Assembly (NCBI GenBank): GCA_963924555.1
Contig: OZ004591.1
Coordinates: 3,968,001-4,032,000, forward strand
Direction: 5' to 3'
DNA length: 64,000 nucleotides
From: Crambe crambe
Taxonomy: Eukaryota > Porifera > Demospongiae > Poecilosclerida > Crambeidae
Notes under the pieces: generated by a model
Told to the model about the DNA's origin: nothing
Databases searched by the model: none
What the model saw: the letters and a program-made list of their open reading frames with translations, nothing else
Translations under genes and position numbers: made by a program
Shown: positions 1 through 64,000 of the stretch, piece after piece
How positions within the stretch are numbered: the stretch's first letter is position 1
Layout of the letters: every line of letters starts with the position of its first letter

Positions 1-224
1 CGAACCTCTCTTAGTGAACTCTATATTTTCAGAACTTTTCTATTTGGGACATTTTTCAAGGAGGCACCATACTGCTAGCTGGTCAATATAGAAGTTCCAC
101 ATAGAGCATAGTTTCAATGAGACCCTAGTAGTAATAATAAGATCTCTTGAAACTTCCATTACTAAAATGTGTCTATGACTGGCAAGAATGTATTAGACAG
201 TGTCTAATCTGATACTTTTTACAG

Positions 225-1745
225 CCCAAAAGTGTCCACAAAAAATCATATAGATACGCTTCCGTTGCAGGGCAATCATCCTCTTTTGCTCACTCGCAGA
301 GTTTTGGAGAAAGTGTGAGCGTGTCTGCCTCTGATAACTTTCCCAACCTTCCTTTCCAGGACCAAGATCAGCAGCTCCCCACTGAGGACTTGCTGGCCAA
401 GGTGATGGAAGTGGTCCATCAATTACAGCCTTCAAAACAAAGCTCGCCCATTCAACAGTCACCTTCCAAAGAGGACAGCTCAAAATATCCCATCCCAACT
501 CACTCTGCTTCAAATTCAGTTAATGGTTATCAATCGTGCACAAAGGCTGTTTCAGGAAAGAGCAGTTTGAATGCTTCTAGACATGTTCTCAGCAGGTCAG
601 CTAAAGACGTTTCTAGTCATAGCTGCTTGGGAGATGACAGGCTTAGTGATAAAACTCCTACACCACCTCGTGATAGGCATTCAAACTCACCCTATAATTC
701 AGGGGGATCAACTCCAACTGGGAACACGCCTTATAAGGTGACCACTCCAACTCTCTCGGCTGGACATGCCTCCATCCCAACCCACGATTTGAGAGAATCC
801 ACTTCAGCTGGACACACCTTCATCCCTGCCCATGATACCTCAGCTGGACACACACACGCCGCCTCCATCCCAACCCATGATGTAAGGGGACTTACCTCAG
901 CTGGACCTCCATCACATACTAAAACTCTCTCTTCATCTCATCCTACCAACCCTATTGGACACACCCCTTATGAAACGGCACTTCCATCTCATGAAAAGTG
1001 GGAATCCAATCCACATGGACATTCTCCTTATTCCCCACTACCCTTTTCAGTACCTTATAGTACCCGAGATGGCCATGTGTGTTGTCACCTGCACCCTGAA
1101 GTGCTTCATCGGCAGTATTGTCCAGATATCTCCATGCTTCCAGTGCCTCGCATCATGTGTCCTGTTAATGGGGAGAGTGTGTTGTTTAATGGGACAATGG
1201 GTAGTGAATACTCTATGGATGAAGACCTCCACCTGGCCGATACTATAGACCAGAAGTACCTTGGTTTGGGTGTGCATGCCAATAGAAATCACACTAGTGA
1301 TGAAGGTGACCAGTGGAGAGTTCCAGAAGGTAAATCTATAATTATTGTGCTACAGTAGAACCTCTGAATAATGGGATTGTTTGTAAAGAGGTTTTGTATG
1401 TAGAGAAGGTGCCTTTTGTCCTTTGTTGAGAGGTTTGGAAGTGTCTTAACTTTCCAGCTGTGTTGAATGTTTGATAGTGGCTTCCAGTTAACAGAGTCAA
1501 CACTTGACTCAATATTGTGTTATTGTTATAACCTTTCAGATCACAATGGTCACAGTGTCAACCAGACACTGGCTAATGTCAGCATGGCTACTTATAAGTA
1601 CCTGCAAAGACACAACCTACTACCTACCAAACAGGCAGGTGCTGCTGCAACCATGCCATCTGTACAGGAAGAGAATGAACCTGGACCTAATCATATTCTA
1701 GATAAGAATTTCTACATTCTGAAAACTCGTCCTAGATTACCATAA
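225..1745 (+). CDS. 3' part of a possible STIL/Ana2-family centriole assembly gene
   Basis: Three exons are readable: about 225-314, 360-1329 and 1540-1745, joined in frame by GT-AG introns and ending in TAA at 1743-1745. The 5' end lies outside the window. The long middle exon is rich in Ser, Pro, Thr and His with repeated TPYxxxxPS-like and SAGH-like segments, so it is probably disordered. The last exon contains SMATYKYLQRHNLLP, which resembles the STAN motif (Ser-x-x-Thr-x-x-Tyr-Leu pattern) shared by STIL and Ana2, regulators of PLK4 in centriole duplication. That resemblance is the only basis for the family call; the rest is not recognisable to me. The first exon boundary is uncertain, because an acceptor at 270 is an alternative to the one at 224. 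Another low-complexity scaffold protein remains possible. Confidence 0.4.
1351..1450. mobile_element. Possible remnant of a CAGTGGAACCTCT-type MITE end
   Basis: The intron between the last two exons of the STIL-like gene starts with ACAGTAGAACCTCTGAATA, similar to the terminal repeat of the complete MITE at 18768-18943. No matching second terminus was found, so this is at most a fragment. Confidence 0.3.
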
Positions 1746-1879
1746 TTTTTTGATGTACATGAAGTGCGCATGTGCATTTTACCATCAACCTAAAATGAAC
1801 CTTGAATCGTGTTGGTCACGTGACGGGCATGAACTGTACGTGTTTACAGTGTAAGCTGGATTGTACTATTGTTCAGAAC

Positions 1880-2078
1880 TACACAGCCAACCTACAATAG
1901 CCCCAGCCTCGAGGCGCTAGGCTCTCTTAGCATATAACCGCGCATGCGTGGTTACCCGGCCCCGCCTTAGCTTAGTCTAGCTCGCGCGAGCGACCCTTTA
2001 GGCGCGCGGCCTAGGCTAGCGCATAGCCGGGCCGCCTACTAGCGCCTATAGGCCCGAGACTAGCCCCGCCTATCAACA
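1880..2078 (+). promoter_or_regulatory. CpG-rich, CTAG-rich promoter candidate of the phosphoesterase gene
   Basis: The 333-bp gap between the STIL-like stop codon and the next ATG contains a sharp GC/CpG-rich island in otherwise AT-rich DNA. It has many CGCG, GCGC and CTAG words, including the palindrome GCTCGCGCGAGC near 1981 and CGCGCATGCG near 1940. It ends directly at the start codon of the phosphoesterase gene. No TATA box is visible. The promoter role is inferred from position and composition. Confidence 0.45.
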
Positions 2079-3180
2079 ATGGCTCAAAAATTGGAAATAT
2101 GTACGTTCTTTGATACTTTATTGCTGTAGATAAGCTTATTATATCCTGTTTAGTGCACGTAACTGACATCCACTGTGCCTACGACAAAATTGATCAGTTG
2201 AAACAATGGTTGAAGGACCGACAACAGAAGGTAGACTTGGTGTTGATCTCTGGTGACATAGCCAATGTGCCACTGGAATTGTACCGCACAGCATCCAAGG
2301 AGCAGCTGCAGGAGCAGCACGACAACCTGCAACGCATAGTTGATGACTTTGTCGCCGTAGCAAGCCAGGTTTACTTCGTTCCCGGAAATGTGAGATACCC
2401 AACCGGAAGTAGATGGCCAATAGCTATTTTATTGATCTTTTTAATAGCATGATACTCTCTCCCATTATCAAATCACTCAAAAATTGGAGGAGATCAGTTA
2501 TCCATGCAATGTGCACCTGAGGAAAGTGCAAATAGCGAACAAGCTCCATCTTCTAGGGTTGGGTGGCAGTGTCCCTTCATTCTGTGAAGGAAAGCAACAC
2601 TGGGAAGGTTTTCCTTATACAACTGATAAGGAGTTTGGAGTAGAACTGGCAGAGTTGTTAGATCCTGTGATTCAGGATGAATCAACACCTCTTGAAGAGT
2701 CGTATATCATCATGACACATGATGGGCCTAATTGTAGCAGTGAGTATTAACTTTTGTGGTTCAATTCGTACAAGATTATCTTTTCTATTTAAAGGTACAA
2801 CAGAAGTGCGGAGTCCTCCAGACCCTTTGATAGTGGCAGGAAGTGATATTCTCTATGAATATTTGATAAAGAAAAAAATGGTATGAATATTTATAGCTTC
2901 CAACAGAATTATATAGAACACATGCCATTACATTGTAGCAACAGCATGTGGTTTTGAATGTGCATGGACATGTTCATCCAAGCATCGGGATGTCAAGTAT
3001 AGGATCACTATCAGTCCTGAACCCAGGAGCTCTGATGTGAGTAATATAAATAAGTATTCAAATCATTGATTAACTTGTTCTTATTCCAGAGATGGAAATT
3101 TCGGCATCTATACTCTACAGTGTATCCCTGACAGACAGCCAGCTTGGAAATTGTATTGTGCTTCACTATACAAGCTATAA
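2079..3180 (+). CDS. Calcineurin-like metallophosphoesterase, 274 aa, 6 exons
   Basis: Exons 2079-2100, 2154-2389, 2448-2739, 2795-2880, 2939-3036 and 3090-3180 join in frame with GT-AG introns to give 274 residues. All metal-binding motifs of the calcineurin-like phosphoesterase superfamily are present in order: DIH (residues 12-14), GDI (41-43), GNHD (85-88, formed across a splice junction), HDGP (177-180) and GHVH (221-224). The protein is a minimal catalytic domain with no signal peptide or membrane segment, so it is probably cytosolic and hydrolyses phosphomonoesters or diesters with a two-metal centre. The substrate cannot be told from sequence. The ATG at 2079 is supported because it gives seven residues leading directly into the first beta strand. 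INTS6 begins only about 230 bp downstream on the same strand. Confidence 0.88.
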
Positions 3181-3221
3181 TTATTATTATTTTTGAAATT
3201 TCGCGCCTTCATTAAGAATAT

Positions 3222-3290
3222 CACGTGGCCATTAGGGCGCGCGCCGCCAACGTCATGTGACGTATTCAATTTTTTGAGTATAAAAAGGCG
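3222..3290 (+). promoter_or_regulatory. INTS6 core promoter with E-box, CRE-like palindrome and TATA box
   Basis: In the 226 bp between the phosphoesterase stop and the INTS6 ATG there is a CACGTG E-box near 3222, the palindrome ACGTCATGTGACGT at 3250-3263 (two facing CRE/ATF-like TGACGT half-sites) and TATAAAAA at 3279-3286. The TATA box lies about 120 bp before the start codon, a plausible core-promoter geometry. Factor binding is inferred. Confidence 0.5.
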
Positions 3291-3406
3291 ATACGCAGTT
3301 TTACCCTTTCAGAGCTGCTTTTTGCAGCTGACGGAAGAAGGTGATGCTTTGTGAGGGGAGTGTATGTCAAGTTCCATAAGTATTTGCATAATTAATTGCA
3401 AGAAGC

Positions 3407-4641
3407 ATGGGAATCATATTGTTCTTGGTAGATACGAGCGCTTCCATGAACCAAAAGACCTACCTAGGCGCATCTTATCTTGATGTAGCTAAGGTAGCTA
3501 TAGAAACTTTTATGAAGGTATGCCGGTCCCTTATGTAGTATAGTGCCGTATACAGTACAACGTGCGAATCTGACCGCATCAAAGTACAGTATTGGTATTA
3601 TAGCAATTAGTGTAATTGGCAGGGACGCGGGGCAGTCTTGCATCCCCCCCCCCAAGTCCCCTAAAGAGGACAATTTAGCTTTAGCACTTTGGCATGTAGT
3701 ACAGTATTGATAATATTTACATTAGTCCATTAGTAATAGCTACATTGTGTGACAAAAAACCTTTTTTTTATGCATGTTCCCATCTGCAGTACCGTTCAAG
3801 AGAACCAAATAGCAGATATGATAGGTACATGTTGGTCTCCTTTGATGAGCCTACGAACTGTGTCAAGGTACTACTATATCTATACGTTTGTATCGGGGTA
3901 TTGTCCAAAATCACCATTTGCCTTGCGATGGATGATGAATGAATAGCCAAGTATCATCATTGTTGGGTGGGGAGTATGGCCCATGAGAGTGCATACCAGA
4001 GTTTTATACATACTTATCACTTCTTATTTTACGCTTATTGTGTTGATTATGTTAAGTTAACAGGAAGAATGATTCGTAATCATTACAGGAGACTCTTGTC
4101 TCTTTTCAAATACTTTCTTTGCACCTATTGTGTGAATTACCACAAGAGCTCACAGTCCTTTATAATTACTTCTTTAAATCTTCAAATGCTTGATTTATTC
4201 CTTCCTCTCCTTGTCAGGCTGGCTGGAAGACAAGTAATGCTGCCTTTATCTCACAACTCAAGAACCTCCAAGCCACTTCCCTCTCTACGTTCGGCCAATC
4301 ACTTAAAGAATCCTTTGACCTCCTCAACATCCACAGACTGCACACCAGCATTGATCATTACGGCCAAGGTCGCAACCCTTTCTTCCTCGAGCCAGCAGTA
4401 ATCATCGCACTCACTGATGGAGGAAGAATTACCGACGTTGACAATGAGGTAAAGTTTTTGGCCTGTGTGTTTGCTTTGTGGTTCTGTCCAGTGTCTAGAA
4501 TACACTTCAAATCCACAGTCATATCATCTGATGACAACCTCTAAAGTTAATGTGGACACTTTCAAATCCACAGTCATATCATCTGATGACAACTTTATGG
4601 ACACTTTCAAGGGGTGGAAGTATCCAGGGTCTGTTTTTCTC

Positions 4642-4673
<32 letters not shown>

Positions 4674-5618
4674 GGAGATATTCCTATTACAAGGATGAGT
4701 AGTATTACACTGATAATAGTATTAGTACTAATTTTAGTATAACGCATCTATTATGAAATTTGATACTTGGTGATGTACATCTCCCATTGGTAACCAGTAA
4801 AAACTTTGTTTCACCCTCTAGGGAATGAAAAATACATTAGGTGACATATGTGGAACCTGAGTTTAAGTGGTAGCTATCCGCATTACCAAGACAATAAACT
4901 TGGTATTAAACTTCATATTAAAGGTCACTTTGTAAAATCCCCAAGGGTGACTGTTAAAGAGCAATATGTGTGGTAAAGATATCCTTGTGTTGTGTATGTC
5001 AGCACAGTGTTTTTGAATATCTGGCTTTCTTATTCCAACCTGTCAACATGAAAGGTGCCATGTTCTGCACTTGTACAACAGAGTCATGCCGTGGGAGACA
5101 AATAGCTGAGGGCTTCTCTCTTGCTGTGCTTGTTTGGAAGAATGTATACCTATCTCACTGACCGTTTAAGGAATATGATATGTATCTAAGGGCATAAACT
5201 TGGACGATTGATGACTTTCACTGTACTTGCTCTTTTGCTGACAACTGAAGGGACAAATTGCCCTCAAAATTTAGCACTAAGGTGATAAGAGAATTAAACT
5301 CTTATCAGCAAGCATTATATTGACCATGCAGGTAATGTAGGTATTGTGTGGTCTAGAGAAAGAGAAGAATCTTATTTTTCCTCCCTTTTACCATCAGTTT
5401 GTCCTTCCTGTGTCACCCAATCCTCCGGAAGGAAGTGAACTGACCAATCAGCCTTTCAGATGGGACCAACGGCTGTTCACAGTTCTGCTTCGCCTGCCTG
5501 GGATAGGGGAGGAGCGTAACTCTGCTCCCAACGAGACAATAGAGAATGAGTACATCCTGAGAGATGCCTCAGTGTCATCCATGTGTGAAAGAACAGGAGG
5601 TAAGTGAATGTGGGGAGG

Positions 5619-5649
<31 letters not shown>

Positions 5650-8600
5650 GTCTTAGTTCTATCTGAAGCTTATTAGGAGATCTAGAGCTAAGAATGGAAC
5701 TTTTAGAATTCCTTTCACTTTGCCTGGTGTGGTTGCCTCTCTCTCTGTCTATGACTTATGCTCCCTTCCATCTAGAAAAGGAACCCCCTTAATATCACAA
5801 GCCCTTTATAGTCGGCTAGAACACTTTTTTTTGTGTCTTATTCCTTGAAATAAAGATGCCTATCCACTTTCAGGCTTCTAAAAGTGTCCATATTAAGAAG
5901 TTCCACTATGTATGTCTGCATATATGTATGTACATATGTATAATGGGGTAGTATCATAATGATAGTACCTGTGTGCATACTCATGTGTAGGGAAGTCGTA
6001 TGTGGTTACCAACCAGAAGTCCCTGGCACAGTGTATGGAGTCACTGACACAGAAGCTCCAGCCGGGAGTGGTCATCAACTTTCAGAAAATCAGAGGGAAA
6101 ACGCCCAATGGAGAACAGGAAGCGATGGAAGTGGATGGTAAGTCTTATCATTAGTAGTGGGTACAACAGGGCTAGTAAAAGTTAATATTCCAGGCCACCA
6201 AAAGTGATATGCAATAAAGTACCTTGAAGTTGTAGTTGGGCCATCACTGAACTTTTGTGAGTGTCCTAATACATACCTACTGCCATCAAGTGTATAGAGG
6301 TGTATGTAGGTCACTCTGCTTACCAGTGTTTACCCAAGTGCACTGCCTCCATGTTTGTACAGTCCTATCACATCCGGTTTATTCACAGTCTTGATGAGAA
6401 TACACTTCCTTTATGTGACATTTCATATTGGAACAAAAATCATGTTAATCTTAGGACCTATAAAAATAATTGATTTTGAGTTACATGCATCCTAATTCTT
6501 GGCTTTTGAGCGTGTGTGCACTGAAAGAGCTGTGCAAAAAAATTTGAGTAAAACTCCAGATGCTTGTCTGTGCTTGGTTCTGAATCATTTCAAGAATCTA
6601 TTCAATTATGGCAGTTGGCTTCATGTATGCATGGCAACAATATCCTAGTGGCTGTCCCAGGCAGAGCCAAGTGTAGCCATTTCTCATGTATAATAATGCT
6701 TTGCCAATTCCTACACTTAATTTCAGCCCCAAGGACTAAACAAAGAAGTGGCCTAATGATGATCAACCACTTTTGCTTTATGGCTAATCAAAGTTACATA
6801 TACCATGTAATATGCACAGGAGAACAGAATGGGAATCTGAATGGGATGACTGGTGACAACCAGAGGAATACTCCGGTTCCAAACGGGGAGAGTACCGGGA
6901 CACTCAAGAACAGCAATGTCTGGCACAATACCAGGAAGATGATTTACGTCAAGAATAATGTGTCCTCTGGGTTCTGGCCAGTGCCCGAGTCCTTTTGGCC
7001 CGATGACCACACTGTTACTTTGGCAAGTGTTAGAGTATTATTGCCTGCAATGTATGTACTAATGGCAGTAACACCTGTTTAATGTCACTCCATTAAATAG
7101 TCTCTCGATAGCAGCAGGTATTTAAAGAATGGTGTTTTAATAAAGCTAAGAAATGTGTAATTGGAGTGGTGATTGTCGTAAAATAGAAGCATTAAGATGT
7201 CTACATGCCAATTAATCTCTGATGTATGATCACAGTTTGTGACTGAGAGTAGTGGGACTTATGCTCAACTATGATCATGGTTTATGATATAGACCACACC
7301 TTACCTATTTGCAGCCCCCTCGTGATGTGCATCCTGTAGTGTGGTTTGACACAACGGATGTGAGTCCAATGCTGGTGGAGAAGTTTCCCTTTGACAAGTA
7401 CGAGCTGGAGCCTTCTCCCCTCACCCAATGCATCTTGGGAAAGAGGAATTCCAACATCTGTTGGCAGGTATGTGTGAAGGGGCAAAAGTTGGGTGGCAGT
7501 ACCCAGATCCACACTCTACACTGTGTGTAAATGCCCCCTTAATTGCTGACTCAGTGGCCTTATGCTTAGTCAAATAAGCTTATAAGGTCACAGGAAATGG
7601 GGTACAAATTTGTTGCTGATTCAGTGGTTGAGTTGGTGGATAACAAAACAACCTTGTGTTATTGGAACCACTCTAATAAGGTCACTGCACAGTTACAGGG
7701 TTTCATACAATGGAGAAGAAAGGGGGAGATCCCCCTCAACTGAAAATTCCCCCTACACTAATTTTATTTATATGAATGAAAATAGCATTTGTCTATTTTT
7801 CAGTTTACATAATGTGGTTTACAAAAAAACAGCCTTTGAATTTCGAGTGCATATGAGAGCTAGTCATTAAAAATAATTCAAGTGGGTGTGGTCGTCCAAA
7901 ATAATTTGGGGGACACACAAGTGCACCCATAGTCCCAGCAGAAGGGTGGTATGTATATGGCATGTGACATAGTATGTGTGTATGTATGTTATTGTATGTA
8001 TGCAGGTGTATGTCAGCAACAGTGGGAAGCAAGAGGGAATCACTCACCCGTTTGGCTACCTGAAGGCCAGTAGTAGTCTGACTCATGTTACCCTATTCGT
8101 CATGCCTTACAACTACCGTGAACTCCTCCCTTTGGCAGGTCAGCTACTGTGTGTGTGTGAGAGAGAGAGAGAGAGAGGGAGAGACGGACCATTACTACTA
8201 GGTGCCCAAGTTATAAAGGGTGTATGTACTAGCTCCAAGAAGCCAATGCCATGTTTTTATTGCAAAGATTCTTGCAATCTCCTGTAATGAGAGGAGGAAC
8301 TCCTTCCCCTGGATGTTCATTTTCATGAGAGGGAGGGAGGGAGGGCCTGTAGACAACTTCAGTGGAACCCCTCAGAGAGTGTAGACTGTGATATCTTATT
8401 ATTATTCCATGCTTCAGTATCTACTTTTTTCCTGATCAAAAGTATCCATGTTTTGACGTGATTTTTTTTCTTTGCAGAGGATTTGCTGAATAATCGACTG
8501 CGTCCGCCTCCACAGTGGAGACAGAAATTCAATGATTATATCTCTTCAGTCCCTTCCTATTATGCTCCAGTGAGTGGCAGCGAGTGCTCTAGCTCTAGTT

Positions 8601-9073
8601 AAACAGCAGTAGTGAGTGCTCTCTAGCTCGGAGCTAGAAGGTAGTAGCATGTTGGGTGCTTTATGGTTCAAACATAATGAGAAGAAAAAACATTTGATTC
8701 TCCAATATCAGTGTGAGAATATGATTCTATTACTGTGTCCCCTATAATAGACCAGAAGTTAATTAACTGAGAGACTATCCAGTTCATGTAAATTCTATAA
8801 TTCTATAAGTAGTGAAAACTAGCTACTTGGTGAGCTCATTATGTACTGAAATTTCATGGTTTTTTTTACCAACAAAAAATTTTACGTTATGCTGTGGTTA
8901 TGATGATATGACTTTTCCAGCCTTTGCGCAAGGCCTTCAACTTGATGGGGACCCCTAGCAATCTCATTCCTGACAGCTTTGATGGACAGATGAGCTTCAC
9001 CATTTCAAACTACCTCAGAAAACTAAAGAAACAGGTATTGTACATAGTAATGATTCCTTGAGGGTACTACACT

Positions 9074-9141
<68 letters not shown>

Positions 9142-12100
9142 CTTAAGCCTGTGCAGTATACATGTCTTGAAGATCCTGGTGTATATGGGTCCAAACCCCA
9201 TGCATGCTATCACAAATATTGTGTTTTTACTCCCCCTAATGAAAGGACGGGAGAGTTTTTCAAAGTCATGATTCATGCATTATTGCAGGCTAAGCTGGAG
9301 AGTGAGAGAGTTATGGGAAACACGTACAAGAGAATGATGGAGACAACGAGGAGAGGCTCAAGCATGTAAGTAAGAGCATGTGTATAACATGCATTACATC
9401 ACTTCATACCAAAAGTGTAAAGTGTAAAGACTGAAAATCAAAGCTCAAAAGCTGAAGATTCTAGATTACGTGATTTGAGGTGTTGAAGTATGTACGTGGG
9501 TATGTATTAGAGCCTGGGCTTCATTCAGGTGGGGAGCAGGAGGTGCTATTTGCCACTATCGATATCCCTACATAGCTCTCTCCCTTAAATTCCTCTTTCT
9601 AATCTCCCCACTCCATCACCTTCTTCTATAGATGTAATGGCAGTTCTGTTAGCCTACGTAGGATGATATGTACACATTCATGCAATCATGTGGTGGGCTA
9701 CAATAAATGTTTTTAACTTTCAGTATGGCTCTTTGTATACACACTTGGGAAATCATGTGATATATGCTCTGGATGTCATGTGATAATCTGTACACTATGG
9801 GAAATCATGTGATATATGCTCTGGATGTCATGTGATAATCTGTACTGTATGGGAAAATCATGTGATATATGCTCTGGTGTATTGTATGGGGAAATCATGC
9901 TGTCATGTGATAATCTGTACTGTATGGGAAATGTGATGATTGTACTGTATAGGAAATCATGTGATATATGCTATGGATGTCATGTGATAATCAGCACCTC
10001 GTACTGTATGGGAAATCATGTGATGTGGTTTAGGATATCTATGCATTTCCCCCTCCCTCTGTATATAGCATTGATGTAGGTGATGGCATCAGCTTAGCCA
10101 TAGGATCGACTCTCAAGGATGAGGCAGTGACCTCTCAGAGTTTCTGCAACCCCTTTGATATCTGTCGATCAGGCCTCCTCGGACAATTGGCCCGCATGAG
10201 AACCAACTTCTTCAGAGCCACACCCACCACACCAAACCTCACTGAAGAAGGTATGTTATGACAGTGCACTCGATCAATCTCTTGAGTGTTAAGGGGGTGC
10301 TCCTTGTAATTAGTATACTTGTTGGCAGTCCAGTTATTGCATGAGATCATCACATTCATTATTGGTTGTACTGTACTTATATTAACATTATCAGGCTCAT
10401 GATTACTATGTTGATCCTTCCATGCAGCGGTTCGACACCAGATTCCTATTGGTCAAATGGGGAACTACCAAGAACACCTGAAGAAGATGAATCCTCTGAG
10501 GGAGTTGGACGAGGCAGGTGGACTCAGGACACAGCTGTTTGGCAATCCCTACAAACTAGAGCGTTCATCAGACAAGGTGTGTGCAGCATGTGTAGTGTAC
10601 GTATCAGTACATGTTACGTGCATGTTACATACATGTTACATAACATGATAATACTTCAAATTTCAAATTAGACTTCTTTATGATTATGAATATGATCCAT
10701 TTATATGAATTCAAAAGAGATGGGTTGTCTAGAGGACCTTAAAACCACATGCCTCTTTCAACTATACTTGAACAAAGGGTTAATGTGCATATCTATGGCT
10801 GTAATGAACAAAGGGTTAATGTTTGTATCTATGGGACCTCTTGGTTCTAGACTCTAGTTGTGGTGAAATAAAGAGGTGCTGCTTAGTGACTCCATATATG
10901 TCCAGTAGTGCCACAACTCATCCTAGGATGTAACAGGACTAATACCAGGAATCTTGTTACCTCTGGGATTGTCCCAGATGTCCCATTGGAGCACCAGCAG
11001 TACATAATATCTCACAGTAATAATCATTCCGAGATATTATACTGGGATAGTCCTGTAGTAAATGTATACCCCAGAACCAGAGATAGCTACAAGTATCCCA
11101 GAGATAATCCTGGGATGTCCTAGAAGTAACAGGAGGATCCCAGGTCCCAAAATACTAAGTATCCCAGGTATAGTCCTGGGATGCCCTAGAGGTAACAGGA
11201 GAACCCCAGGTCCATGTAAACTGGTCCTGGGATATTCCAGGTATCTTGAAAGAATCTCCTGGGATAGTCCTGGAGATGCTAAGTGGGATATCCTACAGGT
11301 AACAGGTCCCGAAATACTAAGTATCCCAGGCTTCCTGGGATAGTCTGGCATATTCCAGGTACCCTGAAAGAGTCTTATGGAGGTATCCCTGGGATATCCT
11401 ATAGGTACTAAGTATCCCAGGTATCCTGGGATAGTCCTGGAGATGCTAAGTATCCCAGATATCCCAGGTATCTTGAAAGAGTCTCCTGGGATAGTCCTGG
11501 AGATGCTAAGTGGGATATCCTACAGGTAACAGGTCCCGAAATACTAAGTATCCCAGGTTTCCTGGGATAGTCCGGCATATTCCAGGTACCCTGAAGGAGT
11601 CTTATGGAGGTATCCCTGGGATATCCTATAGGTACTAAGTATCCCAGGTATCCTGGGATAGTCCAGCATGTTCCAGGTATCCTGAAAGAGTCTTATGGTA
11701 TCCTGGGATAGTCCTGGAGATGCTAAGTATCCCAGATATCCCTGGAATATCCTATAGGTAACAGGTCCCAAATTACTAAGTAACCCAGGTATACCGGGAT
11801 AGTCCTGGGATATCCTAGAGGTAACAGGAGAACCCCAAGGTCCATGCAAACTGGAAGAGGATAGTCCTGGGATATTCCAGGTTTTTGTGCCTGAAAGAGT
11901 CTTACGGTATCCTGGGATAATCATGGAGATGCCAGGTATCCCTGGGATATCCTATAGGTAACAGGTCCCGAAATACGAAGCATCACAGGTATCCTCGGAG
12001 TAGTCCTGGGATATCCTATAGGTAACAGGAGGACCCCAGGTCTTAAAGTAGTTCTGGGTTGTAACAGGAGGATCCCAGGTATTCTGGAATAGCCTAGAGG

Positions 12101-13032
12101 TTAACAGGAGGACTCCAGGTCCTAATACCAGGTATACTGGGAGAGTCCTGGGATATATCTGGTGAAGCACTCATATCATGGAAGAGTTGTATTACAATAA
12201 TGATGAGTAGATGATAATGAATAGGATAATGAATTGATGAGTAGTGAGTAGGGTATAAATTGATGAGTCACAATGGAGGAGAATATAACACTTCCTTAGT
12301 CACTTTCTCTGTTCAAAACAAAACAACAAAAATATATATTATGAGCTCAATAGTATTTTAAGGTTCCAGTATACATGAAAATTAATTTTCAAATAGAAGG
12401 TGATCACAACAATATTGTACTGGCCCAGGCTATACCAAAAAATTATAGCTACATGTGAAAACTGTTATGGCATATCAAACTTATTAAATCTTAAGTTAAA
12501 ATTCCTATTATGTCTAGGTCTTATCAAATGAAGATACTGCTTTATTTGCCAAAATTCATAAATAACCATTCAAAACAGCAGTTCGAAAGCATTGAACAGC
12601 AAGAATACTAGCTGTGTAAATACTACCCTTACTACAATAAGCCATGTTACTCAGTGTGCATTATTTAGAAAGTTTTATAATAGTAAAGATTGCATTCAAC
12701 AGTATACTGGAACCTTAACTAATCATTAAGATGCCTGGATGCATCACCTTAATGGGAATTAACGATTAAAAGTACATTATTATTTTCTTACTTGACATCC
12801 TGGCAGTTTTCTTCCATGTTCTTCTCATTTCCTGAGTTGGCAGTTTCTCTGTATCCATTTGTAACTACTTAAGGAATATTTGTAATTGTATATCCACTGC
12901 TTACCTGCCTTCCATACATAAACGCTTTCTGAATGGGGATCTTCCTTTACTATTGCCATTCTTCTTGGGGGATGGTGTGTAATCTCGGGGACGTTTATCT
13001 TCATGAGATCTGTATTAGTAATCCCAGGTATT

Positions 13033-13063
<31 letters not shown>

Positions 13064-15167
13064 CACGCGTGCGCGTTATATTAAATGGAAATTAATATTA
13101 TTATGACTACTTAGGGCATGCGTAATATCGACAGACCTGATTTCCTCCATTCGCATTGCTCTTTGGTATACTGACAGTGATATGCCAAATTTGGATAATT
13201 TCTCTGCCATGGTTTCCATATTGTTCTTGTCAATTGTCTCCTTTATGAATACATATACCTGAGAGATTACCATATAATACTCTTGTTCTTGATTGCAACT
13301 ACTATTATACTTACAGCCGATGCTCCTCTGCGGCTCTCTTTAGAATCCAGCCTTCCAATGCCCTCTTGGGTCCTCCTGTTATCTCTAGGACATCCCAGGA
13401 CTACCTGGGATACTTAGTATTTCGGGACCTGGGGTCCTCCTGTTACCTCTATGATATCCCAGGACTCTCCCAGTATACCTGGGATACTTAGCATTTCGGG
13501 ACCTGGGGTCCTCCTGTTATCTCTATGATATCCCAGGACTACCTGGGATACTTAGTATTTTGGGACCTGTGGTCCTCCTGTTACCCTAGGATATCCCAGG
13601 ACTACCTGGGATACTTAGTATTTTGGGACCTGGGGTCCTCCTGTTACCCTAGGATATCCCAGGACTCTCCTGGTATACCTGGGATATGGTATTTCAGGAC
13701 CTGTGGTCCTCCTGTTACCTCTAGGACATTCCAGGACTCTCCTAGTATACTTGGGATCAGGAGTCCTCCTGTTACCTCTAGGATATCCCAGGACTCTCCC
13801 AGTATACCTGGTATACCTAGTATTTTGGGACATGGGGTCCTCCTGTTATCTCTAGGACACCCCAAGACTTTCCAATACCTGATATACTAGGACATGGGGC
13901 CCTCTTTTGTTACCTCTAGGATATCCCAGGACTATCCCAGTATACCTGGGATACTATATATTGTCCAGGAGGTACTGGGATTAGTTGTGGCACTACTGGA
14001 CATCACTCGCTTAGTGTAGACTGGTGTTATGAGATTGTTTTATATGTATAGGCTGGTGGGAAGGTGGTGGAGTCGGCCGACATGGATATATTTGCTGATG
14101 AGCACATGGTGGAGATGAACAGGAAACCTAGTGTCAGAGGAGGGGGTGGGAGGAGACGAACTAGACTACGTTCCTACTCTCCATACCCTTCCAGACCTGC
14201 CACTCCCCCTCAAGCAACCACGCCCTCTTCTAATACAGACCTCACCTCTAATCATTTAGCATCAAGTAACAATAACGAAAGACAGACAGAGAAATCATCT
14301 GAAGGTAGACAAAAGGATGTGTCGTCACCTCTAACTAAAGAAGCACAGAATAAGAACCCCACTCCTCCGAGGGGAGATGAGTCTGCACCTCAATTAAAGC
14401 AGCAATCATCAGTGGAAGCATCTTCAAGAGAACCTCACGCACCAATCTTGAATTCTCACCCAGAACCTTTCAAATCGTCCTGTCTGCCTGAGGATAAATC
14501 CAACACTCTCTCGGTTAAGACGTCTCTGGAGAAAGTGCATCAGTCCAGGAAAAGAGAGAGAACTCCTTCTCCCACGCCATACCCGAACCCCAAACGGCAG
14601 TCCTCCGAGAGAGATGTTTCCTCAAAGTTGACATCCACAGCTCAGATACTCCGGAGCGTATCAGGAGGTGGGACTAACCATGTGTCAGGGAGAGGAGGGA
14701 AAGGTGACGTGTCATCAGCATCTCGGGTGCTGAATGAGGAGCTCCAGAAGCAACAGGGACAAGAGAATGCCAAACTTAAACTGCTTATCAGCAAGGAAGT
14801 CAGAAAGCAAGGGAAAAGTAAGTCTATACAATAAGGTTATGATCAGTGGCTGAATTGGAGCTCTGCTACTCAAATCTCATTGAATCTCCATACTCAATAC
14901 TGAAATGTACTGAAGTGTAGCACCTTGTATAATCATCGATTAATTTTTCCTTTAGACTATGATACCATCTTCCTTCACCTCGATGAAGTGCGTGGTTCTC
15001 TGGAGATAAGAGACACTTTTGTGAGTGAAGTCATCAGAGAAGCTGGCAAGTTCAAGCGGAAGAAGCTGGTCCAAGAACTTGAGGAATGGCGTAGTAGTCT
15101 GAAGAATGCTCGGACACCCGCCGCCTCTGCAAACAAAAGCAAGCCACCTCCACCAGTAAAGAGATAG
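3407..15167 (+). CDS. INTS6: Integrator complex subunit 6, complete, 949 aa, 15 exons
   Basis: Exons: 3407-3517, 3790-3867, 4218-4448, 5398-5599, 5991-6137, 6820-7022, 7315-7467, 8006-8138, 8478-8569, 8921-9034, 9289-9365, 10069-10250, 10428-10576, 14052-14817, 14956-15167; phases agree throughout (2850 nt). The product follows vertebrate INTS6 from end to end: an N-terminal VWA domain with a MIDAS-type DTSAS (residues 9-13), NYGQGRNPFFLEPA-like and PFRWDQRLF segments, the FPFDKYELEPSPLTQ block, HPFGYLKAS, MGNYQEHLKKMNPLREL, a variable Ser/Pro-rich region (exon 14), and the C-terminal helical domain shared by INTS6, SAGE1 and DDX26B. INTS6 is part of the Integrator-PP2A module acting on paused RNA polymerase II and snRNA 3' ends in the nucleus. 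Human INTS6 is 887 aa. Intron 6 uses a GC donor (GCAAGT at 7023). Intron 13 (3.5 kb) is enlarged by a foldback-type element. Confidence 0.95.
5617..5649. repeat. (GA)n microsatellite in INTS6 intron 4
   Basis: A run of GA dinucleotides lies just after the donor of INTS6 exon 4. It is simple sequence with no other content seen. Confidence 0.9.
9076..9140. repeat. (CA)n microsatellite in INTS6 intron 10
   Basis: About 32 uninterrupted CA dinucleotides lie between exons 10 and 11. The apparent ORF across it is only the repeat read as Thr-His or Val-Cys. Confidence 0.95.
9735..10025. repeat. Degenerate tandem repeat of about 50 bp in INTS6 intron 11
   Basis: Roughly five imperfect units share the words GGAAATCATGTGATATATGC and GATGTCATGTGATAATC. 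The array stops about 45 bp before exon 12. Confidence 0.8.
10908..12165. repeat. Left minisatellite arm of the foldback element
   Basis: This is a complex tandem array with nested periods, in which CTGGGATAGTCCTGG and CTAAGTATCCCAGGTAT recur. Each unit is itself partly palindromic (CCCAGGTATCCTGGGA). Long open frames on both strands here are by-products of the repeat. Confidence 0.9.
12788..13365 (-). CDS. Small spliced gene of unknown function nested in the foldback element
   Basis: On the minus strand four exon segments join in one frame: from about 13360 down to 13315, then 13258-13137, 13009-12905, and 12848-12788 with a TAA at 12788-12790. Donors and acceptors are GT-AG (one donor is the weaker GTCTGT), and phases match at all three junctions (0, 2, 2), which is unlikely by chance. 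The product is at least about 100 residues: a helical-looking segment (KETIDKNNMETMAEKLSKFG) followed by a basic Pro/Ser-rich tail (RPRDYTPSPKKNGNSKGR). The upstream end runs into the right minisatellite arm in open frame, so the true start is not visible. I do not recognise the family. It may be a gene fragment captured by the element, or an intronic gene that the arms surround. Confidence 0.45.
13362..13975. repeat. Right minisatellite arm of the foldback element (inverted)
   Basis: Units such as CCTGTTACCTCTAGGATATC and GGATACTTAGTATTTCGGGA are the reverse complement of the left-arm units. About nine imperfect units are present, and the arm is about half the length of the left arm. Transcripts through the intron could fold into a long hairpin. 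Confidence 0.9.
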
Positions 15168-15794
15168 CATTTTTGTATCACACGATAGTTAGATATTAAT
15201 TTATTGTAAATCATAACTGCATTATTATATGTAAAATTTTGAATTCTGACATGGATGGATATGATTTATAATTATGCTTTTTAAATATGGTTCAATTGAT
15301 AGCCACATCTAGTGTTTCAGCGACATGTTTTTTTGTTGGGCTTTGAACAAAGCAAGGCTTACTTTGAACCCCCCACAGGATAGGATCCCCACTCTGCATC
15401 TGTTGATACCATACATGCATATCTAAGCCCTTTACAACTTTCTCCCAAATAAGGTAAACAATCAAGTTCAAAGTGGCTGATAACTCTACAAGTGGAACTT
15501 AGCAGTGCATGCAACTATTTCAGACCTCATATAATACTGTAACCAAGATAATATCTGGACATTAGAGGATCTTGTCTCATTTCCTCGTCTGGAAATGTAT
15601 AGTTTCTCTCTTTAGAGTCACACATGATAAGAAACCAAGATCATAGATCATTAGAAGCATAACTTAAACTTCAGCTTTAGTTAAGACACACATGACAGAA
15701 AAGAATAAAACTGTGAGCAGTATTTAACGATGAGGGAGAATCATATATATGGAACACACACTATATCACATAGAAAGATGAAATTATAGGCAGT

Positions 15795-18700
15795 TCAAGA
15801 AGATAACATCACCTTCATGTCCCAAAGCTGCGGAGAGAGAGAGAGAGAGAGACGAGAAGAAAATGGCTGTTATTTTGAGCATAGGTTCTCTACTTCTTTA
15901 CTTACCGTGATGGTTTTATTGTTGGCCACAGTGATCCATATGCCTCTTGGTTGATCCATGTTCATACTTATGATGACATTTTGAAAGGAAGTGAAGTTGG
16001 CACGAGGGGTACGACTGCAACAAGGAAGAAAAAAATGTCAAGGAGTGAACTTGACACCAAAAAAAAAACAACAGCAAAGGGACACGAATTGCTGCCCAGT
16101 GACATCTAAATACGGTAAAGGGTCAGCAAGTACTACTACACTATAGTATAGTACTGAACTATGATAGGAGGGGCTTACTCATTGGTAGTGATTTCCTGGT
16201 GGCAGTCAGAACACATTCGTACAGGGATCTCAAATCCCATGGGAGGGTAAGTGGACTCCTGGTCCGCGCAGTGACCACAAAGAGCCCGCCCACACTTTCG
16301 GCAATGATGCTGTGTGTGTATGCAGAGAGGAGAAGGGAGGAAGAAAACAAGTGAGGTAGGAGAAAAGGGGGAGAGAAAATCAAGCTGTAAATAGTATTGG
16401 CCAGTGTTTCCCCCAGTATCAGGTCCATCCTGTCTGGATAAAGGAAAGCAGAGGTGTCTTCTTTTGGCATTCTACCCTACGTACATACCTCGATCCTTAA
16501 CTCCACCCTTGCCTGCCTAAGTCTATCCATCCTTACCTGCCTAACTCCAACTGTCTTCTGTGCCCACATCTCCTTTACGTTCCAGAAGAAAGGGATGCCA
16601 CACTTCTCACAGGCACTGCCTCCCCCCCACTCGGCAGTCTCCTGACGCTCCATGGTCATATCCCACACCCCCACTGCACCATCATCGGCACTGGAGATCA
16701 GCTTCTGGGTGTGGCTTGAGTACATAAGGGACAGGATCTTGCTCCTAGATATACATAAGTTTACACATACATAAGCTTACGCATAAGTACATGAAACAAG
16801 GTTCAAACATGAAGGGGTATCAGTTCATGTGTGTCCACTGTTAGGAGGTTTTTACCCTTTATGTGTGTCCATTGTTAGGAGGTTTTTACCCTTCATGTGT
16901 GTCCAATATCCCTTCATGTATGTCCATTGTTACACGTAGGTAAAAACCTCCTAACAATGGACACACATGAAGGGTAAAAACCTCCTAACAATGGACACAC
17001 ATGAAGGGTAAAAACCTCCTAACAATGGACACACATGAAGGGTAAAAACCTCCTAACAATGGACACACATGAAGGGTAAAAACCTCTGAACAATGGACAC
17101 ACATGAAGGGTAAAAACCTCTGAACAATGGACACACATGAAGGGTAAAAACCTCCTAACAATGGACACACATGAAGGGTAAAAACCTCCTAACAATGGAC
17201 ACACATGAAGGGTAAAAACCTCCTAACAATGGACACACATGAAGGGTAAAAACCTCCTAACAATGGACACACATGAAGGGTAAAAACCTCTGAACAATGG
17301 ACACACATGAAGGGTAAAAACCTCTGAACAATGGACACACATGAAGGGTAAAAACCTCTGAACAATGGACACACATGAAGGGTAAAAACCTCCTAACAAT
17401 GGACACACATGAAGGGTAAAAACCTCCTAACAATGGACACACATGAAGGGTAAAAACCTCCTAACAATGGACACACATGAAGGGTAAAAACCTCCTAACA
17501 ATGGACACACATGAAGGGTAAAAACCTCTGAACAATGGACACACATGAAGGGTAAAAACCTCCTAACAATGGACACACATGAAGGGTAAAAACCTCTGAA
17601 CAATGGACACACATGAAGGGTAAAAACCTCCTAACAATGGACACACATGAAGGGTAAAAACCTCTGAACAATGGACACACATGAAGGGATGACACACTTG
17701 GGACCCATCCTCTTGTCCCTTGCCTTGATATGTTCAAGCTGGTGCTTAACAAAACCCTTTATTGGTGCTGTTTGCCATTTTACGATAAACTGCCATCACT
17801 CACATGCATTTACTATGGCTGTGCTGTCTAGTACATGCGGTTGGAATCAACAGCATTGGGAAGGAGGAGGGGGGTGGTATTTCATTTCCTGACTTGGTGT
17901 TAGGAGTACTTACTCGTGTCCAGTGAGTTCATAGGCAGTTCCCTTTTGTGAGCCGATGTCCCACACAACCACCACCTTATCAAATCCTCCGGAGAAGAGA
18001 ACACGCTTCTCAGGATCGTAACACAAACACCTCACACTACCTGCAACAAAATAACCAAACCTGAAATAAATATGTAATTCCCCAAGCATAACAACATATT
18101 CAATACGAGATTTGCTATCATAGCGAGTGCATAGGGCAGGAGGAACCATTATGAGGGAAGCACATCTTACTGAATATATCCAACTCGATACAGTTAACTG
18201 CATAACTCCTTAAAAGGCCTGGGCTGGCACTACAGTAACAGCATCTTTCAGCAAGTCACATGTTCTAGGGGTCAGAGTTCAAGTTGTGACTTGTGACCAT
18301 GTACTTGTGGGAGAAACCCAAGCCTACACTACACTTACTCTGGTGTCCTTTCAAGTTGGTGACAAACTCGAATCCAGTGGATTCCAGCTTGAGGACACTG
18401 ACCTGTCCACTGTAGTCTGCAACGAAGGCATACTTGCTGGTAGGGTCATACCTGCACCTCTGTTAAGGTCAAATCACTGAACCAATTCTTGATACTGTTA
18501 CATCCATCTCTCCTGATTTAAGCACTTGGCTCTCTTATTATTCATTAAAGTCACTCTGTAAAGGACCCACCTCACCATGTTACTAAAGCACCTTACTGAA
18601 CAGAGGTAATATTAAACAGGATTTGACAGCATTCTCAGTACTGGAATATGATAATGAAAAGGGGTAGCCCCTGCTAGATAGAGTGTTAATTAGTATCCAT

Positions 18701-21700
18701 CGATTGCACTATACAGCACTTTGTCTCAATGGATTACACAAGTTTGTAAAATGTATGCATAATAATACAGTGGAACCTCTAAATGCGGACACCTTTGGGA
18801 CCAGTGAAAAGTGTCCTGATTAGAGAGGTGTCCCTATTTCAGGGGTTAAATTATACACATTTATATTGAGTTGGGACAAGAAAAAGTGTCCTGATTAGAG
18901 AGGTTTTTGCATTTCAGGGAGTCCACATTTAGGGATTCCACTGTAATAATTATGGTAAATTATGAAGAGGATACTCAACATCTAAACACCATGCTTGTGC
19001 CTCATAACTGCCCAGCTTGCGTCCAGTCTTGGAACAGTAGAACTGAAATGTCTTGTCCCGACCGACACTCATTAGCCACTCTTGCTCAAGGACAAACTTG
19101 ACTGCCGAGACACGACTGGAGTGTGCTGCAGGGAGGGAGGGAGGGGGAGATAGAAGCTTAAAAGGAGAGACCACAGTAGAGAGAGTATTATATACTGCTG
19201 AGAAAAACTTCTAATGCTGCTGACTGTATGAAATAATACACTTACCTAGATACTGTCTCTTGGGGGCGAGTCGGTTCAGATCCTCTGAAAGTGTGTACTC
19301 CTATAAATCACGTATGACCAGAAATGATTAGTGAAGGAGGTACACTGTACACGAAAAGTGGACCCCCTCAATGTGGACTCCCTGAATACAGTGGACCCCC
19401 TCAATGTGGACTCCCTGAAATGCTGTCACTAACTTTGACAACATCATAAAGAAGTTCAACTATAGCAAGTTAGGAGCTCACATCCACATCCCCCAACCCT
19501 GGGAGAATCAGGTTAGGCTTGAGAATCTGGTCAGGCTTACAACACTTGGGAGAACCAGGTCAGGCTTACAACACTGGGAGAATCAAGCCAGGCTTACAAC
19601 ACTGGGAGAATCAAGTAAGACTGGGAGAATCACTCGGGCTTGTGGAGAATCAAGTCAGGACTTAAAATAAATTGTGCATTTATTCACAATGCTGTCATCA
19701 AAATCTGACAGAGTCGAGCAACATATCCACATGGCATTGAGAGCTCATCAGACACTGTCACATGACTACATTGCCACGTGACTACATCGTACAAGACATT
19801 CTTTTGGGAAAGCTTCTCGAGCATGTATGTACAGTTGAAACAGACTACTGTGCTTGGTACAATTCACTTGGGAAGCTTAACACAGTCCAGAATCTCCAAC
19901 ATAAGGACAAGCCATTTGCCCATGTTTTTGTTGTGTTCAATGCTGTGGAACAAAAGGCAGCCTAGTGAAATTGATGTTGCATGTGTAGTGGGCACACATC
20001 AACATTGGTGACTCCACTGCAAGATAGTGGGCACACAGCCTTAAACAAGTCGCATGTGTATAGCAAGGAAGCCATTTAGTCTGCTACCATCAGAACTAGC
20101 ACATTATTAGCTCTTTTCTAAGTCTTTGAAATTTAGAAGAATGAGAAGTTAAAAGACCCAAGAGGATTGAGCTGCAAGTCAAAGGAGAGAGACGTACAGA
20201 GAGACAGGACAGCATTCCTGTGCTATAACTACCACCTCTCTTATGTCCCAATAGTGCTTGTACCATTCAGTAAAAGAGACCACAAAAACTTGAAGTGGGA
20301 GGTAAATTTTTGTGAATCTTCCCACTGTTATATAAGAGTAGTTTGCTAAGCACATCTATTCCTTCCTGAGACTGTTGCGTCTAAATAGGTCACTGCCACA
20401 GTCTTCAGCAAGAGCAGCCATTTAGTATCTGTAGTTATAGAGTTAGCCACTTCCATGGTAAGGTATGAAGGGAGCAATTTCTCCTACCAAGCAATACATG
20501 GACTAGACTTCACATCCTGTGCAATACATCGTTGAAGATATCCAAGATTTAGATTTACAAACTCCAAAATTATTACTAACCTACATGGAGCTAGATTTTG
20601 ATGAAAAATGAGGTCGCATATATGGACCCCCTTGCTGTGAATGTACGCAAGGCACTTTAGTACAGTAGAGGGGAAGTCCCCATGGTGCCCCACCCTCTGA
20701 GCACTATGTATGTACATAATACATGTACATGTTGGCCCAACTCACATGGATGAGTCCACTGCCTAAACCAACAAAGAGTCTGCTGGTCTTGTGATGATAC
20801 TCCAGTGCCGAAGCAGAAGCTGCCAAGAAGAAAAAAACAAGTAAATGAAATCACTGAATAATCATGTTGAAAGTGGACATTCAGGATAGAAAATGTCTTG
20901 ACTGGAGGTATCCATATCAGGTTCATTTCATTAGTGTGCCAGGCCCCATGGAGGAAAAATGTCACATTTTAAGGGGAGAGGAGTAGCAAATGAAGCATTC
21001 AAGCACAATAAATTATTGATAATTATGCATAATTATTGACAGGGTCATCCCCACATTGTATTGGGTGTAGCAGTTACTAGTGCACTCCTTGATATTATTA
21101 CTATGCCCACATTACCATAGAGATAGAAAATGGTCACTGCATCATTTTCAAACTTATTTGCCGACATTACATCATATCCAAATCTCTCTCTGGGGAACTT
21201 TTTATGTTATTCTCTACATTCCTTTGACCAAACAAACCACCTAAGCAAGATGTGTCTCATTTCCCACCTCAGAGAAACCCCTAAACTCAGAACTGAATTG
21301 CAATGTCTGACCTTGTGTGTAACCTTTTCTATGGAGGCACCAGTAAATTAACAGGTTTTTGATTTCAGGAAATTGTGTACTGGACTAACTTTGATAAACC
21401 TGACATATGGTGGGCCAATACTGTCCACTGTCTCTCTTCACCCACACACGCAGGCTCCTGCAAATACAGTTGTTTAAACAAACTGAAACATTCTGATTTT
21501 CTGAATGATCATGGTAACTCTACTGTTATCTCAGAAACTACATTCCACCGTACATCAACAGGGCAAATTATAACACATTTCAGTTCACCTGACATTTGAT
21601 GATATAGCACTTGATTTGTACTTACTGATCAGCTGCTATACTTTTTTCTATTGCAATTTTGTCCGACCAACTGAAAAATGAACTGTCAAAATGAAAATTT

Positions 21701-22230
21701 GGCCGGACATTTGTCCTGTGTCAGACTGTTATAATTATCCCTGCATCAATGTACATGCAGAACGGATCTGTCTGGTGATACAAGCATGTGGGGAATGTGG
21801 AATCTTCTTTGAGTGGATTCTGGCTAGCTAAGAGTAGTCACTCCGAGATTTTTGGATAGACAGTTGTCACAAGATTCTAAAGCTCACAATATAGGATGCT
21901 ATCATTCCAAGATTTTGGGAAAGAGTTATCACCACACCTCTTTATGTTATGGGTGTGTAGTCTTGCAGCATTACTAAGAGTCCTAAAAAGGGGGGAGGGG
22001 CCATAATTATTAATTAGCTAGCTGGAATATTATCCATAACTCCCGCGCGTCTCCTTTAGAAATCTGAAACGTTCCAAATGATTTTCAGCCTCCATTACTT
22101 ACTTGTCATCGCTGACACTGATGACTGCATCTTTGCCGGGCACAATTAGAGCTCTGTTGATAGTATCACTGTGTCCCTCCAACTTGCTCAGCACAACTGG
22201 TCTCTTGCTCTTCGGCAAAGGGGCCGCCAT
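15795..22230 (-). CDS. WD-repeat and FYVE-domain protein (WDFY1/WDFY2 type), complete, 393 aa, 11 exons
   Basis: Exons from 5' to 3': 22230-22103, 21457-21390, 20819-20746, 19300-19246, 19125-18990, 18451-18339, 18040-17914, 16744-16537, 16309-16179, 16014-15906, 15827-15795. All phases agree (1182 nt). The protein matches WDFY1/2 collinearly (human WDFY2 is 400 aa). It starts [20 protein letters not shown], then WD repeats ([30 protein letters not shown]). A FYVE zinc finger is inserted before the last blade ([10 protein letters not shown], then [16 protein letters not shown] at about residue 302), and it ends [14 protein letters not shown] binds phosphatidylinositol 3-phosphate on early endosomes, and human homologues act in endosomal signalling. 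The RxHHCRxCG signature is intact. The gene is tail-to-tail with INTS6 (stops 630 bp apart) and divergent from the FXR gene. It is the single ancestral-type copy in this window, so WDFY1 versus WDFY2 cannot be assigned. Confidence 0.93.
16833..17690. repeat. 34-bp minisatellite with an inverted head, in a WDFY intron
   Basis: About 22 nearly identical 34-bp units (TAAAAACCTCCTAACAATGG plus CACACATGAAGGG) fill 16943-17690, with two variants (CTCCTAAC and CTCTGAAC). At 16833-16930 two to three units run in the opposite orientation, so the array begins with a hairpin. The 61-residue minus-strand ORFs across it are repeat by-products (34 x 3 = 102 bp keeps a frame open). Confidence 0.95.
18768..18943. 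mobile_element. Complete 176-bp MITE with CAGTGGAACCTCT termini and TA target site
   Basis: Termini CAGTGGAACCTCTAAATGCG and, inverted, CAGTGGAATCCCTAAATGTG are flanked on both sides by TA, as expected for a Tc1/mariner-type non-autonomous element. The interior carries two GTGTCCTGATTAGAGAGG blocks. Partial relatives are seen near 1351 and 19359-19425. Confidence 0.8.
19359..19425. repeat. Tandem duplicate of a MITE-like terminus
   Basis: Two copies of GTGGACCCCCTCAATGTGGA are separated by CTCCCTGAATACA. The words resemble the MITE terminus at 18768 but no full element is present. Confidence 0.5.
19497..19650. repeat. Short tandem repeat (about 38-bp units) in a WDFY intron
   Basis: Four to five imperfect units share CTGGGAGAATCAAG and CAGGCTTACAACAC. 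Confidence 0.8.
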
Positions 22231-23189
22231 AGTTGCTTAGCTACTGAGTTAGGAAGTCAGAATCTTCATACAATAACTTTGAAGACTACCCTAGCTAGGC
22301 TACATGTGTACGTGTGTGACATCATGTATGTGTCACGTCACATGACAGAAATGGGTAAGGATCGCCAAATGAATTTGGGGCGCGCGCCGGTGTAAAATAT
22401 GGAGCCGGCCCGGCCCGCGCTAATTTTTTTTTGGACGTACTTCTGACTTAGAATTTTTTTCAAGTCCTGGTTTAACCTTTAACCCCCACACGGACACACC
22501 CATTTAGCTCATGCGCATGCTTATAATTGCACGCGGGTAATTTTTCGCGGGAAAGCGAAGCAAGGGAGCAGGCTAAAGGTAGCAGGTGTGCATCTCTGTC
22601 CCTAAAAAGAAGAAAAAAAGACTACCCATATTCCAGACTCTCAAAACGCTCCTAGTATTTATGCCATTGACTGGCGATCCAAACTACCTGCAGGGTTTAA
22701 TTCAGAACCTTCATGAAATTAGGTCCCCCTGGGGCCCTAATGCCTGATTTTGTAATCAACTGGGCTTCAGTTTCAACTTCAGTTTGGATTCCTCCCTCAG
22801 CAGAGCGTCATGTTGGATAAAATTGACTGACATTGCAAATTGTTATTGAAATTGAGAAAGATGGGTTTCCAGAGCCTCCAAGTAGCAACCAATACTAAGA
22901 TACCCAGATCTGCATATTTTTAGTATACCTTGCATATTAATAGTCTCGCGTAGCCAGACTGGAGACTAGCATATTAAAGAAATTTTATTCAGAAGAATCG
23001 AAACTGTGGACATGGGTGTAGCACATGATTATCAGGTGATATAGGATCATTCAGCATAGTATACAGTGGAATTTTTAGCCTCACTATAACAATAGGTATT
23101 GCATATTTTGCATACTTGCATATAAATGCATATGAATATTGTGCATAAAAACATACACTTGGAGGCACTGAACGGTTTCATTCATATTT

Positions 23190-23790
23190 GACATCAAGAG
23201 CATTGTGTCTCCATTTTGGATTGCACATCTCAAGTACTACCTGTTCTATCTGGACTCCCACAGGGCAGTACATTGGGCCCAATGCTCTTCCTTTTTCCAC
23301 TCTCTGCATATAGGGTTTAATCAGAATATTGCTTGGGGAAGTCAAATGCCCAAGTGAAAAAAATTTGAGGAGGCAACTATAAACCAGTACATGTATTATA
23401 GAATCCTATGATAATTTCATTATGAAAGCTAGCAAATTTCTAACCATTTTAAAATATCTTGCTTGACTGCTTACAAAATAAATGGTGCTACCCTTTGTGA
23501 TCTTGTGGTGCTACTTGGAGTACTATGGTTTAAATAAGAAGGCGTACAATATACTGGGATTGATTCGTCGGTCAATAACTATCACATGTATCTCAACTAG
23601 AAGGAAACTTTATATCTCTCAAAATATCCTATAACTTGGAGACCAAATTTGATTAGGATGTGTCTAGTTTGGAACAAATTCAAAGACGAGCCACTAAGTT
23701 TATTCTATCAGGTCTTGTTTGGTATCCCTGAACTTAATGTTGTAGCTACCTGGAATTACAGGATGTCATCTTCTTAATTAAATCCCTCAA
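23190..23790 (+). mobile_element. Decayed non-LTR retrotransposon (LINE) reverse-transcriptase fragment
   Basis: At about 23240-23300 the plus strand reads SGLPQGSTLGPMLFLF, a classic non-LTR reverse-transcriptase motif. Further on, ILGLIRRSI (about 23550) and QIQRRATKFIL (about 23680) match the usual C-terminal end of such proteins. The frame is broken repeatedly and no ends are visible, so this is an old inactive copy. Confidence 0.75.
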
Positions 23791-23928
23791 AAGTCAAGTG
23801 CCAAATAAGCTATTTTAACATTCTGGATCATGTATCGTTTTGCCTCCAATTCCACAAGATCAGCTTAGTCATGTCTCCTCAAAATTTAAACTCTCCAGTC
23901 ATTCTTGCTTTAGGTGATTACCAGAACA

Positions 23929-23992
23929 AACTCCCCCAGATTTATCAGTCAAAGTTATTACAGTAATAACTTTGACTGGGGGAGTTTGTTCC
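23929..23992. repeat. Short near-perfect hairpin
   Basis: AACAAACTCCCCCAG and, after a short asymmetric piece, AGTCAAAGTTATTAC are followed directly by their reverse complements, ending CTGGGGGAGTTTGTT. It could be the collapsed end of a mobile element. Confidence 0.75.
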
Positions 23993-24414
23993 ATACTGCT
24001 AAGTTGAAATTTTTTTTTGTGGTCACATTTTTTCAATAGCAACTTTTCATTTCATGTGCCCTTGTACAAATAATTTTCTGTTCTAGCTGGTAGCTATTTG
24101 TTTCCAGTCCTTCAGATTTCTCCCATTGTATTATCTGTTCACCATCTGCCAAATTGAAACACGAGGGGGGCCAAATTTTGTCATGTCGTGCGCGCGCGCA
24201 GTCACATCATGAGATAATTGGGTAGGGATCGCCATTTTATAGATTTTGGGGGGAAAGCAGAATAAGTAGGAGGACCCGTTGCATTTTTTTGTGTACAGGA
24301 ATTTTCTGAGACTGGTTGACTCTGTTCTGTTTGCGTATTGTCCAGCTACTTGTCTCTCGAGGTAGTAGCTCTGAAGGGGACTAAGCGAACCTAAAGAACG
24401 CTGAATTTGGACCA

Positions 24415-27400
24415 ATGGAAGTTGAAGTAGTCTTTCCTCGAGTTTGCGGGGCCTTTTATCAGGTAAAAGTGAAGGTGTGGAGTACAATTTTGTCTCTATA
24501 ACTAGATAGAACTTACGTCTTACGTCAGCGTCGTTCATTTTCTTGTGGAGCCAGCTGTTTTAACTATCTAGTTGGTTGGCTGGAGTGTAGGCGTGGCTAT
24601 TAACTATGCCATATGCTACTTTTTTTCTTAGGCCTTTGTCCTAGATGTCAACCTCAATGATGGTACAGCTTACCTCACATTCCCATCAGAGTAAGTTCAC
24701 TCCATGGTGTGATTCTAAATAGAGCCCACCTTCTTCATGCAGCTGGAAGCCACCAGTGTGGGTGGAGCTTAGTCATATTAGATTCCCACCAAGTTCCTCT
24801 GCTGCAAGTTCCTCTGCTGTAGTACCACTTTCGTTTGATGCAGGAAATAAAGTGGAGGTAATCTCTCTCTCTCTCTCTCTCACTCACACACACGATTAGA
24901 TAGCAAATAGCAAGGCTACTGAGTTCACCTTCATAGTCTTACATTGTGGATAGAGCAGCCTAACTGCCTTGTGTGTATAATTATGCTGAAACTTAATTGT
25001 GCCCTTTACAAAGCTAGCAAGAGTACGGCCATGTTTTAGTATTTCTTACATCGGAGGGAAGTGAAATAATGTCTAAGCATTCAGTTTTCATTGGCTTAAA
25101 TCATGCCACACACCTCCACCAAAAGAAGTATGTGAGAGGGATTCACCCTTATGACCAATGGTAACAGGATTTAGTGATAAGATTTGTAGCTAGTTGCAAA
25201 AAATGGTATTTCTCTGAACTTAATATTCATAGATGGTTAGATGGTTTTTATTATTCATAACTTGTTCTAGTTTCCAAGTAGCCGTTTTATATAATTTATG
25301 CTCTTGTAAATACTCTTTTCAAGAAAGCCAAGTGGTACAAAGGTCATCCTCAGTTCCAAGTACCCTTGCATCAAAAATGAGGTCCATGGAGGTGTTAGTT
25401 ATGATGGTGGTTAACACAGTTTTCTAGCTACATGTGTTGGGGGGGGGGGGGGGGGGGGGGAGGATTCATGGGATGTTGCCCAGGAGGATTCATGGGATGT
25501 TGCCCAGACTAGAATGTGTCCTAATCTAATCAAGAGGTGGTGTAGGGGTACATCTGATTGTGTCCTGGTGGGATCAAGAAAACAAGAAATTCAAGTTATG
25601 TAAATTAAGGCATACACTTCACATAGAGCTCTAGAGGTGCCTTTATTTTTGGTATGCTTATAAGATTCCATCTACATGTGTCCTCATTTCCTTACAAGAT
25701 CTGCTACATGTGTGAAATTCAGGGCCGCCTCAATATGAGGGGTCGGCCGGCCCATCAGCTAAATCTGTGCATGTGTTAGAAGATCTAACCACAATGGTTG
25801 ACTGGTTGTCAATTCAGTTGGGTTGATTTGCTAACTATATTCTTATCTCATGGTAGGCATATCTACCCCATCATGATAACGAACCTCCAGGCTGGTGGAC
25901 TGGTACTCTTTTAAAATCAAAGGGAGAGGTAAAAGATATATCTTTACTTTACCTATGTAACTTTGAGCTGAGCAAACACTTGCTCTTTGCAGCTCCACGT
26001 GGTGGAGTTTCAGTCTGGTTCTGAGAAGTACCAGGACATAGTAGAACATGATAAGTTAAGAGCTCCAAATACCAAGTAAGTTTGAGGTCTAGACTAATTA
26101 CTACCAGAATTGCATTCATTCTTGAAAGCTTAAGATTCCATTTCATGTGAGGAAATTCATTCTTATCCTTCCTATCAGTTTGCCACTCTCAAAAGTCCAT
26201 ATGTTTAAGAAGGAGTTCCAAGTCTCAGAAGATCTTCATGATTAGTAAGCTTTAAAAAAAAAACAACATTTCTCCTATTTCATGACCTGAGTTTTGCTCA
26301 CTGCAGCTGTCAGAGACGTGGTGTTCACGACAACTTCTGCAGCAAAATTAAAGCTCTGTGTGTCTCCTATGATAAAAACCGCCAGGTTTTGGTCGTGCTG
26401 GTAAGTTAATCTGGAGTTTCAATACCATACCAAAGACTATGTTGTAACTCTTGTCTATAAAATGATCATCTGGATGGAGTGTTGGCTAGTAAACTCTCCA
26501 AATTTCAGGCTGCAATACAAAAACCTATTAGGGATATTTTCAAGGAAGAGCTGCTAATTAAACCTCTGAAGAGTGGAAACCTCTCTCAAGGACTAGAGGT
26601 TTTCCACTGACAGAAGTTCCCAGGGGAAAACAGAATTATTCATGCAGTCACTTCCTGGAAGAGAAGGGTTTATGTTGTTCTGCACGTTTAGTAGGGTGCC
26701 AAATGTCCTTGGGTGTACACCCGCTGTTTATCAATCGTAATTTGACCTTCTATGATAGTGCCATTAGATAAAAAATTTTTCCTGCTATTCTGTGCAGTGA
26801 AGTGTCAGGATACATACTTCATCTTATATGATTGCTCCTTGTTCCCTTCCCTCTCCTCCCCTCCCTTCCCCTCCCCTCCCCTCCCTTCCCTTCCCTTCCC
26901 CTCCCCTCCCCTCCCTTCCCTTCCCTTCCCCTCCCCTCCCTTCCCTTCCCCTCCCCTCCCCTCCTTCACATGTCCAGGGTACCAGCGAAGTTTGTTTGAA
27001 CAAGGCCAGTGTCCTCAGTGAAATGCACTTTAAGGACCTTAAGACGCAGAAATCCTTACTTAGACAGAGTGAATATGTGCAGAAGGTGAGCAGCAGGACT
27101 ATTGTTCATCTGTACTGTACTGTACTAACATTAGGCATGCCTTATTTGGGGAGGTGTGCTGTAGGAATGTGGTGGGGAAATACCCTGCAGGGTGACCTCT
27201 GTCTGCAGTCTTCATACCTTTATATTTAGTGTGACATAAGTATCCTGGGAGATTGCATGCATCATAAAAAAAAATGGGTAGTATGCAAATGAAGTTATAG
27301 CTGTCTATGAAGGCAGGGTAAAACTACACCTCATCTCACTTCAGGACGCCTCACTTATGCTAGGATCAAGCTATGAATACTATTATTGGCCACTAGCTAT

Positions 27401-30008
27401 TTCAATATTGCAGGGGACTACATAGAGATTATGTCATCATCATGCTTAAATAGAACAATTTCTTGTCATGCATGATGAATGGGAAAGAAAGGACATGAGT
27501 CTGGGGCATGAATATCATGCTGTGTAGGCCTTGCTTAAGAGGGGAAATCCTTTATTGACAATTTCCCTCCACCAGCAACATGTTAGTCACAGTGGAGGTG
27601 GAGAAGGAGGGGGAGGGGACAAAATGAAGGAGATTCGCTTCCACGTTCCAACAGATCTGGTTGGAATGGCAATAGGCAGAGAAGGAGCTAATGTGAATGA
27701 GGCCAGGAGGATAAAAGGAGTTAAGACAATAGAGTTTGATGACTACTCTTCAATGTTCAGTATCAAGGGAGAGGTGAGTGTCTCAATGTTCAGTGTGGAG
27801 GGAGAGGTGAGTGTCTCTATGTTCAGTGTGGGGGGAGAGGTGAGTCATTCTATGTTCAGTGTGGGGGGAGAGGTGAGTGTCTCAATGTTCAGTGTGGAGG
27901 GAGAGGTGAGTGTCTCTATATTCAGTGTGGGGGGAGAGGTGAGTGTCTCTATGTTCAGTGTGGGGGAGAGGTGAGTCATTCTATGTTCAGTGTGGAGGGA
28001 GAGGTGAGTATCTCAATGTTCAGTGTGGGGGGAGAGGTGAGTCACTCTATATTCAGTGTGGGGGAGAGGTGAGTCACTCTATGTGCAGTGTGGGGGGAGA
28101 GGTGAGTCAATCTATGTTCAGTGTGGGGGGAGAGGTGAGTCACTATGTTCAGTGTGGGGGGAGAGGTGAGTCATTCTATGTTCAGTGTGGAGGGAGAGGT
28201 GAGTATCTCAATGTTCAGTGTGGGGGGAGAGGTGAGTATCTCAATATTCAGTGGGGGGGGGGGGGGGTGTCTCCATATTCAGTGTGAGGGGTGCATGTTT
28301 TGGTATGCAAGTGTCCCCGTGAGGGGAAGTGATGCATGTTCATGATAGGTGAGGGAGAAGAGAGATAAGTTTTCCTGTGTTCAATGTGAGTGGGATTGTG
28401 ATCCCTGTGGTAGTTGCAACCATTACCAGATATCTTCATTTTTTGCTGTGTAGTCTGATGAAGCTCTGGAAAAGGCGAGAGAGAGACTTGAATTTGGTCG
28501 CGAAATGATGCTTATTCCCAGAAATCTTGCCGGTTAGATTACATGATATCACGTGACAGTCACATGTCATGTTATGTGGGTGCGTGTTGCAGGTAAAGTG
28601 ATAGGGAAGAATGGGAACATCATACAGGAGATCCTGGAGAAGTCCAAGGTCCACAACGTCAAGGTCTTGGGGGACGACGAAGCAAAGGACAGAAATGTAG
28701 ACATCAATACACAGGTAAATCCAAGCTTGTCATCTACTGTATGAATGAGGACCCACTTTCCTAATTAGTGCATTATAGCAATCTATACAAAGTGGAGCTC
28801 AGCATATGTCTTGTTTTGTAGGTACCATTTGATTTTATTGGGAGAAAATCTGAAATAGATATCGCTAAAATGATGATGGAGTATCATCTAGACCATCTAA
28901 AGGTATGATCATTCTATTTAATGCTCTCCCTTAATTTCTGATCATTCTATTTAATGCCCTCTATGACATTTAGAGTGTTGAAAAGATTTTGCAATCTCGT
29001 AAGGAGTTGGAGAGCTTACCGAACAATGTGGGCAACTACTTTCCGGCCCCCTCTACTCAGAGTCGAGGGGGAGGCAGACGGGGTAGAGGTAGTTTTCGTT
29101 CTTACAGCAACAGAGGTGGATCATCAAGGGAATTGTAAGTATGTGACAGTCCCAAGAGGATTAGTTATTTCTCAATGTTTCATCCTAAACTTTCACATTT
29201 TAATGACCAAATTTAGCCCTACAGATTCATATTCATACTCCATTGTTGACTCTTCACCTTTTGTTGTTGTGTTAGACGGAGGGAGGAGCCTCCAGAGGAT
29301 GAAGTCCCCCCTCCAGATGAGTCCAGTGGGACCAATGCCAACCCCTCCGAGGAAGTGTATGAATCTGATGATGACAGTGACTCTGAGAGCAATGAGGAGC
29401 AAGGGGCCAGTGAGGAAGAGGTGTGTGTGGTGGAGAGGGTTGTAAGGGTTGCATGTGGAGTCTAGTTCATGTACATTGACAATAGAACCTCCAAAGGATA
29501 CTTAGCTCCAGCTATACCCAATAGAGTGTGCATTAATTAGGTATAGGTGTGCACTATTAATAATATTTTTGTTCTATTGTAGAAAAGTGCTTCTGAAAAT
29601 GACGACCAGGGTCCTGATAGGCGGAGAGAGCAGAACCCACCACGAGACCAACGTGGTGGTAGGCGGGGAGGAGGAGGGGGAAGAGGGCGTGGTAGAGGTG
29701 GACGTGGCTATAGAAATCAGCGTCAAGGACAGCGGTATAGATACGGAGGTGGAGCAGCAAACCGAGGAGATAGTGGTGGTGATGCAAGCACCTTTTCATC
29801 ATCGGAGCAGTCGAGACGTGGTGGAGGAAGAGGAGGAGGAAGAAGTCAGGAGGGAGTGTCGCCCAAACCACAGCGCCAAGGAGGAAGACAGAGGGGAGGT
29901 GGTGTTCAGAAAAGTCCCATCAGTGAAAACAAGTCAGAGGAAACACTGCCTCAACCTGCAGCCTCAGCAGCTAATGGTGAACCCAAGACCACAGAAACCT
30001 CCCCCTGA
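24415..30008 (+). CDS. FMRP/FXR-family RNA-binding protein, complete, 618 aa, 15 exons
   Basis: Exons: 24415-24462, 24632-24690, 24743-24857, 25857-25928, 25993-26075, 26179-26244, 26307-26400, 26978-27085, 27576-27773, 28454-28532, 28593-28714, 28822-28902, 28974-29134, 29276-29420, 29583-30008; phases agree throughout (1857 nt). The order of domains is that of vertebrate FMR1/FXR1/FXR2: MEVEVVFPRVCGAFYQ starts the first Tudor domain (1-75), then a second Tudor (to about 125), a KH0-like region (130-215), KH1 (LVGMAIGREGANV, about 224-305), KH2 (LAGKVIGKNGNIIQEIL, about 305-375), an acidic Ser-rich linker and a C-terminal RGG box (478-618). Such proteins bind mRNA and ribosomes and repress or localise translation. 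FMR1 and its two paralogues come from one ancestral gene, so no paralogue name is given. Exon 9 is followed by an array of duplicated splice donors. Its 3' end faces an NLR gene. Confidence 0.95.
25439..25460. repeat. Poly-G run in FXR intron 3
   Basis: There are 22 consecutive G, followed by two copies of AGGATTCATGGGATGTTGCC. Its length may vary or be mis-assembled. Confidence 0.9.
26844..26970 (+). repeat. CCCTT/CCCCT pyrimidine microsatellite before FXR exon 8
   Basis: About 120 bp of pure pyrimidines (CCTCCCCTCCCTTCC words) end some 10 bp before the exon 8 acceptor at 26977. The array therefore forms the polypyrimidine tract of that splice site. Confidence 0.9.
27774..28290 (+). repeat. 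33-bp minisatellite made of exon 9 end plus splice donor
   Basis: About 15 tandem units begin directly at the exon 9 donor. Each 33-bp unit consists of a copy of the last ~24 nt of exon 9 (CAATGTTCAGT...GGGAGAG) plus the first ~9 nt of the intron (GTGAGTGTC). Each unit therefore recreates GAG/GTGAGT, a strong donor. Units of 33 bp keep the reading frame, and the first six or so are open (MFSVGGEVSVS per unit); a single-base loss near 27960 breaks it. The array ends in a G-rich tract at 28251-28267. Confidence 0.9.
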
Positions 30009-30591
30009 GCCTCCCTCCCTCCGTCTTCATAATAACAATGTATGTTAAAGTGCAACTTAAATGCTGTGATGACAACTTGTAGTTCTCTAGTTATTTATGT
30101 GGCACTATAAAGGCATGAGAATGCTTCATTGTAGGGTACATATGTAGTAGTTACTGTTGTCTGTGTCGTCTCTTCTTCCTCCCTCTCTCTCTTTTGTTGG
30201 TGTCCTGTGAGTAGGTACAAGCTTTAATGTATTGTACTGAGCTTTCCATGTCATCCTCCGTATTTGTTATTCTGGCTAAATTAGCTATGCATTTTAATCT
30301 TCCTTTATAGATTTGATCTATTTTATAACTTTTTGTTGCAGGATTTCCACTTATTGTACTCATTATCTGATAACTGCTGTCTGTTTATAACCACATTCTA
30401 TAGCTGTATGTACCTTTCCTCATGTGATCTTCACCTTTTCTGATTTTTTTTGTAATCTTTTACTGATAATTATTTACTCCAGTATATATGATTGGCTCTG
30501 TCCACGTTTACTGTATGGGTCCTACTCTGGGTCCAGCTGCTTCCACATATCATGGGTCCTACTCTGACCCCAGCTGCCAGTAGTTGAAATA
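30009..30591. other. Convergent 3' region between FXR and NLR1, with a small antisense ORF
   Basis: 583 bp separate the FXR stop from the NLR1 stop. It holds 3' untranslated sequence of both, one and a half units of the 37-bp repeat that is expanded at 42.1-44.0 kb, and a 70-codon minus-strand ORF at 30363-30151 (starting MSTISGNPATKSYKIDQIYK). The same ORF is present in the second copy (41989-41777) and frameshifted in the third. It has no recognisable domain; it may be only 3' untranslated sequence of the NLR transcript. Confidence 0.5.
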
Positions 30592-33458
30592 TCAAAGGAA
30601 AAAATTAAAAAAAACTTTTTTTAATAATTTACACCAAATAATACGAGAATCTAAATCATATTCAGAGAGGTTACTTACTACATCACTACTATGATAGACC
30701 TTTAATGTTTGCAAAATTGTGTTCTTTTTAAGTCCGTTCAACACGGGTCCAAAAAGGTCAACAATTTTCACTGAAGAAAGTACTGAGTACCTTAAAACAA
30801 GACATTGTAGGGTAGTGTTCTTTTCTAATACACGTCCTACGTACTTGGCATGCTTTTCTGACCATTCAAAGATATGAAATGTTAGGTGAGTGAGACAAGT
30901 GTTGGTCTGCAGTGGAGCAAGTGAACCAAGGTCACATAGATCAATACGCAATTCTTGCAGTGAGGAAGAACCAAAGACTACATCAGATAATTCTTTACTG
31001 TAATGATTAATATTGTTAATACTTAAAGTCCTAAGATTCCCAGTGACTGGAGAGATCAGCTTAGCCAATGCATTGAGAGTGTCAGCATTCAGTAATTCAT
31101 AATCTCTGGAGTCCACATTTCCAATGGTCAAGGAGGTTAACTTAATGTTGGAAAGCTGATTGAATACCTTAGCGGCTACAGATGGACCAATTTCAAGTGT
31201 ATTCAAGTTGTTAAATAAAGAAATCACTTCAGTTGAATGGTTGTCTAGTGGCCCATACAAGGTAAGATCAGTAATACTGTGCAAGATGCTTGTTGGACAC
31301 TCCTTAAAAGCCGTAAGAGAGCAGTCTGATGCAGTAATTTTAGTTACAGTACCTTTACATTGTTTTCTCGACTTGAGGCCCCAAATGAAACTATCTGATG
31401 GTCCCTCAGCTAACATCACCTCCCAGGATGCTGTAGGGGCACTGATGGCAATGCAATAGCCTAATGCATACTTCTCTAGTGGACCAAATGCCCAACTTGC
31501 TGATACTTCATTTGTTCCAAAAGTAGCTGCGAAATCAAAGTCAGAAATTTGAACTTCATACAAGCATTGGAGAAACTTCCTGGATAACATGCACTTATTT
31601 TCCCGTATGGTCACAAAGGCTTTATTAATGGCCTCATGCCAGAAAGATTCCAAACAAGTTAAACCAGCTACAAATCTCCACACCACATTCCAACGGTAAT
31701 GATTACAATACTGTTTGAATACCTCTTGCCTATCATGATGGGGAAGCTGGGAAATATGGTAAGCAGTTAAGAATTCTTGGAAGGTGAGATGGAGGAAGTT
31801 GTGGGAGGCTCCACCTTCAATGTAAAAGGAAAGTACAGTGTCAAGGAAACCAAAATGGACCAAGTCTCCAGGCAAAGCATCACTGTAAAAAATGACTTCA
31901 TTCTCTTTAAATCCCTCAAAAGCTAATTCAGATAACTTCAGAAAGTGACGAAGATATTCTTCAGGGAGATCAGTAAACTTATTTAAAGGAATATGGTCTG
32001 ACCGATCCTTGAGGTACCTTTGCAGTATTATAAGGCACAATCTTGTGTATAATTGTGTTAATGTTTTGGGTATAGGACAACCAGTTCTCCTGCTATTTCT
32101 GTATATGTTAACAACTATAGCTGCATTAAGAGGAATGTACATCAAGCTGTTGATTGCAGGACTGCTGGAGGCTGATATATAAGTTAAGAAGTCACTCAGC
32201 ATTTCAGGCTCAGATGAAAAGACACTGGAGGCATATTTTTCGACACATTCTTGAGTGAAACCCAAGATTTCTACATGCTTTTGTACCTGGAGATCACTGC
32301 TGCTAAGAAAGTCAGCAGTTGCTGATGGTCTGCTGGTCACTATCACTGTGGACTTTGGTAGATCGTGTCCTGTGATAATATTGATCAAGAGTCCATCACA
32401 CCGCAAGCTACTAGGAAGCTCATCAAAGCCATCAAGAATGAACAAAACTCCCTTACCATGAGAGTTGATTACTTCCTTAGATACAGCTTTCTTCAAATCA
32501 CCATTCTGGTGATAAAATAGATCATCAATTTCTCTCATCTGTTGCACATACTTGTCCCTTAATCTGAGAAGCACCACCAAATTGTAGTGCCTCATGGATG
32601 GAATCTCGTCCCACTTCCTACACAGTTCCCAAGCAAAAGTACTTTTACCCACTCCAGGAGGACCCTCTACCAAAACTAATGCCAAATGACTATGGTGTTC
32701 AAAGATATCGTCAATGTTGATCTCCTCCTTGTTTTTTAGAATCTCTGCAACATTACCATGTAAAGTGTGCTTCATAACCTCATCAAGATCACGTGGCTTA
32801 TGGTGCACCAGTGCAAGGTTGATGTACTTTTTACTAGGAGTGGGAGGGAACTTGCCGTCATTAGAAACTGAACATCTTTCATACCTTCCCTTGAGGAAGT
32901 CGGCATAGTGAGAAATGGCTGATGAAGCAGCTGGACAGGAGACAGGTGTAGCACCTATAAACACACATCATATTTGATTTGTGTTAGTTTTATCATTCAT
33001 CACTTACGATAGGTCTCCATCAATGAATCAGCTAATGATTGGAAGTAAGGTTCAGACTCCAAGATACTTATGAACTTGGTGAAGACTGATGGCTCTACTC
33101 TGAAGCTTGACTCGACAGCATTCAACAATGCAACAGTCCTGTTAGCTGGAGTATGCATTTCATACAAGGCCTTTTTATAAACCCCTTGAGGTATAATACC
33201 TTCTTCACGTAACTTGTTGGCCACATTGACTAGATCATTGCTAATCATGTCAGTCATAGCTCCACGCTGACTTATGAAGGAACTCACTGCCCTATCTGGA
33301 TCAGAGAAGTCTCTTGACTGAGACTTTTCCATGATTCCATCAGAATTTTTGCTCTCCAGGTCATGATAGTCATCAGAAGTGTTACTAGGAGATTCGTATT
33401 CAAGTTTCTTTTTCTTTTTAGATGGCAATTGAGGGGAGGACAATTCAGACTCACTCAT
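30592..33458 (-). CDS. NLR-type immune receptor: death-fold (CARD-like) + NACHT + LRR, intact, about 937 aa
   Basis: There are two exons: 33458-33008 (start MSESELSSPQLP; an upstream in-frame ATG at 33512 would add 18 residues) and 32954-30592, phases agree. Exon 1 has a Lys/Ser-rich start and a helical segment of about 100 residues (DPDRAVSSFISQRGAMTDMI onwards) typical of a CARD/death fold. Exon 2 is one uninterrupted 2.36-kb exon with a NACHT ATPase: P-loop GPPGVGKST (about 248-256) and Walker B LFILDGFDELP (about 321-331). Several leucine-rich repeats follow (TCLTHLTF, NTTLQCLVL). Sponges are known to carry many such NLRs, thought to sense microbes in the cytosol. It is tail-to-tail with the FXR gene and has two damaged paralogues downstream in this window. 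The death-fold subtype is inferred from helical pattern only. Confidence 0.9.
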
Positions 33459-33938
33459 AGTGGGCTTGCGACTTAGATTTAGGAAAAGGGTCGGCAGTTG
33501 GACCACCACCAACCGAATAACTCATGACATGATGTAGTTTACATAGCAACTTCCCTAGTAACCTGACTATAGTGTCAAAAATGCGCTAATCAGTTGCTAT
33601 GTGACCAAAGAAGCCATGCGCAGACAGTCTAACCAGACAGACCACGAGTGAAAGGTCAAATTACCAAAAAGAAGCGAGAAGATTGCTAGAGCAGAAGCCA
33701 CGCTAAGCGCTTGAAGTTATTGGCATTAAAGCGTTTTAAACAAGAGTTTATGAAGAGACAAAAGCGCTTTCAGGTACCTTTCTAAGACTGCCACCTAGAA
33801 GAAAGACTCAGGAGTCTTGTTCCTATTCTCTATAGCTTGTGCCAATTTTCCTGTGGACGCTACACCAGAAATAAAGGACCATACATCAATAATGTAAGTT
33901 TATATTTATTATTGGTAGACTATGATAGTGGTATATTT

Positions 33939-36900
33939 TTAGTTGCTTGTTTTCTTCCTTTTCTTCCTTCTTTGTAACTCTGGCTTTAGATCTAGTAGTT
34001 GGGGGCTGGTCTCTACATTATACATATTAAATATATATTTCAGTCGATCGACTGGATTTGTGATGCTTGCAAAATTCCTTTCCAGGGTGTGCAGGTGTGC
34101 ATGGAGAGATTCTGCACCTTGTTCTCCCATCAGGCCAGCCCCTACATGCCACTTTCTCAACCAAGGGATGACATGATCCTCAAGGATATGCATCTTTGGG
34201 AGGACAGTGGCATGTGGGAAGCTGGATCGATAGTGAGCCATGAATTCTGTGATATCATTCTCTATACAAAAAAGATACTTCATTTGAAAAGAACTGACAC
34301 ATCTCTGAAGATTACCAAGCTTATCCACTTCTGCATCATCCATGGCACTCCCACTGTATCCTTGATGACACTTGCCAAACTTATTTAAAATTTCTTTAAA
34401 TTTTTTGCAGACACCATTTGCCTTGGTTGTTATACCTTTCTTTTCTGCTTCTGACTTGATTGTATCAATCAGCGTTTCAATACTAGGAGCCTACAGTACA
34501 TAATTATTGTTACCATAGTTCAGATAATTTTGAGGGTCACCTTCACAACTTGTTGACATGGTTTCCGATGAAAGTTCCCCCATGATATGCCTGTTTTTCT
34601 ATATTTAATTCTTTCAATGCTGTTGAAAGGCACTGATAGAAAGGTCCGTCTTTGGGGTTGAATTTCTTTTTCACAATATCTTCTGTTGCACTAATTTCCG
34701 ATTCCTACATGGTGAATTTTAATGCATGGATAGATAATAGTGAGTAATAATAATTGTACCATTTTCTTGACTTCTTGCCATAAATTAGAAGCTTCGCTTT
34801 GAATTGATAGGAAGGAGGTACTGGTAGGAGCATTGGGCAAAGTCAGTGAAAAGTAAGTCACCAATTGGTCCAGTAGTATTGCCTTTTGCTGTAGAGTATT
34901 AAGGTTAGACTTTAATTCTGAAAGATGCCGAAGGGCCGAGGAGTATTTATCAAATGTGTTTCCAACTCCACCATCACTACTTCTTTCAGCTAAATGCAAG
35001 TCTAACTCAGTGCACGCTTCTTCCAACAGCTCCCATATTCGGTTAAAAATCCCCAAAGATAGGTGTAGACCAGGAAAGCAAACCTACATATTTAATTTTG
35101 ATGTAAATGCAATTATGGACTGTGGTTATCACCTTGTCCAGTGGAATATTAACTATGGCTGGCTCTATGACATTATTGTAAAATTTGGCCTTCTTGATGT
35201 TTCCCCCATTATCAAAGAACCGTTTGTGATCTTCCCTCAGGGTTTGCAGTGACCTCTCTTTGACTCGGCCTCTGACAGAAAGGGGTTTTTTCAACTCGGC
35301 ATTTGTAATATGGCACCAAAGGCAGCAGTGTCTCCCTATGAGTAAGTTAATTTATTCAAAAAGTTAGTAGTTCATGAGTTAGTATTGTATACCACTGGCT
35401 CCAGATAGGCCGTACATACGGCAGAGAAACTCATAATCACCAGAGAGAAATACACTGATTTTATAACCACTGTGTGTATAAAGGAATAGATAACTTTAGA
35501 AGTGGGATGGCTATATATTACCTCATTTCCATTCCCTCAATTTCCTCAATTTGTTCTCTGTACATTTCTAAGCATGTGTGCAGATTTGTGGTTGAATCTC
35601 CTGCCATGAACATGGACAGTAGATTAGTACATTTCTGTGAATTTGGGTGGAGTATGTTGCATAGCTGCAGATTCAGCTTAAAACTCCCACGGCCTTTATC
35701 CCCCCCTAGCTTCACCCAGAGTTTGTCCTTGGGCATTACTCCATGCCATGTGAGACCAGCTTTTGTCCTATATTAAGTTAAACTGATTGATCACTGTTCA
35801 ATTTTTATAACTAATTTAACCTTTCATAAGATGCTATCATGTCGGCCACTTTCGCTATCAAATTTGGCACATACACAAATGGTGCTTCACGGATCACTTC
35901 ACCACCACCGTCACCACTGAAAGAAAATGCTCCCAATTCAGCCTTCAAATTCGTTCCAGCAATGGTTTTTGCCAGAGCCCGTTGTTTGCTTTCACTGGCT
36001 AGAGTGATGTTGAGAGTCTTCAGCCAACTAAATGTAAGTGTAGTAACTGAAGGATTTATCATGAATATCACTTTACCTTCTAATAATTCTTAATTTAGCC
36101 CATGGCAAAGAAAGATCTGCCTTTAGAGCCAAAGCATGGTTGGTTGGTATTACCACAGGAAGACCTGCTCCACGCAGAAGCTGCTCTCTCTCATCCTTTG
36201 GCAGGCACCCAAGCTCACTCTGCAGTTGTGAAATAGCTTCTCCTCCACTAACAGCACTCCTGATGTTCGAAAGGCAGTGTGACCGCCGTTGAATAGTTTT
36301 TGGGCATGCTTCACTGGTCTTTACTCGACATTGAGGTACAGGCATCAAAGTTAAGGGCTATAAACCATATTGGAGAGACTAATGAGTTTTAATATTAGGT
36401 GCTGTATTATACTAACTTGTCCTTGTGTGGGGATTTTGATTACACTGTTGTCAGGATTTTCAGACATGATCCGTCTGATAACAGTAGCTGCTACCCTTTT
36501 TTCCACAGGTGTGATTGGAGTTTCTGTAGTCTTCGACAGAATTTCCCCTATGGTAACTCGTGATGGAGAAACGGTAGATTGGACAAAGTATTGTTTACAC
36601 TGCGCTTCCAAATGCTGCCGATAGTCACTCGCTCTCACACTCCTGTTGCATCCTTTGTTGCAGTCCACTACCAAACTACCTAAAACACTCATGGTCACTT
36701 CACTCGGCCTCTGGAGATGTTTGTCAACTGGCATGGATGTATGGCAGCAAGGGCAAGTAAGGTCACAACTAATTTGTACCCACTTACAACAACATGCAGC
36801 ACATACAATACTTCCACACGCTAGTTCTAGTGGTCTTTCAGGGACTTGTGTACAAATAGCACATTCAATGTTCAGAGTGTGTAAAATTGAGTGATTATAT

Positions 36901-37407
36901 GAAGGGATTGAACTCTGAGGGAAGAAAGAAGCTGGGGCAATATCTTGCATATGTGCAATTGCTTGTGAAGGCGTTATGCCTTTGGGTCTACCAGAAGTTT
37001 TCTCTCGTTTCCGGTTTTGTCCACCGCCTACTATTACAGTGGTGAAGTGCTGACAAATCTATGTCATCAATTTTATATGAGTAGATTAAATAAGTTTTAT
37101 GGCATCTTACATTGCAATTTCCTTCTTTGTGCTCATGCCATGAATATTGGTTTTTTATAGCTGGTGTGATGTATGGCAGTCCCTTGTTATCAGCTGCTGC
37201 TTTTCGGCGAATTACGCCATAGCAAGAGAAACAGAACTGAGGGGGGTGTATGTCGCTATTATCATTTGTGATGTCCACTGAAAAGGTTTTCAAGAGCTCT
37301 TGGTGATACTTGCTACATTCAAAGGCCCTCCCATTGCCCTTAGATGATCTCAACCTCCTACCACAAACCCTGCAGCTTTTCATCAGTTCCTCCTTGTGAA
37401 AATCCAT
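33939..37407 (-). CDS. RAG1-like transposase gene, 9 exons, open for about 965 aa
   Basis: Exons 5' to 3': 37407-37111, 37058-36417, 36357-36077, 36027-35821, 35767-35522, 35331-35133, 35083-34760, 34704-34547, 34482-33939. Phases match and total 2898 nt with no internal stop; the exon 8/9 junction is the least certain. N-terminus: CRVCG (12-16), IHPPQFCFSCYGVI and NCNICQ, following the RAG1 N-terminal zinc-binding pattern. Then comes a RING (CAIC at 165-168, CPCCHTSMPVDKHL) and a second zinc motif (CNKGCNRSV), as in RAG1. The C-terminal half resembles an RNase H-type transposase core: KLGGDKGRG (D499), CLWC (561-564) like RAG1 CTLC, LHLSLG (631-635) at the RAG1 LHCDIG position but with Ser for the Asp, paired His (883, 888) and GLMGEQGAES (E905/E909) at the last acidic position. 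N-RAG-TP-type elements with RAG1-like N-termini are known from molluscs and other invertebrates. Activity is unproven. Confidence 0.85.
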
Positions 37408-37589
37408 AATGATCTGTGTATTTTTGTTGTAATTTATGGTGTATTTTAAAATATGATTATTCCCTATCACAAAATTGGCACAAGGAATTGTTGTTTATAT
37501 ACAATTCAGGGTTCTCCCCAGGATTCATCAAAAGCATAGGGGCAAGACTGGCAAGACCATCATGAAGAGTGTTCTGAGATGGCTCCTGG

Positions 37590-37790
37590 TGTAAAAGCCT
37601 GCCACCAGTAAGGCACAGTGGCAAGATATAAGGGGGAAGAACTGAAGGCATAGTGGCAAGATATAAGGCATAGCTGAAGGCATAGTGGCAAGACATAAGG
37701 CATAGGGGAAAGAACTGAAGGCATAGTGGCAAGATATAAGGCATAGGGGAAGAACTGAAGGCATAGGGGCCCACTATGCCTTAAGATACC
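37590..37790. repeat. Tandem array inside the RAG1-like element
   Basis: Four to five imperfect units share AACTGAAGGCATAGTGGCAA and GATATAAGGCATA. Minus-strand ORFs across it (LPLCLQFFPLCLMSCHYAF type) are repeat by-products. Confidence 0.85.
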
Positions 37791-38274
37791 TGGGGAGAAC
37801 CCTGCAATTAGACTGACCTTTGGTTGATCTGATAAAAATGACCACTATGTTCTACGCGCTTCCTTGCGGTCACAATAGACAAGAATGTTGATTGAGTCTG
37901 GAATGGCTGTTGTAGTATCCGCCGGAAAAATGTCTGCTCAGTTTGAAATTATTCCAGCTGCTGGTGCGCAGTTGATTCCAAGGCAACCAAAGGGTCCTGT
38001 GTTATTATGTAAACTTGTTTTTATTGTGTGAATGTGCATATTGTTTGTATTTAAACGGTGTTGGAAAGTTGTGAGAACTACAAAGGTTCATGAATATATT
38101 AATGAGGATACCGGAAGTATATTATTATTGATCTAATTACGCGTTAATTTCCGGATTAAACAGCCGGCCGTGCAATATACTGATCGTAGTCTGGCGTAGC
38201 GGTGACCCTTACCAACGTGACAGAATGTACATGCATGCCAATGGTGTCTATTTCTCCACAATCGTGTACCAATG

Positions 38275-38540
38275 CATTCAAATAGAAAAGTGTCGGGATT
38301 GGATAAAGATTTGTTGATTATTGAGAGAAAATGGACATGTTCCTTGATCTGACAATATGCAGAGATGTGAACGAGGCCAGGAGGATAAGAGGAGTTAAGA
38401 CAATGACTACTCTATATTCAGTGTGGAGGGAGAGGTGAGTGTCTCTATATTCAGTGTGGGGGGAGAGGTGAGTGTCTCTGTGTATGGTGTTAGGAGAGAG
38501 GCAAGTGTCCTTATTCAGTGTGAGGGGAGGGGTGCATGTT
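38275..38540 (+). pseudogene. Relic of FXR exon 9 plus its donor repeat
   Basis: At about 38361-38412 a fragment of FXR exon 9 (GAGGCCAGGAGGATAAG and AGGAGTTAAGACAATG) is followed by three to four units of the donor minisatellite (GAGAGGTGAGTGTCTCTATA). The preceding 60 bp (GCATTCAAATAGAAAAGTGT onward) match 54530-54590 on the far side of the duplicated block. Confidence 0.75.
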
Positions 38541-38889
38541 GGTGTATCCAAAATTCACATGGTTGGTTTCTTTTTAGAGCTACAGAGGGGAATCAAGTTA
38601 TCAATAACTTGGACAACTGTGAAATCAAGCAATCCCGTCAATGGCCTAAATGGAAGTCATATCACCAAAGTATCAGAATCATCTACATTCACAGCAACGA
38701 AGATTCATCTCCAACCGCCACAACTCTGAGTGAAACTTCCTTTCATACAAAACCTTCAATGCATCATTGTAAATGTGATATTCAATAACAGTTAGTGGAA
38801 AGATTAACGATTGCTGACCATGGCCACTGCACAAGTAACTGGTGGTTGACTGGTTTGTCAATTTAAACTATATTCTTATCTCATGGCAG

Positions 38890-41640
38890 GCATATCTTCC
38901 CCATCAAAATCCAAGGGAGAGGTAAAGATATATCTTTACTGTACCTATATAACTTGAAAACACTTGCTCTTTGCAGCTCCATGTGGTGGAGTTTCAGTCT
39001 GGTTCTGAGAAGTACCAGGACATAGTAGAACATGATAAGTTAAGAGCTCCAAATACCAAGTAAGTTTGAGGTCTAGACTTAAGATTCCATTTCATGTGAG
39101 GAAATCCTTTCTACAAGTAAAATCATAAAAAAATTTTTCTGTATGCAAAGTGACACACACTTATAGCTGTCTATGAAGGCAGGGTAAGCCACACCTTGTC
39201 TCACCCACTCCCGCTAGGATCAAGCTATGATTACTATTCTTTGCCAGGAGCTAGTTATTTCAATATTGCAGGGGACTGCATAGAGATTACATCATCATGA
39301 TGCTTAAATAGAACAATTTCTTTCTGAAAATCAATGCATGATGAATGGGAAAGAATATTTAAGGGGAGAAATCCTTTCATTCAATTTCTCTTCCATCAGC
39401 AACATGTTAGTCACAGTGGAGAAGGAGGGGGAGGGGACAAAATGAAGGAAATTTGCTTCCACGTTCCAACAGATCTGGTTGGAATGGCAATAGGCAGAGA
39501 AGGAGCTAATGTGAATGAGGCCAGGAGGATAAGAGGAGTTAAGACAATAGAGTTTGATGACTACTCTTCTATGTTCAGTATCAAGGGAGAGGTGAGTGTC
39601 TCAATGTTCAGTGTGGAGGGAGAGGTGAGTCACTCTATGTTCAGTGTGGAGGGAGAGGTGAGTCACTCTATGTTCAGTGTGGGGGGAGTGTGGGGGGAGA
39701 GGTGAGTGTCTCAATGTTCAGTGTGGGGGGAGAGGTGAGTGTCTCAATGTTCAGTGTGGAGGGAGAGGTGAGTCACTCTATGTTCAGTGTGGAGGGAGAG
39801 GTGAGTCACTCTATGTTCAGTGTGGGGGGAGTGTGGGGGGAGAGGTGAGTGTCTCAATGTTCAGTGTGGGGGGAGAGGTGAGTGTCTCAATGTTCAGTGT
39901 GGGGGGAGAGGTGAGTGTCTCAATATTCAGTGTGGGGGGGGGGAAGGTGAGTGTCTCCATATTCATAGTGAGGGTGTTTTGGTGTGCAAGTGTCCCCGTG
40001 AGGGGAAGTGTGCATATTCGTGTGAGGTGAGGGAGGAGAGAGATGAGTTTTCCTGTGTTCAATGTGAGTGGGGTTGTGATCCCTGTGGTAGTTTCAACCA
40101 TTACCAGATATCTTTATTCTTTGCTGTGTAGTCTGATGAAGCTCTGGAAAAGGTGGGAGAGAGACTTGAATTTGGTCGCGAAATGATGCTTATTCCCAGA
40201 AATCTTGCCGATTAGGTTACATGATGATATCACGTGACTGTCACATGTCATGTAATGTGGGTGTGTGTTGCAGGTAAAGTGATAGGGAAGAATGGGAACA
40301 TCATACAGGAGATCCTGGAGAAGTCCAAGGTCCACAACGTCAAGGTCTTGGGGGACGACGAAGCAAAGGACAGAAATGTAGACATCAATACACAGGTAAA
40401 TCCAAGCTTGTCATCTACTGTATGAATGAGGACCACTTTCCTAATTAAAACCCCCTTAGTGCATTATAGCAATTTAACTATACAAAGTGGACCTCAGCAT
40501 ATGTCTTGTCTTGTAGGTACCATTTGATTTTATTGGGAGAAAATCTGAAATAGATATCGCTAAAATGATGATGGAGTATCATCTAGACCATCTAAAGGTA
40601 TGATCATTCTATTTAATGCTCTCCCTTAAATTCTGATCATTCTATTTAATGCCCTCTATGACATTTAGAGTGTTGAAAAGATTTTGCACTCTCGTAAGGA
40701 GTTGGAGAGCTCACCGAACAATGTGGGCAACTACTTTCCAGCCCCAGAGTCAAGGGGGAGGCAGAAGGGGTAGAGGTAGTTATCGTTCTTTCAACAACAG
40801 AGGTGGACCATCAAGGGAATTGTAAGTATGTGACAGTCCCAAGAGGATTAGTTGTTTCTCAATGTTTCATCCTAAACTTTCACATTTTAATGACCAAATT
40901 TAGTCATATTCGTCTTCACCTTTTGTTGTTGTGTTAGACGGAGGGAGGAGCCTCCAGAGGATGAAGTCCCCCCTCCAAATGAGTCCAGTGGGACCAATGC
41001 CAACCCCTCCGAGGAAGTGTATGAATCTGACGATGATAGTGACTCTGAGAGCAATGAGGAGCAAGGGGCCAGTGAGGAAGAGGTGTGTGAGGTGGAGAGG
41101 GTTATAAGGGTAGCATGTGGAGTCTAGTTATAGTCCAGCTATACCCAATATAATAGGGTGTGCATTAATTAGGTATAGGTGTGCACTATTAATAATATTT
41201 TTGTTCTATTGTAGAAAAGTGCTTCTGAAAATGACGACCAGGGTCCTGATAGGCGGAGAGAGCAGAACCCACCACAAGACCAATGTGGTGGTAGGCAGGG
41301 AGGAGGAGGGGAAAGAGGGCATGGTAGAGGTGGACGTGGCTATAGAAATCAGCGTCAAGGACAGCGGTATAGATACGGAGGTGGAGCAGCAAACCGAGGA
41401 GATAGTGGTGGTGACGTAAACACTTTGTCATCATTGGAGCAGTCGAGACGTGGTGGAGGAAGAGGAGGAGGAAGAAGTCAGGAGGGAGTGTCGCCCAAAC
41501 CACAGCGCCAAGGAGGAAGACAGAGGGGAGGTGGTGTTCAGAAAAGTCCCATCAGTGAAAACAAGTCAGAGGAAACACTGCCTCAACCTGCAGCCTCAGC
41601 AGCTAATGGTGAACCCAAGACCACAGAAACCTCCCCCTGA
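38890..41640 (+). pseudogene. Second FXR copy, 5'-truncated and damaged
   Basis: Segments match FXR exon 4 (38890-38921, 40 bp deleted), exon 5 (38977-39059), exon 9 (39400-39591), exon 10 (40132-40210), exon 11 (40274-40395), exon 12 (40517-40597), exon 13 (40669-40821, 8 bp shorter so frameshifted), exon 14 (40938-41082) and exon 15 (41215-41640). Exons 1-3 and 6-8 are absent. The exon 10 donor is lost: the G of GT at 40211 has become A, so reading on meets a TAG at once. High identity in the kept exons and introns shows the duplication is recent. An intact KH1-coding exon and RGG exon remain but no complete message can be formed by the original splicing. Confidence 0.9.
39592..39965 (+). 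repeat. Donor minisatellite of the second FXR copy
   Basis: About 11 units of the same 33-bp type as at 27774-28290, but in a different order and number. Two GTGTGGGGGGA insertions disturb the period. The arrays have thus diverged in length since duplication. Confidence 0.9.
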
Positions 41641-42149
41641 GCCTCTCCGTCTTCATAATAACAATGTATGTTAAAGTGCAACTTAAATGCTGTGATGACA
41701 ACTTGTAGTTCTCTAGTTATTTATGTGGCACTATAAAGGCATGAGAATGCTTCATTGTAGGGTACATATGTAGTAGTTACTGTTGTCTGTTTCGTCTCTT
41801 CTTCCTCCCTCTCTCTGTTTTGTTGGTGTCCTGTGAGTAGGTACAAGCTTTAATGTATTGTACTGAGCTTTCCATGTCATCCTCCATATTTGTTATTCTG
41901 GCTAAATTAGCTATGCATTTTAATCTTCCTTTATAGATTTGATCTATTTTATAACTTTTTGTTGCAGGATTTCCACTTATTGTACTCATTATCTGATAAC
42001 TGCTGTCTGTTTATAACCACATTCTATAGCTGTATGTACCTTTCCTCATGTGATCTTCACCTTTTCTGATTTTTTTTTGTAATCTTTTACTGATAACTAT
42101 TTACTCCACCATGTACCAGTATATATGATTGGCTATGTCCACGTTTACT
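41641..42149. other. Convergent 3' region of the second FXR/NLR copy
   Basis: This is nearly identical to 30009-30520, including the 70-codon minus-strand ORF (41989-41777). No other gene is seen. Confidence 0.7.
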
Positions 42150-43992
42150 GTATGGGTCCTACTCTGGGTCCAGCTGCTTCCACATATCATGGGTCCTACT
42201 CTGACCCCAGCTGCTTCCACATATCATGGGTCCTACTCTGGGTCCAGCTGCTTCCACATATCATGGGTCCTACTCTGATCCCAGCTGCTTCCACATATCA
42301 TGGGTCCTACTCTGGGTCCAGCTGCTTCCACATATCATGGGTCCTACTCTGACCCCAGCTGCTTCCACATATCATGGGTCCTACTCTGATCCCAGCTGCT
42401 TCCACATATCATGGGTCCTACTCTGGGTCCAGCTGCTTCCACATATCATGGGTCCTACTCTGGGTCCAGCTGCTTCCACATATCATGGGTCCTACTCTGA
42501 CCCCAGCTGCTTCCACATATCATGGGTCCTACTCTGACCCCAGCTGCTTCCACATATCATGGGTCCTACTCTGACCCCAGCTGCTTCCACATATCATGGG
42601 TCCTACTCTGGGTCCAGCTGCTTCCACATATCATGGGTCCTACTCTGACCCCAGCTGCTTCCACATATCATGGGTCCTACTCTGACCCCAGCTGCTTCCA
42701 CATATCATGGGTCCTACTCTGGGTCCAGCTGCTTCCACATATCATGGGTCCTACTCTGACCCCAGCTGCTTCCACATATCATGGGTCCTACTCTGACCCC
42801 AGCTGCTTCCACATATCATGGGTCCTACTCTGACCCCAGCTGCTTCCACATATCATGGGTCCTACTCTGGGTCCAGCTGCTTCCACATATCATGGGTCCT
42901 ACTCTGACCCCAGCTGCTTCCACATATCATGGGTCCTACTCTGACCCCAGCTGCTTCCACATATCATGGGTCCTACTCTGACCCCAGCTGCTTCCACATA
43001 TCATGGGTCCTACTCTGACCCCAGCTGCTTCCACATATCATGGGTCCTACTCTGGGTCCAGCTGCTTCCACATATCATGGGTCCTACTCTGACCCCAGCT
43101 GCTTCCACATATCATGGGTCCTACTCTGACCCCAGCTGCTTCCACATATCATGGGTCCTACTCTGGGTCCAACTGCTTCCACATATCATGGGTCCTACTC
43201 TGGGTCCAGCTGCTTCCACATATCATGGGTCCTACTCTGACCCCAGCTGCTTCCACATATCATGGGTCCTACTCTGACCCCAGCTGCTTCCACATATCAT
43301 GGGTCCTACTCTGGGTCCAGCTGCTTCCACATATCATGGGTCCTACTCTGACCCCAGCTGCTTCCACATATCATGGGTCCTACTCTGACCCCAGCTGCTT
43401 CCACATATCATGGGTCCTACTCTGACCCCAGCTGCTTCCACATATCATGGGTCCTACTCTGGGTCCAGCTGCTTCCACATATCATGGGTCCTACTCTGAC
43501 CCCAGCTGCTTCCACATATCATGGGTCCTACTCTGACCCCAGCTGCTTCCACATATCATGGGTCCTACTCTGGGTCCAGCTGCTTCCACATATCATGGGT
43601 CCTACTCTGACCCCAGCTGCTTCCACATATCATGGGTCCTACTCTGACCCCAGCTGCTTCCACATATCATGGGTCCTACTCTGACCCCAGCTGCTTCCAC
43701 ATATCATGGGTCCTACTCTGACCCCAGCTGCTTCCACATATCATGGGTCCTACTCTGGGTCCAGCTGCTTCCACATATCATGGGTCCTACTCTGACCCCA
43801 GCTGCTTCCACATATCATGGGTCCTACTCTGACCCCAGCTGCTTCCACATATCATGGGTCCTACTCTGGGTCCAGCTGCTTCCACATATCATGGGTCCTA
43901 CTCTGACCCCAGCTGCTTCCACATATCATGGGTCCTACTCTGACCCCAGCTGCTTCCACATATCATGGGTCCTACTCTGACCCCAGCTGCTA
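42150..43992. repeat. 37-bp minisatellite, about 50 units, specific to the second copy
   Basis: Units of 37 bp (TTCCACATATCATGGGTCCT, ACTCTG, then ACCCC or GGGTC, then AGCTGC) are almost identical and fall into two main types that differ at four bases. The types alternate mostly as one GGGTC unit followed by two or three ACCC units, a higher-order pattern. The corresponding places in the first (30510-30580) and third copies (50775-50835) have only about one and a half units. The 103-residue plus-strand ORFs are repeat by-products. Confidence 0.95.
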
Positions 43993-44033
43993 TATACTAG
44001 CTAGTCCAATGCAAGAAAAAAATTAACTTTTTT

Positions 44034-46756
44034 TTATAGTTTACACCAAATAATACGAGAATCATATTGAGAGAGGTTACTTACTACACCACTACTATGA
44101 TAAAGCTTTAATGTTTGCAAAACTGTGTTCTTTTTAAGTCCATTCAACACAGCTTCAAAAGGGTCGAAGATTCTCTTTGAAAAAGATAAGTACTTTAAAA
44201 CAAGACATCGTAGGGTAGTGTTCTTTTCTAATACACATCCTATGTACTCGGCATGCTTTTCTGACCATTCATAGATATGAAATGTTAGGTGAGTGAGACA
44301 AGTGTTGGTCTGCAGTGGAGCAAGTGAACCAAGGTCACATAGATCAATACGCAATTCTTGCAGTGAGGAAGAACCAAAGACTACATCAGATAATTCTTTA
44401 CTGTAATGATCAATAAATTCAATACTTAAACTCCTAAGATTCCCAGTGACTGGAGAGATCAGCTTAGCCAATGCATTGAGGGTGTCAGCATTCAGTAATT
44501 CATAATCTCTGGAGTCCACACTTCCAATGGTCAAGGAGGTTAACTTATTGTTGGAAAGCTGATTTAATACCTTAGCGGCTACAGATGGATCAATTTCAAG
44601 TGTATTCAAGTTGTTAAATAAAGAAATCACTTCAGTTGAATGGTTGTCTAGTAGCCCGTACATGATAAGATCAGTAATACTGTGCAAGATGCTTGTTGGA
44701 CACTCTTTAAAAGCCGTAAGAGAGCAGTCTACTCCAGTAATTTTAGTTACAGTACCTTTACATTGTTTTCTTGACTTGAGGCCCCAAATGAAACTATCTG
44801 ATCTCCCAGATAACATCACCTCCCAGGATGCTGTAGGGGCACTGATGGCAATGCAATAGCCTAATGCATACTTCTCTAGTGGACCAAATACCCAACTTGC
44901 TGATACTTCATTTGTTCCAAAAGTAGCTGCGAAATCAAAGTCAGAAATTTGAGCTTCATACAAGCATTGGAGAAACTTGATGGATAACTTGCACTTATTT
45001 CCCTGTATGGTCACAAAGACTTTATTAATGGCCCCGTGCCAGAAAGATTCCAAACCAGTCAAACCGGCTACAAATCTCCACACCACCTTCCAACGTTTAT
45101 CACTACAATACTGTTTGAACACCTCTTGCCCATCATGACGGGGAAGCTGGGAAATATAGTAAGCGGTTAAGAATTCTTGGAAGGTGAGATGGAGGAAGTT
45201 GTGGGAGGCTCCACCTTCAATGTAAAAGGAAAGTGCAGTGTCAAGGAAACCAAAATGGACCAAGTCTCCAGGCAAAGCATCACTGTAAAAAATGACTTCA
45301 TTCTCTTTAAATCCCTCAAAAGCTACTTCAGATAACTTCAGGAAGTGACGAAGATATTCTTCAGGGAGATTAGTAAACTTATTTAAAGAAACATGGTCTG
45401 ACCGATCCTTGAGGTACCTTTGCAGTATTATAAGGCACAATCTTGTGTATAATTGTGTCAATGTCTTGGGTATAGGATAACCAGTTCTCCTGCTATTTCT
45501 GTATATGTCAACAACTATAGCTGCATTAAGAGGAATGTACATCAAGCTGTTGATTGCAGGACTGCTGGAGGCTGATATATAAGTTAAGAAGTCACTCAGC
45601 ATTTCAGGCTCAGATGAAAAGACACTGGAGGCATATTTTTCGACACATTCTTGAGTGAAACCCAAGATTTCTACATGCTTTTATACCTGAAGATCACTGC
45701 TGCTAAGAAAGTCAGCAGTTGCTGATGGTCTGCTGGTCACTATCACTGTGGACTTTGGTAGATTGCGTCCTGTGATAATATTGATCAAGAGTCCATCACA
45801 CCGCAAGCTACTAGGAAGCTCATCAAAGCCATCAAGAATAAACAAAACTCCCTTACCGTCAGAGTCAATCACTTCCTTAGATACAGCTTTCTTCAAATTA
45901 CCATTCTTGTGATAAAATAGATCATCAATTTCTCTCATCTGTTGGACATACTTGTCCCTTAATCTGAGAAGCACCACCAAATTGTACTGCCTCATGGATG
46001 GAATCTCATCCCACTTCCTACACAGTTCCCAAGCAAAAGTACTTTTACCCACTCCAGGAGGACCCTCTACCAAAACTAATGCCAAATGACTATGGTGTCT
46101 AACTGGCTCAAAGATATCGTCAATGTTGATCTCCTCCTTGTTTTTTAGAATCTCTGCAACATTACCATGTAAAGTGTGCTTCATAACCTCATCAAGATCA
46201 CGTGGCTTATGGTGCACCAGTGCAAGGTTGATGTATTCTTTACTAGGAGTGGGAGGGAACTTGCCGTCATTAGAAACTGAACATCTTTCATACCTTCCCT
46301 TGAGGAAGTCGGCATAGTGAGAAATGGCTGATGAAGCAGCTGGACAGGAGACAGGTGTAGCACCTATAAACACACATCATATTTGATTTGTGTTAGTTTT
46401 ACCATTCATCACTTACGATAGCTCTCCATCAATGAATCAGCTAATGATTGGAAATAAGGTTCAGACTTCAAGATACTTATGAACTTGGTGAAGACTGATG
46501 GATCTACTCTGATGTTTGACTCGACAGCATCCAATAATGCAACAGTCCTGTTAGCTGGAGTATGCATTTCATACAAGGCCTTTTTATAAACCCCTTGAGG
46601 TATAATACCTTCTTCACATAACTTGTTGGCCACATTGACTAGATCATTGCTAATCATGTCAGTCATAGCTCTACGCTGACTTATGAAGGAACTCACTGCC
46701 CTGTCTGGATCAGAGAAGTCTCTCAACTGAGGCTTTTCCATGAATACGTCCGACAA
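44034..46756 (-). pseudogene. Second NLR copy, interrupted by one nonsense codon
   Basis: This follows NLR1 collinearly: exon 1 from about 46740 to 46417 (CARD-like segment; the Lys-rich start of NLR1 is missing upstream of MEKPQLRDFSDPDRA) and exon 2 from 46363 to 44034. The P-loop GPPGVGKST and Walker B LFILDGFDELP are intact. Between the NACHT Walker B and the downstream part, CAA (Gln in NLR1 and in the third copy) has become TAA at 45683-45681. Apart from this stop the frame is open to the end, so a single C-to-T change accounts for the loss. A truncated CARD-NACHT product is possible. Reading error at this base cannot be excluded. Confidence 0.85.
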
Positions 46757-47385
46757 ATCTGAGTGTCAAAGTAGAGCTTAATTTAAAGCATGAGTAATAA
46801 ATAAACCTATACTCGCTCGTACAGTGACACACCCCCATTTTTTGCAGTGTGCCACACCCATGCCGAGTCAGCAAGCTTGATCATGTGGACTCTGATCTTT
46901 AGGTTCGGGAAAAGGGTCGAAAATGGGCTAGCTGTGAAGGTAAAGTTTGTCATGCATCTTGACTGTGTGCGCACGTGCAGTGATGTTAGTACCCTACCCA
47001 TGCATGGTTCCCCTTCACTCCTGATCTCTGTGACCACCTATGAGTCAGCAATAAGTGGGTGTCTTGGGTCTCTATATAGATTTTACAGTATAAGTCTTAC
47101 TGAAGTGCTCGGAGCACAGTCAAGATATTTCCTGTACCCCATTCCAGATCTAGATCCAATCCCTGCAATGTTTGAACAACTATAGAGCTGGGCCCACAAG
47201 AAATGGCCACGTACTATGGTTTGGGATGGATGAATGAAAACCCTATTTCTGAGGAGGCAGGTCTCTATCATGTGAGGTATTACTACGTGTAGTGAAGGGA
47301 GAGGTGTGTGTCCCTATATTGAGAGAGAACTGTTCTTCACTTAATGGGAGTATCCTGTGCTTAATGACCTCCATTTGCAAGGAAT
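46757..47385. other. Upstream region of the second NLR copy
   Basis: A short stretch (TTAGGTTCGGGAAAAGGGTC near 46900) resembles the sequence just upstream of NLR1 exon 1, suggesting that part of the original 5' region was copied. No gene is seen in the rest. Confidence 0.4.
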
Positions 47386-48240
47386 AACATCATGCAGGAG
47401 ATCCTGGAGAAGTCCAGGGTCCACAACGTCAAGGTCTTGGGAAGCATCATTATATATACACTTTTCTTGGTGTATTGCTCATGAAGATTATTATGTGAAT
47501 GTTAGATTAGGAATTCAATCTAATTAAAGCCCTGTCCATGATGGAGTTGTGAAATGCAATCCCTGTCCGTGATGGAGTTGTGAAATGCTTTAACCCTCCA
47601 TGATAAAAGGTTCTTAAGACAGTCACCTAGCTCAAATAATTTAAAGCCTTCGCTATACAAAGTGATCCTTGTGCAACAACTATCTTCTCTCCTGTAGGTA
47701 CCATTTGATTTTACTGGAAGGAAATCTGAAAAGGCTAAAATGATGATGAAGATGTACATGACCATTCTATTTAATGCCCTCCAACTAATGATTAAATATT
47801 GTGCTATTTAAGTGTTTCGTAAGGAGCTGGAGAGCTTACTATACAACGTGGGCAACTGCTTTCTGGCCCCCTCTACTCAGAGTTGAGGGGGTGGGTGAAG
47901 GAGGCGGAAGGAGTAGAGGTACTCTTACAACAGAGCTAGGTGGACAGTCAAGGAATTATATGTGACTATCCCAAGTAGATTAGCTATTTTTCGATGTTTT
48001 GTCCCAAACTTTAATAACTTCTGCACCCTAAACTGTGATATTCATATTCCATTGGTGAACTAGACCATGCTACGCACAGTTCATCCCATTATTCAGTATA
48101 ATGTACCATGAGATGTAAGAGGATGTGATGTGACCTCTTCATCTTCTGTCGTTGTGTTAGATGGAGGGAGGAGCCTCCAGAGGACGAAGTCCCCACCTCC
48201 AAATGGACCAATGCCAACCCCTCTAGGAAGTCCATGAATC
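47386..48240 (+). pseudogene. Third FXR copy, part a (exons 11-14, strongly decayed)
   Basis: Fragments match exon 11 (about 47386-47441, TCCTGGAGAAGTCCAGGGTC), exon 12 (47699-47750, shortened), exon 13 (47815-47958, several small deletions) and exon 14 (48160-48240). Divergence from the intact gene is clearly higher than in part b, so this is an older duplicate. Confidence 0.8.
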
Positions 48241-49005
48241 TGATGATGTGACAGTGAGAGCAAGTGATGTTGCATGGTTCACCCACCGAACCAAGCAAGG
48301 ACCTGGTCATAACTGGGAGGGAAATGTGAAAGATGCTAATTTCATAGTGAAGGAGATCATCACTGATAAGAGTCTTCCACATCGCCATCTTCTGTCGACA
48401 TTTCCCCAAGGGTACAATATAACATACTGCTTGAATCATTGTGCAGTGCAAAAACTCTGCACCAAGATTTAGAGAAGAATTAAGTGTGAAGTTAGTTCTA
48501 TGGACTTTGCAAGTTGGTTGGCAGATTAGCTGCAGTTGCACAACTGCAAACAAGCTACAACTGTAGTGAACTCCGCCAACCGACTTACTAAACACTGCAG
48601 CTCTAGGTCAGCTACTTCTTTCACTTACAGTGCAAGGCAGACAACTTTAAGTGCAAGAGAATGACAGAGACACTGCAAGGCAGCTCTGAGCATCATCAGA
48701 GGAGATTCAATGATCCACTCCTTCTCTGAGGCCATAGTGAACATTCATGCTCATTATTGCCTCGATGATCATTCATCCACCACAAGAAGGTACAAATATC
48801 GTATTAGTCTATTTCTAATCAAGGACTCCCTACAAGCTAGAACATGTTTAATTTTATGTGTAGGGCCAGGCTGATTGTTTAAAGGTCACCCTCAGGATCA
48901 CATCTCTGACCATAGGAGACTTGCCACAAATCCTGTGGTCATTTACAGGAGGAAGAGGACTGATCTGGGCCACATGCATTACGTCTGTAAGCCATATATT
49001 AAGGA
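48241..49005. other. Spacer between two FXR fragments
   Basis: No recognisable gene is present. An imperfect hairpin lies near 48518-48590 (GGTTGGCAGATTAGCTGCAG against CTCCGCCAACC). A 75-codon plus-strand ORF at 48248-48472 continues from the FXR exon 14 relic and has no known domain. Confidence 0.4.
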
Positions 49006-50256
49006 ATACACAATACACAGGTAAATCCAAGCTTGTCATCTACTGTATGAATGAGGACCCACTTTCCTAATTAAAAGTCAATTTAACTATACAAAGTGGA
49101 CCTCAGCATGTCTTTTGTTTTGTAGGTACCATTTGACTTTATTGGGAGAAAATCTGAAATAGATATTGCTAATGGAGTATCATCTAGACCATCTAAAGGT
49201 ATGATCATTCTATTTAATGCTCTCCCTTAATTTCTGGTCATTCTATTTAATGCCCTCCATGACATTTAGAGTGTTGAAAAGATTTTGCAATCTCGTAAGG
49301 AGTTGGAGAGCTTACTGAACAATGTGGGCAACTACTTTCCGGCCCCCTCTACTCAGAGTCGAGGGGGAGGCAGAAGGGGTAGAGGTAGTTATCGTTCTTT
49401 CAACAACAGAGGTGGACCATCAAGGGAATTGTAAGTATGTGACAGTCCCAAGAGGATTAGTTGTTTCTCAATGTTTCATCCTAAACTTTCACATTTTAAT
49501 GACCAAATTTAGTCATATTCATCTTCACCTTTTGTTGTGTTAGACGGAGGGAGGAGCCTCCAGAGGATGAAGTCCCCCCTCCAGTGGGACCAATGCCAAC
49601 CCCTCCGAGGAAGTGTATGAATCTGACGATGACAGTGACTCTGGGAGCAATGAGGAGCAAGGAGCCAGTGAGGAAAGAGGTGTGTTCGGTGGAGAGGGTT
49701 GTAAGGGTAGCATGTGGAGAATGGAGTATCTAGTTCATGTACATTGACAATAGAACTATTTAGCTCCAGCTATACCCAATATAATAGAGTGTGCATTAAT
49801 TAGGTATAGGTGTGCACTATTAATAATATTTTTATTCCATTATAGAAAAGTGCTTCTGAAATGATGACCAGGGTCCTGATAGGTGGAGAGAGCAGAACCC
49901 ACCACGAGACCAATGTGGTGGTAGGCGGGGAGGGGAGGAGGAAGAGGGCATGGTAGAGGTGGACGTGGCTATAGAAATCAGCGTCAAGGACAGCAATATA
50001 GATACGGAAGTGGAGCAGTAAACTGAGGAGATAGTGGTGGTGATGCAAGCACTTTGTCATCATTGGAGCAGTCGAGACGTGGTGGAGGAAGAGGAGGAGG
50101 AAGAAGTCAGGAGGGAGTGTCTCCCAAACCACAGCGCCAAGGAGGAAGACAGAGGGGGGTGGTGTTCAGAAAAGTGAAAACAAGTCAGAGGAAACACTGC
50201 CTCAACCTGCACAGCAGCTAATGGTGAACCCAAGACTACAGAAACCTCCCCCTGAG
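49006..50256 (+). pseudogene. Third FXR copy, part b (exons 11 end to 15)
   Basis: This starts abruptly with the last bases of exon 11 and its donor (ACACAGGTAAATCCAAGC), then exon 12 (49127-49198, internal deletion), exon 13 (49270-49430), exon 14 (49543-49680) and exon 15 (49846-50256). A one-base deletion near 49860 (GAAAATGAC to GAAATGAT) and further deletions shift the RGG-box frame. Its introns match the first copy closely, so it is younger than part a. Confidence 0.85.
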
Positions 50257-50879
50257 CCTCCCTCCCTCCGTCTTCATAATAACAATGTATGTTAAAAGTG
50301 CAACTTAAATGCTGTGATGACAACTTGTAGTTCTCTAGTTATTTATGTGGCACTATAAAGGCATGAGAATGCTTCATTGTAGGGTACATATGTAGTAGTT
50401 ACTGTTGTCTGTTTCGTCTCTTCTTCCTCCCTCTCTCTGTTTTGTTGGTGTCCTGTGAGTAGGTACAAAGCTTTAATGTATTGTACTGAGCTTTCCATGT
50501 CATCCTCCATATTTGTTATTCTGGCTAAATTAGCTATGCATTTTAATCTTCCTTTATAGATTTGATCTATTTTATAACTTTTTGTTGCAGGATTTCCACT
50601 TATTGTACTCATTATCTGATAACTGCTGTCTGTTTATAACCACATTCTATAGCTGTATGTACCTTTCCTCATGTGATCTTCACCTTTTCTGATTTTTTTT
50701 GTAATCTTTTACTGATAACTATTTACTCCACCATGTACCAGTATATATGATTGGCTATGTCCACGTTTACTGTATGGGTCCTACTCTGGGTCCAGCTGCT
50801 TCCACATATCATGGGTCCTACTCTGAGCCCAGCCTACTCCAATCAGTTTTAAGTTGAAATATCAAAGGGAAATTGTTTA
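50257..50879. other. Convergent 3' region of the third FXR/NLR copy
   Basis: This matches 30009-30591. The 70-codon antisense ORF seen in copies one and two is frameshifted here by one added A near 50468. Only about one and a half 37-bp units are present. Confidence 0.7.
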
Positions 50880-53340
50880 ACACCAAATAACACGAGAATC
50901 TGAATCATATTCAGAGACATTACTTATCATATCATAGACTTTTAATGTTTGCAAAACTGTGTTTTTTTAAGTCTGTTCAACACAATTTCAAAATGGTTTA
51001 AGATTTTCAATGAAAAAGGTGGAAGAAAGTCCTGTCTTAAAACAAGACATTGTAGGGTAGTGTTCTTTTCTAACAGACATCCGATGTACTTGGCATGCTT
51101 TTCTGACCATACAAAGATACGACATGTTAAGTGAGTGAGACAAGTGTTGGTCTGCAGTGGAGCAAGTGAACCAAGATCACGTAGATCAATACGCAATTCT
51201 TGCAGTGAGGAAGAACCAAAGACTACACCAGATAATTCTTTACTGTTATAATCAATATTTTTAATACATAAAGTCCTAAGATTCCCAGTGACTGGAGAGA
51301 TCAGCTTAGCCAATGCGTTGAGGGTGTCAGCATCCAGTGACACACGACCACTGGAGTTCACATTTCCAATGGTCAAGGAGGATAAGTTAATATTGGAAAA
51401 CTGATCTACTAATACCTTAAAAGCTAGTCTCTGATCAATTTCAAGTGTATTCAAGTTGTTAAATAAAGAAATCACTTCAGTTAAATGGTTGTCTACTTGC
51501 CCATACACGGTAAGATCAGTAATACTGTGCAAGATGCTTGTTGGACACTCCTTAAAAGCCGTAAGAGAGCAGTCTACTTCAGTAATTTTAGTTACAGTAC
51601 CTTTACATCGTTTTCTCGACTTGAGGCCCCAAATGATGATCCCTCATATAGAGTCACCTCCCAGGATGCTGTAGGGGTACTAATGGCAATACAATAGCCT
51701 AATGCATACCTCTCTAGTGGAGCAAACACCTGACTTGCTGATACTTTTGTTTGTTCCAAAAGTAGCTGCGAAATCAAAGTCAGAAATTTGAGCTTCATAC
51801 AGGCATTGAAGAAACTTTCGCACTTATTTTCCTGTATGGTCACAAAGGCTTCATTAATGGCCCCATGCCAGAAAGATTCCAAACCAGTCAGACCGGCTAC
51901 AAATCTCCACCATCGTTTATCACTATGATACTGTTTGAACACCTCTTGCCCATCATGACGGGGAAGCTGGGAAATATGGTAGCTAAGCGGTTAAGAATTC
52001 TTGGAAGGTGAGATGGAGGAAGTTGTGGGAGGCTCCACCTTCAATGTAAAAGGAAAGTGCAGTGTCAAGGAAACCAAAATGGACCAAGTCTCCAGGCAAA
52101 GCATCACTGTAAAAAATGACTTCATTTTCTTTAAATCCCTCAAAAGCTACTTCAGATAACTTCAGAAAGTGACGAAGATACTCTTGAGGGAGATCAGTAA
52201 ACTTAGTTAAATAAATGTGGTCTGACCGATCCTTAAGGTACCTTTGCAGTATTATAAGGCACAATCTTGCGTATAATTGTGTCATAGGACAACCAGTTCT
52301 CCTACTATTTCTGTAATTATAATGTAGGTTAAAGAGTAGGTTTAACCAAGGTTAATAAGGGATTGTCAGGCGGGCTACTGCACTGCGGTAAGTAGTATTG
52401 ATAGTAACAGGAAGTACCACATGGTCTCTGGGCATGCTCAGTAGGGTGCTGTACCTCGTGGGCTACAGCTGCTTTATCTAGAAAGTTTCACAAGCTAAAG
52501 CTAATTTCCCCTCCCTTCTCTCCCACCCTTGTTTTATGTCATAGCTAGCACTTATCCAGGGGATGTATTAGTCTCCACCCCCTGTGAAGGGTCTGGGTAT
52601 AGTGGAAGGCTCCTCCCACAATAGTCACCCAAGTTATGCTAATTGCTGCTAAGGAATGTTGGGAATTCAGAGGGAGGAGCTATTGGCAGGTAATCTCATT
52701 ATTAAGCTATAATGGGGCTATACCCAGACAATCGGGTCAATATTATAATTCTGCTAGAGACAATCAATCTTATTAAGCTGCATTAAGGGGGATGTATATC
52801 AAGCTGTTGATTGCAGGACTGCTGGAGGCTGATATATAAGTTAAGAAGTCACTCAACATTTCAGGCTCAGATGAAAAGACACTGGAGGCATATTTTTCAA
52901 CACATTCTTGAGTGAAACCCAAGATTTCTACATGCTTTTGTACCTGAAGATCACTGCTGCTAAGAAAGTCAGCAGTTGCTGATGGTCTGCTGGTCACTAT
53001 CACTGTGGACTTTGGTAGATCACGTCCTGTGATAATATTGATCAAGAGTCCATCACACCGCAAGCTACTAGGAAGCTCATCAAAGCCATCAAGAATGAAC
53101 AAAACTCCCTTATCATCAGAGTTGATTACTTCCTTAGATACAGCTTTCTTCAAATCACCATTCTTGTGATAAAATAGATCATCAATTTCTCTCATCTGTT
53201 GCACATACTTGTCCCTTAATCTGAGAAGCACCACCAAATTGTAGTGCCTCATGGATGGAATCTCATCCCACTTCCTGTGTATAATTGTGTCAATGTCTTG
53301 GGTATAGGACAACCAGTATGTCAACAACTAAAGCTGCATT
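50880..53340 (-). pseudogene. Third NLR copy, truncated, rearranged and frameshifted
   Basis: Segments of the NLR frame remain at 53280-52775 (NACHT from RKWDEIPSM, keeping Walker B LFILDGFDELP), 52285-51983, 51942-51592 and 51532-50942 (LRRs). The CARD exon and the P-loop are missing. A foreign stretch (52314-52770) splits the gene, a 4-bp insertion near 51982 and small indels near 51640, 51750 and 51815 break the frame. At 53277-53340, where the P-loop should be, lies a shortened copy of a different part of the NLR (GTGTATAATTGTGTCAATGT onward), the very part that is missing at the 52.3-52.8 kb insertion. Confidence 0.85.
52314..52770. mobile_element. Insertion of about 450 bp splitting the third NLR copy
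   Basis: Comparison with NLR1 and NLR2 shows extra sequence between TTTCTGT and AGCTGCATTAAG. Near its ends are AATTATAAT (52314) and ATTATAATT (about 52742), a short inverted repeat that might be element ends. There is no coding capacity. It could instead be filler DNA from a repaired break. Confidence 0.45.
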
Positions 53341-53839
53341 ATCAGGTCCTGTTTCTGATTTGAAAATTAAGCAGTTTAATTCGATTCCAAAAAATATCAT
53401 GAATAAATGTCAGATGGTGACAGTGTTTTATCACAACTTGATATATATAAAACTCATGAGTACTAAGGGAGCATACAGGCAATCTATAAATTTATATTAG
53501 AATTTTTTTTTGAAAAATTAAAGCCTTTGCAAGTTTATGACCAGCACATTAGACAAAATTAATAACTGACATTCATCTTCTTTTGTGTGTACCATAATCA
53601 TAATGATAATGATAATTATATAAAACCAAAATAAAGTTCATTGTCAGCTTATTAGAGTATTACTCTGAGATACCGATACTGTTCTATGCATGCTACAAGT
53701 TGTATCTTTTCGAAACCTGTGGGTGATCATAAAAATAATGTTAGCTATACATGATCATTTTAATAGGACGTACAGATTGATGACCTGTCTGATGAGCTTT
53801 ATGGCTATAGCAGGTTCGAAGCAGTCCATACATATCCAT
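53341..53839. other. AT-rich sequence, nothing recognised
   Basis: No exon, repeat or RNA gene was recognised. The similarity to the NLR block ends near 53340. Confidence 0.5.
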
Positions 53840-54525
53840 CACTCCTAATACACCATATAGATACACCCTGGACTCCTAATACACCATACAGATACACCCT
53901 GGACTCCTAATACATAGATACACCCAGCACCCTGGACTCCTAATACACCACCCTGGACTCGTAATACACCATACAGATACACCCTGGACTCATACAGATG
54001 TCACTCTAGACACCTAATATAACCATAGAAGAAATTAATTTAGTGCCACATGTCACTAAATCTCCCCTATAAATTATAGAAAGTTTATACTATGCTAGAT
54101 GCATTGAGCTAATGTCTGGGCACTAGCTAGCTTGCCTCTCTTTGTACATAGCTACAGCGTGCATCACCCATCAGTCAATACATCATACAGAAGTTACAGG
54201 TTCAGTCACTCTGGACTTCTAATGCACCATACAGATACACCTATCAGTCACTCTGGACTTTAACGCATTATACAACAGCTATCAGTCACTCTGGACTATA
54301 GCTCCTAATCCACTATGCAGAAGTCACCTAATAATCATACAGGTTCACCCATCAGTGAACCATGCAGAAGTCACTCTAGACACTTAATAACAATACAGGT
54401 TCACCCATCAGTCACTCTGGACTTCTAATACACTATGCAGAAGTCACCTAATAATAACTATACAGGTTCACCCATCAGCTTCTAATAGAGATGCAGCCAT
54501 CAGTCACTCTGGAATATGGCAAGGA
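53840..54525. repeat. Degenerate minisatellite
   Basis: Many imperfect units of variable length share ATACACCCTGGACTCCTAAT, CACCATACAG and CAGTCACTCTGGACTTCTAA. It marks the far edge of the duplicated FXR/NLR block. Confidence 0.8.
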
Positions 54526-54760
54526 TGCATTCAAACGGAAAAGTGTCGGGATTGGATCTAGATTTGTCGATTGTTGAGGTGAGTGTCTAGGAGAGAGGCA
54601 ATTAAGTGTCCCTGTATCCAGTGTGAGGGGAGGGGTGCTCCAGGCCTGATTGCCACTAGAGGCCTGACTATACCACTAGGATGCTGCTCCAGGCCCGATT
54701 GTCACTAGGACGCTGCTCCAGGCCCGATTGTAATTGCCACTGTGTCATTCAGTATAGTGT
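54526..54760 (+). repeat. Block-edge sequence shared with 38.3 kb, plus a short tandem repeat
   Basis: GGAAAAGTGTCGGGATTGGA and its surroundings (54530-54590) match 38280-38330. They are followed by a degenerate donor-minisatellite relic (GAGGTGAGTGTCTAGGAGAG) and by repeats of GCTCCAGGCCCGATTG. Confidence 0.7.
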
Positions 54761-55049
54761 ACCATGAGATACCATTTCTGTAGCTAGGATGTGTTTAAAA
54801 TAAGGCAGCATCATGGAGTACAGTAAATCCCAATGTACATATTTTTTCCATCTCAATGCTAGTCCCTTTTCTCTTTCAAACTGCTAATTATTCTAGCTAC
54901 ATCAAAAATAAATTCACTACAGAAAGACCCTTTTAAAAAATGCTTGTAGCTACATGCCTAATTTAGAGTGAAGATGTTCAAATGTTCACTAGTAGCTATT
55001 GTGGTATCATTGCAACTACAAAAAAAGTACTTTGCTGGGACTTTTTGGA

Positions 55050-58000
55050 TTAAATGTTTGCAGGATGACCTCCAGGATGCCCATCTCCTGCCTTGCTCTG
55101 CTTCTCTCTGTTCATGGTGGTCAGTATGAGAGAGATGTAGGAGGTCAAGAGATCGTCCATCTTGTAGCTGAGACTGGTCTCACAGAGGAGCCTGCTCCCC
55201 TGTACTAGGTTCCCAATAGTCATGTGGAAGTAGTTGGAGCCACTGCTCCAGTTGGAGATTTTGGAAAAGGGATAATGTGCTAGGATATCCTACAAAAAGG
55301 AGGCAAAGGTATGAATTTTAAAGTTGTAGGTGGTGTATAACAAGAGGACCTCATGCTTTACACAGAATTAATTGTGAAATTCAATCAATTGTGAAATTCT
55401 AAAGCTCATTGGTTATGCCCAGGACTTACCGAACTTGTTGAACAGACCCAGGCCAATTTCAAAGTGGTTACAAAAGTGAGCATTGTCAGGGTGAAGTTAC
55501 AAAGTTTACACATAGCGTGCCATATCTCCTCTCCCAACCTGTAATTCTACCGCACACTGATCTGATTCAGAAGCTACACTTAGGAATTAAGGATAGTTCC
55601 TACTTCTCTACTCATTCTCACTAACTAAATTTATAGCATGAGCGGGACATGATATAATTGTCCTATGAACCCCTGGATACCTGGTATATACCCTTACACG
55701 TACCTTGGTTTGTGGATCTGTTAGCAGTATTCCAGTCTTATTGATAGCTATCAGTAGGTTTTCTGGGAAATTGGGCTTAGTGGATTGCTGGATAAGGCAA
55801 TAAAAACTATTGTATAATAGCATGGTTAGCTGGGATTAATAGCACAAGTAATGCAGGGGGGCAAAGCCGAGTGCTATTCACTGCATTACAAGTGCTAAAT
55901 ACCACAGCTAACCATGCTATCACATGCTAATAGTGTACTGTTTAAACAGGTTGCATATATAGTTTTTTTGAGTCAGTTTTAAATTTTTCATCATCAGATT
56001 CCAAGAATCAGGCATAGCTAGCTAGTAGTTTTCTTGTAGCTAGTACTAAGTTGGTTGTAGCTAGTAGTTGGTGGTTGTTCTGGGCGATAAACATAACTAA
56101 GGCTCATTAGCGCATGCCCATTGGATAAGTGTGCTATTATAGTTCGTTAGTGTGCTATTTCAGTCTACTGTGTATTTACAGATTCTGAGAAAATTTCAAT
56201 ATAATAGTGTATCATAGAGTACGATAGTACTCTCTAAGTAGGGATGGCACGGATGCTCCATTGGAGTAGTACTTAATTTTTTTTTCCATAACTCCAGAAT
56301 ACTTACCTCCTGCAGTCAGCAACTCCTAACTTGAAGACAAAACAATAAAAATGTGCTTGGACTCAAGTAATGAGAGCAGAAGACTCATTTTACAGCGACT
56401 TCTAAAATTGCCGTTTTCATCTGGTCATTCATCATCATCATCATCATCATCATCATTATACAACTTATTTCAGAAATGGTTCATTCAAATGCTATAATTC
56501 TTATACCAATCTACTCAGAAATGACTGCACTATAATCCTTTACCTTTAACTCAAAAATAGTACGTCATTTTCCAACTTGCTAGCTTTCAATCTACAACGT
56601 GGCAGACATTTTTATGCCCCTCCCTGTACACATGATTCTTGGACCTTGACCTCACAACTGCTCTGTCTCTCAATGCTCAGAGCGTAAACCCTAGGCACTT
56701 GTCTGGTTATGAATCAAACCATGATGCAACAGTATATCAGGTACATATCATAGCCTCGTACCCAGGCCCGCTTTTTTCGTGGGGTGGTGGACCCATGAAA
56801 AAAGCGGCCTGGGTATGAGGCTAGTAGCTACATATCAGTAAAGGTCTTATATACAAAATAGGTCAATGGCAATCTTGCATTTATTTATTCTAAGAAAAAG
56901 TTCAGCAACAAGAGAGTGAACTTCAGTCAAGTAACCCCTTACCCATCACCCAAACTACGAGCTACTTCACTCCCTTTATATCTCATCCATCTTGGCCTGT
57001 CATGGGAGTGAAGTAGGAATAGGTAATATTGGTGATGGGTAAGGGGTTACTTGACTGAAGTTCACTCTCTTGTTGCTGAACTTTTTTGAACCGTACACAG
57101 CCATCCCTACTTTTCTTTTTTAAATATTTTTCCTTTACTTGTGGCACTCTATAGCTAGTTAGTTTCTATCAATTCAACGAGCCAGTGAGCTGACTCTCAG
57201 GTCATGACTCATTGTAATTACACTCCAAAATGCCCAGGTGTACGGAGGAAGGTACGTACCTAGCCTATCTACATGTAGTGTTGTGCAATAGCAGTGACCT
57301 GCACGTGCATGGTATCTCTAAGTGTTACAGCTTTCTATGTATGCAGCTGCCTCACTTACATAACTACATAACTCAACAGTTGAAGCACAAATACATAAGC
57401 TAGAGCCTATCAGCTCTAAAAACAATAGGAATACTTGCTCGCTTGCTTGCTGTTTGCCCCAATAAATAAATCCCTATGATGAATTTTTACTGCCTGTAAA
57501 CGACAGAGTAAGACACAGATTGGATCCCTACTATACCTTCACTTCAAAGAATGCAGATCCAAATGTTGGCCAGTGACTGATGGACTTGAGAAAGCCAGTC
57601 TTTGCGTCCTCCCTTGAGTGTGCAGGATGGTGATTGAAGGAGGTAATAATGGCTTTCTTCCAGTCATCAGATGTATAAGATCTAAGCACATCCATTGGGA
57701 CTAGCTCACGCAGCATTTGCCTGCAAGATAAGGAACAAAGATGATTGCCACAGCTACTATTATACTACAGTCATAAGCACTAGCCCTAGCCCTAAAATTG
57801 AGCTGACTATGCATTTCATTGACCCCTTTCCATTTGACTTAAGATGCTGCAATTTATTTTGTATAGATACAACATAAATGTATCAAAGTAAACCATAAAC
57901 ATGAAAATACGATATAGAAGCAAAATTATGTTAATATTAGCTATAATACTAGGGCAATATGTACAACATTTGAGTCACAGCGAGCAAGTGTATGCTTTTG

Positions 58001-61000
58001 TGCTGATATTCATTTGTGCTTCAACTCCTTAGAAGATTTTGCTGTGAGTTTTATATATAAGTGGCAGGCAGCTGCATACGTAGAAAGCTGTAATGCTTAC
58101 CTCAAAGCACTTAGTGCCTACAAGCCGCTTAAATAAGCCTTGTGTCTGTTGCCCAAAAGACTGTAGAAATGTTAGACAGCGAGTGAGTGAGCAAGAAGCA
58201 CCCAGTATGCTTAGAGCTGATTCATTTGTGCTTTGCTGTTGAGTTACGCATTTCCGCTGTCTAGGGGTTAATCAGCCATTCTGGCACCGAGCCATTTCAG
58301 CATGCTACAGCACTTAGAATTCATTTGCCCTAGGATGAAAACCCGGTAAAGATGGTCATTCCAATTGGTCCAATTCTAGCAATGCATCGCACGCAGTGGC
58401 CACGGTTATTGTTTCTAGGTGCACTCTGATTCATGTTTGTTGCATTTAAAAACCACATGGTTACTGTTTCATTATTTGATAACGAAAGAGTCGAGTATAT
58501 CCCTGTGGTCAAGTTAATTTTGTTGTCATATTTTCAATCATTAGATATGTAGCTAATAATACTCTTCAATAGTATTAGTTATATAGATTGAAACATTGAA
58601 CTTGTATGTAAGCTCTGGAGATGTCAAATTCAGCGTTTCTGAATTGGAATCAGGCAGACCTAGAAAACATAACTATGCGTTGGATGTCCTTAATTTTAAG
58701 CCTAAGGCCCTAAGGGTTGCAAAATTACATGTGACTTCTGGGTGCATGCGCATATGTAGATCCTATAGGTGGACCTGCGGCCCCTACCCACGTACCACCC
58801 TTCGGGTGTGTTACAGTCACTGCACTTAATTCACTCTGTCTCACTTCACTGCACTTAATTCACTGCACTTAATTCACTCATAGATATAAGAGGTTTACGG
58901 GATTGGAAACGCCCAATGAACTGCACAACCGTGGCGCGTTGACAGATGCGCACGCGCATGCAGCATTACTTATATTAATCGTTGTGAAAAGAGATCAATA
59001 TTCACTCCTTTCAAGGCAGTTAAAGTGATATTCTGCCCCTACAGCTCACAGAATAGTACGAGTAAGCTAAGGGGAAGGTATTGAAGAAGTGAAGAGTCAG
59101 AGAGTTGAAGTTGGAGAGTCTGAGGAAGGAAGTTATTAATTATTCATAACTTTTTTCCTTGTAATTATAACTATGAGTACCTATCATTGCTCATTATACA
59201 TTAATTTTATGTGATTGATTTGAAAGAAAGGCCAGAATGACTTTTGGTATTAAAATTAGACATAAATTCATTATTATTATAGCTAGATAATTTTGCCCCA
59301 AAGTTATCCGCCAGTTTCTGCTCAGTTCTCCCTCATCAACATTATTGCAATACTTCCAGCTTTTGGCTGTTGGGTTTTGACACCATCCACCTCAAGAATT
59401 CGGCTCAGTCAGCTGTCCTGTGGACCCTATGGATATTAGGGGGGAAATATAGTAAGCTTGCCATCTCCATAGGATGACTATTGTATAGAAAACGAATGCA
59501 CCAATTCCATTTACTGTTCTATCCTTTCCCTGAAATAACTAATACAGTTGCAATATTGTTAATCTATTTCTTGGGAGAGGGATTACAGTTTTAACACCAC
59601 TTGCAAATGCTAGAGACAATATATGTCAGCTAATACAAAAACCAACATTACTATTCCATGTAGCTAAGTTTACATGCCTTTTGATCAGAAAATGGGCAAC
59701 AGCAATTGATTCCATCAAGCGTGAGAGGGATTACAGTCCCATTAACCACTACAGTAGTATTTGTAGGAATAAACTTGAAAATCTGAGCTGAAATTTATTT
59801 CATACAGTAAATCTATGCCCTAGTGTATTATAGTATCATTGGTATAAGTCTTACCTCACGGATCTTGTCAGAACAGCAACTTTGACAAAAGTGCTATGTC
59901 ATTCAGCTGTCAACGCGCCTCGGTTGTTAGTTGCTAACGAGAGCACGTGATCCGTTTCCAATCCCGTAAACCTCTTAAATCTATGATTCACTGCACTTAA
60001 TTCACTGCACTTAATTCACTGCACTTAATTCACTGCACTTAATTCACTGCATTTAATTCACTGCACTTAATTCACTGCATTTAATTCACTGCACTTAATT
60101 CACTGCACTTAATTCACTGCATGCAAGTCAATTCACTGCACCATACTGGAGTCACTGTACTCTGCACTCCTCTCACTCCACTTCTTTTTTTGACACTAAT
60201 TCTGCTCCATACGAGATATTTCACTTGCTTTCAGTTCGTGAAATATCTCCCCGCATCTCACGCTGACTCATGTAATAAGTCATATATTTTACAATTTCAA
60301 TGAGTCATGACCTGAGAGTCAGCTCGCTCGCTGCACTCGCTCGCTGCAATTATAATCATGTAATATTTCCATTATAAATTTCTGCACTCACGGAATGTAG
60401 GGGAACTTTTGTTTGTTGTCCCCAAACTTGACTCGATAGATGTAAGCGGCAAGGGTGGCTGCATCGTCCTTGGAACACTTATGGTAGCCACGCAGGTACT
60501 TGGGAAGCTCCTGGTGGTAGTGGAACATAATGTCTGCTTGGCGGTCCCTGCCAATCATTGTGTTGGTCCACAGCTTCTTCATGAAGAAAACTTGGTATGC
60601 AAGGTTAGGAGGATGCCCTGTGGAATATGAGTAATTTGTGTACTGAACCAAAGCAAGCTTCTTTACATGGAAGATTGAATGTACTATGATGGGTAGTGAG
60701 TATATGACACTTCCAGATGTTTTATGCAAAACTCCCTTATGTTTCTGGTTGTGCTTTGCATTAGATCTATTCCAAGTGATATATATAATAATATTGCAAG
60801 TATTTCCAGGCTAGTGATCGGTGTTAAGAAATGATTACAGTATTTCAGTAATGGGGTGGGAAAGAGGGGGAAGTAATTTTGGGCCTCTTCCTCGTGTAGT
60901 GTAAATACTTTCCATAGTCCCTTGCGTACAGTATTTCATTATGTACAGTATTTTTTACCATCCTTATTTTGCCGAGCACGTTTTAGCCACTCGGTGAGGT

Positions 61001-63240
61001 GACGGATGAAATCGAAGAAGAAATCTCCATCTGGGACACTAATGACTTTATCACTGATCTTGACAAAGAGGGAGAAGCCTTCAGAGGTGCACAAGTGCAG
61101 GCGCTCGGCAATATTAGCACAAAACTCCTTGGAACGTGTGCTTGAGTCGATCTCAAATGCCTACATGAAAAAACAAAAAACAATCAAAACAACAACACAG
61201 TTACAGGGTCTACTTTAAATATCAAAAAACTATCAACTAGGCTATGGACACAGTGACTGTGTGTAATTAATTCTAAGCTATGGACAACTGTGTACTCCTA
61301 CAGTAAGAACTACTAAGTCACATACCTGACTGGTTTCATCTGGGAAGAACACTTTGTGGAAGATTTGGGTAGTTTTGTTTTGGACAGCATCCACTTCGAC
61401 CAGGTGAGGAGGGTAGCGTCGAGCTCCAGTACTGTGAAATAATAAAGAGTGATATAGCTGATACAACTCTAAATACAGTGTAACTATATATACAAAGAGC
61501 ATTGGGTGATTTTCTCGGTTTTGTCTGTTGTTTACTCTTGTATTAAGAGTCATCAAATTTCAACTACGTATCATGTCCAGCTGCATGTATTCGAGCACTG
61601 CAAAGTGTGGCACTCACCGTATGGTTTTGTAGAGTCGCTGCTGGCAGTCGGCTACTAGGGGGTTATGAGCGGCCTTGGATCGAAGGAACATGTTGGTCGT
61701 TTTCTGGAGGGTGGTGGAGCAGGGGAAGAGTCCCGTCACCAGCCACAACAGCTCCCACCCCTTCTCCTCGCTTCCTTTGATCTTGTTGTTTGTCAGCTGC
61801 TTGATGATCTGGCAGTAGATCTCATCCCTCAGGGCCTCCTATAAGAATACAGTAGGCACACTATTATTAAACTGTGGATTTCTAAACATTATTAAAATTT
61901 GATTGATTGAAAAAAAGCAACTACAATACAAAACAAAACATAACAAACAAACCTAAACGAACAAACCAGGGAAAATTACATACCAAGTAGAAATTACATA
62001 CCAAATTACATACAAAGTAGAAAAATTACATACCAAGTAGAAAAAAAACAAAAACAGAAACATAATGTAATCTAAATAAATAAATCAAAGCTCGTTTCTT
62101 CCCTGAGTATCTCAGCGCTTCGCTGCCATCACGGATCTCTAAAGCAACTTCGTCCTTCTTTATGCTATTAACTTAGAGCACCTAACTCTAGTGCAAGCAG
62201 AGTTTTCTAGCGGCAAGCCTTGATTGCAGACAGAGATGAGACTCTGCTAAGCAGTGTGTATTAGCAGGCATTATGTGGTTCAGGTGAGTATCTAGTCAGC
62301 TTTACTATCATCGGTAATTGTACCACTGTCTCCATGTTGACGATCAATCTAAGAACACGTGCAAGCAGAGTTCTTTAGCTTTCTCCTGTAGCGGCAAGCC
62401 TTCTGTTAAGCAGTGTGTACAGGCATTATGTGGTTCAGGTGAGTATCTAGTCAGCTTTACTATCATCGGTAATTGTACCACTGTCTCCATGTTGACGATC
62501 AATCTAAGAACACGTGCAAGCAGAGTTCTTTAGCTTTCTCCTGTAGCGGCAAGCCTTCTGTTAAGCAGTGTGTACAGGCATTATGTGGTTCAGGTGAGTA
62601 TCTAGTTAGCTTTAACTATCATCTGTATTAATAGCTGACATATTCAGCTGCTTGTATTATGGAAATGTTTCCTATCTTTTATCAGGTTATGGCCTTCCAG
62701 CTTCAATAATCTGTGACTTGGGACACTAGTGAGAGACTAGAGTTGTGCTTCCTGACCTTTCACCTGTTTATTTACTGCTAGCAAAATAATATAATTATTG
62801 CCTTGACAGCTTGACACATCTGTACATTGTAAATATGAATTATTGCCTGTTTTTTCTACTTGGTATGTGGTCAACTCCTGAACAAAAAGAAAAACAAGAA
62901 AAGGTTATGGCTATTCAGATTCTTGAATTATTTTCAACTTTCATCTAGTAACCCCTTGAGGCTTTGTACACTCCCAGCCCCCCTCCCTCTCCATCCCTCT
63001 GAGCTAGGTATCAAAGTGGTTATTTTGGTGAGGATGTGGAACGTACATGAACTAAGGCATGTTCAAAGACTTGATCAGTGAGGTCAGTGCCTAAACGCAT
63101 CTTCTTGGAAGGATAGTCTCCCATGTACCTCATGATACTTGCTCAGGAGTCAAGGAAATCTTTACAATGGTGGCATTTACAGAATTCCATACTATTCAGT
63201 CAGATCCACTACCCACTAACTACGTTTGCCCCCATCCACT

Positions 63241-63277
<37 letters not shown>

Positions 63278-63710
63278 GGACCACAAGAGAGTGATATATT
63301 ATGGAATCCTATACTCATTCCTGTTTGCAGTACATGTAACTTGCTCTAGAAAGAATCTAAGTCTTGGAGGATATCTAAAAATGAGTGAACAGCTTTCTGT
63401 TGTATGTCTTTAGACTGTGATACCAGCTTCTTCAGAAGAGGCTGTTTGATTGGATCCTAAAAAGGAAAACAGTTTATAAAAATTAATTACATATGTGATC
63501 ATCTTAAAATATTCTGCACATTGAGGTATGAGTACTCACTCTGGTCCAGCTCCACAATTCATCCCTTCTCTTCTTGAAGCCACTCTTAGCGATGGTGTAG
63601 GAGAGGGTGTGTTTGGGTGGTGGGCAGAAGTGGTCGTAGGAGAACTCCTTGAGGGTATAGGTGGCTATGATCTTCTCAGCTCCCTCTGGGCTCTGCTTGG
63701 CAAACATGGC
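55050..63710 (-). CDS. Class VII unconventional myosin, C-terminal part (MyTH4-FERM), 5' end outside the window
   Basis: Exons 5' to 3': 63710-63540, 63456-63375, 63138-63047, 61838-61618, 61431-61326, 61160-60959, 60617-60392, 57720-57537, 55787-55704, 55289-55050 (TAA at 55052-55050). Phases agree over 1608 nt (535 residues). The fragment follows the second MyTH4-FERM tail of myosin VIIa residue for residue: [37 protein letters not shown] (MyTH4), [67 protein letters not shown], and the end [20 protein letters not shown]. Myosin VII is an actin motor of filopodia, stereocilia and phagocytosis; the FERM tail binds cargo and adhesion partners. The second junction has an AT-AA, U12-like intron. 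The ending [14 protein letters not shown] is longer than and different from vertebrate MYO7A. A MYO7A/MYO7B distinction is not meaningful in this lineage. Confidence 0.93.
56428..56456. repeat. (TCA)n microsatellite in a myosin intron
   Basis: Eight to nine TCA/ATC trinucleotides lie near 56430. Confidence 0.9.
56751..56823. mobile_element. 73-bp hairpin MITE-like element
   Basis: TAGCCTCGTACCCAGGCCCG plus CTTTTTTC is followed by an 8-base loop region and its reverse complement ending GGGTATGAGGCTA. It looks like a tiny foldback element. Confidence 0.75.
56895..57087. mobile_element. 193-bp near-perfect palindrome
   Basis: AAAAAGTTCAGCAACAAGAG and about 40 further bases at 56895-56951 recur as the reverse complement at 57030-57087. 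A second inner pair (GCTACTTCACTCCC and GGGAGTGAAGTAG) continues the stem towards the centre. It is probably a hairpin MITE in the myosin intron between exons 57537 and 55787. Confidence 0.8.
58815..58880. repeat. 14-bp tandem repeat, left part (split by a MITE)
   Basis: Three to four units of TTCACTGCACTTAA are present. The same repeat resumes at 59984 after the inserted element. Confidence 0.85.
58883..59981. mobile_element. 1.1-kb non-autonomous element inserted at TA inside a tandem repeat
   Basis: Left end GATATAAGAGGTTTACGGGA and inverted right end GATTTAAGAGGTTTACGGGA are followed on both sides by GGCGCGTTGACAG further inside. TA flanks both ends (58881-58882 and 59982-59983). The 14-bp TTCACTGCACTTAA array lies on either side, so the element split a pre-existing array. 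There is no coding capacity. Confidence 0.8.
59984..60135. repeat. 14-bp tandem repeat, right part
   Basis: About ten units of TTCACTGCACTTAA continue the array at 58815-58880. Confidence 0.95.
61970..62045. repeat. Short tandem repeat
   Basis: Four imperfect units of AAATTACATACCAAGTAG lie in a myosin intron. Confidence 0.85.
62180..62620. repeat. About 155-bp tandem duplication, roughly 2.7 copies
   Basis: GGCATTATGTGGTTCAGGTG occurs at about 62267, 62422 and 62577 with nearly identical sequence between. Each unit holds a donor-like CAGGTGAGT. Confidence 0.9.
63139..63374 (-). other. Candidate U12-type AT-AA intron in the myosin gene
   Basis: No GT donor fits here. On the minus strand the exon ends TTTTTAG, then ATATCCTCC, close to the U12 5' consensus ATATCCTTT. 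TTCCTTGAC, a near-perfect U12 branch site, ends about 11 nt before GAGCAA/GTATCATG. Splicing AT...AA restores the frame ([12 protein letters not shown]) with exactly the length seen in myosin VIIa. Confidence 0.65.
63243..63275. repeat. Poly-C run inside the U12-type intron
   Basis: There are 33 consecutive C on the plus strand, poly-G in the myosin transcript. Such runs vary in length and are prone to assembly error. Confidence 0.95.
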
Positions 63711-64000
63711 CTAAGGGCACATAAAGTATCAATATAGAGTGGGAAGTAGTGATAACCCCAGGTAGAACCCTGCTTTTAATTAGCTTAATTAAACATTTCT
63801 CTTTACATGCTATAATGATCTTTTCTATATATGTTAAAGAATGGATGGACTCTCTCTCTACATCAAATTTCATGCTACTAACAGTTGGAGTTATGGTTAT
63901 ACATACATACAAAGTGCTGAGGCACAGTGCTGGAAGCAACTGTTTGTATGTATGTCTTATTAGTAGAAATAGTTATATGCATGCACATGACCTAGTACCT

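Follow-up and report, generated by a model that had tools for sequence, protein, structure and literature searches.

Introduction

Kapitonov and Koonin (2015, PMC4411706) described Chapaev elements in which a transposase core is combined with a RAG1-like Chapa domain and a RING, and the available text of that paper places the RING in two Chapaev subgroups that carry the Chapa domain. As characterized in the accessible part of PMC4079192, Chapaev transposases show C(2)C, LH and H(4)H motifs (the first also defined in PMC12730594), and the elements are marked by CAC..GTG termini and 3- to 4-bp target duplications, whereas Chapaev3 makes TWA duplications. According to PMC3985635 (in the section available), the DUF1280 family corresponds to the putative transposases of Chapaev elements. 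Transibs typically make 5-bp duplications according to the same portion of PMC4411706. N-RAG-TP of the sea slug Aplysia, another system that comes close, is a transposon whose sequence is, in the accessible text of PMC8355894, entirely RAG1 N-terminal-like.

Here, we analyzed a 64-kb window, meaning the whole stretch of DNA under study (C14:3968001-4032000), in a 143-Mb assembly of 119 contigs (G000). With a probability of roughly 0.93, we identify the locus as a cut-and-paste DNA transposon of the Chapaev kind (CMC group), low in copy number and decayed in this copy, whose transposase combines Chapa, RING, C2H2-like and DDE parts. The assignment is based on the DUF1280 match, the C(2)C/LH/H(4)H motifs, the CAC-type termini and the exact 4-bp duplications. 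The element shares with the 2015 Chapaevs a Chapa zinc module, a RING and a DUF1280-family DDE core, but in the window copy the left end is missing and the frame broken. Its relatives share the CAC..GTG termini and 4-bp duplications given for Chapaev in PMC4079192. Like N-RAG-TP it carries RAG1 N-terminal-like sequence on a transposon; in contrast to N-RAG-TP, a full DDE core follows.

An earlier note, made from the letters of the window, had presented the locus as an apparently intact transposon that would inform how the RAG1 N-terminus joined a transposase. What stands of this is a transposon protein in which a DDE-type transposase is joined to the zinc/RING module of the RAG1 N-terminus; intactness and the novelty of the link do not, the latter because Chapaevs with Chapa, RING and core are already described in the accessible part of PMC4411706.

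Results

A minus-strand gene of 11 exons

The window contains a multi-exon gene on the minus strand (37407-33939) with 11 exons and about 977 codons, replacing an earlier count of nine exons and 965 residues. Its introns were placed by hand and are GT..AG introns of 49-59 bp; the tenth (54 bp) lies hidden inside the last open frame and was exposed by alignment with relatives, which have the exon layout in common with the window gene. The exons are as follows.

37111..37407, minus strand: exon 1, carrying the start codon and the larger part of the Chapa / RAG1_imp_bd zinc module
36417..37058, minus strand: exon 2, final part of the Chapa module, then the RING and the C2H2-like CNKGC motif
36077..36357, minus strand: exon 3, beginning of the transposase part
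35821..36027, minus strand: exon 4, transposase part, GGEVIR..YVPNL region
35522..35767, minus strand: exon 5, KLGGDKG with the putative first catalytic D; DUF1280 match
35393..35469, minus strand: exon 6, SGDYEF with the putative second catalytic D
35133..35335, minus strand: exon 7, CLWC, the C(2)C motif
34760..35083, minus strand: exon 8, PGLH, the LH motif
34541..34704, minus strand: exon 9, ending FIGNHV, with an in-frame stop just before the splice donor
34316..34490, minus strand: exon 10, placed by comparison with relatives
33939..34261, minus strand: exon 11, KMHILEDH, the H(4)H motif; GEQGAE with the putative catalytic E; stop codon

The motif order read earlier from the letters was recovered on the minus strand, both in the N-terminal third (CRVCG, IHPPQFCFSCYGVI, NCN|ICQ across a splice, RING, CNKGC) and in the transposase part (GGD, GDYEF, CLWC, H..H, GEQGAE).

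Exon 9 departs from its relatives: the frame hits a stop just before the donor, and is open in four located relatives (L029, L034, L040, L041; a fifth, L030, was excluded because the wrong stretch had been extracted). Inspection of the sequence revealed a GT 17 nt upstream of the placed donor that would restore phase 0, so that a functional gene using this weaker in-frame donor would still encode an intact transposase in an immobile copy. The same four relatives splice at the downstream donor and retain the residues lost with the upstream one, and we consider such a gene unlikely.

The N-terminal module resembles RAG1

The Pfam model RAG1_imp_bd (PF12560) matched residues 2-120 of the spliced window protein (E=5.8e-11), which identifies the Chapa domain seen in Chapaev elements. 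A phmmer search against solved structures matched full-length RAG1 (E=4e-8) over window-protein residues 37-252, a range that includes the zinc, RING and C2H2 parts. It also matched 1rmd, the RING/zinc domain of RAG1 taken alone (E=6.6e-6), over residues 161-251, which supports the RING/zinc assignment; many other RING ligases followed 1rmd with weaker E-values. A composite of a second family in the same genome also matched RAG1, at 9.1e-10, through its own N-terminus. Given these matches, the likeness to the RAG1 N-terminus is real and not due to chance, as proposed earlier from the motifs, the PF12560 and full-length RAG1 matches lying far beyond chance. The zinc module and RING/C2H2 parts, which align significantly with RAG1, form a feature in common with vertebrate RAG1 and ProtoRAG/TransibSU. 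The element confirms that transposons carry the N-terminal module of RAG1 along with a DDE core. Pfam RING models gave no match on the spliced window protein, and two RING models on a further composite (L012) were below cut-off and not used. A single-sequence structure model of exon 2 reached a pLDDT of 37 and was not used further.

The core shows Chapaev-type features

The DUF1280 model (PF06918) matched residues 488-553 of the spliced window protein (E=1.7e-10; 41.3 bits against a cut-off of 25), and a composite of a relative from the second family in G000 matched it over positions 6-219 of 220 (E=7.3e-16). Alignment with relatives placed the core motifs in the order KLGGDKG, SGDYEF, CLWC, PGLH, HILEDH, GEQGAE. 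The Chapaev signature lies between the putative catalytic D and E, as CLWC, PGLH and HILEDH followed by GEQGAE. Three acidic residues (D, D, E) within this order we take to be the catalytic ones, presuming their positions from the motif order and the RAG1 sequence.

A core-only profile (alignment A1) had no match at E<=10 among solved structures, and the part of the phmmer alignment that covers the core (residues 510-602 against RAG1 639-741) lacked significance when taken alone; the distant kinship of the core with the RAG1 core therefore rests on DUF1280, the motif order and the literature. Two further Pfam matches, Rh5 on the last exon and DUF4674 on the L035 composite, were below cut-off and not used.

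Termini and 4-bp target duplications

The sister copy on contig C3 carries CACGGCTGTTTAAT inverted repeats at both ends and a TGCT 4-bp duplication on both flanks. Its termini are of the CAC..GTG type; in the window copy, all that is left of them is a disrupted right repeat. All six elements for which matching termini could be resolved (L009, L029, L031, L034, L038, L040; L009 is the C3 sister copy itself) carry an exact 4-bp duplication. None of the six has a 5-bp duplication, and none has a TWA duplication as in Chapaev3 (PMC4079192, accessible part). The ends of L009 and the right end of L034 were located by a scan for CAC-type motifs; the other four pairs come from homology edges. Left out of the count were L030, whose right repeat was not found; L035, with one end only; L039, for which the scan gave a single end; L036 and L037, where the scan gave no motif; L032 and L033, which lay outside the scan; and L041, which is probably two elements, its two opposed CAC-type motifs differing in sequence and lacking matching flanks. 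The duplication evidence thus comes from relatives of the window copy, itself without a left end.

The transposase has the domain order Chapa zinc module, RING, C2H2-like zinc motif, then a RAG1/Transib-like DDE core. In the mechanism we propose, the protein would have bound the terminal repeats beginning CAC, excised the element and reinserted it with a 4-bp target duplication, and its RING may have served as a ubiquitin ligase, by analogy with RAG1.

These data also bear on whether the locus could instead be a RAG-like transposon (RAGL/ProtoRAG or Transib) and direct kin of vertebrate RAG1, a reading that would draw on the significant N-terminal match and on the apparently collinear order of core motifs shared with vertebrate RAG1 and ProtoRAG/TransibSU. 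The RAG1 core model PF12940 was absent among the spliced-protein matches at E<=10, a list from which filters drop most matches above 0.1, and had no match in the genome, a weak result since the 14 control genomes were silent too. RAG2 (PF03089) had no match in the genome either, and carries equally little weight with the 14 controls silent. The core matches the Chapaev family DUF1280, and the duplications are 4 bp, extending to 5 bp in none of the six elements, against the 5 bp typical of Transibs (PMC4411706, as far as its accessible text goes). The 4-bp duplications and DUF1280 largely refute a RAG-like transposon, which we regard as very improbable.

Decay of the window copy

DNA searches located the window family, which we assign to Chapaev, in three places. 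Besides the window copy there is one at C3:1083108-1085374, and fragments lie around C3:1987000. The C3 copy is more decayed than the window copy, with numerous internal deletions, but keeps both ends. Comparison with it delimits what is left in the window:

33528..38172, minus strand: probable Chapaev DNA transposon remains, left terminus and its inverted repeat missing
38157..38172, minus strand: remnant of the right terminal repeat, beginning CAC on the minus strand, with four extra bases relative to the C3 copy
37507..37804, no strand assigned: unrelated high-copy repeat of 298 bp, inserted upstream of the gene, present on many contigs, absent from the C3 copy

From 33528 to 38166 the two copies align in six pieces of 88.2-100% identity. 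In the C3 copy, the left terminal repeat begins 60 bp further out than the window homology, and about 60 bp including this repeat have been lost from the window copy. The ends once placed at 33536 and 38015 rested on one of 28 inverted-repeat pairs in 5 kb, a 15-bp pair of 87% complementarity, and were rejected, homology to the C3 copy continuing 151 bp further right and starting 8 bp further left.

With its left end gone, its right repeat disrupted, the 298-bp repeat inserted and the exon 9 frame broken, the copy is not the apparently intact element first described, and it is best read as dead. Since one end is missing and the reading frame is broken, it should not move by itself. Domestication as a host gene with a cellular role near the NLR cluster, for which one could cite that every exon except the ninth is open and that mobility would not be what keeps a copy with one end lost, is likewise very improbable in view of the broken exon 9 frame, the repeat inserted upstream and the more decayed copy on C3.

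Relatives in the genome and significance

The genome holds at least 18 Chapa-domain matches and at least 23 DUF1280 matches, all above the Pfam cut-off, with the two lists overlapping in elements; none of 14 control genomes has a match to either domain. In one family, three copies are 98.6-99.3% identical over about 4.2 kb, and on this identity some families appear to have moved recently. Near-identical copies in several families suggest recent activity in this host.

The matches are unevenly placed, 12 of 23 for DUF1280 and 8 of 18 for Chapa lying on contig C3, mostly at 0.45-3.75 Mb, a contig that makes up 6.8% of the assembly; for contrast, 5 of 150 scored reverse-transcriptase matches (801 candidates) are on C3. 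Such clustering could reflect local hopping or a low-recombination region.

The host lineage may be new for a Chapaev with Chapa and RING. Sponges are not mentioned in the accessible text of PMC4411706, no sponge Chapaev with a RING is described in the part of PMC4298943 available, and no such description was found in the open-licence literature, judged mostly by titles and the starts of abstracts. If the host is a sponge, we would tentatively suggest, at somewhat less than even odds, that the fusion of Chapa, RING and DDE core predates the split between sponges and other animals or has moved between them. Were this true, sponge Chapaevs would be the deepest animal branch in which to study how the RAG1 N-terminus came with its transposase.

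The window element by itself leaves the accepted picture of RAG1 origin unchanged. The analysis adds a genome with many Chapa/DDE elements and clean termini, whose longer relatives are better material on RAG1 origin than the decayed window copy.

Neighborhood and NLR duplications

The gene next to the element (30592-32967) encodes a NACHT domain (E=1.2e-22), in agreement with the immune NLR neighbor proposed earlier. This NLR region has matching blocks at 43928-46743 and at 49760-53276, the latter split into two pieces. No second copy of the transposon was found within the 64-kb window, NLR duplicates included, nor an empty site in those duplicates; since on the left the match of the paralogous block ends at 33334, no pre-insertion allele is demonstrable. 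With neither a copy nor an empty site in the NLR duplicates, nothing supports the suggestion that the element helped create the duplicated region.

The duplicated NLR-bearing blocks (27261-33334, 39122-46743 and 49011-53276) are 81-98% identical in pieces. An open frame reading VPTDLVGMAIGREGANVNEARR, which may resemble an FMR1/FXR KH domain, lies in each of the first two. Degenerate 33-bp repeats occur in or near these KH-like frames (27696-28357 and 38357-40036), with long open frames of the VSVSMFSVGGE type. A 37-bp tandem repeat runs from 42004 to about 44116 beside the second NLR unit, with 50 overlapping register copies reported.
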